A stretch of DNA of 64,000 nt from the NCBI RefSeq assembly GCF_002934605.1, contig NZ_PTJC01000005.1, positions 2,170,001-2,234,000 of the forward strand, in the 5' to 3' direction. Of the stretch, positions 1 through 64,000 are shown piece after piece (position 1 is the first letter of the stretch; each line of letters starts with the position of its first letter). This DNA comes from Neolewinella xylanilytica (GTDB lineage Bacteria; Bacteroidota; Bacteroidia; Chitinophagales; Saprospiraceae). The notes under the pieces are model-generated. The model did not search any database and was not told where the DNA came from. It saw nothing but the letters and a program-made list of their open reading frames with translations. A program made the position numbers and the translations under genes.

Positions 1-354
1 TACGTGATCGCCTGTATTAACGTGATCGCGGCCGATAGCGACGAGGAGGCCAAATATCTCGGTACCACCCTGGAGCAGATGATGCTGGGGGTAGTCAGCG
101 GACGGCGGAAACTGATGCAGCCTCCGGTGGACTCCATGGACAAGCTCTGGTCGCCCGCCGAACGTCAGCACGTGGAGCACATGCTCTCTTTGTCGTTCAT
201 CAGTGGCCGCGACCGACTGGAGTCGGACCTGCAGCACTTCCTGGCGCAAACGGGCGTCAACGAACTGATGGCTTCCACCCACCTCTACGATCACGCCGCG
301 CGATTACGGTCTTACGAGCTGTTCGCGGACGTAATGCAGGGGGTGGCGGCCTAA
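1..354 (+). CDS. LLM-class flavin-dependent oxidoreductase, C-terminal part (5' end outside window)
   Basis: The reading frame is open from base 1, so only the C-terminal 117 residues or so are present. The segments NVIAADSDEEA, LQPPVDSM-like (here MQPPVDSM), LWSPAE and LYDHAARLRSYEL are typical of the end of luciferase-like monooxygenases of the MsnO8 type. These are cytoplasmic FMN-dependent oxidoreductases with a TIM-barrel fold, and their substrates are usually unknown. The cofactor-binding and catalytic N-terminal parts lie off the window, so the subfamily cannot be refined. The next gene begins about 30 bases downstream on the same strand but looks functionally unrelated. Confidence 0.75.
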   Translation, partial: YVIACINVIAADSDEEAKYLGTTLEQMMLGVVSGRRKLMQPPVDSMDKLWSPAERQHVEHMLSLSFISGRDRLESDLQHFLAQTGVNELMASTHLYDHAARLRSYELFADVMQGVAA

Positions 355-382
355 ACGGCGCCGAACCCGTACATTGGGAGCT

Positions 383-1249
383 ATGGTGCTTCTCCGTTTT
401 GTTGCTCCCTTTATCGGCCTGTTGATGATCGGCTGTGCTAGCGGCACGCCGGCCCTGAACGGCCCGCCACCCGACGACGCAGCGGTTCCCGAAGGCTACG
501 CGCTGGTGTGGTCGGAAGAATTCGATCGGGGCACCCGACCGGATACGAGTGTCTGGGGGTACGAGCGTGGTTTCGTGCGCAACGAGGAGGATCAGTGGTA
601 CCAGGAAGACAACGTGCGGATCGAAGCCGGCTATCTAATCATCGAGGGGCGGCGGGAGTCCATGCCCAATCCGAGCTATGTCTCCGGCAGTGACAGCTGG
701 CGGACCAGCCGGCCTACCGTCGAATACACCTCCTCCAGCATCAACACCCGGGGTAAATACGATTGGCAGTACGGCCGCTTCGAACTGCGCGCCAAAATTC
801 CGGTGGGGGAAGGTATCTGGCCGGCCTGGTGGACCCTGGGGGTGGAAGGACCCTGGCCCGCAAACGGGGAAATCGACATCATGGAATATTACGACGGGGT
901 GATCCTGGCTAACGTGGCCAGCCGCGACGACGACGGCGGCGCCCGGTGGTCGTCCGTCCGCGTACCGCTGGATAGCCTGGGCGGGCAAGCATGGGCGGAC
1001 GCCTTTCACGTCTGGCGCATGGACTGGGACCAGGACGCCATTGCACTCTACGTCGACGACAGTTTGCTTAATCGTACGCTGATCAGCGAGATGCCCAATG
1101 CGGGCGACTACGATTTCGAGCCGTTCCACCAGCCCCATTACATGCTGTTGAACCTGGCACTGGGCGGGCGCAATGGCGGACCCCTCGACAATACGCCGCT
1201 GCCGGCTCGTTACCTGGTGGATTACGTGCGGGTTTACCAGCGGCGATAA
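383..1249 (+). CDS. GH16 family glycoside hydrolase, lipoprotein
   Basis: Predicted secreted beta-glucanase-type hydrolase that cleaves beta-1,3/1,4-glucans or related galactans. The N terminus is a lipoprotein signal with lipobox LMIGC near residue 18, so the enzyme is probably anchored to a membrane. The GH16 catalytic signature is clear: GEIDIMEYYDG, giving the nucleophile and acid/base glutamates of the ExDxxE motif around residue 165. Upstream WSEEFD and the TSSSINTRGKYDWQYGRFE-type strand are also family features. I chose the ATG at 383; a TTG three codons earlier extends the frame but adds nothing useful. It is not adjacent to the pectin genes and probably acts on another polysaccharide, for example laminarin. 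Exact specificity cannot be read from sequence. Confidence 0.88.
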   Translation: MVLLRFVAPFIGLLMIGCASGTPALNGPPPDDAAVPEGYALVWSEEFDRGTRPDTSVWGYERGFVRNEEDQWYQEDNVRIEAGYLIIEGRRESMPNPSYVSGSDSWRTSRPTVEYTSSSINTRGKYDWQYGRFELRAKIPVGEGIWPAWWTLGVEGPWPANGEIDIMEYYDGVILANVASRDDDGGARWSSVRVPLDSLGGQAWADAFHVWRMDWDQDAIALYVDDSLLNRTLISEMPNAGDYDFEPFHQPHYMLLNLALGGRNGGPLDNTPLPARYLVDYVRVYQRR

Positions 1250-1279
1250 GCTATCTTTCGGGATCTAAATTTCCCGCGG

Positions 1280-1891
1280 ATGAGGAGGCGGATGGAGCTT
1301 ATCGGTGCGCTGCTGGCCTGGACCGCGGTAATCGTTCAGTTCGTTTTGATGATCGCCAACCGCCAGGCCGGGGTGGGGGAGACCGTCGTCCGCTTTTTCA
1401 GCTACTTTACCATACTGACCAACACCCTGGTAGCGGTCTACTTTACCTATCGATTGACGGGCGCTCGCGGTACCTTCAACCGTCCTGGCGCTGTTACGGC
1501 GATCACGGCCTTTATTCTGATCGTCGGTATCGTGTACCAACTCGTGCTGCGGGGGATCTGGACCCCGACGGGGCTGCAACGGATCGTTGACGAACTCCTG
1601 CATTCTGTCAACCCGGTGTACGTGTTGCTCTACTTCTACCTTTTTTCCGGCCGGGAAGATTACCAGCTGCGCGGGATAGGGCCCTGGTTGCTCTATCCGG
1701 TGGTCTACTTCGGCTTCGTACTGCTCCGAGGCGGCGTTTCCGGCTTTTATCCGTACCCTTTCGTGGACGTCACTACCCTTGGCTACGGTTCCGTAGTGGT
1801 GAATTTCGCGCTGCTCACGGTTTTCGCCTTGTTGCTGATCGGCTTACTCGTTGGTTTGGGACGGTGGAAAAGGGCAGCGCGGCCAGGCTGA
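1280..1891 (+). CDS. Pr6Pr-type integral membrane protein
   Basis: A 203-residue protein with about six hydrophobic segments (roughly residues 5-25, 35-55, 70-90, 110-125, 135-155 and 175-198). It carries the small-family features SYFTILTNTL near residue 40 and HSVNPVYVLLYF near residue 108. These resemble the Pr6Pr/FAR-17a-like membrane proteins, whose function is unknown. An ATG at 1292, four codons in, is preceded by a purine-rich GAGGAGG and may be the true start. No catalytic motif is seen. It lies between a GH16 and an M20 peptidase gene with no obvious link. Confidence 0.7.
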   Translation: MRRRMELIGALLAWTAVIVQFVLMIANRQAGVGETVVRFFSYFTILTNTLVAVYFTYRLTGARGTFNRPGAVTAITAFILIVGIVYQLVLRGIWTPTGLQRIVDELLHSVNPVYVLLYFYLFSGREDYQLRGIGPWLLYPVVYFGFVLLRGGVSGFYPYPFVDVTTLGYGSVVVNFALLTVFALLLIGLLVGLGRWKRAARPG

Positions 1892-1893
1892 GG

Positions 1894-1912
1894 GGGCGCC
1901 GGAGCGCGGGTG
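1894..1912 (+). repeat. Dispersed GC-rich 19-base word, copy 1
   Basis: The word GGGCGCCGGAGCGCGGGTG lies just after the stop of the Pr6Pr-type gene. The same 19 bases recur at 16703-16721 and, inverted, at 31954-31972. With two extra leading G residues this copy matches the 16701 copy over 21 bases. Confidence 0.7.
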
Positions 1913-1963
1913 AAAAGCCAGCGGCCGCCGGGACGCAGTATCTTCCCCGCGAAAAGCCATTCC

Positions 1964-3475
1964 ATGCGCTACCCGATTGCCTTCTTGTTCCTGGTACTTT
2001 ATTGCACCCGCGCGCCGGCGCAAACCACTTTATACGAGCGAACGCTCGAAAGCCTGCCGGAATTCGAAGCCTTCCTACGCCTGCCGAACGACGCGGCCGT
2101 CGACGGGCAGCTGGAGGCGAACCTGGCTTGGTTGGAAACCGAATTTTCCCGCCGCGGCTTCGCTACCGAGCGGCTGGCCAACGGGGGCATCGACATCTTT
2201 TTGGCAACGTTCCCGACGGAGGTGGAGCAGCCGGAGCGGGTCCTCTTTTACAGTCACGTAGACGGGCAAGCGGTCGACCCCGACCGGTGGAAGCTCGCCC
2301 CGCCCTTCGAGCCGGTCTACGGCCGAATGCATACCAACGCGGCGGGGGTGACGGAATACGAACCGGCCGACCTTCCCGAACGTCCCGACACCAGCGACGT
2401 CCGGCTGTTTGCCCGCTCGAGCAGTGATGCCAAGGCGCCGATCATGATGTTCCTCGTGGCCTGGGATCACTTGATTGCCGAGGGGAAACGTCCCGCCTAC
2501 GAGGTAAAATTCATCATCGACCCGATGGAGGAGGCCGGTAGCCCCGACCTGGCCGCGGCGGTACGGGCGAACCGGGAAAAGCTGGCGGCGGACCACCTAG
2601 TGATCCTCGACGGACCCGTTCACCTCACCAATCGGCCGACGCTCGTGGGCGGCGCCCGGGGTATCGCCACGGCTACGATCACGGTTTACGGACCCAAGGT
2701 GCCGCAGCACAGCGGCCATTATGGGAATTACGCCCCTAACCCCGCCCTGCGGCTGGCGGAGATCCTGGCGTCTACGAAAGATCAGCGGGGGCGGGTGACC
2801 ATCCCCGGATTCTACGACGGGATCGAGCTCGATGCGGACACCCGCGAGTTGCTGGCCGCCGCCCCGGACGACGCGGAGCAGATCGCCCGCCGCATTGGAT
2901 TTAGTGAACCCGACCGGGTGGGGGGGAACCTCCAGGAGGCGCTACAGTACCCCAGCCTGAACGTACGGGGCATGGCCAGCGGCTGGGTGGGCGCGGAAAC
3001 CCGTACCATCGTACCCGCCACGGCCACCGCCGAGCTCGACCTGCGGCTGGTGAAGGAGACCGACGGTGACCGGCTGCTCGACCTGCTCCGGCGGCACATT
3101 GAAAACCAGGGATACCACCTGATCCCCGGCGACCGCGAACCGACGGAGGAAGAGCGGGCGACCTATCCGCGGCTGGCGGGATTTTCGGGCACGACCAGCT
3201 ACGGTGCCTTCCGGACCGACCTCGCCGGCCCGACCGGAAGTTGGCTGGAACGCGGATTGCGGCAGGCGCTGGAGGAAGAAGTCGTGCTGATCCGGACCAT
3301 GGGCGGGTCGGTGCCGATCGCCCCCTTCGTGAATACGCTGGAGGTGCCGGCGGTGGTGCTGCCGCTGGTCAATCCGGACAACAACCAGCATAGCCCGAAC
3401 GAAAACCTGCTGCTCCGGAATTACTTCAGCGGCGTCCGGAGCCTGTATGGCGTGCTGGCCGAGAAAATAAAGTAG
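1964..3475 (+). CDS. M20-family zinc peptidase, exported
   Basis: Predicted metal-dependent carboxypeptidase/dipeptidase of the M20 family, exported to the periplasm. The start was moved to the ATG at 1964 because it begins a clean signal peptide (MRYPIAFLFLVLY...APAQ); the upstream GTG at 1910 would bury it. Family residues are visible: SHVDGQ (first metal ligand), SSSDAKAP (bridging aspartate, variant of the usual SDDKG), PMEEAGSP (catalytic glutamate pair), a dimerisation-domain segment HSGHYGNYAPNP and a late NNQHSPNE that supplies the last histidine ligand. At about 503 residues it is full length. Natural substrate is unknown. Confidence 0.85.
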   Translation: MRYPIAFLFLVLYCTRAPAQTTLYERTLESLPEFEAFLRLPNDAAVDGQLEANLAWLETEFSRRGFATERLANGGIDIFLATFPTEVEQPERVLFYSHVDGQAVDPDRWKLAPPFEPVYGRMHTNAAGVTEYEPADLPERPDTSDVRLFARSSSDAKAPIMMFLVAWDHLIAEGKRPAYEVKFIIDPMEEAGSPDLAAAVRANREKLAADHLVILDGPVHLTNRPTLVGGARGIATATITVYGPKVPQHSGHYGNYAPNPALRLAEILASTKDQRGRVTIPGFYDGIELDADTRELLAAAPDDAEQIARRIGFSEPDRVGGNLQEALQYPSLNVRGMASGWVGAETRTIVPATATAELDLRLVKETDGDRLLDLLRRHIENQGYHLIPGDREPTEEERATYPRLAGFSGTTSYGAFRTDLAGPTGSWLERGLRQALEEEVVLIRTMGGSVPIAPFVNTLEVPAVVLPLVNPDNNQHSPNENLLLRNYFSGVRSLYGVLAEKIK

Positions 3476-3580
3476 GCGCCTGGTTGGCTGACGGACACAA
3501 AGGCCTGCGCTTGCTCAATTATCAGCAAGGACTCCCAGTTTGGGGTTATCTTAGTCCTGGCCTTCGTTAGCCTTTTGATC

Positions 3581-6500
3581 ATGCCGTATACGTTTTTTAG
3601 TGCATTTGAAATCCAAGCGAATAGGGTACCTGCTCTATGTTGCCTGCCCCGGACCGGGGTGGGCCGTCCCTGGTTGATTTGGCTCCTGCTCACCGTCGCG
3701 TTTTCATCCGTCGGCTTGCTTAAAGCTACCCAGCCGTATACCCCTACGGTGGTGAACCCCCTCACCGAATCCTGGCGCTGGCGGCAATTTCCGGAGTTAA
3801 GCGATAAGGGGATACGCTGCATCGTGGAGACGCCCGACCGACGGGTCTTCGCGGGCAGTACCGACGGGGTACTGGAGTACAACGGCTACGATTGGACGGC
3901 CCATACCGGTCGCAACAGTCCGCAGGGGTACCCGGTGGAACAACTGCTGGTAGCTTCCGACGGGTCCATCGTTGCGAGCAACCGGGCAGGTATCTTCCGC
4001 TACCGGGAGGGAAAGTGGACGCATGAGTTTGTTGCGCCGGATAATTTCCCCTTCAGTTTTACTGCTTTGAAGGAGTTGAACGAAGGGAGTATTCTCGGAT
4101 GTTCCGATCGTGGGTTTCTGCGACTGGCCGGGGGAAAAGTCAGCATACTTACCTCCGCCACGCGGCAGGAATCGTTGAAAAACGCCTTGCCCGAAGTCAC
4201 CTGGTTCTTGCTCCCGGACGGTGCCCTGAGCGAATCCCGGTCGTTTCACTCCGCTTCCGACGTCTTGGAAGATGCGCGTGGCGATGTGTGGCTGGCACTG
4301 AATACGACCATGGAAAGCGGGAAGCTACTGCGGTTTCACCCGGCCGATTTCTTTGCGGGCGGCGGCCTGCCTTACGAGGTGGTGCAGAGCGCTGCCGGCA
4401 CCAAGCTCGGGTCGGATCAAAAAGTCCTCGAGGCAAAGGACGGGCGGATTTGGGTGATCAATTCCAGTTCCGATCGCGGGATCGTCGTGTACGACGGGCG
4501 GGAGTGGGAAACCATCTCGGTGCACCCGCTCTTCGGGGGAGATGAATACATGACCGATATCGTGCAGTCCGACAACGGCATCATCTGGATCAGCACCATA
4601 GCCAAAATCTACAGCTATTCTCCCAATGGTGCATGGGAACTGTACAAAGCCCCCCAGTATCCGATCCCCGCCAACCGCGTACTCCTGCAGAAGAGCCAGA
4701 GCGACCAGTTGTGGCTGGCGGGGTATAAAAGCAAGTTGTTGCTCCTGGATTTTTCCCTCAGCCGCTGGCTTACCTACGACGGCTTGAGCTTCCAGTTCGC
4801 CGACGGGCCCGACGAGGAATGGTTCGTGGAAGCGGACAACCGGGTCGTTCGCCGTTCCGGTGACGAGTGGATAGCCTACGGCACCGAAGACGGGCTGATG
4901 GACGCGCCGGTCCGGTTACTCCGCACCTCCGCCGGGCAGTTGTGGGCGGCGGGCTCCCACCTGGGCAAGGCCGCCACCGCCGTACTGCGTGGAGAGAAGT
5001 GGGAGTTGCACCTGCACCCGACCTTATCCTGGGGCATCGATTACCGCGCGGTGTTCGAAGCCAGCGACGGTGGCTTATGGTTCGGGGGTAGCGTGGACGC
5101 CCGCAGTCAGGACGGTTTCACGAGTGGTGTACTGGAACTGCGTGATCCGACGGCGGAAACCTTCGAATGGGTCCACCACGTTTATGGCGAAAACGGACTC
5201 AACCAGGCCAACGTTTACGGCATTGGCGAAACCCCCGATGGTACCATCTGCATCGGCGGAAGCAAGCTGATGCTCTTTGAAGGCGGCAGTTGGCGACCGG
5301 CGGAGGACGAGCGGCTGCAGCAGTACGTCAATTGTCTGCGCAGTACCGAAGACCTTCTTTTGGTCGGTTCGCGGTACTATGGGGTATTCGTGTACGACGG
5401 CCAGGAGTGGAAAAATTACACTACCGACGACGGACTCTCCGGCAACACCATCCTGAGCATCGACGCCCTTTCCGATTCCCTATTTATCGTTGCTACGGAG
5501 AATGGTACCTGCGCTTTCGACGGCCAGTCGTGGACCTGCGATCTTTTCCCGGACCAGCTGGCCCTCGATTTCGAGGGGGGAACCATCACCCACACCGACG
5601 ACTATCTCTGGATCGACCACGTGCCCCGCAGCTGGAAGCGCCGGGCCCTCACGGGTAGCACCTTCGAACAAGAGCCCAATACGTTCTTCAGTACGCGGTA
5701 CCAACCTTCGCGCACCCCACCGGAAACCTCCATCGCATTCTATACCGAGCGCGTGCCGGCGGAGGGCAACGGGATCATTTCCTGGGCGGGAAAAGATTTT
5801 TTCGGCAAAACGAACGCCGAGAACCTTGTCTTCAGCTACCGACTCGACGGTGGGCCGTGGTTGCCCTACGGTTCCGATAATGAGTATGCCTTCACGAGCA
5901 TGCCGGACGGCCCCCACCGGCTTGAGGTGCGGGCCCGGGACATCGATTTTAACGTGGATCCCACGCCGGCCGTGGTGGACTTTGCGGTGTTACCGCCGAT
6001 CTGGAAACAGGGTTGGTTCATCGGCCTGATGCTGCTGTTTTTGGCCATTTTCGGATTCTACGAATACCGCGTTCTGACCAAGAAGAAGAAACTTGAGGTG
6101 GTGAATGCCTCCCTCCACGAGCGCAATGAGGAGATCCGCCACCAGCGCGACAAGCTGGAAAGCATGTTGGTGCAGCTGGAAAACCTGTCGAAAGCCAAAC
6201 TCGGCTTCTTTACCAACATTTCTCACGAGCTGCGTACGCCCCTCACGCTCATCCTCGGCCCCATCACCCAGTTAGTGGAAGAGCAGGAGTCCCTGTCGGA
6301 AACCCGCCGTCGGCAGTTGCAAAGCATGGTGCAGCGAAACGCCAACCGGCTACTCAAACTTATCGATCAGTTATTGGAGATCCGGCGGATCGAGCATACC
6401 TCTCTGGAAATCAATCTGAGCGACATCCACCTGGCCCGTTACGTGGAGGCAATCGTGGAGCTGTTCGAAGACCTGGCGCTGGACCGTGACGTGTGCCTCC

Positions 6501-7810
6501 GCATGACCGACCGGACCGAAGCCCGCTACGCTTCCACCGACCTGGACAAGGTGGAAAAGATTCTGGCCAACCTGCTGTCCAATGCCTTCCGCCATACGCC
6601 GGAGGGGGGCACGATCGATGTGACGCTAAGCGAGGAGGCGGCCGAAGCCGCCGACCTGAACCCCTTTTACGACCGCTATTTCAAACTGGAAGTGCGGGAC
6701 ACCGGTACGGGTATCAGTCCGGAAAAGATCGCGCTCATCTTCGACAAATACTACACCTCCGGTACGGGCGTCACTCCGAGCGGAGGGACCGGCATCGGGC
6801 TCTCCTACATCAAAGATCTCGTTTACCTGATGCAGGGCGAAATACGGGTGGATAGTACCGACGGCATGGGGTCTACGTTTACCGTATACCTGCCGCTGAT
6901 CATCGCCCACCCGGCGGGGGCTGGCGAGGGCGCCTTACGCTTACCGGCACTCGCGGCAACCATACGGGAAGCTTCCTTATTGCAGGATAGCTTTGTCGCG
7001 CTATCCGAACCCCCGGAGGAAGCAGCCGCCGCTACACCCCGGAAAAACATCCTGGTGGTGGAGGATAATCCGGACATGCTCCAGTTTCTCGCCCAATTGC
7101 TGCGCGATAAGTATCGGGTCTCGACGGCGACCAACGGGAGGGAAGGCCTGCAGTTAGCCGAGCAGCGATCGTTCGACCTCATCGTCAGCGACGTCATGAT
7201 GGCCGAGATGGACGGTATGGAACTGTGCCGGCAAATCAAGGGCAAACTGGCCACCAGTCATATTCCGGTTGTCTTACTCACGGCCAAGGTGCTGGATGAG
7301 AATAAGCTTTCCGGTTACCGGATGGGGGCGGACGATTACATCACCAAACCCTTCAATCCGGACCTGCTGCTTGTTCGGGTGGAAAGCTTGCTCGATCAGC
7401 GGCAGCGCCTGCGGGAGAAATTCAATCTGGATTTCCGTCTCACCCCGGAAGTGGAGGAATTGCCGTCGGCCGATGAGGAATTTATGAGCCGCTTAGTGAC
7501 GCTGCTCCAGGAGAAGGTTTCCGAGTCCGAGTTCAACGTCAAGGCGATGTGCGACGCTATGCACCTCAGCCACATGCACTTTATCCGTAAAGTGAAGCAG
7601 TTGACCGGAAAGAAACCGATCGATCTGCTAAAGTCTTACCGGATGAAACGGGCCAAGGAGCTATTGGGGCAAGGCAGCCTGACGATTGCCGAGGTGGCTT
7701 ACCAGGTCGGTTTCGACCTACCCAATTCCTTCAGCCGCACCTTCAAGAAGGAGTTCAATATGACGCCTACCGAGTACGCTAAAAGCATGCAGGCGGAGGA
7801 GCAGGTGTGA
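3581..7810 (+). CDS. Hybrid two-component system sensor/regulator (HTCS), probable pectin regulator
   Basis: One-protein sensor and transcription regulator of the Bacteroidota HTCS type, about 1409 residues. The N-terminal periplasmic half (about 60-720) contains repeated beta-propeller blades (W-x-NG/YDG-type motifs), followed by a Y_Y_Y domain and a membrane segment near 810-830. Then come a dimerisation domain with SHELRTP (His882), an ATPase domain with the N box NLLSNAFRHT, DTGTGIS and GGTGIGLSYI, a receiver domain (NILVVEDN; phosphoacceptor in SDVMM, Asp1204) and a C-terminal AraC helix-turn-helix (about 1305-1405). Such proteins bind an oligosaccharide outside and switch on the neighbouring polysaccharide locus. 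Position next to PL10/GH28 suggests it senses pectin fragments; the ligand is inferred. Start is the ATG at 3581; a TTG two codons earlier is less likely. Confidence 0.95.
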   Translation: MPYTFFSAFEIQANRVPALCCLPRTGVGRPWLIWLLLTVAFSSVGLLKATQPYTPTVVNPLTESWRWRQFPELSDKGIRCIVETPDRRVFAGSTDGVLEYNGYDWTAHTGRNSPQGYPVEQLLVASDGSIVASNRAGIFRYREGKWTHEFVAPDNFPFSFTALKELNEGSILGCSDRGFLRLAGGKVSILTSATRQESLKNALPEVTWFLLPDGALSESRSFHSASDVLEDARGDVWLALNTTMESGKLLRFHPADFFAGGGLPYEVVQSAAGTKLGSDQKVLEAKDGRIWVINSSSDRGIVVYDGREWETISVHPLFGGDEYMTDIVQSDNGIIWISTIAKIYSYSPNGAWELYKAPQYPIPANRVLLQKSQSDQLWLAGYKSKLLLLDFSLSRWLTYDGLSFQFADGPDEEWFVEADNRVVRRSGDEWIAYGTEDGLMDAPVRLLRTSAGQLWAAGSHLGKAATAVLRGEKWELHLHPTLSWGIDYRAVFEASDGGLWFGGSVDARSQDGFTSGVLELRDPTAETFEWVHHVYGENGLNQANVYGIGETPDGTICIGGSKLMLFEGGSWRPAEDERLQQYVNCLRSTEDLLLVGSRYYGVFVYDGQEWKNYTTDDGLSGNTILSIDALSDSLFIVATENGTCAFDGQSWTCDLFPDQLALDFEGGTITHTDDYLWIDHVPRSWKRRALTGSTFEQEPNTFFSTRYQPSRTPPETSIAFYTERVPAEGNGIISWAGKDFFGKTNAENLVFSYRLDGGPWLPYGSDNEYAFTSMPDGPHRLEVRARDIDFNVDPTPAVVDFAVLPPIWKQGWFIGLMLLFLAIFGFYEYRVLTKKKKLEVVNASLHERNEEIRHQRDKLESMLVQLENLSKAKLGFFTNISHELRTPLTLILGPITQLVEEQESLSETRRRQLQSMVQRNANRLLKLIDQLLEIRRIEHTSLEINLSDIHLARYVEAIVELFEDLALDRDVCLRMTDRTEARYASTDLDKVEKILANLLSNAFRHTPEGGTIDVTLSEEAAEAADLNPFYDRYFKLEVRDTGTGISPEKIALIFDKYYTSGTGVTPSGGTGIGLSYIKDLVYLMQGEIRVDSTDGMGSTFTVYLPLIIAHPAGAGEGALRLPALAATIREASLLQDSFVALSEPPEEAAAATPRKNILVVEDNPDMLQFLAQLLRDKYRVSTATNGREGLQLAEQRSFDLIVSDVMMAEMDGMELCRQIKGKLATSHIPVVLLTAKVLDENKLSGYRMGADDYITKPFNPDLLLVRVESLLDQRQRLREKFNLDFRLTPEVEELPSADEEFMSRLVTLLQEKVSESEFNVKAMCDAMHLSHMHFIRKVKQLTGKKPIDLLKSYRMKRAKELLGQGSLTIAEVAYQVGFDLPNSFSRTFKKEFNMTPTEYAKSMQAEEQV

Positions 7811-8020
7811 TCCCTTCCGGATGCTTTGGTATGCCACTTTTGCCCGGAGCTCCGGACTTTTCAAATGGTATGCGCATCCAGGCTTTTCGGTGAAATGACC
7901 TGGGTATCGCCCAGCTCCGGAGACCGCTCGACCTTGGAACACCCCGACCGAATACCACCATCCAGGGTGGAGACCCTCCGCGTCTACATATCAAACGTGA
8001 TGCTTTCCAGCGGAGCGTGT
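7811..8020. other. Convergent intergenic region with small palindromes
   Basis: About 210 bases separate the ends of the HTCS gene (+) and the PL10 gene (-). It holds a 12-base perfect palindrome CCGGAGCTCCGG (7844-7855), followed by ACTTTT, and a small stem CTGGG/CCCAG (7900-7914). Either might act in termination, but neither has a strong stem-loop plus T-tract, so I make no firm call. Confidence 0.3.
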
Positions 8021-9079
8021 TCACCCCGCAATGCGCTCTTCCCAGCTCGGGTATTCCTTTTTAATCAGGTCCTTAGCCCAGTGACCGTAGAAGCCGTAGC
8101 CCGTCCGGCGTTCGTTTTCGATGTCCTTTAATTCGTATTTGATGATGCCATCTCGGCCAATGAAAATGGGGCGCCAGGTGCCGATCTCGTAGAAGCGGCC
8201 CCAGATCGTGCTGCTGCTATCGGCAACGATGATCCGATCGCGTCCGGTGGGTTGGTCGGGAGCCTCGATGCGGTCCTGGCGGTAACCGTCGATCCGTACC
8301 GCGTCCAGCCACTCGACCGCTGCCCGTACGGCTTCCCTGATGTCCTCACCGGGCTGCGGTACCTCCATCAGGAAGCGAACGATCTCTACGCTTTCCTTTC
8401 CGCTCAGGCTGACCGGCTCGAAGGCGCGCGCCGGGGCCGGAGCCAGCGTATTGCGATCGTGTTGTGCTCCCCAGGCCGTCAACTTGCCGGCATGCACGTA
8501 TTGGGTGGCCAGGATGCTGTTGATCCCGTTTTCAACCGCGCGACCGGCGGCTTCCCGCTGAGTGGCCGGCAGGGCGGCGTATTCGGCTTTTCCCTCGGAG
8601 ACCTTACGGAGCAGCGTCAGCAGGTCGATCGTGACGTTGTCATTATAGGTAATGTGACCGTGGTAGCCGGAAGTGTCGGGGTACTCCTGGGGAAATCCGC
8701 CGTTGGCGTACTGGGCGGACAGGATAAAATCGATGCCCATGCTGGCGGCTTTCAGGTAAGCCGGGTTATCGGTTCGTTGGTGGGCCCCTAACAGGTAAGT
8801 AATCTCCCGGGTGGTGGACTCGTCATCGAATGTGGTATCGTCCTGGGATTTATCCGCTAAAACCGCGGCGCGCTGCGCTTCCGTAAGCGCTTCGTCGTAC
8901 GCTACGTCGTCACCGTCGTCCTGCGGCCAGCCGCCGTTACTTCGCTGGTAGAGGAGCATCCGTTCGGCCACCGGGTCGGTGGAATCCGGGGCCGCCATTG
9001 CGGAAGTGAGCCGGCCGACGTGGCAACCCATGAACGTGAGAAGAAAAAGCAGCACGATCGAAAATTTCAAGGTATTCAT
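8021..9079 (-). CDS. Pectate lyase family PL10
   Basis: Predicted secreted pectate lyase that cleaves de-esterified homogalacturonan by beta-elimination. The 352-residue protein starts with a hydrophobic leader ending LLTFMGC, so it is probably a lipoprotein. It shows the PL10 hallmark block QRSNGGWPQDDG near residue 50 and later TTFDDESTTREI, ANGGFPQEYPD and HITYNDN segments. These match the alpha/alpha-toroid PL10 (Pel10A-like) family. It is transcribed away from the GH28 operon and towards the regulator, so both directions could share the 9080-9304 control region. The 5' leader contains a small hairpin (9102-9117). Catalysis in PL10 uses an arginine and calcium; I did not assign the exact residues. 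Confidence 0.88.
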   Translation of the reverse strand: MNTLKFSIVLLFLLTFMGCHVGRLTSAMAAPDSTDPVAERMLLYQRSNGGWPQDDGDDVAYDEALTEAQRAAVLADKSQDDTTFDDESTTREITYLLGAHQRTDNPAYLKAASMGIDFILSAQYANGGFPQEYPDTSGYHGHITYNDNVTIDLLTLLRKVSEGKAEYAALPATQREAAGRAVENGINSILATQYVHAGKLTAWGAQHDRNTLAPAPARAFEPVSLSGKESVEIVRFLMEVPQPGEDIREAVRAAVEWLDAVRIDGYRQDRIEAPDQPTGRDRIIVADSSSTIWGRFYEIGTWRPIFIGRDGIIKYELKDIENERRTGYGFYGHWAKDLIKKEYPSWEERIAG

Positions 9080-9101
9080 CTTTGTCCGAGCGAATATAAT
9101 A

Positions 9102-9117
9102 AGGCCCGGGAGGGCCT
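9102..9117. promoter_or_regulatory. Hairpin in divergent PL10/GH28 control region
   Basis: AGGCCC-GGGA-GGGCCT forms a perfect 6-bp stem with a 4-base loop, 23 bases upstream of the PL10 start, in the 225-base region between the divergent PL10 and GH28 genes. It could be an operator or a leader structure. The rest of this region contains AT-rich stretches such as GTATTGATAATTC but no promoter I can assign with confidence. Confidence 0.3.
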
Positions 9118-9304
9118 AAATGCCCGGTCGCGCGAATGTTAAAAGCAGCTAGGGTATTGATAATTCGGGAATAGAAGGGGAAGAATGGGTGCGGGTATAT
9201 TTGAGCCGTTCGGTTTTCAGCGTCCGGACTTTCGCTCTGCGCATCCGCGGAAGTTCTGCCCTGGCGCCAATGTTTTCGGTTACCCGTTTACGACATTTCA
9301 GATC

Positions 9305-10741
9305 ATGCACAGAATCCTTTTTCTCTTTGTTTCCCTTGCTGCCTTGGGTTGCCAGCAGGCTCCCGCTGACGGTGCGGTGGTCCCTTCATCCGAAACGGAC
9401 CCGTGGGCGGGCATGCAGACCATTCTGGATGAAATCCAGCCGCCCGAGTTCCCAAACGAAACCTTCGACATAACGGATTACGGGGCCACTCCGGATAGCG
9501 CTGCCGATGCCCTGCCAGCCATCACGGAAGCCATCCGTGCCTGTAACGCCGCGGGCGGTGGCCGTGTGCTGGTACCGGCGGGGGCGTACACCGTAAACGG
9601 TCCGATCAACCTGCTCAGCAATGTCAACCTCCACGTTTCCGAGGGTGCGACGCTGTTCTTCAGCACCCGCCCCGACGACTACCTGCCCGCCGTACACACC
9701 CGCTGGGAGGGCGTGGAAACTTATAATTACTCGGCCCTGGTATACGCCTACGAACAGGAAAATATAGCCCTCACGGGAACGGGTACCCTCGATGGGCAGG
9801 CCAGCAACGAGAACTGGTGGCCATGGTCGGGGTCGGACCGCTACGGATGGGAGGAAGGTATGCCTAGCCAGTCGGACGAAAATAGCCGTCCCCAACTCTA
9901 CGCCTGGAATACCAACGAGGTGCCGCTGGAGGAGCGCCGCTTTTCGGGGGTGAGCTACCTGCGGCCCAATTTCGTCCAGCCTTACCGCTGCAAAAACATC
10001 CTGATCGACGGGGTCACTATCCGGAATTCCCCAATGTGGATCCTCCATCCGGTACTGAGTGAAAACGTCACGATCCAAAACGTGCGCGTGATCAGTCACG
10101 GTCCGAATAGCGACGGCTGCGACCCCGAAAGCTGCCGCAACGTCCTCATCAAGAATTGCTACTTCGATACCGGTGACGATTGTATCGCCCTCAAGTCCGG
10201 CCGTAACCAGGACGGTCGCAACAGCGGCCGTCCCGTCGAAAACGTGGTGGTACAGGACTGCGAGATGAAGGACGGTCACGGGGGCGTGGTGATCGGTAGC
10301 GAAGTGAGCGGTGGTGCGCGAAATATCTACGCGGAGAACTGCGTCATGGACAGCCCGAACCTGGACCGCGCCATCCGTATCAAGACCAATAAGGTGCGCG
10401 GTGGAACTATTGAGAATCTATACTTCCGCAACATCCAAGTGGGGGAAGTAAAGGAGGCTGTAGTGCGCATCAATATGCGATACGCCATCTTTTCGGACAC
10501 TTCCCAAACGTTCATCCCCACCGTCCGGAACGTCTTCATAGAAAATGTGACATCGAAAAAGAGCCGCTACGGGCTGCTTCTCGAGGGCTACGACGCGGCG
10601 CATCCCATCCGAGACATTCACCTCACCGACTGCCGCTTCGACGGGGTTGCCGAGGGCAATAAGATCGAGGACGTAGAAGACCTGCAGTACCGCGACTTCT
10701 ACATCAATGGTGAAAAGCTAGAGGCGCCGGCTACCAAGTGA
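9305..10741 (+). CDS. GH28 polygalacturonase/rhamnogalacturonase, lipoprotein
   Basis: Predicted hydrolase of alpha-1,4-galacturonan or rhamnogalacturonan backbones. The ATG at 9305 begins a lipoprotein signal (MHRILFLFVSLAALGC); upstream in-frame codons back to 9185 add only improbable sequence. The right-handed beta-helix carries the GH28 catalytic set: NSDG (Asp270), DTGDDC (Asp291, Asp292), GHGG (His325) and RIK (Arg358, Lys360), numbered from the chosen start. Length of 478 residues is normal for bacterial GH28. It heads the rightward pectin operon, and the next gene begins within about 50 bases. Exo versus endo action and galacturonan versus rhamnogalacturonan cannot be decided by eye. 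Confidence 0.93.
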   Translation: MHRILFLFVSLAALGCQQAPADGAVVPSSETDPWAGMQTILDEIQPPEFPNETFDITDYGATPDSAADALPAITEAIRACNAAGGGRVLVPAGAYTVNGPINLLSNVNLHVSEGATLFFSTRPDDYLPAVHTRWEGVETYNYSALVYAYEQENIALTGTGTLDGQASNENWWPWSGSDRYGWEEGMPSQSDENSRPQLYAWNTNEVPLEERRFSGVSYLRPNFVQPYRCKNILIDGVTIRNSPMWILHPVLSENVTIQNVRVISHGPNSDGCDPESCRNVLIKNCYFDTGDDCIALKSGRNQDGRNSGRPVENVVVQDCEMKDGHGGVVIGSEVSGGARNIYAENCVMDSPNLDRAIRIKTNKVRGGTIENLYFRNIQVGEVKEAVVRINMRYAIFSDTSQTFIPTVRNVFIENVTSKKSRYGLLLEGYDAAHPIRDIHLTDCRFDGVAEGNKIEDVEDLQYRDFYINGEKLEAPATK

Positions 10742-10791
10742 CCCAATTACCCCTTTCCTCCGGGTTGATCCGGTCCCCGTCAAATCATGCT

Positions 10792-12333
10792 ATGCGATTC
10801 CTTCTATTCCTTTCGTGGTGCTTGCTCATGAATTTCCCGCCCCTGGCCGCCCAGGACGGGCCGGTTGGGTGGGCGGCCGCTAACGGCGGAACCACCGGCG
10901 GGGCCGGCGGCGAGGCGGTTACGGTAACCGACCGGGCTGGGTTGCTCCTCCAGATCCGCGGCAACGATGCCAAAATCATCACCATCGTCGACACCATCGA
11001 ACTGAACCTTTACGAGCGCATCAAAGTCTACGGCAATAAAACGCTCATCGGCGCAACTCCGCAAGCCATGATCCGGTACGGTGGCCTGGAGATCGTCGGA
11101 AATAACGTGATCATTCAGAATCTTTCCATCGGCGATTCCTACGATGAGGACGATTTTGACGGAAAGAACCACAGCACGGACGCGATCACCGTATACGGGC
11201 AAAACGTCTGGATCGACCACTGTTGGTTCTATTCCGCGGCCGATGGGTTAGTCGACATCCGGAGTGGCAACGGGCTGGACGCTGACTTCATCACGATCTC
11301 CAACTGCCGCTTCAGCGACCACAATAAGGTGAGCCTTATCGGATCCGGCAACGATCAAGTCGAAAGTAGGGGCCATCTGAAGACGACCTATTTCAACTGC
11401 TGGTTTGACGGAACGTACGGAAAGGGCTTGACCCAGCGCTTGCCGCGGATTCGCTTCGGCGACGTGCACATCCTCAACAGTTACTACGAAGGTATTTTGT
11501 CCTACGCCGCTGCGGCTCGCTTCGAATCCAGTCTGGTAGTCGAGAACACCTACTTCCGGGATACCAGGAACCCCCACGTCATTGAAGACGAAGGCATGGG
11601 GATTCGGGAGCCGGAGCTGGTAGCCATCAACAACATTTACGATGGTACGACTGGAGAAAGGGAAACCGGCGGCCAAGCTTTCGTACCGGGGGAGTTTTAC
11701 GCCTACACCGCTCTGCCTACCGAAGAAGTTCCCGCGTACGTCATGAACGCCGCCGGTCCGTTCAACCCGGAGACGAACGAGCCCCCGGTCGCCGGGACCG
11801 ACACCCTGGACCTGACCGCGGCTATCGTTCCGAGCGTAATCGACGCGGTCGCCAATGACAGCGATGCCGACGGCGGCGACCTGCGCATCGCCCGCATCCT
11901 GAACCAGCCTTCGGGCATCGTCTCCGTACGCGATAATAGGATCACCTTCATCCCTCCCGTCGCTTCCACCGGCACGGAAACGATCGACTACGAATTGGTC
12001 GACACCCAGGGAGGCGTGACCCAGGGTAGGGTAGTGGTGGTTTACGACACCTCCACCGTCGCTACCCGGGACGTACTGCCGGCCGCGGCCATGCGCATTT
12101 CCCCTAATCCGGCTACCGCCACGGTTACGATCTCCGTAGACGACCAACTCGCCCCGGCGGCCCGGCTGCGCATCTTCGACGCTTTCGGGCGGCAATTGCC
12201 CGCTAACCCGCTGGCCCCGCGCTTCGGGAAAGGGTACGAATTCGATGTCACCGCATTGCCCCGGGGAATCTACCACGTGGTCATTCACTCCGGCACGGCG
12301 CTGCGCAGCGAACGGCTCGTGCTGTCTCGGTAG
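10792..12333 (+). CDS. Pectate lyase family PL1 with type IX secretion C-terminal domain
   Basis: Predicted secreted pectate lyase that cuts polygalacturonate by beta-elimination with calcium. The ATG at 10792 opens a signal peptide (MRFLLFLSWCLL...LAAQ); a GTG at 10738 overlapping the previous stop is less likely. The beta-helix has the PL1 signatures TGGAGGEAV, VWIDHCWF, DHNKVSLIG and the basic RLPRIRFG. After about residue 330 a linker domain follows (NEPPVAGTDTLDL onward, resembling cadherin/Ig-like repeats). The last 80 residues (ISPNPATATVTI ... YEFDVTALPRGIYHVVI ... RLVLSR) match the type IX secretion sorting domain, so export is probably via the Por system to the cell surface or medium. 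It is the only T9SS-tagged enzyme in the locus. Confidence 0.92.
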   Translation: MRFLLFLSWCLLMNFPPLAAQDGPVGWAAANGGTTGGAGGEAVTVTDRAGLLLQIRGNDAKIITIVDTIELNLYERIKVYGNKTLIGATPQAMIRYGGLEIVGNNVIIQNLSIGDSYDEDDFDGKNHSTDAITVYGQNVWIDHCWFYSAADGLVDIRSGNGLDADFITISNCRFSDHNKVSLIGSGNDQVESRGHLKTTYFNCWFDGTYGKGLTQRLPRIRFGDVHILNSYYEGILSYAAAARFESSLVVENTYFRDTRNPHVIEDEGMGIREPELVAINNIYDGTTGERETGGQAFVPGEFYAYTALPTEEVPAYVMNAAGPFNPETNEPPVAGTDTLDLTAAIVPSVIDAVANDSDADGGDLRIARILNQPSGIVSVRDNRITFIPPVASTGTETIDYELVDTQGGVTQGRVVVVYDTSTVATRDVLPAAAMRISPNPATATVTISVDDQLAPAARLRIFDAFGRQLPANPLAPRFGKGYEFDVTALPRGIYHVVIHSGTALRSERLVLSR

Positions 12334-12348
12334 CTCAAACAAGACAAG

Positions 12349-13128
12349 ATGACACAGAAACTTTATCCTTCGGCCTGCTGCATCGCGGTGCTTGCCGTTC
12401 TCCTGCTGTCCGGCTGCCGTTCCTTCGGAATCGGCTCGCCCACGGTATACCTCATCGGTGATTCCACGGCGGCCAACAAGCAGGAGGACAAGCGACCCGA
12501 AACCGGCTGGGGGGAGATGCTTGGCGAATACTTCCGTTCCGGGGTCGAAATCGAGAACCACGCCAGGAACGGCCGCAGCAGCAAATCCTTCCGGGACGAA
12601 GGCCTCTGGGAAGCCGTGCGGAGCGAGATCGAGCGGGGGGATTACGTCTTTATCCAATTCGGGCATAATGACGGCAAGCCCGATACGGCACGCTATTCCG
12701 CCCCGGCGGCCTACGGCGAGAATCTGCGGCGGTACATTGAGGAAACCCAGGAGCGGGGCGGGCGGGCGGTAGTGCTCGGCCCGATCGTACGCCGCCACTT
12801 CGACGAAGCCGGTGTACTGCAGCGCACCCACGGCGAGTATCCCGCTACCGCCGAGCGGATCGCCCGGGAAATGAACGTACCCTTCATTGATATGACCGGC
12901 CTGAGTCGGGAAGTCGTGACGGAGCTCGGCGATCCCGAATCCAAAAAGCTTTACCTGTGGGTGGCCGAGGGAGAAAACGACAACTATCCGGATGGGGTGG
13001 AGGATAATACCCACTTTTCCCCCGAGGGCGCACGCACGATGGCGGGGCTGGTGGCGCGGGCCATTGCCGAGCAGCAGATTCCGCTGCAGCAGCACTTGCG
13101 GCCTACCGTAACCAATAACCGCCGCTAA
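12349..13128 (+). CDS. Rhamnogalacturonan acetylesterase-like SGNH hydrolase (CE12)
   Basis: Predicted esterase removing acetyl groups from rhamnogalacturonan or homogalacturonan, exported. It starts with a lipoprotein-type leader (AVLLLSGCRS). SGNH residues are in place: GDST (Ser39), the NGRSS block II, GHND (Asn107) and DNTHFSPEGA (Asp219/His222). This arrangement is typical of CE12 rhamnogalacturonan acetylesterases. At 259 residues the length is normal. It follows PL1 by 15 bases and precedes a pectin methylesterase by 35, so it is part of the same operon; de-acetylation would expose the backbone to PL and GH28 enzymes. Confidence 0.9.
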   Translation: MTQKLYPSACCIAVLAVLLLSGCRSFGIGSPTVYLIGDSTAANKQEDKRPETGWGEMLGEYFRSGVEIENHARNGRSSKSFRDEGLWEAVRSEIERGDYVFIQFGHNDGKPDTARYSAPAAYGENLRRYIEETQERGGRAVVLGPIVRRHFDEAGVLQRTHGEYPATAERIAREMNVPFIDMTGLSREVVTELGDPESKKLYLWVAEGENDNYPDGVEDNTHFSPEGARTMAGLVARAIAEQQIPLQQHLRPTVTNNRR

Positions 13129-13163
13129 ACTTCGCCCGGCTAAACCCAACTGACATCGAACGT

Positions 13164-14540
13164 ATGGTGCCGATCCGTTACGTGATCCTACTGACCCTAT
13201 TCCTGCTAAACGGTTCGCCGGGAAGCGCGCGGGGGGGCGTGACGGATGCTTCACCCGCGCCCGGCGCCCAACCTTTCCGTTCCCCGCCCGCGGACACCGT
13301 GCTGCGGGTTGGACCCGGACATGCATATACATCCATCAACGCGGCCCTGGACGCCGCCCGCTACTTGGATCGTGCGGAGGGCGAACGCATCGTGGTGCTG
13401 ATCGACCCGGGCGACTACGAGGAAATGCTCTACATCGACGTGCCGAACGTGACGCTCCGCAACGCCGCCGCCGCCCCGGATACTGAGCTGACGAATCGGG
13501 GAGTCAACATTGGCCCCGGAGCCGTCCGCGTCTCCTCCTACTACGGGCACGGCTACGACTACTTCAGCCAGGGGAGCCATCACCGCTGGGATGCCGACAC
13601 ACTGGCCGCCAACCTGCGGCGGGGAAAATTGGATGCGGAAAACCCCACCGTGGGTAGCACCAGCGGCTCGTACTGGAGCGCAACGGTCATCGTCGACACT
13701 TTTGGCTTTCGGGCCGACCACGTCATCTTCGAAAACTCCTTCAACCAGTATATCTCCCGTCGGGAATCCCGCGACAGCGTCGTGCAGTGGGCCGAAGGCG
13801 GTAAGGGAGAACGTCCCCGCGATTTCGGAAACACCGACGTGCAGGACCGGGCGTTCGTGGAGCGGGCCGCGGCCATCGCCCTGACGGAAAAAGCCGATCG
13901 TACGGTGCTGAACCGGTGCCGCGTGGTAGGCCGCCAGGACTCCTTCTTCGGTGCCGCCGGAGCGCGGGTGATCGTTTACCGCGGCGTCATGATGGGGGCG
14001 GTGGACTACCTCTTCGGCGGCATGAACGCCGTCTTCTACCAAACCGACCTGATGCTGAACGTGAGCGACGCCGGGCACGACCGCTCGTACATTACGGCGG
14101 CCCACTATCCGCGCGGTCGGGGCATGCTGTTCTACGAGTGCCGCATCGTATCCCCCCAACCCGGGGTCGAAACGGCTTCCGCATACGGAGCCAAGCCGGG
14201 CTTCTTCGGACGGCCCTGGCGGCCCGACAGCAGCGAGGTCGTCTTATACCGTACCCGGATCGACACCTCCTCCTTTCCCGGGGCGGAAGGGCAGTCTTTG
14301 GTCGACCCGGAGGGCTGGAAGGACTCCCTCGGCGGGCGATCGCCGTACATGTACGAATACGCTACGGAAGAGCAGTCCGGCCGCTCCCATACCGGCCAGC
14401 GGGCGAAATGGACCAGCGTGCCGAGCGCGCCCTTCTTAGCCGACGGACTTCCCATTCAACCCATTACCTTCACGGCCGGCGGGGACGACTGGAATCCTTT
14501 ACCGGGGCTCCTGGCCGCCGACGAACAACGAGAACCCTGA
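13164..14540 (+). CDS. Pectinesterase (CE8), long form
   Basis: Predicted pectin methylesterase that releases methanol from methyl-galacturonate residues. It has a Sec signal peptide (MVPIRYVILLTLFLLNGSPG...). The CE8 beta-helix is recognised by VGPGHAYTSINAALDAA near the N terminus, GRQDSFFG (Gln plus catalytic Asp), VDYLFGGMNAVF (second catalytic Asp) and FFGRPWRP (substrate-binding Arg/Trp). At 458 residues it is longer than the second CE8 in this window (29202-30155), mainly through an insertion around residues 120-200. The two probably act on pectins with different methylation or in different compartments; that is inference. Confidence 0.9.
   Translation: MVPIRYVILLTLFLLNGSPGSARGGVTDASPAPGAQPFRSPPADTVLRVGPGHAYTSINAALDAARYLDRAEGERIVVLIDPGDYEEMLYIDVPNVTLRNAAAAPDTELTNRGVNIGPGAVRVSSYYGHGYDYFSQGSHHRWDADTLAANLRRGKLDAENPTVGSTSGSYWSATVIVDTFGFRADHVIFENSFNQYISRRESRDSVVQWAEGGKGERPRDFGNTDVQDRAFVERAAAIALTEKADRTVLNRCRVVGRQDSFFGAAGARVIVYRGVMMGAVDYLFGGMNAVFYQTDLMLNVSDAGHDRSYITAAHYPRGRGMLFYECRIVSPQPGVETASAYGAKPGFFGRPWRPDSSEVVLYRTRIDTSSFPGAEGQSLVDPEGWKDSLGGRSPYMYEYATEEQSGRSHTGQRAKWTSVPSAPFLADGLPIQPITFTAGGDDWNPLPGLLAADEQREP
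13955..13970 (+). repeat. Partial copy of dispersed GC-rich word inside CE8 gene
   Basis: CGCCGGAGCGCGGGTG, the last 16 bases of the 19-base word, lies inside the pectinesterase gene, where it encodes AGARV. Being in coding DNA it could be coincidental, but the 16-base identity is notable. Confidence 0.45.
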
Positions 14541-14543
14541 TTT

Positions 14544-16193
14544 ATGGCCGATACGCTAAAAATTCATCCGGCAGATAACGTCATCGTCGCCCTGCGCGAT
14601 TTCCGGGCGGGAGAGTCCGCTGCTGGCGGCAACGGGAGCATCCAGCTACTCGAAGACATTCCCATTAAGCATAAATTTGCCGAGCGCGACTTCCAGGAGG
14701 GGGAGACCATCATCATGTACGGCGTGACCGTAGCCAAAACGTTGCGGGTCGTACCGAAAGGCACGCGCATCTCCACCGAGAACGTAGTCCACGCGTCCAG
14801 TGACTACGGGGTAGGGGAGCGTGACCTCCGCTGGGACGCACCGGACGTATCGGCGTTTCGCGACCGGACCTTCCTGGGCTACCACCGGGAAGACGGCAGC
14901 GTCGGAACCCGCAACTACTGGCTCGTCATCCCGCTCGTCTTCTGCGAAAATCGCAACATCTCCGTCATTGAGGCCGCCATGGTCGAAAAGCTGGGCTACG
15001 TGACCGAGCGGGAGTTCAGCGTGGACGTGGATACCCTCATCCGGCAGTACCGGGAAGGCTCCAGCGCGGAGGATATCCTGCGAACGGACGTATTGCGATC
15101 CGGCGAGGAAATACAACGTAACCGGGTATTCCCCCGGGTGGATGGCATCAAGTTCCTGACCCACCAGGGTGGCTGCGGGGGTATCCGCCAGGATTCCGAG
15201 GCCCTCTGTCGCCTGCTGGCCGGCTACGTGAACAACGCCAACGTCGCAGGGGCTACCGTGCTAAGTCTGGGCTGCCAGAACGCCCAGATTTCCTTTCTGC
15301 GGGAGGCCATCGACCGCATCGCTCCCGACAGCAAAAAGCCGCTGTACATTCTGGAGCAACAGCAAAGCCGCTCCGAGCGGGACTTCATCGCCGAGGCGGT
15401 AAAGGTCACCTTCACCGGCCTCATGCAGGCTAACGCCATCGAGCGCAAGCCGGCGCCCATCAGCAAACTTACCCTCGGATTGGAGTGCGGGGGTTCGGAC
15501 GGCTTCTCCGGGATCACGGCCAATCCCGCCCTTGGCTACGCTTCCGACCTGCTGGTTGCCCTGGGGGGGAAAACCATCCTGTCCGAATTTCCCGAACTGA
15601 ACGGGGTGGAACAGGAGCTGGTGAACCGCTGCACTACCGACGAGCTGGCGGAGAAATTCGTCCACCTGATGCGGACCTACAGCAAGCGGGCCGAGGAAGT
15701 GGGGTCGGCCTTCTCGATGAACCCCTCACCGGGCAACATCAAGGACGGCCTCATCACGGATGCGATTAAATCCGCCGGGGCGGCCAAGAAGGGCGGCACC
15801 TCGCCGGTCACCGACGTGCTCGACTATACGGAGCAGGCCACCCGCCCGGGGCTGAACCTGCTGTGTACGCCCGGCAACGATGTGGAAAGCACCACCGGAC
15901 TGGCCGGCTCGGGCGCCAACCTCATCGTCTTCACCACCGGACTGGGCACGCCCACCGGTAACCCCGTAGCCCCCACGGTGAAGATGTCGAGTAACAACGC
16001 CCTGGCCGAGCGCATGGGCGACATCATCGACATCAACGCCGGCACGGTCGTCTCCGGCGAGGACACCATCGAGTCGAAAGGGAAAGAACTCCTGGAATTA
16101 CTGATCTCCATCGCCAGCGGCGAGCGGCGTACCCGGTCCGAGCAACTCGGGCAGGACGATTTCATCCCCTGGAAGCGGGGCGTCAGCTTATAA
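14544..16193 (+). CDS. uxaA: Altronate dehydratase (UxaA)
   Basis: Predicted cytoplasmic D-altronate dehydratase, converting altronate to 2-keto-3-deoxygluconate in galacturonate breakdown. It has no signal peptide, unlike its neighbours. The N-terminal 90 residues form the SAF domain (VIVALRDFRAGE), followed by the catalytic domain with GTRNYW, THQGGCGGIRQD, LGLECGGSDGFSG and SPGNIKDGL. Length of 549 residues fits a single-chain UxaA. ATG 14544 follows the CE8 stop by three bases. It is followed by uxaB, which supplies the altronate. Uronate isomerase and the KDG kinase/aldolase are not in this window and must lie elsewhere. Confidence 0.95.
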   Translation: MADTLKIHPADNVIVALRDFRAGESAAGGNGSIQLLEDIPIKHKFAERDFQEGETIIMYGVTVAKTLRVVPKGTRISTENVVHASSDYGVGERDLRWDAPDVSAFRDRTFLGYHREDGSVGTRNYWLVIPLVFCENRNISVIEAAMVEKLGYVTEREFSVDVDTLIRQYREGSSAEDILRTDVLRSGEEIQRNRVFPRVDGIKFLTHQGGCGGIRQDSEALCRLLAGYVNNANVAGATVLSLGCQNAQISFLREAIDRIAPDSKKPLYILEQQQSRSERDFIAEAVKVTFTGLMQANAIERKPAPISKLTLGLECGGSDGFSGITANPALGYASDLLVALGGKTILSEFPELNGVEQELVNRCTTDELAEKFVHLMRTYSKRAEEVGSAFSMNPSPGNIKDGLITDAIKSAGAAKKGGTSPVTDVLDYTEQATRPGLNLLCTPGNDVESTTGLAGSGANLIVFTTGLGTPTGNPVAPTVKMSSNNALAERMGDIIDINAGTVVSGEDTIESKGKELLELLISIASGERRTRSEQLGQDDFIPWKRGVSL

Positions 16194-16227
16194 ACTCCGG
16201 GCCGCCAGCCGGTCCGACCCACGAACT

Positions 16228-17685
16228 ATGCAAGCACTTAATCGCAACAACGCCGGTATCGGCCCGGCACCCACGGAAGCCATCCTTCAGTTTGGCGGCG
16301 GCAACTTTCTCCGGGGATTCGCCGACTGGATCGTAGAAGTTTACAACCGGCACACCGATCGGCCGCTCGGCGTACTGGTCGCCAATAATTCCGACCGGCA
16401 GATTTACCGCGACTGGCGCGCTCAGGACGGCCTCTACCACGTACTCACCCGCGGCATCAAGCAGGGCGAACTCGTCGACAGCCAGGAGCTGATCACCAAC
16501 GTGAGCCGGGTCATCAGCATGGACACCGATTGGGACACCTTCCTGGCCTCCGCGGAGAACCCGGACATGCGGTACATCATCTCCAATACCACCGAGGCGG
16601 GCATCCGTTTTTCGGAGGACGACCGCTTGTCGGACCGGCCCCCCGCGGAATTTCCCGCCAAGCTAACCGCCTGGCTGAACCGCCGCTTTCAGCATTTTAA
16701 GGGGGCGCCGGAGCGCGGGTGCGTAGTCATCCCCATGGAATTGATCGAAGACAACGGCAGCGTGCTGCGGGGCCTCGTCATCCGCAACGCCGAGGTATGG
16801 AAACTGGGCTCCGGCTTTACCGCCTGGGTCCACAAGCATTGTACGTTTTGCAGTACCCTGGTAGATCGCATCGTTCCCGGCGTAGGAGCGGATGAAATGC
16901 AGGAAGTACAGGAGCGGACGGGTTACGAAGACGTGGCCGTCACCCAGGGGGAGCCCTACCACCTGCTGGCCATCAAGGCCCCCGCCGCCGTCCGTAAGCA
17001 ATTGCCACTGGATAAGATCGGCCTGAACATCCTCTACACCGACGATCTGACGCCCTACCGCCGCAGCAAGGTGGCGATCCTGAACGGTGCCCATACTTCG
17101 ATGGTGCCGGTGGGCTACCTCAGCGGGAAGGAAACGGTGGGGGAGACGCTCGAAGATGCCCTTACCGGGGCTTACATCCGCGAGCTGCTCTTCGAGGAGA
17201 TCATCCCGATCCTTTCCCTCCCGGAGGTGGACCTGGAGCAATTTGCCGACGACGTGCTGGACCGTTTCCGTAACCCCTTCATTCACCACCAGCTCCTGAG
17301 CATTTCCCTCAACTCCGTGTCCAAGTTCCGGACCCGGGTGCTGCCCTCCCTGCTGGCCTACGTCGAGCAGCAGGGCCATCCGCCCCACCGGATGGTGATC
17401 GCCCTGGCGGCCCTGATCCGTTTTTACCGCGGCGATCGCAACGGTCAGGAGATCCCCCTGAAGGACGATGCCTGGGCCATCGCGTTCCTCCAGCAAGCCT
17501 GGAAGAATACCGAACCCACCGAAGCCGGGATGCTGCAACTGAGTGACCAAGTACTGGGTTGGGAACGCGCCTGGGAGCAAGATTTGCGTAACTACGCCGG
17601 CCTGAAGCAAGCCCTGGCGGAGGCCCTGCTCCGCATGGAGAAAAAGGGAATGGAGGCTACCGTAGCCGAAAGCCTGAAAAAATAA
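16228..17685 (+). CDS. uxaB: Tagaturonate reductase (UxaB)
   Basis: Predicted cytoplasmic NADH-dependent D-tagaturonate reductase (altronate oxidoreductase) of the mannitol dehydrogenase superfamily. The Rossmann part starts ILQFGGGNFLRGF with the dinucleotide-binding glycines, and the C-terminal domain has the family block KVAILNGAHTSMVP with the catalytic lysine region. Length of 485 residues is normal. It lies 34 bases after uxaA and five before the next esterase gene. With uxaA it performs two consecutive steps after uronate isomerisation. A copy of the dispersed GC-rich word lies within the gene (16703-16721, encoding GAPERG). Confidence 0.93.
   Translation: MQALNRNNAGIGPAPTEAILQFGGGNFLRGFADWIVEVYNRHTDRPLGVLVANNSDRQIYRDWRAQDGLYHVLTRGIKQGELVDSQELITNVSRVISMDTDWDTFLASAENPDMRYIISNTTEAGIRFSEDDRLSDRPPAEFPAKLTAWLNRRFQHFKGAPERGCVVIPMELIEDNGSVLRGLVIRNAEVWKLGSGFTAWVHKHCTFCSTLVDRIVPGVGADEMQEVQERTGYEDVAVTQGEPYHLLAIKAPAAVRKQLPLDKIGLNILYTDDLTPYRRSKVAILNGAHTSMVPVGYLSGKETVGETLEDALTGAYIRELLFEEIIPILSLPEVDLEQFADDVLDRFRNPFIHHQLLSISLNSVSKFRTRVLPSLLAYVEQQGHPPHRMVIALAALIRFYRGDRNGQEIPLKDDAWAIAFLQQAWKNTEPTEAGMLQLSDQVLGWERAWEQDLRNYAGLKQALAEALLRMEKKGMEATVAESLKK
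16703..16721 (+). repeat. Dispersed GC-rich 19-base word, copy inside uxaB
   Basis: Identical 19 bases to 1894-1912 (21 with the preceding two G residues), but in frame within uxaB. It shows that the word is tolerated in coding sequence. Confidence 0.65.
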
Positions 17686-17690
17686 GTGGC

Positions 17691-18590
17691 ATGCGTCAAT
17701 TCCTTCTTCCCATTTGCCTTATCCTATCGGCCGTGATTACCGCCCAGGATTCCCAGCCGCTTTACCCCGGACCCATCCCCAATGCCCGGGAGACCGCCGA
17801 TCCGGAAACGATGGTCGACCGGGGGGAGAAGGGCGGCCGGGCCTTTAATGACGTGGCCGTGCCGGAGCTAACGGCCTACCTGCCGGAGCATTCGAATGGC
17901 AGGGCGGTGATCATCTGCCCCGGTGGCGGATACGCCCGCCTGGCCTACGATAAGGAGGGCGTGTGGGTGGCCGAGCGGCTGAACCGCGACAGCATCACCG
18001 CTTTCGTGCTCAAGTACCGCATCCCACAAGACGCGACGAACGTAGACCGGTCCCTGGCTCCCCTGATGGACGCCCAACAGGCGATCCGGACGGTGCGTAA
18101 GAACGCCGACCGGTACCAGCTGGATCCCGGCCGGATCGGTATCATGGGCTTCTCCGCCGGCGGGCACCTGGCCGCTACGGCCGCTACCCGCTTTCAGCGA
18201 AATGCCGACCCGAACGAAGGGGATACCACCTCGGTACGTCCGGATTTCGCCGCCCTGATTTACCCGGTGATCAGCTTCGATTCGACGGTTACCCATGCCG
18301 GATCCAGGAATAACCTGATCGGTGCTACGGCTGCGGAAGGAATGGTCGAACTGTTTTCGGCCGATCGACAGGTTAGTGCCGCCACGCCGCCTACCTTCCT
18401 GGTGCACGCCGCCGACGATCGTGCCGTACCGGTGGAGAACAGCCTGCGCTTCTACAGTAGCTGCCTGGCGCACGGCGTGCCGGTGGAGATGCACCTGTAC
18501 CCGGCCGGCGGCCATGGTTTCGGGCTGAACAACACCACCACGGTGGACGACTGGACCGAGCGACTGGTGAACTGGATGCGTTCGCTTTGA
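17691..18590 (+). CDS. Alpha/beta hydrolase, acetyl-xylan-esterase-like
   Basis: Predicted exported carbohydrate esterase. A signal peptide (MRQFLLPICLILSAVITAQ) precedes an alpha/beta hydrolase fold of the BD-FAE/Axe-like group: oxyanion block CPGGGYARL, nucleophile GFSAGGH near residue 160, HAADDRAVP (acid) and GGHGFG (His). A 299-residue length is normal. Members of this group sit in plant-polysaccharide loci and remove acetyl or other acyl groups; here pectin acetyl groups are the likely target, by context only. It starts five bases after uxaB, so it is co-transcribed. Confidence 0.85.
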   Translation: MRQFLLPICLILSAVITAQDSQPLYPGPIPNARETADPETMVDRGEKGGRAFNDVAVPELTAYLPEHSNGRAVIICPGGGYARLAYDKEGVWVAERLNRDSITAFVLKYRIPQDATNVDRSLAPLMDAQQAIRTVRKNADRYQLDPGRIGIMGFSAGGHLAATAATRFQRNADPNEGDTTSVRPDFAALIYPVISFDSTVTHAGSRNNLIGATAAEGMVELFSADRQVSAATPPTFLVHAADDRAVPVENSLRFYSSCLAHGVPVEMHLYPAGGHGFGLNNTTTVDDWTERLVNWMRSL

Positions 18591-18609
18591 GGAAGAACGT
18601 ATAGTTCCT

Positions 18610-18623
18610 GCGCTCCGGCGCCC
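18610..18623 (-). repeat. Partial inverted copy of dispersed GC-rich word
   Basis: GCGCTCCGGCGCCC is the inverted first 14 bases of the 19-base word, in the short gap after an esterase stop codon. Intergenic placement resembles copies at 1894 and 31954. Confidence 0.45.
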
Positions 18624-18695
18624 ATTCGTTGCTGGTTCTCCATGCCTGCCAGCCGGCCGCGCTGCGGGCGTACCTTACCCTTAACAACACGAAGG

Positions 18696-19661
18696 ATGAA
18701 AACGAAGTCATTATTGCTCGGCGGGGCACTGCTGGCGGTCGCCGTCGGGCATGGGCAATCCGGTTACACGCCCCGGGACACCTCCTACTCCATCCATAGT
18801 ACGTACCTAAAGGTGAAAAAGGATCACCCCGCGGTGCGGCCGGTGTATGCCCGTTCCTACGAGGGCGTCAGGGAAGATACCAACTTGGTCTACGCAAGCG
18901 TGGAAGCCAGGCGGGATTTACACCTGGACGTCTGGTACCCGAAGGTCCGTGCCGGTCTCCGGCCGGGGATACTGATGATCCACGGTGGCGGCTGGACGAC
19001 CGGATCGAAGGAGAACCTCCACCCCATGGCCCAGCGCCTGGCCGCGGAGGGGTACGTGACCGTAACGCCGGAGTATCGCCTCAGTGCGGAAGCACCGTAT
19101 CCGGCGGGGGTGCGCGATCTGAAACGAGCCGTACGCTGGATGCGCGCTCACGCCGAAGAATACGGGATCGATACGAGCCGCATCGCCGCCTACGGTGCTT
19201 CGGCGGGCGCTCACCTGGCCTCGCTGCTCGGTACTACGAACGAATTGTCCCGCTACGATACCCCCGGTACTTCAAACGCCTATTCGGATGACGTACAGGC
19301 CGTGCTGAACATCGACGGCATCGTTTCCTTCGTACATCCCGATGCGGAACCGGAATGGAGCGGAAAATCGGCCAATGCCTGGTTGGGGGATTACGTATTG
19401 AACTACCCCCGGTGGCGGGAAGCGTCCCCGCTGGAATACGTGGATGAAGCGACTCCCCCCTTCTTATTCGTAAACAGCTCCTACCCTAGGTTTCACGCCG
19501 GAAGGGAGGAGCTGATAAAAAAACTCAATCAATATAATACGTTCAGCAAGGTGTACACCCTCGAAAATTCACCGCATGGCTTTTGGCTACTGCAACCGTG
19601 GTTCGAACCAACGGTGGACCATGCGGTGAATTTTTTGAGGGAAGTATTCGGGCCGCTCTAG
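18696..19661 (+). CDS. Alpha/beta hydrolase, putative pectin esterase
   Basis: Predicted exported esterase at the end of the rightward pectin operon. The ATG at 18696 (preceded by GAAGG) starts a signal peptide (MKTKSLLLGGALLAVAVGHGQ); the frame extends upstream to 18642 without a better start. The oxyanion block IHGGGWTTG, nucleophile GASAGAH and histidine NSPHGFW are present. The place where most members have an Asp (LxxHGxxD) reads FVNSSYPRFHAGREE, so the acid may come from another residue such as the nearby glutamates. A PRFHAGRDD-type block is, from memory, conserved in this subgroup. Its stop codon overlaps that of the convergent lipoprotein gene. Confidence 0.8.
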   Translation: MKTKSLLLGGALLAVAVGHGQSGYTPRDTSYSIHSTYLKVKKDHPAVRPVYARSYEGVREDTNLVYASVEARRDLHLDVWYPKVRAGLRPGILMIHGGGWTTGSKENLHPMAQRLAAEGYVTVTPEYRLSAEAPYPAGVRDLKRAVRWMRAHAEEYGIDTSRIAAYGASAGAHLASLLGTTNELSRYDTPGTSNAYSDDVQAVLNIDGIVSFVHPDAEPEWSGKSANAWLGDYVLNYPRWREASPLEYVDEATPPFLFVNSSYPRFHAGREELIKKLNQYNTFSKVYTLENSPHGFWLLQPWFEPTVDHAVNFLREVFGPL

Positions 19662-21319
19662 AACGGCCGCCACCGGGGATCGCCGGCGTCGTTGCGACCG
19701 GCAAACCCGGTGTCCGCGAAGTTGAAGTTGCCTTCGTCGGGAGCTACCCACAACTGTTCCGCGGTGCCGCTGTACGAAATGGCGGGGAAGCCGGGGATTT
19801 CCGATCCCGCCGTAAACGTGAATCCGCTGGTGGCATAGGTATTGACAATGTTGAAGCTGGTGTTTTCCAGTCCATCGTTGATTCCACTGACGTCGGTCGC
19901 GCCCGTTGCTGCCTGGTCCCAGCCCGGGCCCCAGATGGAGTTGGTGATGGTAATGCCGTTGATCACGTTGCTCAGGAGCCCTTCCTCGCCACGCCACCGG
20001 AAGAGAATACCACCGCCGCCATTGCCGACTTCGTAGAAGGTGCAATTGTCAATCCGGACGGACTGGGCGTTCTGACGAGACTGGAAGAACGTTTCGACCC
20101 GGTAGAACGTACTGTTGGTTAGGGTGATGTTGTCAACGGCAGCCATGCCGACACCGTCCGTGTCGGTCGTCAGAATCCCGTATCCGCCGATGTCGTGGAC
20201 GATGGAATTATTGATGGTGTAGTTGCCCAGGAACATTTGGGTGCGGATACGGATAATGCCCCGGAACGTGCTGATAAGACAGTTTTCGAAGGTCAGATTA
20301 TTCAGTACGGTGCGGGTATCCTTATTCGGGTTGAAGACGTAATCGCCGCTACGGTCCTCCCCGCGCAGCTCGATGTCGATGAAGCGGACGTGATCGATCG
20401 TGGCGCCGTCGGCGATGTCCCAGTTGCCCGTAGTGAACATCACGGGCCGCTCGCTGCCGAAACCGTAGGCGGAAGCGAAGGTGAGTGATTTGTCGAGCGG
20501 GTCCGAAGGGAAGTTGTAAACGAAGCCTTTTTGCAGCACGATGGTGTCGCCGTCGTTGGCGTTCGCTATCACGGTGTTCAGGGTATCCGCATCACTGGAG
20601 TTGCTCAGGTCGATGACCGTTGGGTTGCTCAGGGTAATGGCGCTGGCGATCGTGGTGTAGAACTCGTAGCCCCGCAGTATTTCCCCGTCGGGTCCGCTGT
20701 AAATGCCGATGATGTATTCGGTTTCCGGCTGGAGGGCGCGCACGACGTAGATTCCGGAATCCTGCTCCACGGCGTATTCCAAGAGTGGATCCGTCAACCG
20801 CTCGTCGGTTCGAGCGAAAACCCGTACGGTGGAGACCGGCTCCCCGGCCTGTTGCCACAACAGCCTTACCTGGGTGTCGATGACGTCGCCGGTAGTCGGG
20901 ACGGCCAGTATGGAAGGGAAACGCTGTGTACGTACGTCACCGAGTTCGGAGGGGCGGCTATCGAACGCCTCTTCTTCGGCGTGGGCCGTGGCCCGGACCT
21001 GGTAGAGCGTGGCGTACAGCAGCGGCTCGCCCCCCGTTTTCGTTTCGTCGATGATGAAGTAGCTCGTGTCGGTTTCGAAGGTATACAGCACCGTAGCGAA
21101 CGAATCGCGGCTCACCTCGATGGTATAGGAAACGGCCTCCTTAATATTGCCGATGTTAACGATGATCGTATTGAGCTCGCTTTCGAGCGGCTCCTGCAGG
21201 ACGGGGCGGAAGAGTCGGGTTTCTTCGTAGATCTCCTCCTCCTCACAGCCGGAAACGAACAGGACCGTACAACCGATCAGCAGCAGTAGCGACTGCATTG
21301 TCAGTTTATAATATTGCAT
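19658..21319 (-). CDS. DUF4957/DUF5123-like pectate-lyase-fold surface lipoprotein
   Basis: Third gene of the susCD unit and probably a surface glycan-binding protein or auxiliary lyase-fold protein. The leader ends in VLFVSGC (lipobox). Residues about 35-220 look like fibronectin-type beta domains, and from about 230 there is a parallel beta-helix (TLNTVIANANDGDTIVLQKG, NLTFENCLIS, ITLTNSTFYR, VRIDNCTFYEV). It ends with the family tail FAGRNDAGDPRWRP. Such proteins follow SusD in pectin loci of Bacteroidota. No catalytic residues can be assigned. It ends tail-to-tail with the preceding esterase gene, the two stop codons sharing the tetranucleotide CTAG. Confidence 0.82.
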   Translation of the reverse strand: MQYYKLTMQSLLLLIGCTVLFVSGCEEEEIYEETRLFRPVLQEPLESELNTIIVNIGNIKEAVSYTIEVSRDSFATVLYTFETDTSYFIIDETKTGGEPLLYATLYQVRATAHAEEEAFDSRPSELGDVRTQRFPSILAVPTTGDVIDTQVRLLWQQAGEPVSTVRVFARTDERLTDPLLEYAVEQDSGIYVVRALQPETEYIIGIYSGPDGEILRGYEFYTTIASAITLSNPTVIDLSNSSDADTLNTVIANANDGDTIVLQKGFVYNFPSDPLDKSLTFASAYGFGSERPVMFTTGNWDIADGATIDHVRFIDIELRGEDRSGDYVFNPNKDTRTVLNNLTFENCLISTFRGIIRIRTQMFLGNYTINNSIVHDIGGYGILTTDTDGVGMAAVDNITLTNSTFYRVETFFQSRQNAQSVRIDNCTFYEVGNGGGGILFRWRGEEGLLSNVINGITITNSIWGPGWDQAATGATDVSGINDGLENTSFNIVNTYATSGFTFTAGSEIPGFPAISYSGTAEQLWVAPDEGNFNFADTGFAGRNDAGDPRWRPF

Positions 21320-21358
21320 GATGGATTCTTATTAATTAGCGCGTGTGGACGCGGTTGG

Positions 21359-23179
21359 TTAGAATTCGTAGCCGTCGTTAGCAAGGGTTCCCTGGCTGTT
21401 GGTGATGGCCTCTTCCGGTATGGGGAAGACGTAGCGCACGATGCCCGGCCGGGGGCCTTCGTCGATGTAGTTCCGCCAGTCTTTCAGGATCCACTCGTCG
21501 TATACGGTAATTTCATCGCTTAGGGCAAGCGTCCAGGCTTCCCGGTTCCAGGAGTCGTCCGGTGGTACGGCTACTTCGGAATCCGGGTTGAGGACAACGA
21601 AATCACCGCTCTCGTCCACTTTCCAGTAGATGTAGTCGGGCAGGTAAGCATATTTACCGGTGCCGGTGACGGCGGCGTCCGCCATCGCTTTCAGGTTTTC
21701 GACGGTTTCCTCCATTTTTTCGGAGTAATTACCCCAGCGAATCAGCTCGAATTTCCGGATCATCTCGCCGCCGAACTCCCAGGCGCGCTCATCGACGATA
21801 GCCTCGAAGAAGTCTTCCTTGCTGGTGGACACGGTGGAGACGTAGCCATCCACTTTATCGTTCCACTCATTCTCCCGGAAGGCGCGGCGACGCACGCGTT
21901 TGAGCGATTCCTGGGCCAGGCCGGTAGGCCCGTTCAGTTCGTTTTCGGCTTCGGCGTGCATCAGGATGACGTCGGCGTAGCGAAGCATCGGCCAGTTGAT
22001 GCCGGTACCCTTGGCGGTGGAGGCGCCGGGAGGGTTGTCCAAAAACCACCGGCTCCATTTACCCTGGGCGATGTTGGTGATGCCCCCGTTGGTGATTTCC
22101 ACCTCGCCATCCACGTTGATCTTCCAGAATGCACAGGTTACGTCACGCCGGATATCGGCGGTGTCGAAGGAATAATAATAGGTAGGTGGTATGGCCAGGT
22201 AATTGTTGCCAGAGCCATAGTTATGGGCGGCCGTGGCGCCCCCGTCCACCCGAATACCGATGTTCCAGCCCACGTCTCCGTTACCGATGGCGAAGGGCAC
22301 TTCGAAGAGCACGTCGCTGTTGGTCGGGCTGATAAACTTGGAGTTGTTCAGGAAAACCTGACGGAAATCCCGCGGTAGCTCCCGATCCTTGAGATTCATA
22401 AGTCGCTCGGTATAATCCTTGGCGATCTGGTAGTAGTCGAGGTAGTCTCCCTCCCGGGCCTGGGTGAGGTCGGGCTGGAGGTAATAGCCGCCGCGCTGGA
22501 GGGCAATTCGCGCGATCATTCCGAGGGTGAATTCCCGGTTTACCTGCTCGATGCCGTAGGGCAGATCCTCCGCCCACATCATGTTACCCTCGACCGCGAT
22601 CATATCCTCGATGACCTGGCTCAGGATTTCGTTGCGGTTGGTCCGTTCGAGGAAAAATTCGTTACCAGCCTTCGGGGCCTGACGCACGTTCGGCACGTCG
22701 CCGAAGTAGTACGTCAGCATGCTGTACCAGTAGGCACGCAGGGTATAGGCTTCGCCGAGCAGGTGGTTCATGGTCCGTACGGTAGCCACGTCCGCTGAAT
22801 TGATCGCCTCACCGCCTTCGATTCCCTCGATGGCGATGTTGGCATCCCGGATGGCCTGGTAGGCGGCGTTCCACACCCGGCGGAGGTCGTTGTTGCTGGA
22901 CAGCGCCTGCAGGTCCCAGATCTGGTAGCGATCGCCGGAGCTGGTCCAGCCGCTCTGCCGCTCGATGTCGGTATTGGCCGCCATGTTATTGGATAGCCGC
23001 GAACGGAAGGCATCGTCACCGAAGGGTACGTAAATGGCGTTGACCCCTTTACGTGCGTCGTCGACGTTGGAGAAAACGTATTCGGTATCGAAAGTGGATA
23101 TCGACTCCGGTTCTAGGAAGTCCTGGCAGGAGGCGAGGCAACAGAGTGCGATCGCCCCCAGAATTACGTTGAATTGCAT
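21359..23179 (-). CDS. susD-like: SusD/RagB-type nutrient-binding outer-membrane lipoprotein
   Basis: Surface lipoprotein that captures oligosaccharides and closes over the SusC channel. The start is the ATG at 23177-23179, giving a lipoprotein leader (LGAIALCCLASC) followed by QDFLEPES; the longer frame to 23341 only overlaps the susC tail. TPR-like helices and family blocks are seen: LGEAYTLRAYWYSMLTYYFGDVP near residue 130, LRYADVILMHAEAENEL near 410 and RAWEFGGEMIRKFELIRWG near 480. Length of 606 residues is normal. It lies 23 bases downstream of susC; expected ligand is a pectin fragment from the neighbouring lyases. Confidence 0.95.
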   Translation of the reverse strand: MQFNVILGAIALCCLASCQDFLEPESISTFDTEYVFSNVDDARKGVNAIYVPFGDDAFRSRLSNNMAANTDIERQSGWTSSGDRYQIWDLQALSSNNDLRRVWNAAYQAIRDANIAIEGIEGGEAINSADVATVRTMNHLLGEAYTLRAYWYSMLTYYFGDVPNVRQAPKAGNEFFLERTNRNEILSQVIEDMIAVEGNMMWAEDLPYGIEQVNREFTLGMIARIALQRGGYYLQPDLTQAREGDYLDYYQIAKDYTERLMNLKDRELPRDFRQVFLNNSKFISPTNSDVLFEVPFAIGNGDVGWNIGIRVDGGATAAHNYGSGNNYLAIPPTYYYSFDTADIRRDVTCAFWKINVDGEVEITNGGITNIAQGKWSRWFLDNPPGASTAKGTGINWPMLRYADVILMHAEAENELNGPTGLAQESLKRVRRRAFRENEWNDKVDGYVSTVSTSKEDFFEAIVDERAWEFGGEMIRKFELIRWGNYSEKMEETVENLKAMADAAVTGTGKYAYLPDYIYWKVDESGDFVVLNPDSEVAVPPDDSWNREAWTLALSDEITVYDEWILKDWRNYIDEGPRPGIVRYVFPIPEEAITNSQGTLANDGYEF

Positions 23180-23202
23180 GATTGATCTAGTTGTGAGGGC
23201 TT

Positions 23203-26200
23203 TTAGAAATTGAGGTTGATCCCGAAGGTGTAGGCCCGGTTGCGGGGGAAGGACGAGTAGTCTACCCCCGGCGTCAGGGCGGCGTAGGACGAACTGCGCG
23301 AAGTACTTACCTCGGGGTCGTAGCCCGTATAGTTGGTCCACAGCTTCAGGTTGGTACCAGTCACGTACACCCGCAGGCTGGAGATGCCTACCCGAGAGGT
23401 CAGGGAAGTCGGAAGCGTATAGCCGATGTTCAGGTTGTTCAGCCGCAGGAAGGAACCGTCTTCCACCGCCCAGTCGGTGATGGTGGCCTGGGCGATACCA
23501 AAGCTGTAGTGCGACCAGATTTCCTTGCCTTCGTTTAGCTCGGCCAGTTGGTCGAGGTCGGTGACGATACCGCCCGGGGTGCCGGTGTACGATCCATCGA
23601 CGTCTAGATACGTGAAGCGGTTGTCGATGCTCATCGTCTCGAGCAGATTACCGTAGTTCACGCGGCGGAACTGGTTATACTGGATTTTGCCGGTGTTGTA
23701 GACGTCATTGCCCAATGACCAGTTGAAGAAAACGGATGCATCGAAGCCTTTGAAGGTGGCATTGAAGCCAAAGCCTCCCTGGCTGACGGGGAGCGCGTTG
23801 CCGATGACCCGGCGGTCCTCGCTGGTGATCTCACCGTCGCCGTTGAGGTCCCGCAGCTTCATGAATCCGGGGCGGATCTCGGTGTTGCCCACCGTGCCGC
23901 CGCTGTTGGCGATACCGTCCTTGAGGATGTATTCGTTGGCGACCGGGTCGTAGCTGCTGAAGTCGTCGGTGGTATAGTAGCCGTCGCTTACGTAGCCGTA
24001 AATATCGCCCAACTTGCTGCCAACGCGCAGCAGGTAGTCGTTTTGATCCTTTAGGTCGGTACTCGCCCAGTTGGACTGGAAGAAGCGTTCTTCCGGTCCA
24101 CCCAGGTCGACCACTTTGGCGCGGTTGAAGCCCACGTTGAACGTACCGGAGAGACTGAAGTCGGGTCGGTTGACGAAGTAGGTGGTGAGGCCGAGTTCCA
24201 CGCCCTCGTTCGAGGTGGAGCCGATATTGTCCCACTGGGTCGTAAAGCCGGTGTTGGAGGGAATGGCCGAGCGTAGCAGCAAGTCCCGCGTCGTGTTCTG
24301 GTATAGGTCCAGGGCGCCGAAGATGGCCCCGTCGAAGAGGGAGAAATCGAGGCCGAGGTTCCGGTTGACCGTAGTTTCCCACCGGATGAAGGGATTATAC
24401 AGCGTGCTACCCGTCGGCGTGTAGTAGACGTTATCTTCGTTATTGAAACCCGGGCCGCGGTTGGTAGATCCCTGGAAGAGGAACTGGGTGGCCGTTGCAT
24501 CGATGCGGTCGTTTCCGGTTTCGCCGTAGCTGACCCGCAGCTTGAGTTCCTGCAACCAGTCGACGTCGCTGAGGAATGCTTCCTCGTTCAGTTTCCAGGC
24601 CACTGCGATCGCCGGGAAAACACCCACCCGGTTCCCTTCGGCGAATTTGCTCGAGGCGTCCGAGCGCAGGGTGCCGGTGATCAGGTAGCGATCCAGAATG
24701 CTGTAGTTCACCCGGCCGAAGAAAGACAGGCGGTTCGAGTTGGTATACACCTGCGTTTCGTGGCGATCCGTCCGTCCGAAGGTCATGTTGGCAAACAGTT
24801 CCTCGGGGGTGATGGAAAGCCGGAAATCCTCGGAGCGGATAAAGTCTACATCACCACCGTCGGAGTAAATTTCGTGGCCGAGCAGGAAGTCGATGTTTTG
24901 GTTCTTCAGCGAAACCAGGCGGTAGGAGAAGGTATTCAACCAGCGGTAGGAATCGCGCTCAAAGGTACTTTTCTCGCCCAGCGGCATGCTGCCGCCGTTG
25001 TTGAAGGATTCACCGGTCAGCGGACCGAAGAAGCGCAACCGCTCGTCGAAGGTCTTCGAGTTGGTGAAGGTCGACTTAGCCACGATATTATCGGAGATGT
25101 TCCAGGCCAGGGCGGCGTTGAGGACGTAGTCGTTGGTGGTGCGCTCCCGCCAGTCCTGTTTCACGAGTTCCGTGGGATTCACAAGGCTGCGCAGGAAAGA
25201 CTGGAAGTCGTCGGATTCGTTGATTTCGTTTAGATCAATATCCAGTTCGTCGGCCACGCCGTTCACGGGGCGGGTCTGTACGGCGTCCTTGATGTTAACC
25301 TGTGCGGAACCGGAAGTGCCGGCACCGTCGACCACGGTATTCGTGATCCGGGCACCCGCTTCGAAGATGAGGTTGGGGGTAATATCCTGCTCCAGCTTGA
25401 AGTTCAGTGCGTTCCGGGTGAAGCCGGAGCCGATCATCAGGCCCTCGTCCTGGTTGCGGGTGAGGCTTAGGCTGAGTTTGGTGGTTTGGGTTCCTCCGCT
25501 CATGCTCAGGTTGTGGTACTGGGAAATCCGGGGATCGCCGAACAGCTCCTCCTGCCAGTCCGTCGGCCGCTTTTCCCGGTAGAGTTCCAGGTCGTCGTAC
25601 TTACCGAAGAACCGCTCGAAATTCCGCACGTCGGCTTCCGAGCGCAGGGCGGCGTATTCGTAATTCGCCAGGGCATATTCGTAGGGCGACAGTACCTCGT
25701 ACCGGCGGTCACCGGGAAGTTGCTTGGCCTGGGCGAATCCGTTGTAGTTCACCCGGATCTGACCCGCCGTCGGGCGCTTGGTCGTAATCACGATCACCCC
25801 GTTGGAAGCCTGGGCACCATAGATGGCGGTAGCCGCCGCATCCTTCAGTACGCTGATGCTTTCGATATCGGTGGGAGGCACGTCGCGGATACTGTTGACG
25901 ATAAAACCGTCCACCACGTAAAGCGGGGAGTTGTCTTGCGTAATGGAGCCGCCGCCCCGCACCCGGATGACGACCTCCGCGTCGGGGGAGCCGTCCGTAG
26001 TCAGTACGTTCACCCCGGGCAGGCGACCGGTAATGGCCTCGGCGGCGTTGGTGAAGGGGGTACGGGAGATTTTCTCACCGGACAGCGACGCCACCGATCC
26101 GGTCAGGTCGGAGCGCTTAACCGAACCGTAGCCCACTACGACCACCTCGTCCAGTAAGGATGCCTCGGAAGACATTTCCAGATCGATAACCTCCTGGTTG

Positions 26201-26466
26201 CCGACGGCGATCTCCGTAGCGCCATAGCCAGTATAGGAGAACACGAGCGTATCGCTCGGCGCGGCACTGATCTCGTACAGGCCTTCGAAGTCCGTAACCG
26301 AACCGGTACCGGTTCCCTTCACCATAATGGTCACCCCGATGAGGGCTTCCCCTTCCGTATCGGTTACCTGGCCGGTAACCTGCTGTTGCGCAGCGAGGGA
26401 CGTACTCAGTAAACCGAGTACCAGGACCAGGAAACCGAATATAATTTTAGAATACGTTTTTTGCAT
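23203..26466 (-). CDS. susC-like: SusC/RagA-type TonB-dependent outer-membrane transporter
   Basis: TonB-dependent importer of oligosaccharides, paired with SusD. After a signal peptide (about 1-26) there is a carboxypeptidase-D-like beta domain (QVTGQVTDTEGEALIGVTI, about 27-105). A TonB-box-like LLDEVVVVGYG follows, then the plug (residues about 115-230; RGGGSITQDNSPLYVVDGF, ATAIYGAQASNGVIVITTK) and a 22-strand barrel ending in the aromatic-terminated FGINLNF. At 1087 residues it is full length. It is preceded by a 174-base gap from the GH105 gene, which may hold its own promoter. Expected cargo is unsaturated or saturated galacturonate/rhamnogalacturonate oligomers. Confidence 0.97.
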   Translation of the reverse strand: MQKTYSKIIFGFLVLVLGLLSTSLAAQQQVTGQVTDTEGEALIGVTIMVKGTGTGSVTDFEGLYEISAAPSDTLVFSYTGYGATEIAVGNQEVIDLEMSSEASLLDEVVVVGYGSVKRSDLTGSVASLSGEKISRTPFTNAAEAITGRLPGVNVLTTDGSPDAEVVIRVRGGGSITQDNSPLYVVDGFIVNSIRDVPPTDIESISVLKDAAATAIYGAQASNGVIVITTKRPTAGQIRVNYNGFAQAKQLPGDRRYEVLSPYEYALANYEYAALRSEADVRNFERFFGKYDDLELYREKRPTDWQEELFGDPRISQYHNLSMSGGTQTTKLSLSLTRNQDEGLMIGSGFTRNALNFKLEQDITPNLIFEAGARITNTVVDGAGTSGSAQVNIKDAVQTRPVNGVADELDIDLNEINESDDFQSFLRSLVNPTELVKQDWRERTTNDYVLNAALAWNISDNIVAKSTFTNSKTFDERLRFFGPLTGESFNNGGSMPLGEKSTFERDSYRWLNTFSYRLVSLKNQNIDFLLGHEIYSDGGDVDFIRSEDFRLSITPEELFANMTFGRTDRHETQVYTNSNRLSFFGRVNYSILDRYLITGTLRSDASSKFAEGNRVGVFPAIAVAWKLNEEAFLSDVDWLQELKLRVSYGETGNDRIDATATQFLFQGSTNRGPGFNNEDNVYYTPTGSTLYNPFIRWETTVNRNLGLDFSLFDGAIFGALDLYQNTTRDLLLRSAIPSNTGFTTQWDNIGSTSNEGVELGLTTYFVNRPDFSLSGTFNVGFNRAKVVDLGGPEERFFQSNWASTDLKDQNDYLLRVGSKLGDIYGYVSDGYYTTDDFSSYDPVANEYILKDGIANSGGTVGNTEIRPGFMKLRDLNGDGEITSEDRRVIGNALPVSQGGFGFNATFKGFDASVFFNWSLGNDVYNTGKIQYNQFRRVNYGNLLETMSIDNRFTYLDVDGSYTGTPGGIVTDLDQLAELNEGKEIWSHYSFGIAQATITDWAVEDGSFLRLNNLNIGYTLPTSLTSRVGISSLRVYVTGTNLKLWTNYTGYDPEVSTSRSSSYAALTPGVDYSSFPRNRAYTFGINLNF

Positions 26467-26539
26467 GATTTCAAGTTTTATACATCCCGTGAGCAGGAAA
26501 ACTATATGGCAAAGTAACTAAGCCGCATCCTTGCCCGGG

Positions 26540-26555
26540 GCATATGTGGGTATGC
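26540..26555. promoter_or_regulatory. Inverted repeat upstream of susC
   Basis: GCATA-TGTGGG-TATGC forms a 5-bp inverted repeat in the 174-base gap between the GH105 and susC genes. It is a possible operator for the neighbouring hybrid regulator, on position alone. I did not find an unambiguous Bacteroidota promoter pair; TTACTTTG on the - strand nearby is close to the -7 consensus. Confidence 0.25.
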
Positions 26556-26640
26556 ATGAATTAACTTAAGGTGCGCAATTATTAACGTTGCGTCAAATGG
26601 GCTGCAGACCTAGTGCCGGTAAGGGTTTTAGGGCGCTTTG

Positions 26641-27909
26641 TCAGCGTTTGGAGCCCTCTTTCGCCAACTCGAATTGAAGCGCCGCCCGCATGAAGGGGCC
26701 GATACCTTTTGGGTCGTTATCGCGTACCGGTTCGCTGATATAATAGGCGTAGGAGCCGTCCCGGTAGGGGTCCCCACCCAGTCCGGCAACGGAGCAACCC
26801 ATGGTCAGGTGAATCTCTCCGCTGGGATCTTCCCGGACGAAGGTGTCGAGTACGCCTTCCCAACTCTCTTCGGCGGCAGCGCGGTAGGCATCCGGCAGGT
26901 ACCCCTCGTTGGCGCCCTTGATCATGGCGTAGACGAACATGGTGGAGCCGGTAGACTCGAGGTAATTGCCCTCCCGGTCGGGGTAGTTCAGCACTTGGTA
27001 CCACACCTTGGTTTCCGGGTCGCGGACTTCCAGCACGGCCTCGAGGGTGCGCAGCAGGAGGCCGATCAGTTCCTGGCGCCGGGGGTGGTCTTCGGGCAGG
27101 TAGTCCAGTACGTCCACCAGCCCCATGACGTACCAGCCCATGGCGCGGCCCCAGAAGTGCTTGCTAGTGCCCGTCTCGTCGTTTGCCCAGCGCTGGACCC
27201 GGCTTTCGTCCCAGCCGTGGTAGAGCAGTCCGGTATCGGGATCGCGCATATGCTTTTCGGCCAGGATGAACTGGTCGACGACGTGGTCGAACATGTCGGG
27301 ACGGTCGTAGCGTACGGCGTACTGGGCTTGGAAAGGCTCGCCCATGAACAGGCCGTCCAGCCACATCTGCCAGGGGTAGCGGAGTTTATGCCAGTAGCCG
27401 CCTTCCGTCGTCTGGGGCTGCCACTTCATCTGGGTGGCCAGGGTCTCAATGGCTTTACGATATTTTGCTTCGCCGGTTTTCTGGTAGAGGCTGAATACGA
27501 GTGGTCCCGGGGCAATCATGTCGATGTTGAATTTCTCCATCTCGTAGCCGTGGATTTCACCGTTGGCGTTGATCATGGTGTCGCCGTAGGCACGGGCGTA
27601 CTCGAAATATTGCGGCTCCTCGTAGGCCTCGCTTACTTCGATCATGGAGTTGAGCACCAGCCCGATGGTGTAGGTCCATTTCAGGTCGTCCTGGAAATCA
27701 TTCATCCACGACTCCGGAGCCCGTTTCATGATGGAGCGCGCCATCCGTTCGGACCAGGGGAGTACTTCGTTGGGCGATACGGCGCTAGGGAGGGAATCCC
27801 GGGAAGGCTGGGGTGAAGCGGGCGCCGCGGCGCAGGAGAAAAGGACCAGCACGAAGGAAAAGCCGCCGATGAGGCGGGTCAATCGGGCGGGGAAATGAAT
27901 GCGATGCAT
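26641..27909 (-). CDS. GH105 unsaturated rhamnogalacturonyl/galacturonyl hydrolase
   Basis: Predicted hydrolase that removes the unsaturated uronate left at the non-reducing end by pectate or rhamnogalacturonan lyases. A lipoprotein-type leader ends LVLFSCAA. The (alpha/alpha)6 barrel carries the catalytic WLDGLFMG (Asp185) and family blocks WTYTIGLVLNSM, KHFWGRAMGWYVMGL and GLLYHGWDES. At 422 residues it is normal. It lies between DUF4861 and susC on the same strand. A periplasmic site is likely, acting after SusCD import, although the lipid anchor leaves the exact face open. Confidence 0.92.
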   Translation of the reverse strand: MHRIHFPARLTRLIGGFSFVLVLFSCAAAPASPQPSRDSLPSAVSPNEVLPWSERMARSIMKRAPESWMNDFQDDLKWTYTIGLVLNSMIEVSEAYEEPQYFEYARAYGDTMINANGEIHGYEMEKFNIDMIAPGPLVFSLYQKTGEAKYRKAIETLATQMKWQPQTTEGGYWHKLRYPWQMWLDGLFMGEPFQAQYAVRYDRPDMFDHVVDQFILAEKHMRDPDTGLLYHGWDESRVQRWANDETGTSKHFWGRAMGWYVMGLVDVLDYLPEDHPRRQELIGLLLRTLEAVLEVRDPETKVWYQVLNYPDREGNYLESTGSTMFVYAMIKGANEGYLPDAYRAAAEESWEGVLDTFVREDPSGEIHLTMGCSVAGLGGDPYRDGSYAYYISEPVRDNDPKGIGPFMRAALQFELAKEGSKR

Positions 27910-27943
27910 ACGACGATTAATTGATGAATGGGGAGGTTAGGCC

Positions 27944-29176
27944 CTAGCGGGCGCTCACTTTGACCTCGAGGGGGTGGCTGAGCCGAACGAGCTGCTCGTC
28001 CAGGTATTTTTCGAAATCGGCCTGGGAATCGATCGCGTTGGGTTCCTGCTCCCAGGCGGCCAGGAAGTAGTAGGTCAAGGCATTTTTGCCGTCGGGCCGC
28101 AGCACGACCACGTGGCTATTCGCGTCTTCGGTGATCTCGATCAGGTCCTCTATCCGGTAGATCACCGCTAGTCCCAATCCGTCTTCTGCGAGACTCTGGT
28201 CGCCCCAGGTAGCGAGGTAAGCGTAATCGCCCGCCTGCCCCCGCAGTGGGGTGCCGGTCTCCAGCTTTACGATACCCGTAGCCAGGTTCGGAAGGGGCTC
28301 GCTCAGCCGTACGTCGTGGCGGGTCATCCGGCTACCTGCCTCGATGGAGAGTTCGGAAACCACGTCCGTCTTTTGATCGTGGGCTTCCCATCCGTAGTAG
28401 CGGGTACGGATTTTACTGCGCAGCGGACCGTTTTCAGCTACCCGGCTGGATACCGAATCGGTGGTTTCTACCCGCAGGGCCGCTCCTTCCGTCCAGGTAG
28501 CCAGCGATCCCAGTCCCAGCGACGGGCCTACCTTCAATACGTCCATCCCCCAGTCCGAGGGCTCGTGGTAGGAGTCGAATCCGTCCTGGCCTACGTTTTG
28601 GAGTACCATTTCCGGGCGCTTTTTGCCGAAGACATCCGTGGCATTGCGCCAGTCGAGGTAGAAGCGGTAGCCCACGAGGTCGGACTCCCAGCCTGGTCCT
28701 TCGTAGCGGATGTACCAGGAGTGGTCGGTGTGTTCGTCCGGTACCCGCAGGGAATCGACGTTCACGAATTCGCCTTCCAAATATTCCCGGTCCTTCCAGG
28801 AGCCGTTGATCTTGTGCGATATCTCGGCCTGGGTGCGCGGTGCGAAGGTGGGGGCCACGTCGTCGCCGAGTTCCCGGGCGGTAAGGGTCGTGGTTGCTCC
28901 GGCGGGAAGGTCGAGCATCAGAAGGTAGGCATCGTCCCGATCGTCCCCGTCGGTGTCTACGGTTTGGTAGGGAACTTCCCTGCCGTTGTGCTGGAAGTGA
29001 TAGCCCATCAGTTTTCCCTCCGCGATGTTATCCGCAGCTACCAGGATGGCGGCATCCTTACGTTCGGTTTGGAGCGGGTTAGTTACCGATAGCTGCTTTT
29101 CGGTACTAGCGGATTGACCGGTAGCGGCGGTCGACAGGAGAAGGAAAAAGAGGCCGGAGCCGGTGGTCTTTAGCAT
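27944..29176 (-). CDS. DUF4861 family protein
   Basis: Exported protein of the DUF4861 family, function not established to my knowledge. It has a signal peptide (MLKTTGSGLFFLLLSTAATGQS) and about 390 mature residues rich in beta strands. Conserved-looking blocks are SWYIRYEGPGWESDLVGYRFYLD-like (shortened here: YEGPGWESD), DWRNATDVFGK, YHEPSDWGMDVLKVG and TWGDQSLAEDGLGLAV. Position between CE8 and GH105 in a pectin locus suggests a role in rhamnogalacturonan or unsaturated-uronide handling, perhaps as a lyase or hydrolase of a beta-sandwich type. No catalytic residues can be assigned. Confidence 0.78.
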   Translation of the reverse strand: MLKTTGSGLFFLLLSTAATGQSASTEKQLSVTNPLQTERKDAAILVAADNIAEGKLMGYHFQHNGREVPYQTVDTDGDDRDDAYLLMLDLPAGATTTLTARELGDDVAPTFAPRTQAEISHKINGSWKDREYLEGEFVNVDSLRVPDEHTDHSWYIRYEGPGWESDLVGYRFYLDWRNATDVFGKKRPEMVLQNVGQDGFDSYHEPSDWGMDVLKVGPSLGLGSLATWTEGAALRVETTDSVSSRVAENGPLRSKIRTRYYGWEAHDQKTDVVSELSIEAGSRMTRHDVRLSEPLPNLATGIVKLETGTPLRGQAGDYAYLATWGDQSLAEDGLGLAVIYRIEDLIEITEDANSHVVVLRPDGKNALTYYFLAAWEQEPNAIDSQADFEKYLDEQLVRLSHPLEVKVSAR

Positions 29177-29201
29177 GATCGGGTACGTTTGTACGGATTT
29201 C

Positions 29202-30155
29202 TCAGTGGGACATTTCGGGTAATAAAAAGGGGCGAAGTACTTCCTGCTTCGTCAGGCGGGCGGCCTCACCGGGGGTCAGCTGGCGGCTCCAGGGCACGCG
29301 GGCGGCTGGCCGGGCACCCGGTCCGGTGTTGCCGTATTCCGCGTAAAGCACGGTATTTTCTTTTTCAGCCGATCCCCAGTTGTGCCATCCCTCGGGTAGG
29401 ATATGGCTTCCGAGCTGACAATTGACGAAGAGGGTGCGGGCGTGATCGCGCCAGGGTCGGCCGAGGTACACCGCGTCAACCCCTTCATCGGCCGTGAGCC
29501 TACAGTCGAGAAATACGAAACCGTACGGCCGGCCTTCCGGGGTGCTCGCGGCCGTGAGGTAGGAGTTCGATTTTGCGTGGATGGTGCAGTCCTCGAAGAG
29601 CGCCGTTGCCCCGCCAAAAATGAAATCGGTGGTGCCCTCGATGTAGCAGTTGCGGTAATACTGCCGCGCATGGGCACCGTCGGCGTAGAGGGTGTCCTGG
29701 TTACCGAGGAAACGGCAGTCGAAGAACTGGGCGCGGTCCGCTTCCACGGCTACCGCCACCGCCTGCCCCACGGGGCCGGCGGTGTTCTCCACGGTCAGCT
29801 TTTGGGCTTCGAAGTTGTCACCCTGCACCAGCAAGGTAGCGGTATGGAAGGTGCTGTTGCGCCCCCGGTCGATGCGGTCGAAGTAGTCGCCGTACCGGAT
29901 GATGGTGGAATCGGTGCTTTCTCCGAGCAGCGTGACGTTGTTGTTCCAGGCGTAGACGGTTACTTTCTCTTCGTACACCCCATTGGCCACGTGGACGGTG
30001 ATCCGTTCATCCGGGAAAGACTTGGTCGCATCGATGGCGGCCTGGATGCTGGTGTACTCGGCACTGCCGTCCGCGGCGACGTAGAGGTCGACGGCGTATT
30101 GGGCGTGGAGCAGGCCGGCCGTTAGCAAGAGGGATATGGGGAGCAGACGTTTCAT
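29202..30155 (-). CDS. Pectinesterase (CE8), short form
   Basis: Predicted pectin methylesterase, exported by a signal peptide (MKRLLPISLLLTAGLLHAQ). It shows the CE8 set AADGSAEYTSIQAAIDA, GNQDTLYADG (Gln and catalytic Asp), GTTDFIFGGATALF (second Asp) and VYLGRPWRDHART. At 317 residues it is the standard compact bacterial form. Its ATG overlaps the stop of the upstream GH43 gene by four bases, which implies translational coupling. This is the second CE8 of the locus and is carried on the SusCD operon, in contrast to the longer CE8 on the rightward operon. Confidence 0.93.
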   Translation of the reverse strand: MKRLLPISLLLTAGLLHAQYAVDLYVAADGSAEYTSIQAAIDATKSFPDERITVHVANGVYEEKVTVYAWNNNVTLLGESTDSTIIRYGDYFDRIDRGRNSTFHTATLLVQGDNFEAQKLTVENTAGPVGQAVAVAVEADRAQFFDCRFLGNQDTLYADGAHARQYYRNCYIEGTTDFIFGGATALFEDCTIHAKSNSYLTAASTPEGRPYGFVFLDCRLTADEGVDAVYLGRPWRDHARTLFVNCQLGSHILPEGWHNWGSAEKENTVLYAEYGNTGPGARPAARVPWSRQLTPGEAARLTKQEVLRPFLLPEMSH

Positions 30156-31753
30156 TCTTCAGTTCGGAACCAGTCGTAATTAGCGTATCCCCCGTCGTTT
30201 TGGTGGACGTCCCGGGTGGCGAAAAGGCCCATCTTCGCTCCGATCCATTTCCCCTCCCGGGCCTGGAAGACTTCTCCCAGCTCCGTGAAAGAGGTCCCGT
30301 CGATACTGTAGGAGAAGCGGCAGGCCCCACCCTCCTCCATATTGACGCGGAGGTACACCTCGGCCGTGTTTATGGGCTCACTGGCCACGGTCGTTTCCGG
30401 CGCACCGTTCTCGGCATCTTCGCAGGTGACCTGTTTCACGACCAGGTCGTCTCCCTCACGTGTCAGGGCGATATACGCGTAATCCCGCCCCATCATAATC
30501 AGGCCGGTCTGCTCGCTATCGAAGTGGTGGTAGAAGGTAACCTTGGTCGTCGTGGTAAAGGATGCCGCCGGTAGTTTGGTGAGTAGGAGATGGGGAGCGT
30601 CCCACAGGTTGCGGTAGCCCGGATCTACTACCAAGTTCAGCCGTAAGAAACCCATGGCGGTGGGGTAGGCCCATTCCGCTTTCGGATTGGCCTGCCACTG
30701 CCACTGCAGCCCCAGTTCGGGGTCGTTGAACTCGTCGTCGGTCGCAGGGGCGGGATTAGCGACCGGATGGGCCGGTTTGGGCATAGCGTAGGTGCTGACC
30801 GGTTCGCCGATTCCATCCCCATTCCGGTCTGTCCCGATCATCAGCCAGCCGGATTCCCAGCGCGCGGGCTGCAGGTGGACGATCCGACCGTAGGGCTGTT
30901 TTTCCTGGAAGTGAACGAACCAGTCGTCGCCGTTTTCCAACTCCACCCAAGCGCCCTGGTGGGGGCCGTTAACGTCCGTTTCGCCCTGGTCCAGAACGAT
31001 CTTGTCCTCGTAGGGACCGTAGATATTCTTCGAGCGGAGCACGGTCTGCCAGCCGGTGGATACCCCGCCCGCCGGTGCCAGGATGTAGTAATAGCCATCG
31101 CGCTTGTGCATTTTGGTTCCTTCGATGGTGCCGTGGGCTTCGTGACCGTCGAAGACCAGCACGCCGTCGTCCAGCAACTCGGTACCGTCGGGGCTCATTT
31201 CGTGGAGGACCACGACGCTCTTCATACCGGCGCGACTGCCGGCGAAGGCGTGGACGAGGTACGCCTTGCCGTCGTCGTCCCAGAAGGGGCAGGGATCGAT
31301 CCATCCCTTGGCGGCCCGCACGAGGACGGGTTCCTCCCATTCGCCAGCCGGGTCGTCGGTACGGACCATATAAATGCCGAAGTCGGGGTCGCCGTAATAA
31401 ATGTAGTAGTAGCCATCGTGGTAGCGGATGGCCGGCGCCCACACGCCGTTGCCGTGCTGGGGGCGGGCGAAGGTGTCGAGCGGGACCTGCACGTCGATGG
31501 CGTGGTTGATGAGTTCCCAGTTGACGAGGTCCCGGGAGTGCAGGATCGGCAGCCCCGGCGCGGCATTGAAACTGGAGGCCGTCAGGTAGAAATCGTCCCC
31601 AACCCGTACGACGTCGGGGTCGGAATAGTCAGCGTGCAGGATAGGGTTGCTATACGTTGCGTCCCCGGTATCGGCCGAACCGGATTGGGCACCAAGGGCG
31701 GAAGCGCAAAGCAACAAAAGGATAAAAAAGGAATGGGAAGGGTAGGAGGCCAC
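30152..31753 (-). CDS. GH43 family glycoside hydrolase with C-terminal beta-sandwich
   Basis: Predicted arabinofuranosidase, xylosidase or galactosidase that trims pectin side chains. The five-bladed propeller has the GH43 catalytic trio: HADYSDPDV (base Asp), GWIDPCPFWDDDG (Asp modulator) and EGTKMH (acid Glu). The last 200 residues (from about EFNDPELGLQWQW) form the GH43-associated concanavalin-like domain. I placed the start at the GTG ending at 31753, which gives a signal peptide (MASYPSHSFFILLLLCASALGAQ); the frame stays open up to an ATG at 31897, but that would put about 48 residues before the signal. It heads the leftward operon and is coupled to CE8. Confidence 0.88.
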   Translation of the reverse strand: MASYPSHSFFILLLLCASALGAQSGSADTGDATYSNPILHADYSDPDVVRVGDDFYLTASSFNAAPGLPILHSRDLVNWELINHAIDVQVPLDTFARPQHGNGVWAPAIRYHDGYYYIYYGDPDFGIYMVRTDDPAGEWEEPVLVRAAKGWIDPCPFWDDDGKAYLVHAFAGSRAGMKSVVVLHEMSPDGTELLDDGVLVFDGHEAHGTIEGTKMHKRDGYYYILAPAGGVSTGWQTVLRSKNIYGPYEDKIVLDQGETDVNGPHQGAWVELENGDDWFVHFQEKQPYGRIVHLQPARWESGWLMIGTDRNGDGIGEPVSTYAMPKPAHPVANPAPATDDEFNDPELGLQWQWQANPKAEWAYPTAMGFLRLNLVVDPGYRNLWDAPHLLLTKLPAASFTTTTKVTFYHHFDSEQTGLIMMGRDYAYIALTREGDDLVVKQVTCEDAENGAPETTVASEPINTAEVYLRVNMEEGGACRFSYSIDGTSFTELGEVFQAREGKWIGAKMGLFATRDVHQNDGGYANYDWFRTEE

Positions 31754-31953
31754 CTTACTTGTTTGCAGTCCGCCGGGCTCATAGCGTAGCGGAAAATGTG
31801 ATCGACGCACCGGCGACGCAGTACGCTCCGGCCCCGGGTATTCGGGTAGGACCAAATGTAGCCCGGACGTTCGCAGTCCCATGGCGCAATTATTCACTTT
31901 GGCGTAGCGGTTTTTTACCTGGTAGCGGGCAGTAGGGCCGGCGAAGATTTTGG

Positions 31954-31972
31954 CACCCGCGCTCCGGCGCCC
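31954..31972 (-). repeat. Dispersed GC-rich 19-base word, inverted copy
   Basis: CACCCGCGCTCCGGCGCCC is the exact inverse of the 19-base word at 1894 and 16703. It sits in the divergent gap between the GH43 and PmoA/ThuA genes, about 54 bases before the latter. Confidence 0.65.
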
Positions 31973-32025
31973 TGTTTGTTCCGGTGTAAACGTGGTATAT
32001 TAAGGGCTCGCTTTAGTTTTCGATC

Positions 32026-33978
32026 ATGCTATACAATCGATTGTTTGCCTGCGGCCTGCTCCTGGTCTGTACGGTTCCGCTCCGGGGACAAGCTAGTGCC
32101 CGCGTCGCCGCCTTTACCGTCGACGCCGGCGCCTACGACCGGTGGGATACGCCGGTGTGCAGCGAAATGGCCCTGGACTCGACCGGTGCCTATTCGCTGG
32201 TGGAGACAACCGGCGATGCGCCCCGCCCGGTTGCCGTACAGTACGCCGATAGCCGCCTGTGCTGGCGATTATCCGGTGAAACGCCCGCGGGCCAACAACG
32301 AACCTTCCAGCTCATCAGTGAGGCAACAGGTCCGTCCCCTGAGGCGGTCACGGCCGAAAGCGCCGGCGGCAGGGTGGTGTTCCGCATCGGGGAGCGGGAG
32401 GTTCTCACCTACCAGGACGCGGCGGTAGCGGTTCCCGAGGGGGTCGATCCGATTTTTTCCCGCGGTGGGTTCATTCATCCGTTGCGAACCCTGAACGGGG
32501 CCACCCTTAGCCGGATTCAGCCACCGGATCACTACCACCACTACGGAGTGTGGGGACCGTGGACCCATACGCGCTACCGGGACCGGGAAATCGACTTTTG
32601 GAACCTCGTCCGGGGCCAGGGGACGGTGGACGCCCGCGGCGTCAGCGCTGTGGGGGACGGAGCGGTATACGGCGACCTCACGGCGGCACGTACCTACCTG
32701 ATTTTTCAGGATAGCGCGGTCACCGAAAATCCGACGGAAGTGTTGGACGAAACCGTCGATCTGCGGGTATACGCTACCGATCCCGGTGCCCCGGGTTACC
32801 TCGTGGATTTTACCTCCGTACAGCGAAATATTACCGAGTTTCCGCTGACGGTGGAAGCGTACCGTTACCAGGGCTTTTCCATCCGCGCGACGCCCGAATG
32901 GAACGACGACAACGTGGAACTGATCACCTCGGCCGGGTACGGAAAGGCCGATGGCAATGGCACGCGGGCGCGCTGGGTAAAGGTGAGCGGGCCGACCGAA
33001 GCCGGCCAGGCGGGACTGCTCATGATGACCCACCCCGACAATTTTAACGCCCCCGAACAGATCCGAATCTGGCCGGTGGGGGCCAACGAGGGTAAGGAGA
33101 ACGTTTTCGTGAACTTCAACCCGGCCCAGGACCGCGATTACGTCCTGCAGCCCGGCCGCGCCTACGAGCGGAACTACCGCCTCTACGTGTACGACGGTCA
33201 GTTGGATACGGTGGCCGCTAATCGCCTGTGGCAGGATTTTGCCTATCCGCCGGTGGTAAAGCGTACGGATCGCGCCGGTGCGCTGGAGGGGAAACGGGTC
33301 CTGGTCTATACCCGTAACGGGGAGGGCTACGTGCACGAGAATATCCCGGCCAGCGTGGACGCCCTGCAGCAGCTGGGGCGGGACCACGGGTTCAGCGTCA
33401 CGGCTACCGAGGATCCGGGGGTGTTTACCCCTGACGGCCTGGCGGACTTCGACGTGCTGGTCTTCTCGAATACGAATAACAAGATATTCGATACCCCGGA
33501 ACAACGGGAGGTATTCCGGGCGTACATCGAGGGGGGAAAAAGCTTCGTGGCCATCCATTCCGCCTGCGGTAGCGAGCGCGACTGGCCCTGGTTCGCCAAA
33601 ACCCTCGGCGCGCGCTTTTATCGCCACCCGCCGCGGCAGGACTTCGACGTGGTCGTGGTGGACGAAGATCATCCGTCCACGGATTTCCTTCCCCCGACCT
33701 GGCATATCCGCGACGATGAGTGCTACTACATGACCCACCTCAATCCGCAAAACCACGTCTTGCTGGCCACCGACCTCACCACGGTCGAAGACGAGCGCGC
33801 CTCGGAATACCCCGGCGCAACCTTTGGCGACCTGTTTCCCGCCGCCTGGTACAATACCGCCCACGGTGGCCGGCAGTGGTATACCTCCCTGGGCCACCGG
33901 AGCGAACACTACCGGGATCCCCTATTTCTCCGGCACATCCTCGGTGGTATCGAGTGGGCCGCTACCAAATCAAAATAA
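32026..33978 (+). CDS. PmoA-like (DUF6807) and ThuA-like fusion protein, exported
   Basis: A 650-residue exported protein (signal peptide MLYNRLFACGLLLVCTVPLRGQ) made of two domains. Residues about 30-400 form a DUF6807/PmoA-like beta domain with a histidine-rich block PPDHYHHYGVWGPW and many tryptophans. Residues about 420-645 are a ThuA-like glutamine-amidotransferase-fold domain (KRVLVYTRNGEGYVHENI, DVLVFSNTNN, FVAIHSACG, DLFPAAWYN, SLGHRSEHY). ThuA is linked to trehalose/3-keto-sugar metabolism in other bacteria, and the next two genes are Gfo/Idh/MocA oxidoreductases, as in thuAB-like loci. A role in oxidative processing of a sugar is inferred; the fused PmoA-like part has no known reaction. 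Confidence 0.8.
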   Translation: MLYNRLFACGLLLVCTVPLRGQASARVAAFTVDAGAYDRWDTPVCSEMALDSTGAYSLVETTGDAPRPVAVQYADSRLCWRLSGETPAGQQRTFQLISEATGPSPEAVTAESAGGRVVFRIGEREVLTYQDAAVAVPEGVDPIFSRGGFIHPLRTLNGATLSRIQPPDHYHHYGVWGPWTHTRYRDREIDFWNLVRGQGTVDARGVSAVGDGAVYGDLTAARTYLIFQDSAVTENPTEVLDETVDLRVYATDPGAPGYLVDFTSVQRNITEFPLTVEAYRYQGFSIRATPEWNDDNVELITSAGYGKADGNGTRARWVKVSGPTEAGQAGLLMMTHPDNFNAPEQIRIWPVGANEGKENVFVNFNPAQDRDYVLQPGRAYERNYRLYVYDGQLDTVAANRLWQDFAYPPVVKRTDRAGALEGKRVLVYTRNGEGYVHENIPASVDALQQLGRDHGFSVTATEDPGVFTPDGLADFDVLVFSNTNNKIFDTPEQREVFRAYIEGGKSFVAIHSACGSERDWPWFAKTLGARFYRHPPRQDFDVVVVDEDHPSTDFLPPTWHIRDDECYYMTHLNPQNHVLLATDLTTVEDERASEYPGATFGDLFPAAWYNTAHGGRQWYTSLGHRSEHYRDPLFLRHILGGIEWAATKSK

Positions 33979-33985
33979 GCATCCT

Positions 33986-35374
33986 ATGAACCGTCGATCG
34001 TTACTCAAGCATTCCCTGGCCGCCGCGGCCGTCACGGCCTTTCCTACTATCGTTCCCGCCCATGTGCTCGGTGGCCGCCTGGCACCCAGCAACCGATTGA
34101 ATATTGGACAAATCGGCTGCGGTCGCATCGCCCGGGGGCATGACCTGCCCGAGACCATGAAGAACGAAAGCGCCCGGGTCATGGCGGTCTGCGACGTGGA
34201 TAGTCGCCGCAAGGACCTGGGCAAGACCTTTATAGAGGGCTGGTACCGGGAAAACCGGCCCGATGATAAGGTATCCGTAACGACCTACGACGACTACCGC
34301 GAGCTGCTGGCTAATCCCGACATCGACGGAGTAATCATCTCGACGCCCGACCACTGGCACGCCCAGCCGGCCATCGAGGCGGCCCTGGCGGGAAAGGATA
34401 TTTACCTGCAAAAACCAACCTCCCTGACGGTGGAAGAAGGACGGATGATGAGCGATACCGTCCACCGCACCGGGGTGGTGTTCCAGCTGGGCAGCCAGCA
34501 GCGGTCGATCGACCCCTGGCCGCAATTCCGTCATGCCTGCGAATTGGTGCGTAACGGGCGCATTGGGCGATTGACCGCCGTTAAGGTCGGATTACCCAGC
34601 GACCCCGCCGGGGGCGATCCGAGCCCGATGCCCGTGCCCGATAACCTCAACTACGAAATGTGGCTGGGCTCCACGCCTTATGTCCCCTACACCGTTGACC
34701 GGGTACACCCCCAGGACGACTTCTCCCGGCCGGGCTGGCTGCGCTGTGAGCAGTTCGGCGCGGGCATGATCACGGGTTGGGGCGTACACCACATAGACAT
34801 TGCCCACTGGGGGATGGGCACGGAGTATACCGGTCCGATCGAACTCGATGCGACGGCGTCCTTCCCGGTCGAGGGGCTGTGGAACGTGCACGGGCCCTAC
34901 CACGTGACCGCCAAGTATGCGAACGGGGTGGAAATGACCATCGACGGCGAACTGCCGAACGGCGTGCGCTTCGAGGGAACGGACGGTCACATTTTCGTAT
35001 CCCGGGGCAGGGTAGCGGTGACCGCCAGTGACCCGGATTACGGTAAGTCGGAGGCCTTTCAGACCAGTCTCACCGACCCCGAAGCACTCAAGATCGGCGA
35101 GGGTGACCTGCGGCTCTACGCCAGTCCGGAGCAGCATGCCAACTGGCTGGACTGTATGAAATCGCGCGAACTGACTATTTCCCCGGCGGAAGTGGCCCAC
35201 CGCTCCTGTACGGCCTGCCTAATCGCTCACATCTCCATGAAATTGCCGCGCAAACTGCACTGGGACCCGGTGAACGAGCGCTTCCAGAACGATGACGAAG
35301 CCAACCGGATGCTGTCTCGCTCCCAGCGCTGGCCCTACGGCTACGAGAACGTGCCCGTACTCGCCCGTGGCTAA
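33986..35374 (+). CDS. Gfo/Idh/MocA family oxidoreductase with Tat signal
   Basis: Predicted NAD(P)-dependent sugar oxidoreductase, exported folded. The ATG at 33986 begins a twin-arginine leader (MNRRSLLKHSLAAAAVTAFP); the frame extends 54 codons upstream inside the previous gene, which I discard. The Rossmann motif is variant: IGQIGCGRIARGH. The family sugar-binding block STPDHWHAQPAIEAALAGKDIYLQKP supplies the conserved lysine-proline. A C-terminal domain with GAGMITGWGVHHIDIAHWG follows. Length of 462 residues is usual for the Tat-exported group. It follows the ThuA fusion by seven bases and precedes a related gene by 15, so the three form an operon. Confidence 0.88.
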   Translation: MNRRSLLKHSLAAAAVTAFPTIVPAHVLGGRLAPSNRLNIGQIGCGRIARGHDLPETMKNESARVMAVCDVDSRRKDLGKTFIEGWYRENRPDDKVSVTTYDDYRELLANPDIDGVIISTPDHWHAQPAIEAALAGKDIYLQKPTSLTVEEGRMMSDTVHRTGVVFQLGSQQRSIDPWPQFRHACELVRNGRIGRLTAVKVGLPSDPAGGDPSPMPVPDNLNYEMWLGSTPYVPYTVDRVHPQDDFSRPGWLRCEQFGAGMITGWGVHHIDIAHWGMGTEYTGPIELDATASFPVEGLWNVHGPYHVTAKYANGVEMTIDGELPNGVRFEGTDGHIFVSRGRVAVTASDPDYGKSEAFQTSLTDPEALKIGEGDLRLYASPEQHANWLDCMKSRELTISPAEVAHRSCTACLIAHISMKLPRKLHWDPVNERFQNDDEANRMLSRSQRWPYGYENVPVLARG

Positions 35375-35389
35375 CCTACATTTACGCGT

Positions 35390-36772
35390 ATGAATCGCTT
35401 ACTTGCCGTATGGCTGCTAGGGGGGCTGCTCGGCTGCGCCAGCAATAACGAAACCGCTGAACGTATGTCTGTATTCGCTGCGGATGGTGCCGATGGGAGC
35501 GGCACCATCGCCCGACTCGTCACTGTGGATCCCGGCCACTTTCACGCCGCGCTGGTTCAAAAGTCCATGTACCCTCAGGTGGATTCCACCGTCCACGTTT
35601 ACGCTCCCGAAGGTGCGGACGTTGACCTCCACCTGGAACGCATCCAACGGTACAACGAGGGGGCGGAAGCTACCCGGTGGGAAGAGGTGGTGTATCGCGG
35701 TCCGGACTTCTTCGAGCGCATGATCGAGGAAAAGCCGGGCAACGTGGTGGTCCTTTCGGGCAATAACGGACGCAAAACCGAATACATCGCGGAAGCAATT
35801 GGACAGGGCATGCACGTGCTGGCGGACAAGCCCATGGTCATCGATCCGGCACAGTACGACCTACTCAAGGCTGCCATGGCGGAAGCGGAGGAACGCGATT
35901 TGCTGCTGTACGACATCATGACGGAGCGCTTCGAAATTACCACGATGCTGCAACGGGCATTTTCCCAGCGGCCGGAGATTTTCGGAACGCTGTTGCCGGG
36001 CACGGTAGCCGAACCTGCCATCTCGAAGGAAAGCGTCCACCACTTCAGTAAGACCGTTTCCGGGGCACCCCTCATTCGGCCGGCGTGGTTCTTCGACGTG
36101 CGGCAACAGGGGGAGGGAATGGTGGACGTGGCTACCCACCTGGTGGATCTGATTCTCTGGGAAACTTTTCCGGGCGAGCCCATCGATACCACCGAGGTGG
36201 AGGTGCTGAGTGCCCGCCGCTGGTCGACCGCCCTCAGCCGGGAGCAGTTCGCCAAGGTGACCGGGCTACAGGACTTTCCGGAGGAGCTCGGCCCCGACGT
36301 CCGCGACCGGGAGCTCGAAGTGTATTCGAATGGGGAGATCGATTTTACGGTAAAGGGCATTCACGGGAAGGCATCCGTAATTTGGAACTTCGAGGCACCT
36401 CCGGGGGCGGCCGATACCCACTACTCGATCATGCGCGGTAGCGCCGCGGATTTAGTGATTCGCCAGGATGCCCCCCAACAATACGTGCCGACCTTGTACG
36501 TCGAATCCAAGGATCCGCTGCCGGAAGCGGAAATGGAAGCCGTCGTTGCGGAACTCCAGAAAGACTTTCCGGGCATCGGTTACCGAGCGGTGGACGAAGG
36601 CTTCGAGATTACGGTTCCCGAATCGCTGCGCAAGGGGCACGAGGCCCACTTCGGCCAGGTGATGGAGCAATTTTTGCGCTATTTGGAAGCCGGTGACATT
36701 CCGGCGTGGGAGCGGGAGAACATGCTGACCAAGTACTATGTCACCACCCGAGGGTATCGGATGAGCCGGTAG
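35390..36772 (+). CDS. Gfo/Idh/MocA-type lipoprotein with oxidoreductase C-terminal domain
   Basis: Second oxidoreductase-like protein of the three-gene unit, but with a lipoprotein leader (LLGGLLGC) rather than a Tat signal. The dinucleotide-binding region is unusual: LVTVDPGHFHAALVQKSMY replaces the glycine-rich loop. The GMHVLADKPMVID block retains the family Lys-Pro. The C-terminal half matches the putative-oxidoreductase C-terminal type (GMVDVATHLVDLILWETFPGEP, GIHGKASVIWNFEAP). Because Sec-exported lipoproteins reach the outside unfolded and the cofactor loop is altered, NAD binding is uncertain. It may be a sugar-binding or structural relative. Confidence 0.8.
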   Translation: MNRLLAVWLLGGLLGCASNNETAERMSVFAADGADGSGTIARLVTVDPGHFHAALVQKSMYPQVDSTVHVYAPEGADVDLHLERIQRYNEGAEATRWEEVVYRGPDFFERMIEEKPGNVVVLSGNNGRKTEYIAEAIGQGMHVLADKPMVIDPAQYDLLKAAMAEAEERDLLLYDIMTERFEITTMLQRAFSQRPEIFGTLLPGTVAEPAISKESVHHFSKTVSGAPLIRPAWFFDVRQQGEGMVDVATHLVDLILWETFPGEPIDTTEVEVLSARRWSTALSREQFAKVTGLQDFPEELGPDVRDRELEVYSNGEIDFTVKGIHGKASVIWNFEAPPGAADTHYSIMRGSAADLVIRQDAPQQYVPTLYVESKDPLPEAEMEAVVAELQKDFPGIGYRAVDEGFEITVPESLRKGHEAHFGQVMEQFLRYLEAGDIPAWERENMLTKYYVTTRGYRMSR

Positions 36773-36832
36773 CAAACATTGTGGGTTGGTAGGCCTTTCC
36801 ACTGGTGAATACCTGCCCCAGTTGACACCACC

Positions 36833-37891
36833 ATGGACCACCTCCTTAATCCCGAATTACCCATACTTCCCCAGGTCGCTCCAACCTGGCGGGGCAACCC
36901 AATCCTAGACGGTCAATTTCAGTACGTCCACGATCCTTTTGTTCCGGAATGGACGTCCATCATGCGGATGCTGGTACTGCCCAACCCACAGCGCGCCGAA
37001 AAGAAGGCCGATAAATGGGTGCCACCCGTCAATGGGTCCGTGGATTACCTGGCGGACCGGAGTAAGAACTGGATCGTTTGGCTCGGCCACGCCTGCTTTC
37101 TGCTGCAGTTGAACGGACAACGTTACCTCATCGATCCGCAACTGGAGGACATGCCCCTGATCCGGCGGCGGGTTTCCCCTCCGTTTCACTACCGCGAATT
37201 GACCGGCATCGACTACCTGCTGCTGAGCCACGACCACCGCGACCACGTGGATGAAGACTGCATTCGTACCATTTGCGCGAACAATTCCATCCGGAAAATC
37301 CTGGCTCCGCTCCGGCTATCCGACATTATCGGCGACTGGGTAGGCGACACGCCGATCGAGGAGGCTGCCTGGTATCAGCAGTACGCGTTGCCCGCCGCCG
37401 GGGGCGTGACCGTCACCTTCTTACCGTCCCGGCACTGGTGCCGGCGGGGCCTCACGGACTTTAACGAGCGCCTCTGGGGTAGCTTCATGATCGAGGTGGG
37501 CGCCGGGGGCGCAGGTGAAATGCAAACGGAGAACGGCGCAACGAATCGCACCATTTACTTCGGCGGCGACAGTGCGTTGACCGACTACTGGAAAGAAATC
37601 GGCGAGTTCTTTCCCAATATCGACCTTGCTATGCTGGGCATCGGGGCTTACAAACCCGAATACATGATGCGCAGCAACCACGCTAACCCCTCGGAAGCCT
37701 TTATCGGCTACCGCGACCTGGGGGCTACCTACTGGTGGCCGATGCACCACGGCACCTATGACCTGAGCAACGAGCCGGCCTCCGAGCCGATCCTGTGGGC
37801 AACCAAGATTATGGGCAAGCACGGGCTGGGGGAGCGGCTGGTGCAACCTGCAGTGAACGAGCCGTGGTGGTTTAATTCGTCGCGCGAGTAG
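36833..37891 (+). CDS. MBL-fold metallo-hydrolase (UlaG/NAPE-PLD-like)
   Basis: Predicted cytoplasmic zinc-dependent hydrolase. The metallo-beta-lactamase motif LLSHDHRDHVD gives the HxHxDH ligands near residue 127. Further features are WLGHACFLLQ, LPSRHWCRRG (third ligand His) and FGGDSALTDYW (bridging Asp), with MHHGTYDLSNEP near the end. The layout is that of UlaG-like lactonases and the bacterial NAPE-PLD-like phosphodiesterases, and the substrate cannot be told apart here. No signal peptide. It follows the sugar-oxidoreductase unit by 60 bases. Confidence 0.85.
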   Translation: MDHLLNPELPILPQVAPTWRGNPILDGQFQYVHDPFVPEWTSIMRMLVLPNPQRAEKKADKWVPPVNGSVDYLADRSKNWIVWLGHACFLLQLNGQRYLIDPQLEDMPLIRRRVSPPFHYRELTGIDYLLLSHDHRDHVDEDCIRTICANNSIRKILAPLRLSDIIGDWVGDTPIEEAAWYQQYALPAAGGVTVTFLPSRHWCRRGLTDFNERLWGSFMIEVGAGGAGEMQTENGATNRTIYFGGDSALTDYWKEIGEFFPNIDLAMLGIGAYKPEYMMRSNHANPSEAFIGYRDLGATYWWPMHHGTYDLSNEPASEPILWATKIMGKHGLGERLVQPAVNEPWWFNSSRE

Positions 37892-37912
37892 TGGTCGGAC
37901 GAGTAGTGGTCG
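37886..37912. repeat. Tandem 12-base direct repeat after metallo-hydrolase gene
   Basis: GAGTAGTGGTCG occurs at 37886-37897 and again at 37901-37912, overlapping the stop codon of the metallo-hydrolase gene and leading into the large palindrome. Likely a remnant of local duplication. Confidence 0.5.
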
Positions 37913-37916
37913 CGCC

Positions 37917-37952
37917 AAAACTGGTCGGACGGCCGGCCGTCCGACCAGTTTT
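37917..37952. terminator. 36-base perfect palindrome between metallo-hydrolase gene and trmD
   Basis: From AAAACTGGTCGGACGGCC (37917-37934) the sequence reads on as its exact inverse complement to 37952. The stem is GC-rich and flanked by A4 and T4, as in a bidirectional intrinsic terminator, 25 bases after the upstream stop. The absence of any loop base is unusual; a hairpin would need an AT-poor turn (GGCC/GGCC). It may alternatively be a protein-binding or REP-like palindrome. Confidence 0.6.
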
Positions 37953-38072
37953 CGTCGGACGACTAGTACGGCACAACACTCGCATCTGGTGAGAGTAAGG
38001 TTAAATTTGCGATTCATCGTGCCGGTCCCCTGGTGAGTAGTAGCGGGAGCGGTGCAAATATCCCTTTCGGCT

Positions 38073-38750
38073 ATGCACATCGATATTATTACCGTGGTTC
38101 CCGAGTTGCTGCAAAGTCCGCTATCGCATTCGATTCTGCAGCGCGCCCAGGACAAGGGGCTGCTAAGCGTGCAAGTACACGACCTGCGGCCGTACGGGAT
38201 CGGCAAGCATCATAGCACCGACGATTATCAGTTTGGTGGTGGAGCGGGCATGGTCATGCGTTGCGAACCCCTGGCCACGCTGATCGACGAGCTAAGGGAA
38301 AAACGGAACTACGACGAAGTCATTTACGTGACGCCGGACGGAGAGCGCTACACTCAGCGCCGCGCCAATCGGCTAAGCTTATGCAATGACCTCTTGGTCA
38401 TCTGCGGCCATTACAAAGGCATCGACGAGCGGATCCGGGAGGAATACGTCACCCTGGAAATTAGCATTGGCGATTACGTACTGTCGGGCGGTGAACTCGC
38501 CGCGGCGGTGTTGGTAGACAGCATCGGCCGCCTGCTACCGGGCGTGATCGGCGACGAAACCAGTGCCCTGACCGATACCTTCCAGGATGACTTGCTAGCC
38601 CCTCCCGTATATACGCGGCCGGCCGAGTGGCGGGGGAGGGAAGTACCGGCCATTCTACGCAGTGGAAACACCCCGGCGATCGAGGACTGGCGACAGGAAG
38701 CCGCCGAAAAGCGTACCCGTGAGCGGCGGCCGGACTTGCTCGGCGATTAG
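38073..38750 (+). CDS. trmD: tRNA (guanine37-N1)-methyltransferase
   Basis: Essential SPOUT-class methyltransferase that adds the m1G37 modification to tRNAs reading CNN codons and so prevents frameshifting. Start is ATG 38073 (MHIDIITVVPELL), the canonical TrmD N terminus; the upstream in-frame ATG at 38052 adds seven non-conserved residues. Knot motifs are clear: GGGAGMVM, YVTPDGE, ICGHYKGIDER and SIGDYVLSGGE. A 225-residue length is normal. TrmD is usually near ribosomal-protein genes; here it is isolated and has its own upstream palindrome, which may separate it from the sugar genes. Confidence 0.97.
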   Translation: MHIDIITVVPELLQSPLSHSILQRAQDKGLLSVQVHDLRPYGIGKHHSTDDYQFGGGAGMVMRCEPLATLIDELREKRNYDEVIYVTPDGERYTQRRANRLSLCNDLLVICGHYKGIDERIREEYVTLEISIGDYVLSGGELAAAVLVDSIGRLLPGVIGDETSALTDTFQDDLLAPPVYTRPAEWRGREVPAILRSGNTPAIEDWRQEAAEKRTRERRPDLLGD

Positions 38751-38965
38751 GGGGGAGCATGAGTAAAGGGGGAAGAGATAATTAGGTAGCTGCCGGGTAA
38801 CCTTATCGCATCGGCGGGGATAAATACCCAAATTCGACCCGGCGCGAATGTACCTCACGAAGCAAGCTCGATACCTGCCGTTCCGCCGTTCCTTTCCCGG
38901 CTGATTTAGCTAGAAGTTAGCGCGGGCAGAAAGCCACCGATTTATACTTTCATCACTGACACATT

Positions 38966-40390
38966 ATGAAAACTCAATATACACTCCCCCTCCTCCTTTT
39001 TTGTATCCTGACATCCGCCAATGTTTCTTCACAAGGCTACTTCGGTCTGCGGATGGATAACTACGCCGGTATCCATGGCGTGACCCTGAATCCCGCCGAA
39101 CTTGCTAATTCCCGCGTTGCCACGGAAATCAATCTGGGTTCCGTAAGCACTTACCTAAGCAATGATTACCTGACCGTGGACTTCTCTTCGGACCTGGTAG
39201 ACGATTTCGATGGGCTATGGGAAGAATCCATCATTCGTAACCCGCAATCCGACAACCGCCTCAACGGCAATATCGACATCGTCGGACCTTCCCTCATGTT
39301 CCGGGCGGGCAAAAAGTCGGGCATTGCTTTCTCCACCCGGCTACGCGGGCTCTACCGGATCGATAACTTTTCCGGACAACTCCTCGAAGGGGTCCAGGAT
39401 GATTTTGACGCCTTTTCTGCTTTCGACTTCGCGATGAATAATCACCGTAGCTTCCTGCATACCTATCTGGAGGCCGGGTTCAGCTACGGTACCGTCGTGA
39501 TCGAAGGACTACAGAGTCAGCTAAAAGTGGGGGGTAGCGTTAAGTACCTACAGGGTGTCGGAGCTAGCTTCACGTCCAGCGAATCGCTCACCGGTAGTTA
39601 TAACGGTGATACGGAGCGAATCGACTTCAATGGCGATTTTACGTACGGTACCACCACCGACTATTACTACGACGAAATTCCCTTTGGCGAACTCACCAGT
39701 GGCTTCGGCTTCGATGTCGGGGTAGCCTGGGAGTGGTGGTCCAAGGAGTTGCCCGACTCGCCCTTACTGCCCCCTTACCGCCTGAAGCTCGGGGCATCCA
39801 TCACGGATATCGGTACGATAAGCTACGAAGGCGCCGACCAATCCAGCTACCAGGTGAACGGAACCTTACGGTCGGAAGAGGTAGAAGGAGAAGAAGTGGA
39901 GTACATCCTGGACGGAAACTTCGATGGTACCGAATCTACCCAGACCGTGGAGGCCGGTCTCCCCACGAGCCTGAACCTGATGGCGGATTTCCGCGTCGCC
40001 GGCAAATTGTACTTCAGTGCGGTGATGAACAAATCCCTCAGCAGCCGTGACGAGCTGTTTTCGAGCTCCTTCCCAACCGTCGTTGCCGTTACGCCCCGCC
40101 TGCAAACAAAATGGTTAGGACTGTACGCCCCGGTGGTTTTCGGCGGGTACGAAGGCCCTACCGTGGGTGCCGGGCTCCGCTTCTGGATACTCACCGTCGG
40201 GTCGGGCAGTCTGCTCACCGATCTGGTGCTGGGTGATAATCCCTACTCCACCGACGTATACGTTGGCGTCAAACTTCCTTTTTACCGCCGGACCAAGCCG
40301 AATAAGAAGGATGTAGAGCGGATGGAAGCGGAAAAGGAGGAAGCGCTAGACACTGACAGTAGCGATGACAAGCCAGCTGCCAAGGAGTAA
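38966..40390 (+). CDS. DUF5723 outer-membrane beta-barrel-like protein
   Basis: A 474-residue exported protein (signal MKTQYTLPLLLFCILTSANVSSQ) of the DUF5723 family found in Bacteroidota. It has alternating strands with aromatic girdles (GYFGLRMDNYAGIHGVTLNPAELANSR-type start, here GLRMDNYAG), many NPA/Y motifs and a strand-rich C terminus ending VGVKLPFYRR, consistent with a beta-barrel. A charged tail (KKDVERMEAEKEEALD...) follows. Function unknown; related proteins sit near gliding or T9SS genes, but no such neighbour is here. Confidence 0.8.
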   Translation: MKTQYTLPLLLFCILTSANVSSQGYFGLRMDNYAGIHGVTLNPAELANSRVATEINLGSVSTYLSNDYLTVDFSSDLVDDFDGLWEESIIRNPQSDNRLNGNIDIVGPSLMFRAGKKSGIAFSTRLRGLYRIDNFSGQLLEGVQDDFDAFSAFDFAMNNHRSFLHTYLEAGFSYGTVVIEGLQSQLKVGGSVKYLQGVGASFTSSESLTGSYNGDTERIDFNGDFTYGTTTDYYYDEIPFGELTSGFGFDVGVAWEWWSKELPDSPLLPPYRLKLGASITDIGTISYEGADQSSYQVNGTLRSEEVEGEEVEYILDGNFDGTESTQTVEAGLPTSLNLMADFRVAGKLYFSAVMNKSLSSRDELFSSSFPTVVAVTPRLQTKWLGLYAPVVFGGYEGPTVGAGLRFWILTVGSGSLLTDLVLGDNPYSTDVYVGVKLPFYRRTKPNKKDVERMEAEKEEALDTDSSDDKPAAKE

Positions 40391-40735
40391 ATCCGAATGC
40401 GTCGGGCTTCTTGACAGCAATCCAGTACGCTCTGATCTGTCATCCCGGTTCAACCTTGATCCTAGCTCCGGCCGTGCGGAACGTTTTCCGTTCGTTCAGC
40501 CCCTCAACCATAGGCTCTTTATTCCCGAAGTATTTGCGTCCCTCACCGCTACCAGTATATGCGAGCGGGCGGGTACGTGGGGGTAGCTTCGGCGGGCGTG
40601 CGGTTTCCTACACCCTTTTGCGGCATGCGGGGAAAGCGGTTAGTGGGAAGCACGCCCGCTGCATTCATCAAGCTACAGCGGGGTATAGCTGCCCCTCGGC
40701 GGGTAACAATTTTACCCGCCAGGTAATTCTCTGGT
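40391..40735. other. 345-base gene-free stretch
   Basis: No convincing gene was found. A weak open frame runs through it (40411-40773) but shows no family features and overlaps the next gene out of frame. A 9-bp inverted repeat lies near its right end (separate entry). The stretch marks the left border of an accessory segment. Confidence 0.4.
40698..40720. promoter_or_regulatory. Inverted repeat just upstream of HExxH gene
   Basis: GGCGGGTAA-CAATT-TTACCCGCC gives perfect 9-bp arms around a five-base loop, 15 bases before the ATG at 40736. It could be an operator that occludes the ribosome site or promoter, or the end of an upstream terminator (no T-tract follows). Confidence 0.45.
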
Positions 40736-41419
40736 ATGTCGGCATTACCATCTCCTCTATCCCTTTCCGCTAACGGAGTGAGCCTGGGCGTTCACTTCTT
40801 TTGTACCGTTCGGGGCAATCCAGGAACCCAACTCCATACCCTGCAACCCTACCTCGCCCGCATGCCGGCACCGCACTTGGTGTCGGTTGCCCGGGCGACG
40901 ATCGTCGTGGTAGAAAAACTCCCCGGAGGAAGACCGACGGGGGGTGGTTTTTTTACCTCCTTCCTGGATTGGATGGGCCGGGAAAGAAAAACCGGAATCC
41001 CCGACTCCTTTTTCGCCTTTCGCCCGCGATGCCACATCATCGCGATTACCCGACGGGCCTTCGACGACGCGGACACGCGGCCCTTTACTTTTTTTCATGA
41101 GTCCGCCCACTGTATTCATCGATCGTATCCCATTTATCCTCACGGAGCCACCTTTAGAGACTACGCGGGCATCCGCTACACCCGTAGCAACGCGGTAGAG
41201 GAATACGCTGCTGAAACCTACTCCCGGTACATTGTTAATCCCCGACGGATTGCCCGGGTGGGCGAAGTTCCGATCGGTCAGAGCATGCAGGAATGTACGC
41301 GCAGGCTGATCGAGCAGCTGATGGCTTCGCCCGCTGGTCGGCACTTTCGGCAGATGAATCAACGGGGTAGTGATGCCGATGGGGACATCTCACCGATGCC
41401 TTATGAGTATCCCTGGTGA
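40736..41419 (+). CDS. Putative zinc metallopeptidase (HExxH), possible toxin or effector
   Basis: A 227-residue protein that I cannot assign to a named family. It holds HESAH at residues 121-125 and, about 30 residues later, NAVEEYAAETYSRY (Glu155/156, Glu160). This arrangement resembles gluzincin metallopeptidases such as the anthrax lethal factor-like group, where a downstream E-x-x-A helix provides the third zinc ligand. There is no obvious signal peptide or membrane segment. The isolated position, an inverted repeat at the promoter and closeness to a T6SS effector cassette make an effector or toxin role possible, but no immunity gene is evident next to it. Proteolytic activity is inferred from the motif only. 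Confidence 0.55.
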   Translation: MSALPSPLSLSANGVSLGVHFFCTVRGNPGTQLHTLQPYLARMPAPHLVSVARATIVVVEKLPGGRPTGGGFFTSFLDWMGRERKTGIPDSFFAFRPRCHIIAITRRAFDDADTRPFTFFHESAHCIHRSYPIYPHGATFRDYAGIRYTRSNAVEEYAAETYSRYIVNPRRIARVGEVPIGQSMQECTRRLIEQLMASPAGRHFRQMNQRGSDADGDISPMPYEYPW

Positions 41420-41548
41420 GGTTTCAATTGAGGTGTACCATCCGTGCCATTAGTCCTCAGATGACTTTCGGACAAGGTAGGCCTTGGAGGTCGCGGTATG
41501 CCTATCGAACGATGGTATATTTCAATTAACTCAAAAACAGCGTGGTCC

Positions 41549-42055
41549 TTACCATACCCCCGTGAAGCGTTCTGTGGGGGATAATTGCTTAGCGATTAAA
41601 CACTTGATGGGACGGGTAACGATTATTTGGGAGGCGCGACCACCAGCCCGATACTTGTCTTGATCCCGGTGGTCTGTGTCGAATAGCACCTTCACGAGCT
41701 TTTCGTGATTCATGCCGTCCCTCCACGCTTGCTTTGCGGTGTTAATGGATATCGGCATCCGCTTACCCTGGTAGACCTTTTCAAATTTTTTAGCATCCCA
41801 TTTTGATCCCCGGCCTTGCTTGTCATAATTGAAAAAGTTATCCGTGGAAAATTCAGCCCAACCGCCCAGTTCGAAATCGCAAATACTGGGAAGATGGATG
41901 GCCATCGCAACGTACATTTTCAGCTGCTGGTACCGATCGGGTAGCCCAAGTTCCTTTACAATCTGGCTTGCGTTCAGTCCTCGAATGAAATACTCCTCCG
42001 TGAAGCATCCAACTAGATCGATCATGTGGCCTACAACTAGCTTTTGCGTGATCAT
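41549..42055 (-). CDS. Hypothetical protein, 168 residues
   Basis: No family recognised. It is a soluble protein with an N-terminal helical part (EEYFIRGLNASQIVKELGLP) and a tail rich in basic residues (RAGGRASQIIVTRPIKCLIAK). No signal peptide or catalytic motif is seen. It lies 65 bases downstream of the M15-like peptidase gene on the same strand, so the two may be co-transcribed and could be a pair (for example enzyme and inhibitor). That is speculation from order alone. Confidence 0.5.
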   Translation of the reverse strand: MITQKLVVGHMIDLVGCFTEEYFIRGLNASQIVKELGLPDRYQQLKMYVAMAIHLPSICDFELGGWAEFSTDNFFNYDKQGRGSKWDAKKFEKVYQGKRMPISINTAKQAWRDGMNHEKLVKVLFDTDHRDQDKYRAGGRASQIIVTRPIKCLIAKQLSPTERFTGVW

Positions 42056-42120
42056 TCAGGCTTTTAAGGATTAATGCACAAATAGCCCATAAGTAACTTC
42101 ACTCACCAGCTGCCGATGCG

Positions 42121-42597
42121 CTATCTCGTACCGGATTGCACGTGAAATACATTTGCCCGTTCGATGGATACGTAGTACTTCGCCTGCATCCCCCGGACGC
42201 GTTCCATGATCAGACTATACCCTTCGGCCGCTAATTCCTTCTGTAACCGGCGCTTCTGCTCCAGACTCAACCGCCGTACGGACACATCGATAGCGTGCCC
42301 CGCCACGTGATAGAATCCTTGCTGCTTGCGGGCCGTTTCGCGAATGGTCTGGTGCAGCCACGCTTCCCGACCTTTGTACAGGGTTTTTAGGTAATTGTCG
42401 TCGGTCAACTTCTTTTCATCAAGGTCAAAGGCCTGGACCGCCTGCCGGAGGGTTTTCGGATATTGTTTCGGACGAGCCTGGACGAATTGTGCCTGGATGG
42501 CGACCGAGCGAATGCCGGAATCCGTGATGAAGGCGCCGGGGTATTTATCTAGGATTCGCTGTAGCTTCTGCTTTTCCACAATTCGAAGTTTATCCAT
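42121..42597 (-). CDS. M15-like zinc peptidase (D,D/L,D-peptidase type), 158 residues
   Basis: A small protein whose second half looks like the M15 peptidoglycan peptidases. HVAGHAIDV (His97, Asp104) fits the H-x-x-G-x-A-x-D zinc motif, and the final NVFHVQ (His152) fits the last ligand block of the M15_3 type (FVHVD). The first half (QARPKQYPKTLRQAVQAFDLDE) is helical and of unknown kind. There is no signal peptide, so it would act on cell wall only if delivered, for example by lysis or by a secretion system. The nearby T6SS makes an effector role conceivable. The catalytic glutamate/aspartate between the ligands is not certain. Confidence 0.5.
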   Translation of the reverse strand: MDKLRIVEKQKLQRILDKYPGAFITDSGIRSVAIQAQFVQARPKQYPKTLRQAVQAFDLDEKKLTDDNYLKTLYKGREAWLHQTIRETARKQQGFYHVAGHAIDVSVRRLSLEQKRRLQKELAAEGYSLIMERVRGMQAKYYVSIERANVFHVQSGTR

Positions 42598-42737
42598 TTA
42601 TATCCCACGAAAGTCGAAAGTAACCCTGAGCCTATAGTCAACGGGTACAGCTACCAACTATTAATGGACAACAGATCGCGAAGTCTGCGACGGCACTCAG
42701 GCGATACGGGCTGACTGAGCCCTTCCCCTCATTCGGG

Positions 42738-43897
42738 CTATTGCACCCCCTCCCGCCAGCTCACACATTCCACGTCCCCGACGCTCATGCTTTCCGCCCC
42801 GCCGTAGATGACTCGCTTACGAACAGACTTATTGACCAGGGTAGCCACCTTGTCCAAATTTGTCCGCAACCGATGCCGGTATGTGGAGGTCGCTTTGATT
42901 TCCGTAAGGATGATTTCAGTGCCGGTTGGTTCGAGGAGTTCGACTTCCAACTGATGATTATCGCGGTAGAAATACAGCGGGTGCTGGTTGCCGGCGTTGA
43001 AGCGACTTTTACGGAGATTAGCTACGATTAGGTTTTCGAAGAGCGCGCCGTACCCTTCGAAAGCTTGTACCTGCGCCCCGTCGCCCAGTTGCAAAAGATA
43101 GGCGGCCAGTCCGGTGTCGGTGAAGTATAATTTCGGGGACTTCACCAGTCGCTTGCCGAAGTTCTCGAAGTAGGGACCGACAGTGAAGATGACGTAGCTC
43201 CCCTCAAGGTAATGCAGCCAGGTTTTCACGGTGGGAACGGAAAGCTGTAAGCGCTTGGCGAAGGTGCTGTAGTTCAGCGTTTGGCCCACGGAAGCGGCAC
43301 AGAGAGCCATTAGCCGCCGGAAATCGCCCATGTTGGCGCTACGGACCAGCGGCGTGACGTCGCGCTCGAGGTAGGTACTTACGTAACTTGGATAGAAAAA
43401 GGCGGAGGGTAGGTCGGTCTGGTAAAGCTCGGGATAGAATCCTCTGACTATGGCATCGGGTGGAGTAGGCGGCAGCAAATCGGCTGCACTGAGTTCGGCA
43501 AAGTCGAGGGGCCGTAACCGAGCCACGCCGACCCGACCGGCCAGCGATTGCGTAATGCGCTCGCAGAGCAGGAAGTTTTGGGATCCGGACAAGACGTAGC
43601 GGCCGGGCTCCCGATCTTATCAACATGGGTCTGGAGGTAGGAGAAGAGGTCGGGTACCCGCTGGGCTTCGTCAAAGATTACTTGGCGGTCGTAGCGCCGG
43701 AGAAAGGAGAGGGGGTCCTCCTCGAAGGATTCCCGGTTGGGAATGTCTTCGAAGGAGACGTAGCGGTAATCTGGAAAGAGTTGCTTGAGCAAGGTGGTCT
43801 TGCCAGATTGGCGGGGACCGGTGAGGCTGATTACTGGGAAGAATCTTCTCAACTCTTCGAGGTGGCCGGATAAGCTGCGTGGGATGAAGGCCTTCAT
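42738..43897 (-). pseudogene. AAA_14/DUF4143 ATPase gene broken by a frameshift
   Basis: The gene reads in two frames. The first part (from the ATG at 43897) has the Walker A GPRQSGKTTLL and Walker B VIFDEAQR of the AAA_14 ATPases. The second part, continuing from about 43600 to 42738, has the expected GRYVLSGSQNF link and a DUF4143 C-terminal domain ending in a nuclease-like IILTEIKATSTYR. The break is near 43601-43612, where one base appears to be missing in AGCCCGGCCGC (- strand). Restoring a base would give VDKIGSPGRYVLSG, as expected for the family. It is therefore either a real pseudogene or a sequence error. These ATPases are of unknown role and often mobile. Confidence 0.8.
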
Positions 43898-44003
43898 TTC
43901 GTGTTTTGCACACAGATAACTTCAAATTTGACACCGTTAATTTTGATGTAGCAAAGAAAATCGTGCGATGTGGGGTCACTATAAGTTACCAACCCTTCTA
44001 GAG

Positions 44004-44023
44004 GCATTCGTTAAAACAAATGC
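44004..44023. terminator. Imperfect inverted repeat downstream of immunity candidate
   Basis: GCATTCGTT-AA-AACAAATGC has 9-base arms with one mismatch, about 48 bases past the stop of the immunity candidate (- strand). It may help terminate the adaptor-rhs-immunity transcript. There is no T-tract on the - strand. Confidence 0.3.
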
Positions 44024-44070
44024 TTATTTAATCTGCCATCAAGCCAGAATCTTAAAGAGTGAAGTAAAAA

Positions 44071-44454
44071 TTATTGGTTATTAGCTAAAATTTGTTTTAC
44101 GACTTCTTCATAGTTTGAAGGTAAAGACTCAAAATTATGTTCAATTATAAATTTATACATTTTCATAGTAGATTTGCTCGTTATGGTAATTTCTGTTGAC
44201 ATTTGGCGTGTCACCCATTGGTCAATTACGAAATATCCTTTAATTTGGACAAATGAGGATTCAAAATATGCGCTATCAATACCTTGTTTTTTGTCCATAT
44301 CATCAAACGTATATGCACATTGAATGATGATATAATTCTCAGGATCTACTCCATCGTCTGCATATGATATCAAATAATACTCGTCCTCTTCGATATCAGA
44401 AGCTTGAATATTATACGCTGTAAAAGAAAATTCTGGAGTTTTCACTAGTGACAT
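44071..44454 (-). CDS. Putative immunity protein to the Rhs deaminase toxin
   Basis: A 127-residue acidic protein with no recognised family (EDEYYLISYADDG, FVIDQWVTRQ, FIIEHNFESLPSNYEEVVKQIL). Its ATG overlaps the last ten bases of the rhs gene, so it is coupled to toxin translation, the standard place for an immunity gene. It has no signal peptide, as expected for a protein that neutralises a cytoplasmic toxin. Its DNA is strikingly AT-rich: in the 60 bases from 44101 only 14 are G or C, unlike the surrounding genome. The immunity role is inferred from position, size and composition, not from homology. Confidence 0.65.
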   Translation of the reverse strand: MSLVKTPEFSFTAYNIQASDIEEDEYYLISYADDGVDPENYIIIQCAYTFDDMDKKQGIDSAYFESSFVQIKGYFVIDQWVTRQMSTEITITSKSTMKMYKFIIEHNFESLPSNYEEVVKQILANNQ

Positions 44455-47400
44455 TTAGATTTTATTTTCTTTCCATCCTCGTAAGTCATACGCCGAGGAA
44501 TACCATCCTCAACCCACAGATACTCGACTGTTCTTCCCCCAGAAGATGCTCTCCTCATAGCTCCTTGGCATGAGTTGCAAGGTGGGTACTGTCCAATAAT
44601 CTCCATTCGGTGACCAGGCTCAAGCGGAATATTTCTGACAGCCCTGTTTTCTGTATGTGTAGCTAATGTACTTTGAGGAAATCCTAGGGCCTTTTCTTCA
44701 GGGGTCATATTTCCACTAACTAAATCCTCTTGGTGTAGAATATTATCACTTTGATCAAAAACTGTCACTGAAGCGGAATGCTGACCTTTTCCACTTCCGA
44801 AAGACAATCCAAAAACATCCGTCCAGGAATTAGTATCAGGTACGTAGGCAATTAAATTGAATGTATTGGAGGCCAAACGTATAGGATCCTGACTAACATA
44901 CCCCCCCACCTCAGGATCAAAATACCGAAACCGATTATAGTACAAGCCCGTCTCCACGTCCTCGTACTGCCCGGGGTAGCGGAAGGGGCATTCCCCGCGC
45001 CAGCCATCTAAAGTACGGGTATCACCGTAAATCGACAACTCCAGTTCCCAGCTTTTCGTGCCTGCCTGCGAGTACATACTCAGGGGCGTGCCGAGGTGAT
45101 CGGTTACGATGCCGTAATCCTGGGTAGGGGTGAGCTTGGCCAGGGGGGAAAAGCTCTCCGGTTCGAAGAGCCAGGTGGTGAGGTCGCCGGCGACGGCCGT
45201 GATGGTTTCGGCGGGCTCGTCGACTGCAACCGGCTTAGCGTGACCGTTCCCATTGGCGGAGGGGGGCGCCTGACCGGGGGAAGTGCGAAGTTGCTCGTCG
45301 CGCCGGCGGATGGTAATCCGTTTACCACGGTCTTCCCCGCCGGGGTCTTGCTGCCGCGTAGCAATGGGCGTAGGCGGTGCCTCTTCCCGCCACTCGTGCA
45401 GCATCACGTTGCCGTCCCACACCCAGCGGGTAAGGTGCCGGCCGTAGCGTTTCGCAATCCGGCGGCCCAGGGCGTCGTAGGTGAAGGTGACCACGCGGCC
45501 ATCCGGGCGCACTACCCGCGCCAGCATCCCCGCCGCGTTCCATTCGTAAGCCCAGCGCTCGCCGTTGCTTCGGGTCTTGCTGATCAAATTCCCTTCCGGA
45601 TCGTATCGGAAAGTCGTGCCGTCCGCCTCCAGCAGCTGCCCCGCCGGACCGTATTTCCGATCCCCACGATTACCGGTCTTAAATAGATTTCCCACCGCGT
45701 CCGGCATCCGCAGCTCCCGACTGCCGTCCGGGTAGGTGGCCGCCGCCAGGTTCCCGAAGACGTCGTGCTCGAACTCGAAGCGACCTTTCGCGGAGTCCAC
45801 GATCGACTGCAGCCGGTCGTTCACTCCCCACTGATAGGTTCTGCTGCGCTCCCGCTCCCCGCCCACCGTAGTGATCTGCTTGGCCGGTCGCCCCAGCCGG
45901 TCGCGCTGCCACCTGCTCCGTACGCCGCCCGGTAAGCTCCGCTCCAGTTCCAGACCCAGCATGTCCCGCTCGAATTGCACCGCCCAGGGGTCGGCCTTGC
46001 CCGTCTGACTGATCACTTCCTCCACGTCCCCCATCTTGTTCCTTCGGATGGCTACGTCCGCGCCCAGACTGGACGTCAATCCTACCCGATTACCCAGCTT
46101 GTCGTACTTAGAAGTCACTACGAAGCCGCCCTGCCGCTCGGTGAGTACCCGCCCCACACGATCCCGCTCGAAGCTTACCCGGATCGCCCCGTTGACCGCC
46201 GCCGTCAGTTCCCCGTCGGCCCGGTAGGTGTAGCGTTCCGCGCTGCCGTCCCAGTGGTTGACCTCCGTTACGCGGCCTACCCGGTCGTAGGCGTAGTCCG
46301 TTTCCCGGTCGCCGGGCCGCCGCACGCGCACTACCTGTCCGGCCGCGTCCCGCACGTAGGTACGCGTCAGCCGGTCGAATCCGGATTCCCTGACCACCCG
46401 CCCGCAGTCGTCCAGCCCGAAGGTGTAGACCGAACCATGCTCGTTCTCAATGGCCACCAGCTCTTCCTCCGTATTGTACCGGAAGGCCACCCGCGTCCCC
46501 GCCTCGATGCGCGCCGCCAGCCGGTTCATGCCGACGTACTCGAAGGCCACGTCGTACTGCCGGTCTTTAGCACGCACGATGTTTTCCTCGCCGTCGTAGT
46601 CGAGCACCCGTACGTTGCCGTCCGGTTCCCGCACCTTCAGGGTATTACCGAGCAAATTCAGCTTGCGGTTCCGTACGTTGCCCCGGGCGTCCGTGGCCGC
46701 CGTTACCCGCCCCAGGCGATCGTAGCGCCATTCGCTGCTGGCACCGTCGGCCGTGCTCAGCCGTGTTAGATTGTATTCTTTGTCGTAGGCGAGCACGGTC
46801 CGATTACCCGCCGGATCGACGATCGCGGTCAGGTTGGGGCCGGAATAGCCGTAGGCGGTGGTGGCCCCGGTCGGATCCGTCCGGGCGACCAGGCGATGCA
46901 GCTCGTCGTACACCCAGCTCCAGCTGCCCCCGACCTGGTCCTTCGCGGCCGCCAGCAGGTGGTCCTTTCGCGTTAGCTTGATCCGGCTGCCATCGGGGTA
47001 GGTAATCTCGCTCCGGTGGCCCAGCGCGTCGTAGACGTAGCTCGTCACCCGGCCGAGTTCGTCCACCTCCCGCAGCAGTTCGCAGGCCTCGCCGTACAGG
47101 CTCAGCCGCTCGTGGCCCAGCGGGTCCACGGTCTTCCACACCAGTCCGTCTTCGTTATAGTGGTACAGCGTCACTTGCCCGAGGCTATTCACCACCCGCG
47201 TCACCCTGTTTTCGGTGTCGTAGGTGACCGTATTGTCGTGGATGCCGCCGTCGCCCCAGGTATGCACGCAGCACGCCTCCTGCCCCTTCCCCGTATATTC
47301 GAAGTAGAAGGAGAGCTCGTTGCGGTTCGTCTCGCGGGTCAGCAGGTGATCCCGGTAGGTGTACCGGAAGCTTCCGCCCACCGCGTCGGTGCTTTCCACC

Positions 47401-48635
47401 AGGTCGCCGGCCGCATCGTAACGGTAGCGGACCAGTGTCACCTTAGCGCCGTTGTCACCCGGTTGGGGGTGGGGGGCTTCTATGGCCGTAATTCTTCCCC
47501 GGGCATCCGTCAGTACGGTAAGACGCCGACCGGCGCTGTCAACGATCTCCCGCAAGCAGCCCCGACCGTCGTAGGCAAACGTAATTTTCGGGGCGCCGGG
47601 GCGCAGGATACAATCCAACTTCGCGGAAGCATTGACCGTCAGGTCGTCGATCCGGAAGTAGTGCGCGGTGTAGTGCTCGTCGGTGACGATGAAGTGGGTG
47701 TCGTCGCGCGTAAACCGCAATTTTTCCTGTCGCAAGTACATCTCCTCGCCGGGGAAGAAATAGTCCACAAAGGCGTTGCGCCCGTCGGGCAGCCGCAGTT
47801 CCAGCGTTTCCTCCTCTCGGCTTAACTCCAAGTCGTAGTTATGGTGCCAGCCGTGGCCCAGCGCGCCCGCGTGCCCGGAAGTCGAATACCAGATCCGTTC
47901 CCATACCAGCGGGATCGGCCCCGGTAACTCGAAGTCCACGCGATCGGTAAACACCTTCCCGGTCCCGACGTCCACCGGGTGCCCGATGACGCTACAGATA
48001 TTCCGGTGGATCTTATTGCGCAGGTTCTCCGGCAGGTGCCGGGTCACCAGGCTCGCCGCGTCGTGAATTTTGGCGCACAGTTTTTTATACGCCCCGGAGT
48101 TCTTCACGAATCTATTGAAGAACTTCCCCCCGGCCGCCATGCCCAGCTTCATCCCGATGGCCATCATCGAAATGGTCGGCGGTCCCCCCACCATCACCAG
48201 TTGACCGCCCGGAATGGCGATCAGCACGGAGGTGGGCAATTTCAACCCGGCTTTCGCCTTCCCCTTCGGCCGTGGCGGACTCGGCATGCCGATACAGGAG
48301 CAGCTCAACACCGGCGAGGACATCCGGCTAAAGGGCTCGTCCTCCACCACTACGGTAGCACTGCCCATGAAGATCTCCCCCTCGCTGTCTACCGGCTTGA
48401 TAAAGGTGCCGCCCAGCGGTATGTGGGGTGGAACTCCCTTCGCTTCGTTGCCCGCCTGCGCCCGGGGCATGCCGTTGACCCAGGTGGAAGCGCCGATGAA
48501 GGGCAGGAACTCCATCGGGTCCATGACCATACCGATGAAGGGGTGGGGGAACGGGATGGGCGGCACCGGTCCCGGTGGCTGTACGATGTGGATGTCCACG
48601 CCCATCACCATGTCCATCATCTTGGCGGCGATCAT
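44445..48635 (-). CDS. PAAR-like/Rhs T6SS effector with C-terminal deaminase-type toxin
   Basis: A 1396-residue polymorphic toxin. Residues 1-190 are a PAAR-like tip domain (hydrophobic, with VVVEDEPFSRMSSPVLSCSCIG). Residues about 200-1260 form the Rhs/YD cage with many YDxxGRVT-type repeats. The core ends in the typical FRYFDPEVGGYVSQDP and DVFGL (Asp1273), a variant of the self-cleavage DPxGL motif. The 119-residue tail (1278-1396) carries HTE (His1327, Glu1329) and PPCNSC (Cys1353, Cys1356), the zinc and catalytic residues of the cytidine-deaminase fold. It resembles, from memory, the Pput_2613-like toxin deaminases, which would edit nucleic acids or nucleotides in the target cell. The ATG overlaps the upstream TPR gene by four bases. 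Confidence 0.88.
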   Translation of the reverse strand: MIAAKMMDMVMGVDIHIVQPPGPVPPIPFPHPFIGMVMDPMEFLPFIGASTWVNGMPRAQAGNEAKGVPPHIPLGGTFIKPVDSEGEIFMGSATVVVEDEPFSRMSSPVLSCSCIGMPSPPRPKGKAKAGLKLPTSVLIAIPGGQLVMVGGPPTISMMAIGMKLGMAAGGKFFNRFVKNSGAYKKLCAKIHDAASLVTRHLPENLRNKIHRNICSVIGHPVDVGTGKVFTDRVDFELPGPIPLVWERIWYSTSGHAGALGHGWHHNYDLELSREEETLELRLPDGRNAFVDYFFPGEEMYLRQEKLRFTRDDTHFIVTDEHYTAHYFRIDDLTVNASAKLDCILRPGAPKITFAYDGRGCLREIVDSAGRRLTVLTDARGRITAIEAPHPQPGDNGAKVTLVRYRYDAAGDLVESTDAVGGSFRYTYRDHLLTRETNRNELSFYFEYTGKGQEACCVHTWGDGGIHDNTVTYDTENRVTRVVNSLGQVTLYHYNEDGLVWKTVDPLGHERLSLYGEACELLREVDELGRVTSYVYDALGHRSEITYPDGSRIKLTRKDHLLAAAKDQVGGSWSWVYDELHRLVARTDPTGATTAYGYSGPNLTAIVDPAGNRTVLAYDKEYNLTRLSTADGASSEWRYDRLGRVTAATDARGNVRNRKLNLLGNTLKVREPDGNVRVLDYDGEENIVRAKDRQYDVAFEYVGMNRLAARIEAGTRVAFRYNTEEELVAIENEHGSVYTFGLDDCGRVVRESGFDRLTRTYVRDAAGQVVRVRRPGDRETDYAYDRVGRVTEVNHWDGSAERYTYRADGELTAAVNGAIRVSFERDRVGRVLTERQGGFVVTSKYDKLGNRVGLTSSLGADVAIRRNKMGDVEEVISQTGKADPWAVQFERDMLGLELERSLPGGVRSRWQRDRLGRPAKQITTVGGERERSRTYQWGVNDRLQSIVDSAKGRFEFEHDVFGNLAAATYPDGSRELRMPDAVGNLFKTGNRGDRKYGPAGQLLEADGTTFRYDPEGNLISKTRSNGERWAYEWNAAGMLARVVRPDGRVVTFTYDALGRRIAKRYGRHLTRWVWDGNVMLHEWREEAPPTPIATRQQDPGGEDRGKRITIRRRDEQLRTSPGQAPPSANGNGHAKPVAVDEPAETITAVAGDLTTWLFEPESFSPLAKLTPTQDYGIVTDHLGTPLSMYSQAGTKSWELELSIYGDTRTLDGWRGECPFRYPGQYEDVETGLYYNRFRYFDPEVGGYVSQDPIRLASNTFNLIAYVPDTNSWTDVFGLSFGSGKGQHSASVTVFDQSDNILHQEDLVSGNMTPEEKALGFPQSTLATHTENRAVRNIPLEPGHRMEIIGQYPPCNSCQGAMRRASSGGRTVEYLWVEDGIPRRMTYEDGKKIKSKCH

Positions 48636-49948
48636 GGCGTAGCGGGGGTTTGGGCGCGTTCGATCAACTCCTCCCAGTCGGCACCCACCAGCCGTTCCAT
48701 CCGGTGGCGGATGTCGCGGATGGCATCGTGCCGGTTCATCCGCTCGACGCCTTCGAGCAGGGCCTGGCCGACGTACGGCAGGGTGGATCCACGAAGCAGG
48801 TCGGGGGAGATGGTTTCGGCTGTTTGCAGGGCATCGAGGTTACATTGCCAGGCTTGTTCCTGCGCTCCGCCGCGATCAAAACACCAGGCCGCCAGCCGGT
48901 AAGCCTCCATGCGCTGGAAGGCTTCGTCTTCCCGGTCCGCCCGGGCGGCGGCTTCCTCGTAAGTTGCCGCGGCGGCGGGGTATTCCTTGGCGTGCAGTAA
49001 GCCCGCCGCCTCGAAGTTCAGGCACTGGAGCAGGACGGCCCGACCCGCGGGATTGCCTACGTCGATAGCCAGTTGCGCGGCCTCGCGGGCCTGCCGGAAG
49101 AGGGAAACGGCTTCTTTACGCCGGTCTGCGTGGGGAAGCAGGTGGGCCCCCTGGGCGGCCAGAACGGTGGCGACCAGGTGCTCCCAGCCGATCTGTTGCT
49201 GGGCGAGTTGCCGGGCCGCTTCCCCCTGCTCCCGCATGCTGTCGAAGGCGCCCCGACTTCCGGATTGACTCATTTCCAAGAACAGGGTGCGAAAGCGGAC
49301 CGCCGGGTCTTCGGGGTCCCCCTCGGCCGCCAGTTCCCGGGCGAGTTGGTCCATATGCAGCTCCGGTCGCAGGGTGCGGACATGCCAATCTTCCCGGCCG
49401 GTGAAGCGGCGTCCGAGCGGCCCGTCTTCGGTGTCGCAGACCATGACGTCTAGGCCCGCAGGGAGCCCGGAGACCAGCAGCTGCTGCAGGGTAGTAGCCA
49501 GGGAGTCGGAGGGGCGACCTTGCGCCGGGTTGAGGAAGACGACGGTTCGTCCCCGGTGATGGGTGAGCGTGCCGGCAAACGAATGAATGCGGCGGAGAAA
49601 GCCGGTCAGTCCGCCGGAGCGCAGGGGTGTCAGATACGGCTCGAAGGGCACTCCCTGCCCGAGCAGGGTATCGCGCGCGCTTTCCAGTTGGAGGCGAAAT
49701 TCCGCGTCCAGGTTGGCGAGGTAGTCCGACGTATCGGGATTACCCTGAACGAAGGTCAGGAAGAGGTCGCGGGTCACCGCCCCGGCGGAATCTTCCGTCA
49801 GGACGAAGGCCTCGATCATGGGTTTCTCCTCCGGCCCGGCGATCCAGAGCATCAGCCTTCCGGCTTCCGTGGTAACCGACTCGGTATACAGGCGCTGTAC
49901 CTGCCGTAAGCGGCGGACGGCGGCGTTGCTGTGCGGGTTGGTGGACAA
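48632..49948 (-). CDS. TPR-containing protein, candidate Rhs loading adaptor
   Basis: A 438-residue cytoplasmic protein that I cannot assign to a known adaptor family (it is not a DUF1795 Eag chaperone). The N-terminal half has a mixed alpha/beta look (GRLMLWIAGPEEKPMIEAFVL, RGRTVVFLNPAQG). The second half (about 235-420) consists of helical TPR-like repeats (EAVSLFRQAREAAQLAIDVG, AAAATYEEAAARADREDEA). It lies directly upstream of rhs and overlaps it by four bases, so it is made together with the effector. This suggests that it stabilises or loads the PAAR/Rhs protein onto VgrG. The start is a TTG ending at 49948, because an in-frame stop lies just upstream and no ATG is near. Confidence 0.65.
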   Translation of the reverse strand: MSTNPHSNAAVRRLRQVQRLYTESVTTEAGRLMLWIAGPEEKPMIEAFVLTEDSAGAVTRDLFLTFVQGNPDTSDYLANLDAEFRLQLESARDTLLGQGVPFEPYLTPLRSGGLTGFLRRIHSFAGTLTHHRGRTVVFLNPAQGRPSDSLATTLQQLLVSGLPAGLDVMVCDTEDGPLGRRFTGREDWHVRTLRPELHMDQLARELAAEGDPEDPAVRFRTLFLEMSQSGSRGAFDSMREQGEAARQLAQQQIGWEHLVATVLAAQGAHLLPHADRRKEAVSLFRQAREAAQLAIDVGNPAGRAVLLQCLNFEAAGLLHAKEYPAAAATYEEAAARADREDEAFQRMEAYRLAAWCFDRGGAQEQAWQCNLDALQTAETISPDLLRGSTLPYVGQALLEGVERMNRHDAIRDIRHRMERLVGADWEELIERAQTPATP

Positions 49949-50134
49949 GGCGCTTAATTAGACCGGTAGCACCGGGGGTGAATGGGTGAAGGAGTACCGC
50001 CTCGGATGGAGGGAGCCTACGTAGGTCTATTCAGGGTCCATCAAAAAAGTTACCACCTTTTTCAAATTTTATAGTAACCTCTCCGTCGGGTGCAGCATAA
50101 AGGGTCAATCGATCACCTTTAATCAAAATTTAAA
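49949..50134. promoter_or_regulatory. Divergent control region of the T6SS locus
   Basis: The 186-base gap between the adaptor (-) and clpV (+) genes holds an AT-rich core (about 50040-50134), with GTTAC/GTAAC inverted repeats at about 50048-50078. It is the only plausible promoter for both the effector cassette and the structural operon. I cannot assign -33/-7 boxes with confidence. Confidence 0.45.
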
Positions 50135-52627
50135 TTGCTCACTCTCGGGAATTACACCACCGATCTGCGCGAGGCTAACCGCATTGCCGCCGCCATTGCC
50201 CGGGAATACCGGGGCAGTCAGTACGGCCCGCCGCACCTGCTGAAGGCGGTCCTCCACGACGATGTCGGCCTGTCGAGTATGCTGCGCACCATGGACGTCG
50301 ATCTCAACCGCCTGCGGGAATGGGCGGAGGTGCGCCTGCGTCGGTATCCGAAAAGCGCCCGCCCGGCGACCGAGCCCACCCCCGACGACGCGGTCGAGCG
50401 GGTACTGAGCACGGCGGATATCGTTCGCCTCAAGCTTTCCCTGGACCGGGTCGACAGCGCCTGCGTCCTGGCTGCCCTGTGCAAACCCGGCGTCGGGTTT
50501 ACCGCCGAGGAACTCAAGTCGTTCCCCCTGACCGAGCAGCAACTGCTGGCCAATTACGTGGCCGAGGTAGCCAACCAGCCGGTAGAGAAGTCGGCCCGCA
50601 ACGGCGTCGCTAGCGGCAACGGCGTGGCGGCCGGCGGCAAGGGCAAGCAGCTGGAGCGATTCTGTACCGACAAGACCGCCGCCGCCCGGGCGGGCAAGAT
50701 CGATCCCATTATCGGCCGGAACCGGGAGATTCGCAAGATCGCCGAGATACTGGGGCGGCGCACCAAGCCGAACGCCATCATCGTCGGGGAGCCCGGGGTA
50801 GGTAAAACCGCCCTGGTCGAAGGCTTCGCCCGACTTATCGTAGCGGGCGAAGTACCGGAGCGCCTCCGGGAGGCCACGCTTTGGGAGCTGGACACGGGTT
50901 CCCTGATCGCGGGCGCGGCCTATAAGGGGGAGATCGAAGAACGGCTCAAGTCCATCCTCGCCGAAATCAAGGCGCGTCCGGGAACCATCCTCTTCATTGA
51001 TGAAATCCACATCCTCCTCGACCCCCAGGGCGGGGCGGGGGGCGCGGCCAACTTACTGAAGCCGGAACTGGCCCGCGGCGAACTGACCGTTATCGGGGCC
51101 ACCACCCACGCCGAGTACCGGAAATACATCGAAAAGGACGATGCGTTCAAGCGCCGCTTTGACACCATCGAGGTGGAGGAGCCCGATGAGGAGAAGGCCG
51201 TCCGGATGCTCCAGGCCCTGGCCCCCGCTTACGGGGAGCACCACCAGCTTACCCTCACCCCCGGCGCGCTGCGCGAGGCCGTCCACCTGGCCACCCGCTA
51301 CCTCAAGGACCGGCAGCTTCCCGACGCCGCCATCGACCTGATCGATCGGACCGCCGCGGCCGTACGTATGATGGTCGAGACAAGCGGTGATGAGGTAGCC
51401 CGTTACCGCCAGCGACTCACCGAGCTGACCGAAACCGGAACTGAACAGGATCCCGATCTGTACCTGGCCGAACTCAAGTGGTTCGAGAGTGAATTGCGCG
51501 ATGCCGTTTCGCCGATCCTGCTGGGTAAGGTGCCAGACCTGCTGGACGTAGGGGGGATGGAGCGTTCGGAAGACCTGATTGCCTACCTCCACCGCTTGCT
51601 GGACTCCCTTGACGGGCACGCCGAGTCGGACAAAGACAGCATCCTCAGCGGGGACGTGGCCGCCCTGGTCGCCTACGCCAAGGGCATCCCGATCGGCAAA
51701 ATCCAGTCGGACGAAAAACAGAAACTCGACACCATGGCCCAGCGCCTGGGCGAGCGGGTGATCGGGCAGGACCAGGCCATCCAGTCGGTGGTCAGCGCCG
51801 TGAAGGTGAGCCGGGCCGGAATCGCCGACGCCGGTCGCCCCGTCGGGAGTTTCTTTTTCCTGGGACCCACCGGTACCGGAAAGACGGAACTGGCCAAAGC
51901 CCTGGCCGATTTCCTATTCAACGACGAATCGGCCCTGATCCGCTTCGACATGTCGGAGTACACCCAGCAGCACGCGGCCGATACGCTGACCGGCGCACCT
52001 CCGGGTTACGTCGGCTACGAGGAGGGCGGCATACTGGTGAACCGTATCCGCCGGCAGCCCTATTCGGTGGTGCTGTTCGATGAGATCGAAAAGGCCCACC
52101 CGGAGGTCTTCAAGGTCTTCCTGCAGGTGCTGGACGACGGCAAGCTGACGGACAAGCAGGGGAAGGTGGGGGACTTCACCAACGCCATCATCCTGTTCAC
52201 CTCCAATATCGGCCACGAGTACATCGTGGACAGCTTCGAGCGCGGCGACATCCCGACCTCGGCCCAGTTGACCGAGCACATGAGCCGGCACTTCAAGGAC
52301 GAATTCCTGGGCCGGCTGACGGAGATCATCCCCTTCGGCCCGATCACGGAAAAGAACATTGTAAAAATTTTCCGCATCCAGGCCCGCAAACTCGGTAACA
52401 GTTTGCGAATGAAGGGAATAGACCTGCAAATGACGCCGGAAGCGGAACGGCACTACGCCATGCTGGGCTTCTCGCCCCGCTTCGGCGCCCGGCCGCTGCG
52501 CCGCGTCATCCTGAACGATCTACAGAAGCCCATCTCGCGGCTCATCATCTCCGGCGAGCTCGCCGACGGGCAGCAGTTGCGCATCGACCTCGACGAAGCG
52601 GGGGAGGCCCGATTCAACATTCAATAA
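50135..52627 (+). CDS. tssH: T6SS sheath-recycling AAA+ ATPase TssH/ClpV
   Basis: Hexameric Clp/Hsp100 ATPase that disassembles the contracted TssB/TssC sheath. Residues 1-140 are the N domain (LTLGNYTTDLREANRIAAAIA), used for sheath recognition. The first AAA domain has Walker A GEPGVGKT (about residue 218) and Walker B TILFIDEIH. The second has GPTGTGKTELAKALA (about 580) and LFDEIEKAHPEVF, with arginine-finger region FSPRFGARPLRR. At 830 residues it is typical. The start is TTG: an in-frame TAA lies at 50120 and the conserved N terminus begins immediately after the TTG. It heads the T6SS operon. Confidence 0.95.
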   Translation: MLTLGNYTTDLREANRIAAAIAREYRGSQYGPPHLLKAVLHDDVGLSSMLRTMDVDLNRLREWAEVRLRRYPKSARPATEPTPDDAVERVLSTADIVRLKLSLDRVDSACVLAALCKPGVGFTAEELKSFPLTEQQLLANYVAEVANQPVEKSARNGVASGNGVAAGGKGKQLERFCTDKTAAARAGKIDPIIGRNREIRKIAEILGRRTKPNAIIVGEPGVGKTALVEGFARLIVAGEVPERLREATLWELDTGSLIAGAAYKGEIEERLKSILAEIKARPGTILFIDEIHILLDPQGGAGGAANLLKPELARGELTVIGATTHAEYRKYIEKDDAFKRRFDTIEVEEPDEEKAVRMLQALAPAYGEHHQLTLTPGALREAVHLATRYLKDRQLPDAAIDLIDRTAAAVRMMVETSGDEVARYRQRLTELTETGTEQDPDLYLAELKWFESELRDAVSPILLGKVPDLLDVGGMERSEDLIAYLHRLLDSLDGHAESDKDSILSGDVAALVAYAKGIPIGKIQSDEKQKLDTMAQRLGERVIGQDQAIQSVVSAVKVSRAGIADAGRPVGSFFFLGPTGTGKTELAKALADFLFNDESALIRFDMSEYTQQHAADTLTGAPPGYVGYEEGGILVNRIRRQPYSVVLFDEIEKAHPEVFKVFLQVLDDGKLTDKQGKVGDFTNAIILFTSNIGHEYIVDSFERGDIPTSAQLTEHMSRHFKDEFLGRLTEIIPFGPITEKNIVKIFRIQARKLGNSLRMKGIDLQMTPEAERHYAMLGFSPRFGARPLRRVILNDLQKPISRLIISGELADGQQLRIDLDEAGEARFNIQ

Positions 52628-52636
52628 ACCACACAC

Positions 52637-53107
52637 ATGGCAGACTTCACCTCCAACCAAGACTTACGTAAGAACGGCTTCATCTACGAAACCGTCGACG
52701 CCGCCAACGAAGCGATGGCCGACATTCCCAAGAACCGGACCATCCTCACCGCCGACCTGACCGACAAGCCGGCCACCCGCCCGGAGATGACCTACGAGCT
52801 GGAAACGATCGAGGACGTCTTCGAGCACTTCCAGCCGAGCGTAAAGATGGAATTCAACGACGCGGAAGGGGCCTCCATCAACGAGGAACTTCACTTCACC
52901 AATCTCGGCGACTTCGGGGAAAAGGCCCTGCTCCGGCAGAGCGAATTTCTTGGGAAGACCAGCCAGCAGCGCGCGAACTATTCCACCTTCGCCACCCGCC
53001 TGCAGAACAACAAGGTGTTGCAACGCGTCCTGAGCGACCCCGAAAAGAAGGAAGCCTACCTCACCGTACTGCGCTCCATGTTGCAGGAACTGGAAGACGA
53101 AGCATAA
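52637..53107 (+). CDS. tssB: T6SS sheath small subunit TssB
   Basis: Cytoplasmic small subunit of the contractile sheath, which with TssC surrounds the Hcp tube. A 156-residue acidic protein with the family blocks TYELETIEDVFEHFQPSVKMEF and INEELHFTNLGDFG. It matches the subtype iii form. It lies 9 bases after clpV and 36 before tssC. Confidence 0.9.
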   Translation: MADFTSNQDLRKNGFIYETVDAANEAMADIPKNRTILTADLTDKPATRPEMTYELETIEDVFEHFQPSVKMEFNDAEGASINEELHFTNLGDFGEKALLRQSEFLGKTSQQRANYSTFATRLQNNKVLQRVLSDPEKKEAYLTVLRSMLQELEDEA

Positions 53108-53143
53108 ACCGAGTACTTAACACTGAAGCACAATACAAGCACC

Positions 53144-54526
53144 ATGGCACAGGAAGAATTACAGAGCGCGGCAACCGGCGCCCCGGCCGAAAAGACGGCT
53201 ACCCGTACCGACGCGGTACCCGCCGAGGCGGTGGCCCACGCGGTCGACTCACTGGAGGAATACGGCGGCTTCGATCTGGTCGCCGGCAGCGTCGACGGCG
53301 CCGAAAACATGGAGCCCGATTCGATCCTGAAGGACATCTTCCTTGAAGAGGAAAGCAACAAACGGGAACGGCAGCAGCTCCGTCAACGCCTCGCGGACTG
53401 GATCGCCCTGATCACGGAAGTGGAGAACGTCGGCGAAATGATCGAGCAGAGCAACGCCCGCCACGAGGCGGCGGACGCGCTGCTCAAGCAGAACCTGAAA
53501 AAGACGCTCGGCCGGATCGCGAAGCTGGAAACGAATTACCGGTCGGTGGCCAACTTTTACCGCAACGCCGCGGGCGATAAGCCGGTCAAGAACCTCACCC
53601 TCGTCAATGCTCCGCTGGAGAAACTGAACGACCTGGATAACCCCATTTTCCTGAAGGCGATCGGTGACGAACTCCAGCAGAAATTTGACCGGCTCGACCT
53701 GATGAACAGCTACGGTCTGGTGGTCGTACCCGGTTTCCTCGGTTCCAAAGCCGTCATCGACGAATGGGCGCGGACGGCCCAGGAGGCGAAAGCGATGCTA
53801 CTGACCGACTTCCGCGACCTGGCGAATCCCGATCAGGTCATGAAACTCTGGGAAGCCGGTAAATACACTGGCGCCGACGAGCATAAGGGCAACGTGATGA
53901 TGACCTGTAACTGGCTGGTGGGCCGGCCGGCCAACGAGGATGTCGGCGAATCCGACCCGCTGTATATCCCGCCCTCCACCGCCCTTGCCGGAAGGATGTA
54001 CGCCAACAACATCGCCCAGGTATCCGCCGGTAAGAAATTCGGCGTGCTGCGCGGGGTGGAAGGTACCCGTTTCGTCACCCGCGCCAACGAGCTTTCGGAC
54101 CTCGGGGAAATGGGCCTCGTGCCTATGGCCTACGAATACGGACAGGTGCAGGCCTTCAGTCAGCGCACCCTCTTCAACGGCGATAACCTCGGTATGCAGA
54201 CGTACTCGGTGGTGCGCACCTTCGACTGGCTCACCAAGAGCCTGATGGACTACCTCAACCGAATGCTGTTCGTCAACATCAGCACCAACGCGGAGATGAA
54301 TATTCACCGCGAAGTAGCCAAATTCTTCTTCAACTGCCAGAAGAACGGCATCCTGGAAAAATACGGGAAGGTGGAAATCAAACGGGATCCGAATCAAAAG
54401 GACCGGGTGTGGGTAAAGGTCCACGCCACCCCCTTCTTTCCCGCCCGCAATTTCGTGATCAACCTGGAAGGCAAGAGCGGCGACGACCCGAATTCCCCGC
54501 CCGACTGGGATAGCAACGTAGCCTGA
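53144..54526 (+). CDS. tssC: T6SS sheath large subunit TssC
   Basis: Large sheath subunit, 460 residues. After an acidic N terminus (about 1-60) come the family segments PDSILKDIFLEEE, KNLTLVNAPLEKLNDLDNP, FNGDNLGMQTYSVVRTFDWLTKSLMDYLN-like (shortened: VVRTFDWLTKSL) and a C-terminal VHATPFFPARNFVI. It interlocks with TssB, forms the extended sheath and is recognised by ClpV after contraction. Lies between tssB and tssD, which are all co-oriented. Confidence 0.93.
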   Translation: MAQEELQSAATGAPAEKTATRTDAVPAEAVAHAVDSLEEYGGFDLVAGSVDGAENMEPDSILKDIFLEEESNKRERQQLRQRLADWIALITEVENVGEMIEQSNARHEAADALLKQNLKKTLGRIAKLETNYRSVANFYRNAAGDKPVKNLTLVNAPLEKLNDLDNPIFLKAIGDELQQKFDRLDLMNSYGLVVVPGFLGSKAVIDEWARTAQEAKAMLLTDFRDLANPDQVMKLWEAGKYTGADEHKGNVMMTCNWLVGRPANEDVGESDPLYIPPSTALAGRMYANNIAQVSAGKKFGVLRGVEGTRFVTRANELSDLGEMGLVPMAYEYGQVQAFSQRTLFNGDNLGMQTYSVVRTFDWLTKSLMDYLNRMLFVNISTNAEMNIHREVAKFFFNCQKNGILEKYGKVEIKRDPNQKDRVWVKVHATPFFPARNFVINLEGKSGDDPNSPPDWDSNVA

Positions 54527-54549
54527 GCAGGCAAGACTATAACCGGTTT

Positions 54550-54576
54550 CGTCCCGCCCCGGGAGGGTAGGGGACG
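54550..54576. terminator. Weak hairpin between tssC and hcp
   Basis: CGTCCC ... GGGACG forms a 6-bp stem around a 15-base GC-rich loop in the 83-base gap between tssC and tssD. It might attenuate or shield the hcp transcript end; no T-tract follows, so the call is weak. Confidence 0.3.
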
Positions 54577-54609
54577 GCCGATTCAATTCACCCTTTAATT
54601 CATTACACC

Positions 54610-55008
54610 ATGTTTGAAGCAAAGTTAAAGTTAGACGGCGGCGAGCCGGTGGAAGTGCTGCAGTGCAGCTACCAGATGGATCGCGAGACGGATAAGTCCG
54701 GCATGCCGGCGACCGGCGTCCACGGCGGTAAGATCAGTCTCACCATTAAGTCATCTTCCGATATCACCTTATTCGACTGGATGATCAATGCCTTCGCCCA
54801 GAAGAACGGCGAGATCGAGTTCTACAAGCGCAACGACCCCACGCCCGCAAAGGTGCTGTCGTTCGAGAACGCCTACATCGTCGAGCACGGCGAAACCTTC
54901 AACGTCCTGAACGGGGAGGTAGACCAGCCGATGGTCGAGCACTTCACCGTCTCCGCCGAGACCATGAAGATGCAGGAGAGCGAGCTCAAGAAGACCTGGG
55001 TTAGCTAA
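54610..55008 (+). CDS. tssD: T6SS inner-tube protein TssD (Hcp)
   Basis: Hexameric tube subunit that is expelled with the spike, 132 residues. The beta-sandwich blocks FEAKLKLDGGEPVEVLQCSYQMDRETDKSGMP-like (shortened: GEPVEVLQCSYQMDRETD), GGKISLTIKS and NGEIEFYKRND match the Bacteroidota Hcp type. It is flanked by hairpins on both sides: the downstream one (55017-55059) looks like a real intrinsic terminator, which would give high hcp mRNA relative to vgrG. Confidence 0.92.
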   Translation: MFEAKLKLDGGEPVEVLQCSYQMDRETDKSGMPATGVHGGKISLTIKSSSDITLFDWMINAFAQKNGEIEFYKRNDPTPAKVLSFENAYIVEHGETFNVLNGEVDQPMVEHFTVSAETMKMQESELKKTWVS

Positions 55009-55016
55009 ATCTCATT

Positions 55017-55059
55017 CCGGAGGCCCGGCATTCGCTGATGGCCTCCGGTCTCCTCTTTT
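55017..55059 (+). terminator. Intrinsic terminator or attenuator between hcp and vgrG
   Basis: CCGGAGGCC (55017-55025) and GGCCTCCGG (55040-55048) form a perfect 9-bp stem with a 14-base loop, followed by TCTCCTCTTTT. It starts nine bases after the hcp stop. A partial terminator here would raise the ratio of Hcp to VgrG and the baseplate proteins. Confidence 0.7.
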
Positions 55060-55080
55060 CCATTACCCAATCATTTTCTC

Positions 55081-56895
55081 ATGGCGGGCAAGGCCGTACC
55101 GGATATCGTAATCGACGGAACCCCCCTGGGGCCGATTTCGGTATTGACCCTGGAACAGCCCTGGAACGATCACCATTCGTTTTCGATCGTTTGTCCTTAC
55201 CGGGAACGGTCGGGCGCCCTGATGGAACTGGGAAGAACGTACGTCGGTAAGCCGATCACCATCCAGCTCCGCGCCGGTATTCGCGCCGGTAACGGTCAGC
55301 TCACTTTCAAGGGCATCATCACCAACGTCAAACTCAGCAAGCAGGCCAGCTCGGTCATTCAACTCGTGTTACAGGGCTTCAGTCCGACCCGCCTACTAGA
55401 CGACGGACCGCACAACCGCTCCTTTTCCGAGCAATCGCTGGCGGATGTTATCCAGACGGTAACCGGTGATTTTCCCGATCTCGCGACGAAGGTAGACGTG
55501 CGGTATACCGAACCCTTACCGTACGTTACCCAGTACCGCGAGACAGCCTACCGTTTTCTCCGCCGGCTCACCGCCACCCACGGGGAATGGTTTTACTACG
55601 ACGGCGAAACCGCCCGCTTCGGCGCCCCCGCCGAGGGCGAGGAATCGGAATTGCTTTTCGGAAAGGATCTCAGCGGGATGGAAGTAACGGCCGACGTCGT
55701 CCCGGCCAATTTCAAGCTCTTGGGCTACGATTACGTAGGTGACCAGCACTTCGATGTTTCGGCCGAGCGCGCCAAGGTGCGCGAACTGGACGATTTCAGC
55801 CAACTGGTCTTCGACACCTCGGTCGGGCTTTTCCAGCATGCGCCGGTCTTCGCCGAACCCTTCACCGCTCCGGATAAAGTGCACCTGGAGCATTTTGCCG
55901 AGCGACGGCGGGGCGGCCAATCCGCCAACCTCATTAATCTGTTCGCGGAAAGCTCCCGCCTGGATCTGCAGGTCGGTCAGGTCGTCAACGTCCGCACGGT
56001 ACCCGGCAACTTCAACGGAAATGCGTCCGAAAGTGCCGACGATTACGGCAGCTTCCGCCTGTTGCGCATCACCCACCACTGCGACGGGATGGGCAACTAC
56101 CACAATACCTTTCAGGGGATACCGGCCAACCTGGAGGTGCCGCCCATCAGCGACCACAACATTGCTCCGCCCGCCGCGGAGACCCAACCCGCCGAGGTCA
56201 CCGACAACCAGGATCCGGAGCAACTGGGTCGCGTGCGGGTCACCTTCGCCTGGCAAAAGGAATCCGGCGAGCAAACGCCGTGGTTACGGGTCGCCGCCGC
56301 GGGTGCCGGCGGGGGGCACGGCGCGTACTTCGTGCCCGAGACCGGCGATCAGGTCATGGTAGGTTTCGAATACAACAACCCCGACCGGCCGGTCGTACTC
56401 GGCAGCGTCTACCACGGCAGCGTCAAACCGGCCAACGCCGCCGACCCCAGCAACAATTCCAAGATCATCCGTACCCGCAGCGGAAACCAGGTCATTCTCT
56501 CCGACGCGGACGGTGAGGAAAGCATTACGATCGAGAACGGGATGAATTTCATACGACTCAGTCTCCAGGGCGATACCTCCATCGACATCATGACGGCGGG
56601 AGATCTCAACCTCACCGGAAAAAATATCACGATCACCGCGGAGGAAAACATCACGGTCTCCGCCGGCCAGGCCGCCGACCTAAGTGCCGGACAGGGATTC
56701 TCCGTGTCCGCAGGCCAGGACCTCAGCCTCACGACGAACGCGAACCTGGACGCCACCGGTCAGAACATCAACCTCAGTGCACAGATGAGCGTAGCGGCAT
56801 CCGGTGGGTTGAGCGCCGAGTTCAGCAGTGCGAATACGACCCTTAGTGGGGACGCCACGGTCACCGTTACCGCCCCCATGGTCAAACTGAACTAA
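55081..56895 (+). CDS. tssI: T6SS spike protein TssI (VgrG)
   Basis: Trimeric spike at the tip of the Hcp tube, 604 residues. N-terminal gp27-like domains (about 1-340; YRETAYRFLRRLTATHGEWFYYDGE-type block, here THGEWFYYDGE). An OB-fold gp5 domain follows (about 375-450; PEQLGRVRVTFAWQ, FVPETGDQVMVGFE, VVLGSVYHGS), then a C-terminal beta-prism (about 490-600) of repeated LSAGQ/SAGQDLS-type strands. It probably binds the PAAR-like domain of the Rhs effector encoded at 44445-48635. No extra toxin domain is attached. Confidence 0.94.
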   Translation: MAGKAVPDIVIDGTPLGPISVLTLEQPWNDHHSFSIVCPYRERSGALMELGRTYVGKPITIQLRAGIRAGNGQLTFKGIITNVKLSKQASSVIQLVLQGFSPTRLLDDGPHNRSFSEQSLADVIQTVTGDFPDLATKVDVRYTEPLPYVTQYRETAYRFLRRLTATHGEWFYYDGETARFGAPAEGEESELLFGKDLSGMEVTADVVPANFKLLGYDYVGDQHFDVSAERAKVRELDDFSQLVFDTSVGLFQHAPVFAEPFTAPDKVHLEHFAERRRGGQSANLINLFAESSRLDLQVGQVVNVRTVPGNFNGNASESADDYGSFRLLRITHHCDGMGNYHNTFQGIPANLEVPPISDHNIAPPAAETQPAEVTDNQDPEQLGRVRVTFAWQKESGEQTPWLRVAAAGAGGGHGAYFVPETGDQVMVGFEYNNPDRPVVLGSVYHGSVKPANAADPSNNSKIIRTRSGNQVILSDADGEESITIENGMNFIRLSLQGDTSIDIMTAGDLNLTGKNITITAEENITVSAGQAADLSAGQGFSVSAGQDLSLTTNANLDATGQNINLSAQMSVAASGGLSAEFSSANTTLSGDATVTVTAPMVKLN

Positions 56896-56900
56896 GCCCC

Positions 56901-57362
56901 ATGAAGAACTACGCTCTCCCGACCGATTTTACCGCTTTGATGCGCCCCGGTGGCCGCGCACCCACCGTCGATCTCCACGAATCGGTACGGCAGCACATTT
57001 TACTGATGCTGATCTCTCACTTCGGCAGCCTCCGGGCCGATCCCGCCTTCGGTTGTGCTTTCTGGGAGTACGATTTCGAGTCGGGAGCCAAGCTGGAAAA
57101 TCGTCGCCACCAGCTGGAGCAGAGCATCCGTACGATGATCACGGAGCGGGAGCCCCGCCTGGATCCGGCCACCCTGAAGGTAAATTTCCGGGTATTCAAC
57201 AGTCCGCTCCCGTCCTACCGGGGCCGGCGTATGCTTTCCCTTAAAAAACGCATCGAGATGCAGGTTTCCGGGAGGCTGTTACAGACCAATACGGCCTTCT
57301 CGCCCCCGCCCTTCCAGCTGTACTTCAGTCCGGTGGCCATCGAGCAAACAAACGATCGGTGA
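56901..57362 (+). CDS. tssE: T6SS baseplate protein TssE (gp25-like)
   Basis: Small baseplate wedge protein of the phage gp25 family, 153 residues, needed to start sheath assembly. Family features are the VRQHILLMLISHFGSLRADPAFGCAFWEYDF region (shortened: GSLRADPAFG) and the EPRL segment (MITEREPRLDP). It lies five bases after vgrG, and its stop shares a base with the tssF start. Confidence 0.88.
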   Translation: MKNYALPTDFTALMRPGGRAPTVDLHESVRQHILLMLISHFGSLRADPAFGCAFWEYDFESGAKLENRRHQLEQSIRTMITEREPRLDPATLKVNFRVFNSPLPSYRGRRMLSLKKRIEMQVSGRLLQTNTAFSPPPFQLYFSPVAIEQTNDR

Positions 57363-59218
57363 TGGACGGACAAGAACAAATCAGGAACCGCATCCTGCGC
57401 GCCGCCGCCCGCCACTGGGGCTACCAGGAGTCGGACATGGATCTGCAGGCTTTTGACCCGCTGGTCCGCCTCCTCGTCGAAGCATGCAGTGGAGAAGTAG
57501 CGCGACTGGAGCGCATGCTCGCCGAGTCCGAAACCCGCATCATGGAGCGCATGCTCGAGCAGCTCGCCCCGGAAGTCAGCACGGGGCCGCGGCCCGCCCA
57601 CGCCATAGCCTTCGTGCGGGCGCTAAAGGGAACCGAAACGGTAACGCCCGATCTTCAGCTGTACACCTCGATCGACCGCAAGGGGCAAAAGGAAGAGGTC
57701 TATTTTCGGCCCCTCGGCCCGACGCCGGTGGTCAACGGACGTATCGCCTGTCTGGAGGCGGGCGGGTCGACCCTGTGGGCGATTAGCGAAAAACAGGGGC
57801 GGGAAAAAATCGCTGCCGGGAAGGGGGGACTGGCGGAACGGGGCAGTACCCTGTACATTGGCCTGGACCTGGATCGGAGCGTATCCACCCTATCCAATTT
57901 GCGCTTCTACTTCAATTGGATGAACGCCCTGCACCTGGACGAAAACCTGGAGTGGCTGCGGCAAGCCGAATGGAGTTGCGGCGGCCACCCGCTGCGGGTG
58001 GCCGGTGAAAGCGACCTTCAACGATCGCGTAACGGCGCGGCCACGGCGGACAGGTTTCTAGAGAGCGAATACCGGCGCTACCCCCGTGAAGTAGCGGAGA
58101 TCAGTAGTTTCTACGCCGACCATCTCGTCACCGTGGAAGGTTTTGCCGCGCCGCGCGCCGAGCTCGAGCTTTCGTCGCTGACCGCCTTCTACCCACCGGA
58201 ATTCGAAACCCATTACGCGCCGGAGAAGCTAGTGGTACTGGATCGCAAGCTCGTCTGGATCCGGGTGGTTTTTCCCACCCAAATGAGCAGCCGGGAATTA
58301 CAGGCCACCACCTGCGTCGTGAACCCCGTGACCGTAGCGAATCTGCGTCCCCACGAAGTCGCCGGGCGACTTCGTGACCAGGTGAATATTATTCCCCTGG
58401 ATACCGACCACTATTATTTTGACATCCTGGCGGTCAGAAGTCGCCGCGGCTTGGCCTACGACGAAGTCCCGCTGACCAATATCCGCCGCTACCAGGCCGG
58501 TCAGTACAGCGTGCGCCAGCGCGATCTGGGCAAGTTCGAGCACCGCGATGCCGGACGCATGCTTTACCAGCTGCTCGATCTCCTGCGCGAGGAAAGCGCC
58601 GCCTTCAGCGCCTACGGCAAGGACGCCCTGCAGAGCAAAATTACCGCGCTAAATCAGCACCTCAAGGATCTGGAACAACAGCTTCAACTGGAACCGGAAG
58701 GGGTAGGTAGCCGGGCCTTCGTGATCGTCAGCCCACTGAGCGAAGACCGCTTCGTCGACGTGGTGTACCTCAGCACCCGGGCCGAAGCGGCGAACGACAT
58801 CCTGGCCGGCGAATCCCTGGAGCTGGTCCGCTTCGCCGGAATCGATCGGAAGAGCCTGCACCTGGTCACGACCACCGCCGGCGGTCGGGCCCCCCTGTCC
58901 TACCAGGAGCGGAAGTACGCGTACAAAAAAGCCATCGTATCCCGGGGACGCATTGTGACCCGGGAAGACATCCGGGCCTTCTGTGAAGCCGACCTGGGGA
59001 GACTGCTTACCGGGGGCGTCCGCATCCGAAAAGCCTACGCCCGCGGCGACGGGGGGCAGCACGGCGTGGAGCGCATCCTCGAAGTCAGCGTGGACGTTGC
59101 GGGAAAGGAAAGCGGAGAAATTGCTGCCCGGCTGTCGGCGCTCGAGCGTCAACTCAATCGGAACAGCGCGGGCGTACTGCCCATCCGGGTGATCGCCGCC
59201 GAAAAGCTGGCGGTATGA
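57362..59218 (+). CDS. tssF: T6SS baseplate protein TssF
   Basis: Large baseplate wedge component, 618 residues. The ATG at 57362 overlaps the TssE stop (TGATG); a GTG one codon earlier is also open. Typical segments are the long N-terminal helix region (VRLLVEACSGEVARLERMLAES), GPRPAHAIAFVRAL and the C-terminal VTREDIRAFCEADLGRLL. In the assembled machine it joins TssG, TssE and TssK around the spike. The tssG start overlaps its stop. Confidence 0.9.
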   Translation: MDGQEQIRNRILRAAARHWGYQESDMDLQAFDPLVRLLVEACSGEVARLERMLAESETRIMERMLEQLAPEVSTGPRPAHAIAFVRALKGTETVTPDLQLYTSIDRKGQKEEVYFRPLGPTPVVNGRIACLEAGGSTLWAISEKQGREKIAAGKGGLAERGSTLYIGLDLDRSVSTLSNLRFYFNWMNALHLDENLEWLRQAEWSCGGHPLRVAGESDLQRSRNGAATADRFLESEYRRYPREVAEISSFYADHLVTVEGFAAPRAELELSSLTAFYPPEFETHYAPEKLVVLDRKLVWIRVVFPTQMSSRELQATTCVVNPVTVANLRPHEVAGRLRDQVNIIPLDTDHYYFDILAVRSRRGLAYDEVPLTNIRRYQAGQYSVRQRDLGKFEHRDAGRMLYQLLDLLREESAAFSAYGKDALQSKITALNQHLKDLEQQLQLEPEGVGSRAFVIVSPLSEDRFVDVVYLSTRAEAANDILAGESLELVRFAGIDRKSLHLVTTTAGGRAPLSYQERKYAYKKAIVSRGRIVTREDIRAFCEADLGRLLTGGVRIRKAYARGDGGQHGVERILEVSVDVAGKESGEIAARLSALERQLNRNSAGVLPIRVIAAEKLAV

Positions 59219-60159
59219 AAGCGGCCCGGCTGAACGAAATCGAACAGGTCCTGAGCCGGCACCCGGCCCGAATGGAATTCCTGTTGGCCGAGCTGGTAAA
59301 CGCCGACATGCTTTCGCCCGAGGAACTGAGTATCCGGGCCACGAGCACCTTCGCGCGGAATTACCGACAAGACATCGCCGGCACCAAGGTGAAGGAGGAG
59401 CCGTCGGGTGACCTGCTGGAGGTCCGTACCCACCGGGAGGGAATGTACGACCAGCTTCCCTATCACCTTTTTCACCGGCCCGAACCGTACGGCCCGACGC
59501 AAAAATTGAAAAGCCGCCTGGCCGAGAGTGAAGCCGCCCGGGCACGGGAAGCAGCCGCCCGGGCCTTCTTTTTCCCCTTCGAACAGGTCCTTAGTGCGAC
59601 AGCCATCAAGGTGGCCCTACAGGAACGGAATCTTACGGACGCCTTCACCAGCCCCCTTTACCGGAACCTGCTCCTAAAGCTTTGGCCGGGCTGCGCGGCC
59701 GTTCATCCCGACCGTTTGCCCCTGCTGGGCTATGTCCTGCCACTGGCACACCGAATCAGTGGCGATCTGGAACTGATGGCGCTCTGCTATCGCAGCCTGC
59801 TACTGGCTCCCGTTCAGTTGGCTTACCGCCGGTCAGCCGGCCCCTCCAAACCGGGCGAACCGGCCCCTGCCGGAACCATCCTTGGCCTGGATTTCACGCT
59901 CGACGGCCGGCCGGAGGAAGAACTTCCCGGCCTGGTCGTGACCGTCGGTCCGCTGAGCCGGCAACGCAGCGAGGAATTTCTGCCCGCCGGCCAGGGAACG
60001 GCCATGCTCGAACTTCTCCACGAATGCCTGGTGCCCTACGAAGTGGATGTCCGGCTGCAAATCACCCTCCAACCCGCCGAGGAATCCTTCCGCCTGGCCG
60101 ACGATCGGATACCGGCCTCGCGCCTGGGTCTGACGGCCACCTTAACGCCTTCCGTATGA
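59215..60159 (+). CDS. tssG: T6SS baseplate protein TssG
   Basis: Baseplate wedge partner of TssF, 314 residues. It starts with an ATG that overlaps the tssF stop (ATGA), and its own stop overlaps the next start, so tssE-F-G-N are translationally coupled. The gene is identified mainly by position, length and the helical N-terminal region followed by a beta-rich middle (LPLLGYVLPLAHRISGDLE). The sequence is divergent from proteobacterial TssG. Confidence 0.82.
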   Translation: MKAARLNEIEQVLSRHPARMEFLLAELVNADMLSPEELSIRATSTFARNYRQDIAGTKVKEEPSGDLLEVRTHREGMYDQLPYHLFHRPEPYGPTQKLKSRLAESEAARAREAAARAFFFPFEQVLSATAIKVALQERNLTDAFTSPLYRNLLLKLWPGCAAVHPDRLPLLGYVLPLAHRISGDLELMALCYRSLLLAPVQLAYRRSAGPSKPGEPAPAGTILGLDFTLDGRPEEELPGLVVTVGPLSRQRSEEFLPAGQGTAMLELLHECLVPYEVDVRLQITLQPAEESFRLADDRIPASRLGLTATLTPSV

Positions 60160-61067
60160 CCTACGAAGCAATCTTCATTGTCCTGGCCGTATTGCTTCTC
60201 CTGGCCGTCATCTGGATGTACGCGGCCCGGGGAGACAAAAAGATCTTCACCGGCAAAATGGTCGGATTGGCCATGCGTACGGTAGCGACGGCTACCCTGT
60301 TCGCGCTCGTGGGTTTACTGTACCGTCGACCGGGAGACTACATCGGTTTAGTAGGGCTGCAGTTACTGCTTTTTCTGGCTTTTGCCCTTTTTGCCTGGTG
60401 GTATTGGCACAAGCAGCATTTATCGGAGCTTGACGCCCAGGCTATCTGGCGGTGGGAGTTGCCCCAGGCTTCGGCGCTCTGGGCGTTGGCGACGCTGGTC
60501 CTCCTGTCCGCCCTGCTGGCCAAAGGCCTGGTGTTTCCCGGCGATCCGGCAGGAATGCCGGACGATGTCCCCCTGGCCTACGCCGCCAGCGCCTCCCTGC
60601 TGTTGTTGGTGCCCCCGGCCGTATTCCAAGCCTACCGGCGGTGGAATGCGATACCCGTGGTGATCAAGTACCGGGAGCCCTGGATGCTACCCGTACACCG
60701 GGATGCTCCGGTCATCGAGCCCTCGGCCGACGCCCTGCGTATCTTCTTCGAGATCCCGTTCCGGGAGGGGGATTCGGATACGGTCACTTACGATCTGAGT
60801 ATTCCGCGGCGTACCTCCCTCGGCCAGGCTTTTCATCATTTACTCTACCAGCATAACGTACAACGTCGCTCTCCCCGGCAGATCGCGATTGCTTTCGAAA
60901 ATAAATCCGACTTCCTCTACGGTTGGCTGCTATACCGTCCGGCCCGCAGTTGGTGGGGAAGTTACCGCGATTATTTACCCATGGAGGATCCGCTGCGGGC
61001 CACCGACCTCCGGGATGGCGAGCGAATCCTGGCCGAACGGGTACGGGTCTGGGAATCTAAAACGTAG
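60156..61067 (+). CDS. tssN: T6SS membrane protein TssN (subtype iii specific)
   Basis: Inner-membrane protein of the Bacteroidota T6SS trans-envelope complex, which replaces TssJ/L/M of other subtypes. The start is the ATG at 60156; the much longer open frame upstream (from 59682) overlaps tssG and is rejected. The 303-residue protein has about five membrane segments in the first half (residues 3-24, 38-55, 62-84, 105-125, 134-155) and a cytoplasmic or periplasmic domain in the second (DALRIFFEIPFREGDSDTVTYDLSIP-type block, then PRRTSLGQAFHHLLYQHN). It lies between tssG and tssK. Confidence 0.85.
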   Translation: MTYEAIFIVLAVLLLLAVIWMYAARGDKKIFTGKMVGLAMRTVATATLFALVGLLYRRPGDYIGLVGLQLLLFLAFALFAWWYWHKQHLSELDAQAIWRWELPQASALWALATLVLLSALLAKGLVFPGDPAGMPDDVPLAYAASASLLLLVPPAVFQAYRRWNAIPVVIKYREPWMLPVHRDAPVIEPSADALRIFFEIPFREGDSDTVTYDLSIPRRTSLGQAFHHLLYQHNVQRRSPRQIAIAFENKSDFLYGWLLYRPARSWWGSYRDYLPMEDPLRATDLRDGERILAERVRVWESKT

Positions 61068-61070
61068 ACT

Positions 61071-62309
61071 ATGAAGACGAGAGAATTCTGGCCGGTCAAC
61101 TGGGTGGACGGCATGAAGATTAATAAATCCCACTTTCAGCAGCAGGAGTCGAACCTCCACGAGCAGATCGCCCTGACCCAGTCGGCGATGCTGACCGACC
61201 ACCAATACGGGTTGCTCCCGTCCTCGGCGAACTACGGCGGGCTGGATCTGGTCGTCACCCCCGAAAGGGTGGAAGTGCGGCGCTGCCTGGCCATTACCCG
61301 CGCCGGCTACCTCCTGGTGGTCGGCCCCGAAAACAACGCCGAACTGCAGCGAAGGATGTCGGACCTCATGTACGGCCGCGATTTCTCCGAAGCGGATACC
61401 TGGCACGTGGTGCTTCGGATCCAGCCGGGCGAACGGATCGGTATCGGTAGTCCCGCCCCGGAGGAGGTGCCCCTGCGTCAACCCTTCGCCGCCGCGAAGG
61501 TGCATCTGGAGATCGTACCCGCCATTGACCTGGTGCGGGCGGACAATATGACGCACGGTCTGACGCTGGCGCGCATCATCAAGACCTACCAGGGTATCGA
61601 ACGGGACCGGGATTTCATTCCTCCGGTCGTGCGCGTCAACGTCAGCGAACAGCTGCTGCACCACCACCACCAGTGGAAGGAACAATTACTTGCCACGGAG
61701 GGGGACAATTTCGAGATCATCCGAAAGATTAAGGACAAGCACCGCAACAACCAGGGTAACCAATTATCCGCCGATCTGCTCAGTTTGTCCCACGCCTGCA
61801 TCCGCTACATCAACGAGCACTTCGACACCTACCGCCTGGTATTGCCACAGGGTGAGCCCATTCTGCTCTTCAACTGGTTCATGGCGCTGGCCCGGACGAT
61901 CCGGAACGAGGTACGACTGGCCGGCAACCAGGAGAACATGTTGAACTACCTGGCCCACTTTATCGACGGGGTAGCGGCTACCGACCTCATGCGCTTCTGT
62001 AACGATCTGTGCGACTGCGATTATCAGCACTCCGATATCCATCACCTGGTCACGCAAGTCAATAAGTTTATGGGCTTCGTGTCCCGCCTGTTTTCTCAGA
62101 TCCGGCAGCTGGATTACCACGAGATCGCCACGCCCACCATCATCAACAACCGCAGCTATGGGCGTATGGACAATAGCAACGCCGCCCAACCTATTCGTCC
62201 TACGGTTCGCCCGGCCGGTGCTTCCTTGCGAATTACCACCCGCAACCACCCGCGCGATTCTTCGCAGGATAACCATGCCGGAGACTCGGATGGCTGGGGA
62301 TTGAAATGA
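61071..62309 (+). CDS. tssK: T6SS baseplate-membrane connector TssK
   Basis: Trimeric connector that links the baseplate to the membrane complex, 412 residues. The N-terminal shell domain is marked by FWPVNWVDGMKINKSHFQQQE, the subtype iii form of the TssK N terminus. The gene continues with helical stalk segments (LLHHHHQWKEQLLA) and a C-terminal domain ending in a low-complexity, polar tail (about 370-412). It is the last canonical T6SS structural gene in the window, four bases after tssN. Confidence 0.9.
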   Translation: MKTREFWPVNWVDGMKINKSHFQQQESNLHEQIALTQSAMLTDHQYGLLPSSANYGGLDLVVTPERVEVRRCLAITRAGYLLVVGPENNAELQRRMSDLMYGRDFSEADTWHVVLRIQPGERIGIGSPAPEEVPLRQPFAAAKVHLEIVPAIDLVRADNMTHGLTLARIIKTYQGIERDRDFIPPVVRVNVSEQLLHHHHQWKEQLLATEGDNFEIIRKIKDKHRNNQGNQLSADLLSLSHACIRYINEHFDTYRLVLPQGEPILLFNWFMALARTIRNEVRLAGNQENMLNYLAHFIDGVAATDLMRFCNDLCDCDYQHSDIHHLVTQVNKFMGFVSRLFSQIRQLDYHEIATPTIINNRSYGRMDNSNAAQPIRPTVRPAGASLRITTRNHPRDSSQDNHAGDSDGWGLK

Positions 62310-62315
62310 TCTCTC

Positions 62316-63623
62316 GTGAGCAGCCGTCGCAAAATCAGCATCCATAGCTCCTCCGCTACCTCACCGCGGCGCGGATTTCGGATTCGGGTGACGGGCCTGG
62401 TCTTACTGGGCGTCGGGGTCGTCATCGCCGGATGGCTGCTGGTGCGCGCGGCGGGCAGCGCAACGGGCCAACCGGAGGCCGAAGTCGAACAGCAGGCGGG
62501 CGACGGAGCGCAGGTAAAAAGTCCGCCCCAAACCGCCATCTCCGACGGAGTCATCCGGCAAGATGTAGCGCTGCCGGAGCTGCTCGCCAAATTCAATATC
62601 GGCCCGGAGGTGAGCGCTACCCTCCTGGCCCATCCGGCCGTTCCCCCCGACCTGACCGTCCGTTCCGGCACGCTTTATCGGGTGGAATACGGTACCGATC
62701 CTGGCGGCCCGGCCCGGGTACTGACCTTCGAGCGGGACGACACGACACTGCTCAGTCTGCGCTTCCAGCCCTATGCGCACGTCACCGCTATTCCCCGCGA
62801 AGTGACCGTTCACGAGGTACGGTACGCCGGGATCATTACGGAGAATTTCTGGGTGTCTATCCTGGAAAGCGATCGGCTGCACCACACCCTGTTGCCGGTC
62901 GTTGAGGAGGCACTCAAGTGGACGGTGGACCTATTTCACCTGCGCCCCGGCGACCGCTACAAACTGATCTACGATGAGGAACGCCGTGACGGACGCCCCA
63001 TCGGCGTCAAGGCGCTGAAGGCGGTGGAAATTGAAACACCCGGACAAGCCTACCGCGTATTTGGAATTGGCGCGGCGGACGCACCGGCCTACGTGGATTA
63101 CTACGGCGGTACCCTGCGCCGGCAATTCCTCCGGGCGCCGGTCAAGTTCGGGATCGTTTCCTCGCGGTTCAATCCCCAGCGCCGCCACCCCGTGACGGGG
63201 GAAATTAGGCCCCACGGCGGTACGGACTTTGCGGCGCCGGAAGGAGCACCTATTTACGCCCTGGCTTCGGGCCGCATTACCCGGCGGGCGGAAGATCCCA
63301 ACAATGGAAAGTACGTAGAGCTATCCCACGACGGGCGCTTCCGTACCATGTACCTGCACATGAGCAGTTTCGGACCCGGTACGGAGATCGGTACGCCTTT
63401 ACAACAGGGAGACGTGATCGGTTTCGTCGGGTCGACCGGTTTATCTACCGGACCGCACGTCTGCCTGCGCTTCCGGGATCGAGGCGTGGAGAAGGACTTT
63501 TTGCAGTACCGCGACGAAGCGGTGATTGCTTCCGGAGTGGGGGTGACCGGCCACTTTACCGACCGGCGGGATTCTCTACTGGATATTCTGGATAGCCTGG
63601 AGTACGAAGAGATAATTTTTTAG
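62316..63623 (+). CDS. M23 peptidase with N-terminal membrane anchor
   Basis: Predicted peptidoglycan endopeptidase of the LytM type, 435 residues. One membrane segment lies near residues 24-45 (VTGLVLLGVGVVIAGWLLV), so the rest is periplasmic. A mid region (about 80-260) holds OapA-like beta domains. The peptidase has HGGTD (His300, Asp304), MYLHMS (His348) and GPHVC (His381, Cys383). The usual last zinc ligand is His, but here it is Cys, as in many Bacteroidota M23 proteins by memory. A GTG start is used; an out-of-frame ATG lies ten bases earlier. It begins six bases after tssK, which suggests it makes room in the wall for the T6SS membrane complex. Confidence 0.85.
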   Translation: MSSRRKISIHSSSATSPRRGFRIRVTGLVLLGVGVVIAGWLLVRAAGSATGQPEAEVEQQAGDGAQVKSPPQTAISDGVIRQDVALPELLAKFNIGPEVSATLLAHPAVPPDLTVRSGTLYRVEYGTDPGGPARVLTFERDDTTLLSLRFQPYAHVTAIPREVTVHEVRYAGIITENFWVSILESDRLHHTLLPVVEEALKWTVDLFHLRPGDRYKLIYDEERRDGRPIGVKALKAVEIETPGQAYRVFGIGAADAPAYVDYYGGTLRRQFLRAPVKFGIVSSRFNPQRRHPVTGEIRPHGGTDFAAPEGAPIYALASGRITRRAEDPNNGKYVELSHDGRFRTMYLHMSSFGPGTEIGTPLQQGDVIGFVGSTGLSTGPHVCLRFRDRGVEKDFLQYRDEAVIASGVGVTGHFTDRRDSLLDILDSLEYEEIIF

Positions 63624-63743
63624 CGGGAGCGGTAACAATCGCTGAGGGGAAGCATAAAGGGATAACCGGTTTGCCAAAGGAAATAAGGTCCATGCCTACG
63701 GACGCCTTGCAAATGGTGGGTCACTTGCCAGAACAGCACAATA

Positions 63744-64000
63744 ATGTCACCAGGAAAAGAACAGTGGGATGAAGTGTATCGACTCCTCTCGTGGTGGGAT
63801 GCCGAAAAGGTAGCGGCCGCACGCGTGCTGGTAGTGGGCGCCGGTGCGCTGGGAAACGAGGTGCTCAAGAACCTGGCACTCCTTAATGTCGGACACATAT
63901 TCGTAGTCGATTTCGACGCGATCGAATACGGGAATCTTAGTCGGTCGGTCTTGTTTCGCCCGGGGGATGTTGGCCGGATAAAAGCGGAGGTAGCCGCCGA
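63744..64000 (+). CDS. ThiF/E1-like adenylyltransferase, N-terminal part (3' end outside window)
   Basis: Only the first 85 residues are present; the frame is still open at the window end. An ATG at 63744 starts a short leader rich in tryptophan ([17 protein letters not shown]), followed by the E1 nucleotide-binding loop [19 protein letters not shown] and [15 protein letters not shown], which carries the ATP-binding Asp and the NLSR arginine. This is the fold of ThiF, MoeB and E1 enzymes, which adenylate the C terminus of ubiquitin-like proteins. Whether it belongs to cofactor synthesis or to a ubiquitin-like conjugation or immunity operon depends on genes beyond the window. Confidence 0.8.

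What the first reader, a model, noticed from the sequence alone, without database searches (positions are those of the whole stretch)
44071..49948. Effector cassette: TPR adaptor, PAAR/Rhs with deaminase toxin and overlapping immunity gene
Three - strand genes overlap one another (4 and 10 bases) and diverge from the T6SS structural operon. The Rhs tail has HTE and PCxxC of the deaminase fold, the partner gene is a classic immunity candidate with no recognised family, and the upstream TPR gene looks like a dedicated loader. A deaminase toxin in a subtype iii T6SS of a Saprospiria-type organism would be a new effector-immunity pair.
Basis: partly seen in the sequence, partly recalled or inferred. 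Interest (0 to 1): 0.8.

Follow-up and report, generated by a model that had tools for sequence, protein, structure and literature searches.

The report
T6SS Rhs deaminase toxin with immunity
A Bacteroidota bacterium carries a probably needle-delivered Rhs protein whose tail closely resembles a known DNA-mutating deaminase toxin, with the matching immunity gene beside it; the pair is a new member of a known kind, and the conserved but unnamed loader gene next to it is the least explored part.

Summary
Three minus-strand genes overlap by 4 and 10 bases and diverge from a T6SS operon. The Rhs tail (residues 1278-1392) is a Pput_2613/BaDTF3 deaminase (PF14427, E 1.4e-39). Its model matches the dsDNA deaminase DddB (9K3E; Foldseek E 3.5e-12), with HTE and PCxxC intact. 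The partner is not family-less: it is a divergent Imm10 (E 5.7e-5, below the curated cut-off), and Imm10 was published in 2012 as partner of Pput_2613 deaminases. Of 27 related loci, 23 gave an adjacent ORF; 19 of these match Imm10 at E<=0.001 and 3 more weakly. So this is a new member of a known kind.

Added here: two sister species carry the same Rhs body (86% and 58% identical) with different tails and downstream genes; the boundary lies at YVSQDPI and the swapped piece is AT-rich. The TPR gene belongs to an unnamed family found directly before a PAAR-like/Rhs gene in 8 of 9 genomes. In one sister it diverges together with the Rhs N-terminus while the Rhs body stays conserved, as expected of a dedicated adaptor.

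The parts
44071..44454 (-). Immunity gene, 127 aa, divergent Imm10 (PF15588)
   Evidence: Imm10 E 5.7e-5, 23.7 bits against a cut-off of 28.6; AF2 model pLDDT 93.9, mostly beta; overlaps the toxin gene by 10 bases
44445..44804 (-). Toxin tail, residues 1278-1396 of the Rhs protein plus stop: Pput_2613/BaDTF3 deaminase
   Evidence: PF14427 E 1.4e-39; Foldseek 9k3e_B E 3.5e-12; H1327, E1329, C1353, C1356 kept
44805..44888 (-). End of the Rhs shell, residues 1250-1277: self-cleavage motif DPIR-X19-DVFG and the exchange boundary
   Evidence: motif definition from PMC10684867 passages
44805..47984 (-). Rhs shell, residues 218-1277 (DUF6531 plug and RHS repeats)
   Evidence: DUF6531 E 4.4e-24 at 218-287, RHS_repeat E 6.8e-71
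47985..48635 (-). N-terminal PAAR-like domain, residues 1-217 (label inferred)
   Evidence: 34-58% identical to five N-termini that follow TPR homologues; no PAAR match
48632..49948 (-). TPR protein, candidate adaptor
   Evidence: weak TPR matches; homologues directly before a PAAR-like gene in 8 of 9 genomes
43832..44880 (.). Stretch without counterpart in sister species G868: holds the immunity gene and nearly all of the tail
   Evidence: blastn; GC 31-43% against 63% in the Rhs body
50135..62309 (+). T6SS operon that probably delivers the effector: TssH, B, C, D, I, E, F, G, N, K
   Evidence: Pfam matches, several weak and TssB just under its cut-off

Best explanation
The cassette is a polymorphic Rhs effector-immunity unit of a Bacteroidota T6SS. 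The TPR protein binds the N-terminal PAAR-like domain of the Rhs protein and brings it to the VgrG spike (inferred). The Rhs shell encloses the tail, and self-cleavage at the DPIR..DVFG motif frees it (inferred from known Rhs proteins). After injection into a neighbouring bacterium the tail deaminates cytosine in DNA to uracil, poisoning or mutating the target (family, fold and active-site residues shown here; activity inferred from the BaDTF3 relative DddB). The Imm10-like protein, from the overlapping gene, binds the toxin and protects the producer and its kin (inferred). Tail and immunity gene were exchanged as one piece at the conserved YVSQDPI boundary: sister species have other tails and other downstream genes on the same Rhs body (shown by comparison; direction unknown).
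For: PF14427 E 1.4e-39; DddB chain 9k3e_B by sequence E 7.5e-29 and by fold E 3.5e-12; catalytic residues invariant in 26 of 26 tails; Imm10 match, the only Imm10 match in 395 genomes of the phylum sample; adjacent Imm10-like ORF in related loci, 19 of 23 at E<=0.001 and 3 more at E 0.0028-0.041; profile of 10 partners hits the immunity chains of BaDTF3/DddB at E 0.0028 and 0.0044; tail exchange and GC shift; Imm10-Pput_2613 pairing in PMC3482391 (passages); mutagenic BaDTF3 in PMC7901873 (passages).
Against: No activity was measured. The Imm10 score is below the curated cut-off. Foldseek of the immunity model gave no match at E<=0.001 and does not list 9k3e_C in the 50 rows shown, although entry 9k3e is in that library. 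The first half of the cleavage motif has R for G. PAAR was not detected. TssO and TssR were not found in this genus.
Confidence: 0.85

Rival explanations
1. The tail is a deaminase, but its main target is RNA or a free nucleotide rather than DNA.
For: The deaminase superfamily includes RNA and nucleotide enzymes, and such chains appear among the weaker fold matches.
Against: The closest solved relative by far is a dsDNA deaminase at 50% identity, and the tested BaDTF3 toxin caused C-to-T changes in DNA (PMC7901873 passages).
Confidence: 0.12
2. The pair is a decaying relic: the effector is no longer processed or delivered.
For: The first motif half is DPIR instead of DPXG and the spacing is 19; the ATPase gene just downstream is split over two frames.
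Against: All three frames are open and all catalytic residues are kept. DPIR also occurs in the Flavobacterium pectinovorum homologue with the same tail type, and Tse5 has X19 spacing (PMC10684867 passages).
Confidence: 0.07
3. The TPR protein is not an adaptor but a second immunity or regulatory factor.
For: TPR proteins are versatile, and no adaptor family matches it.
Against: It stays with PAAR-like N-termini whatever the tail, even with a 309-residue partner without Rhs repeats in G840, and in G867 it diverges with the N-terminus, not with the Rhs body.
Confidence: 0.2
4. The 127-residue protein is not a true Imm10 but an unrelated small beta protein that came with the tail.
For: Sub-threshold Pfam score; no fold match to 9k3e_C among the rows shown.
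Against: Only Imm10 match in its genome and in 395 genomes of the phylum sample, beside the only PF14427 tail of this genome; 37% identity over 68 residues to the F. pectinovorum partner, which passes the Imm10 cut-off.
Confidence: 0.08

Closest known systems
DddB / BaDTF3 (Pput_2613-like deaminase toxin, PF14427; PDB 9K3E, 9PW0-9PW2)
   Same: Family, predicted fold, HTE and PCxxC; about 50% identity in the fold alignment
   Different: Carried by a Bacteroidota Rhs protein next to a T6SS operon; activity untested; partner very divergent in sequence
Imm10 immunity family (PF15588)
   Same: Profile match over positions 10-86 of 105; beside a Pput_2613 tail, as published
   Different: Below the curated cut-off; 13-26% identical to the 23 partners aligned
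Deaminase-tipped PAAR-Rhs and Hcp effectors of Bacteroidales T6SS (PMC4714493, passages)
   Same: T6SS of Bacteroidota with Rhs effectors of variable tail, some with predicted deaminase tails
   Different: Those tails are YwqJ and DYW deaminases; here it is Pput_2613
Known T6SS effector adaptors (Eag, Tap/DUF4123, DUF2169; names recalled)
   Same: Encoded next to the effector and thought to load it on the spike (recalled)
   Different: The TPR protein matched only two TPR families in Pfam at E<=1

Membership tests
Pput_2613-like / BaDTF3 deaminase toxin | Match to PF14427 above the curated cut-off | tested here: met
   135 bits against 25, E 1.4e-39
Pput_2613-like / BaDTF3 deaminase toxin | Deaminase fold with HxE and PCxxC | tested here: met
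   Residues 1327-1329 and 1352-1356; Foldseek to 9k3e_B E 3.5e-12 on a model of pLDDT 77.4
Pput_2613-like / BaDTF3 deaminase toxin | Cytosine deamination of DNA | not testable with these tools
   Needs expression or purified protein
Imm10 | PF15588 match above the curated cut-off | tested here: not met
   23.7 bits against 28.6, E 5.7e-5. Six of the ten partners scanned singly that match at E<=0.001 or weakly are under it too or near it: only L037 and L045 of those ten pass
Imm10 | Gene directly downstream of a Pput_2613 toxin | tested here: met
   Overlap of 10 bases; same arrangement in related loci and in a Streptomyces plasmid annotated as Imm10 family
Imm10 | Neutralises the toxin | not testable with these tools
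   Needs experiment
Polymorphic Rhs toxin | Rhs repeats, conserved core end, exchangeable tail with its own small downstream gene | tested here: met
Polymorphic Rhs toxin | DPXGX18DPXG self-cleavage motif | tested here: inconclusive
   DPIR-X19-DVFG: both aspartates, not the first glycine
PAAR spike-tip proteins | Match to a PAAR family | tested here: not met
   a fold test was not run
T6SS subtype iii | Bacteroidota-type TssC, TssD and TssN | tested here: met
   PF17541 E 6.8e-155, PF17642 E 8.6e-37, PF17555 E 7.3e-11
T6SS subtype iii | TssO and TssR | tested here: not met
   None in this genome or the two sisters; TssO in 6 and TssR in 2 of the 12 T6SS genomes searched. Divergent copies may be missed
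Known T6SS effector adaptors (Eag, Tap, DUF2169; recalled) | Match to their Pfam families | tested here: not met
   Only TPR_12 (E 0.012) and TPR_WDR35 (E 0.14) at E<=1

The most novel reading that the evidence does not exclude
The TPR protein founds an undescribed class of T6SS adaptor in Bacteroidota that is specific for the PAAR-like N-terminus of its partner. Adaptor plus Rhs N-terminus form one exchangeable module and tail plus immunity gene a second, so that a single Rhs locus is reshuffled from both ends.
Probability: 0.5. Interest if true: 0.5.

Novelty: new member of a known kind. Interest (0 to 1): 0.36.

Why it matters
It places a DddB-like, probably DNA-mutating, deaminase toxin beside a Bacteroidota T6SS and links a divergent immunity protein to Imm10. 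DddB has been applied as a DNA footprinting enzyme (PMC12698189 passages), so a homologue of about 50% identity with its own inhibitor has some practical value. The sister-species comparison gives a clean natural example of toxin-immunity exchange. The unnamed TPR gene is a testable candidate for how Bacteroidota load Rhs effectors.

Tried and rejected
Rejected: that the partner has no family (and the neighbour survey). Rejected: that it is one of many copies; it has a single match in its own genome and none at E<=0.001 in the 394 other genomes of the class sample.

Led nowhere: Foldseek of the immunity model against the PDB gave 0 matches at E<=0.001. phmmer of the window immunity protein against the PDB gave nothing up to E 5, and phmmer of the Hydromonas partner gave only ATP-citrate synthase chains at E 0.76-1.8. 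The 24-row profile gave the two BaDTF3 immunity chains only at E 0.19 and 0.30; I then used a 10-row profile without the 11 actinobacterial rows and without L033, L034 and L036. That choice was made. A PAAR match was sought and not found. Two plasmid records of 72,556 held a related tail, each over 50-60% of the query. The cited paper on the DddB footprinting method is not held. A search for papers naming PDB entries 9K3E, 9PW0 or 9PW1 found one unrelated paper, and a search for the pair in Bacteroidetes T6SS found only PMC3482391.

Limits of the neighbour count: of 27 loci, 4 gave no adjacent ORF for the set. L043 ends shortly after the tail, L058 holds only part of a tail, and for L046 and L047 no look-alike ORF was seen by eye; their downstream ORFs were not scanned. 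11 of the 23 ORFs come from closely related Actinomycetota (L048-L057 and L059), so they are not independent. L036 is a chimeric ORF without an Imm10 match at E<=1. L058 and L059 were left out of the tail alignment A6 (25 of 27 loci used, plus the window).
Full report
Observation. The three minus-strand genes exist as described, with overlaps of 10 and 4 bases, and the T6SS operon starts at 50135 on the other strand.

Toxin tail. Residues 1278-1392 match Pfam PF14427 (Pput_2613-like deaminase) at E 1.4e-39, positions 1-116 of 118. By sequence the best PDB chains are 9k3e_B, 9pw0_A, 9pw2_A and 9pw1_A, E 7.5e-29 to 7.6e-27, the last two named BaDTF3. An AF2 model from 26 tails (pLDDT 77.4, ends and one middle stretch poor) matched 9k3e_B, 'DddB(BadTF3) dsDNA deaminase', at E 3.5e-12, TM 0.76/0.85, 50% identity; this was the only match at E<=0.001. 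DddA, APOBEC3 and tRNA deaminase chains followed at E 0.005 and above, mixed with some unrelated folds lower down. H1327, T1328, E1329, P1352, C1353 and C1356 are invariant in 26 of 26 tails. In PMC7901873 (passages) a Pput_2613-like toxin of Taylorella, renamed BaDTF3, was toxic to E. coli and caused C-to-T changes, most efficiently after T. PMC13304343 (passages) calls this enzyme DddB.

Immunity gene. The partner matches Imm10 (PF15588) at E 5.7e-5, 23.7 bits, below the curated 28.6. Four lines of evidence still make it Imm10 in my view. First, PMC3482391 (passages) lists Imm10 with Pput_2613 deaminases. Second, in the phylum sample PF14427 rings in 2 of 395 genomes and Imm10 in 1 of 395, namely this gene; the second PF14427 genome has its tail at a contig end, so its partner cannot be seen. 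Third, a scan of genome contigs with three tails gave 27 loci, and for 23 of them I took the adjacent downstream ORF. With the window's own gene, 20 of 24 match Imm10 at E<=0.001. Of the four others, L033, L042 and L044 have Imm10 as best family at E 0.019, 0.0028 and 0.041, and L036, a chimeric ORF, has none. Fourth, a profile of 10 diverse partners has as its two best PDB hits 9pw2_B (E 0.0028) and 9k3e_C, 'The immunity protein of DddB' (E 0.0044); with the 24-row profile the same two led at only E 0.19 and 0.30. Against this, Foldseek of the confident immunity model (pLDDT 93.9) gave no match at E<=0.001 and did not list 9k3e_C among the 50 rows shown of 863, although entry 9k3e is in that library.

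Polymorphism. Of 21 genomes of the same genus, 3 carry this TssC: the window's own, G868 (97% identity) and G867 (85%). The locus of G868 aligns with the window over 11 kb at 85% DNA identity, beginning at window 44881, and on the other side again at 43760-43831 and 42744-43712; the 1.05 kb of 43832-44880 has no counterpart. The Rhs proteins are 86.5% (G868) and 58% (G867) identical over the aligned part, and the identity collapses after YVSQDPI, about residue 1250. The proteins of G868 and G867 show no toxin family of Pfam at E<=0.5 in their tails, and their downstream genes (286 and 138 aa, GC 33% and 35%) match none. The window's tail and immunity gene have GC 43% and 31% (GC3 32% and 26%) against 63% (GC3 80%) in the Rhs body. 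This is the classical picture of tail-immunity exchange.

Self-cleavage. Rhs proteins are described as ending in DPXGX18DPXG, Tse5 in DPXGX19DPXG (PMC10684867 passages). The window has DPIR-X19-DVFG: both aspartates, but neither the first glycine nor the second proline. DPIR also occurs in the F. pectinovorum homologue. Cleavage is therefore plausible but not shown.

The TPR gene. It has weak TPR matches (PDB profile). The window protein matches nothing in NCBIfam (E<=1) or PADLOC (E<=0.01); of seven homologues scanned in NCBIfam one has a weak histidine-kinase match. In the order sample, 7 of 149 genomes have a homologue and 14 of 149 have TssC; 6 have both (Fisher p 1.5e-6; the two searches appear to use the same draw). 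In 8 of 9 genomes with a homologue (these 7 plus the two sisters) the next gene starts with the same PAAR-like N-terminus; in G825 two short ORFs lie between it and an ORF that I did not test. In G840 the partner is a 309-residue protein without a Rhs repeat match. Between the window and G867 the adaptor is 23% identical and the Rhs N-terminus 49%, within the range seen between the window and other families of the order (18-27% and 39-63%), while Rhs 640-1245 is 77% against 44-52% for the three other full-length proteins, and TssC is 85%. So adaptor and N-terminus seem to travel together. This rests on one sister pair and on identities, not on a recombination test.

Delivery system. Pfam matches at 50135-62309 fit TssH, B, C, D, I, E, F, G, N and K. 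Several are weak, and TssB is just under its cut-off. TssC, TssD and TssN match the Bacteroidota-type families. TssO and TssR were not found in the 3 genomes of this genus, though TssO rings in 6 (one under the cut-off) and TssR in 2 of the 12 T6SS genomes searched. PMC10781749 (start of abstract in a listing) reports five genes of a unique membrane complex in Bacteroidota T6SSs. A 'same phylum' genome has a contig of the same length and the same tail as a Chlorobium MAG record, which puts the window in Bacteroidota in the GTDB sense (inference). The class was not tested.

Verdict. The pair type has been in print since 2012 (PMC3482391), and deaminase tails in Bacteroidales T6SS effectors were predicted in 2016 (PMC4714493 passages). 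I found no paper on this very pair in the searches. It is a new member of a known kind; the adaptor family and the possible two-ended exchange are the part worth following.

Noticed in passing
42738-43897 (-): AAA_14/DUF4143 ATPase gene just downstream of the immunity gene is split over two overlapping frames here; the sister G868 has it in a single open frame.
   Followed up: partly
40736-41419 (+), 41549-42055 (-), 42121-42597 (-): Small genes without a Pfam match at E<=0.1; the first has a HESAH stretch that recalls zinc peptidases (recalled). The same neighbourhood in the sisters holds other ORFs, one with HELTH, one with SHGCIR: perhaps further variable effectors.
   Followed up: no
L066 1745-7816 (starts at window 63744 and runs past the window's end): Directly after the T6SS genes and an M23 peptidase lies a row of ThiF/E1-like, ubiquitin-like (YukD), E2-like (UQ_con) and JAB genes, a complete-looking ubiquitin-like conjugation set.
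   Followed up: no
50135-62309: The T6SS of this genus lacks detectable TssO and TssR and scores low for several core families, so it may be a divergent branch of the Bacteroidota T6SS.
   Followed up: partly
L033 4228-4794 (Aquimarina): Downstream of the deaminase pair lies a separate piece of a Rhs core end with another tail, like a displaced tail.
   Followed up: no
L036 3370-3825 (Zobellia): The ORF after the deaminase tail starts like the Aquimarina partner and then turns into unrelated sequence.
   Followed up: no
23203-37891: TonB-dependent receptor, GH88, DUF4861, pectinesterase, GH43, ThuA and oxidoreductase genes, suggesting use of pectin-like polysaccharides.
   Followed up: no
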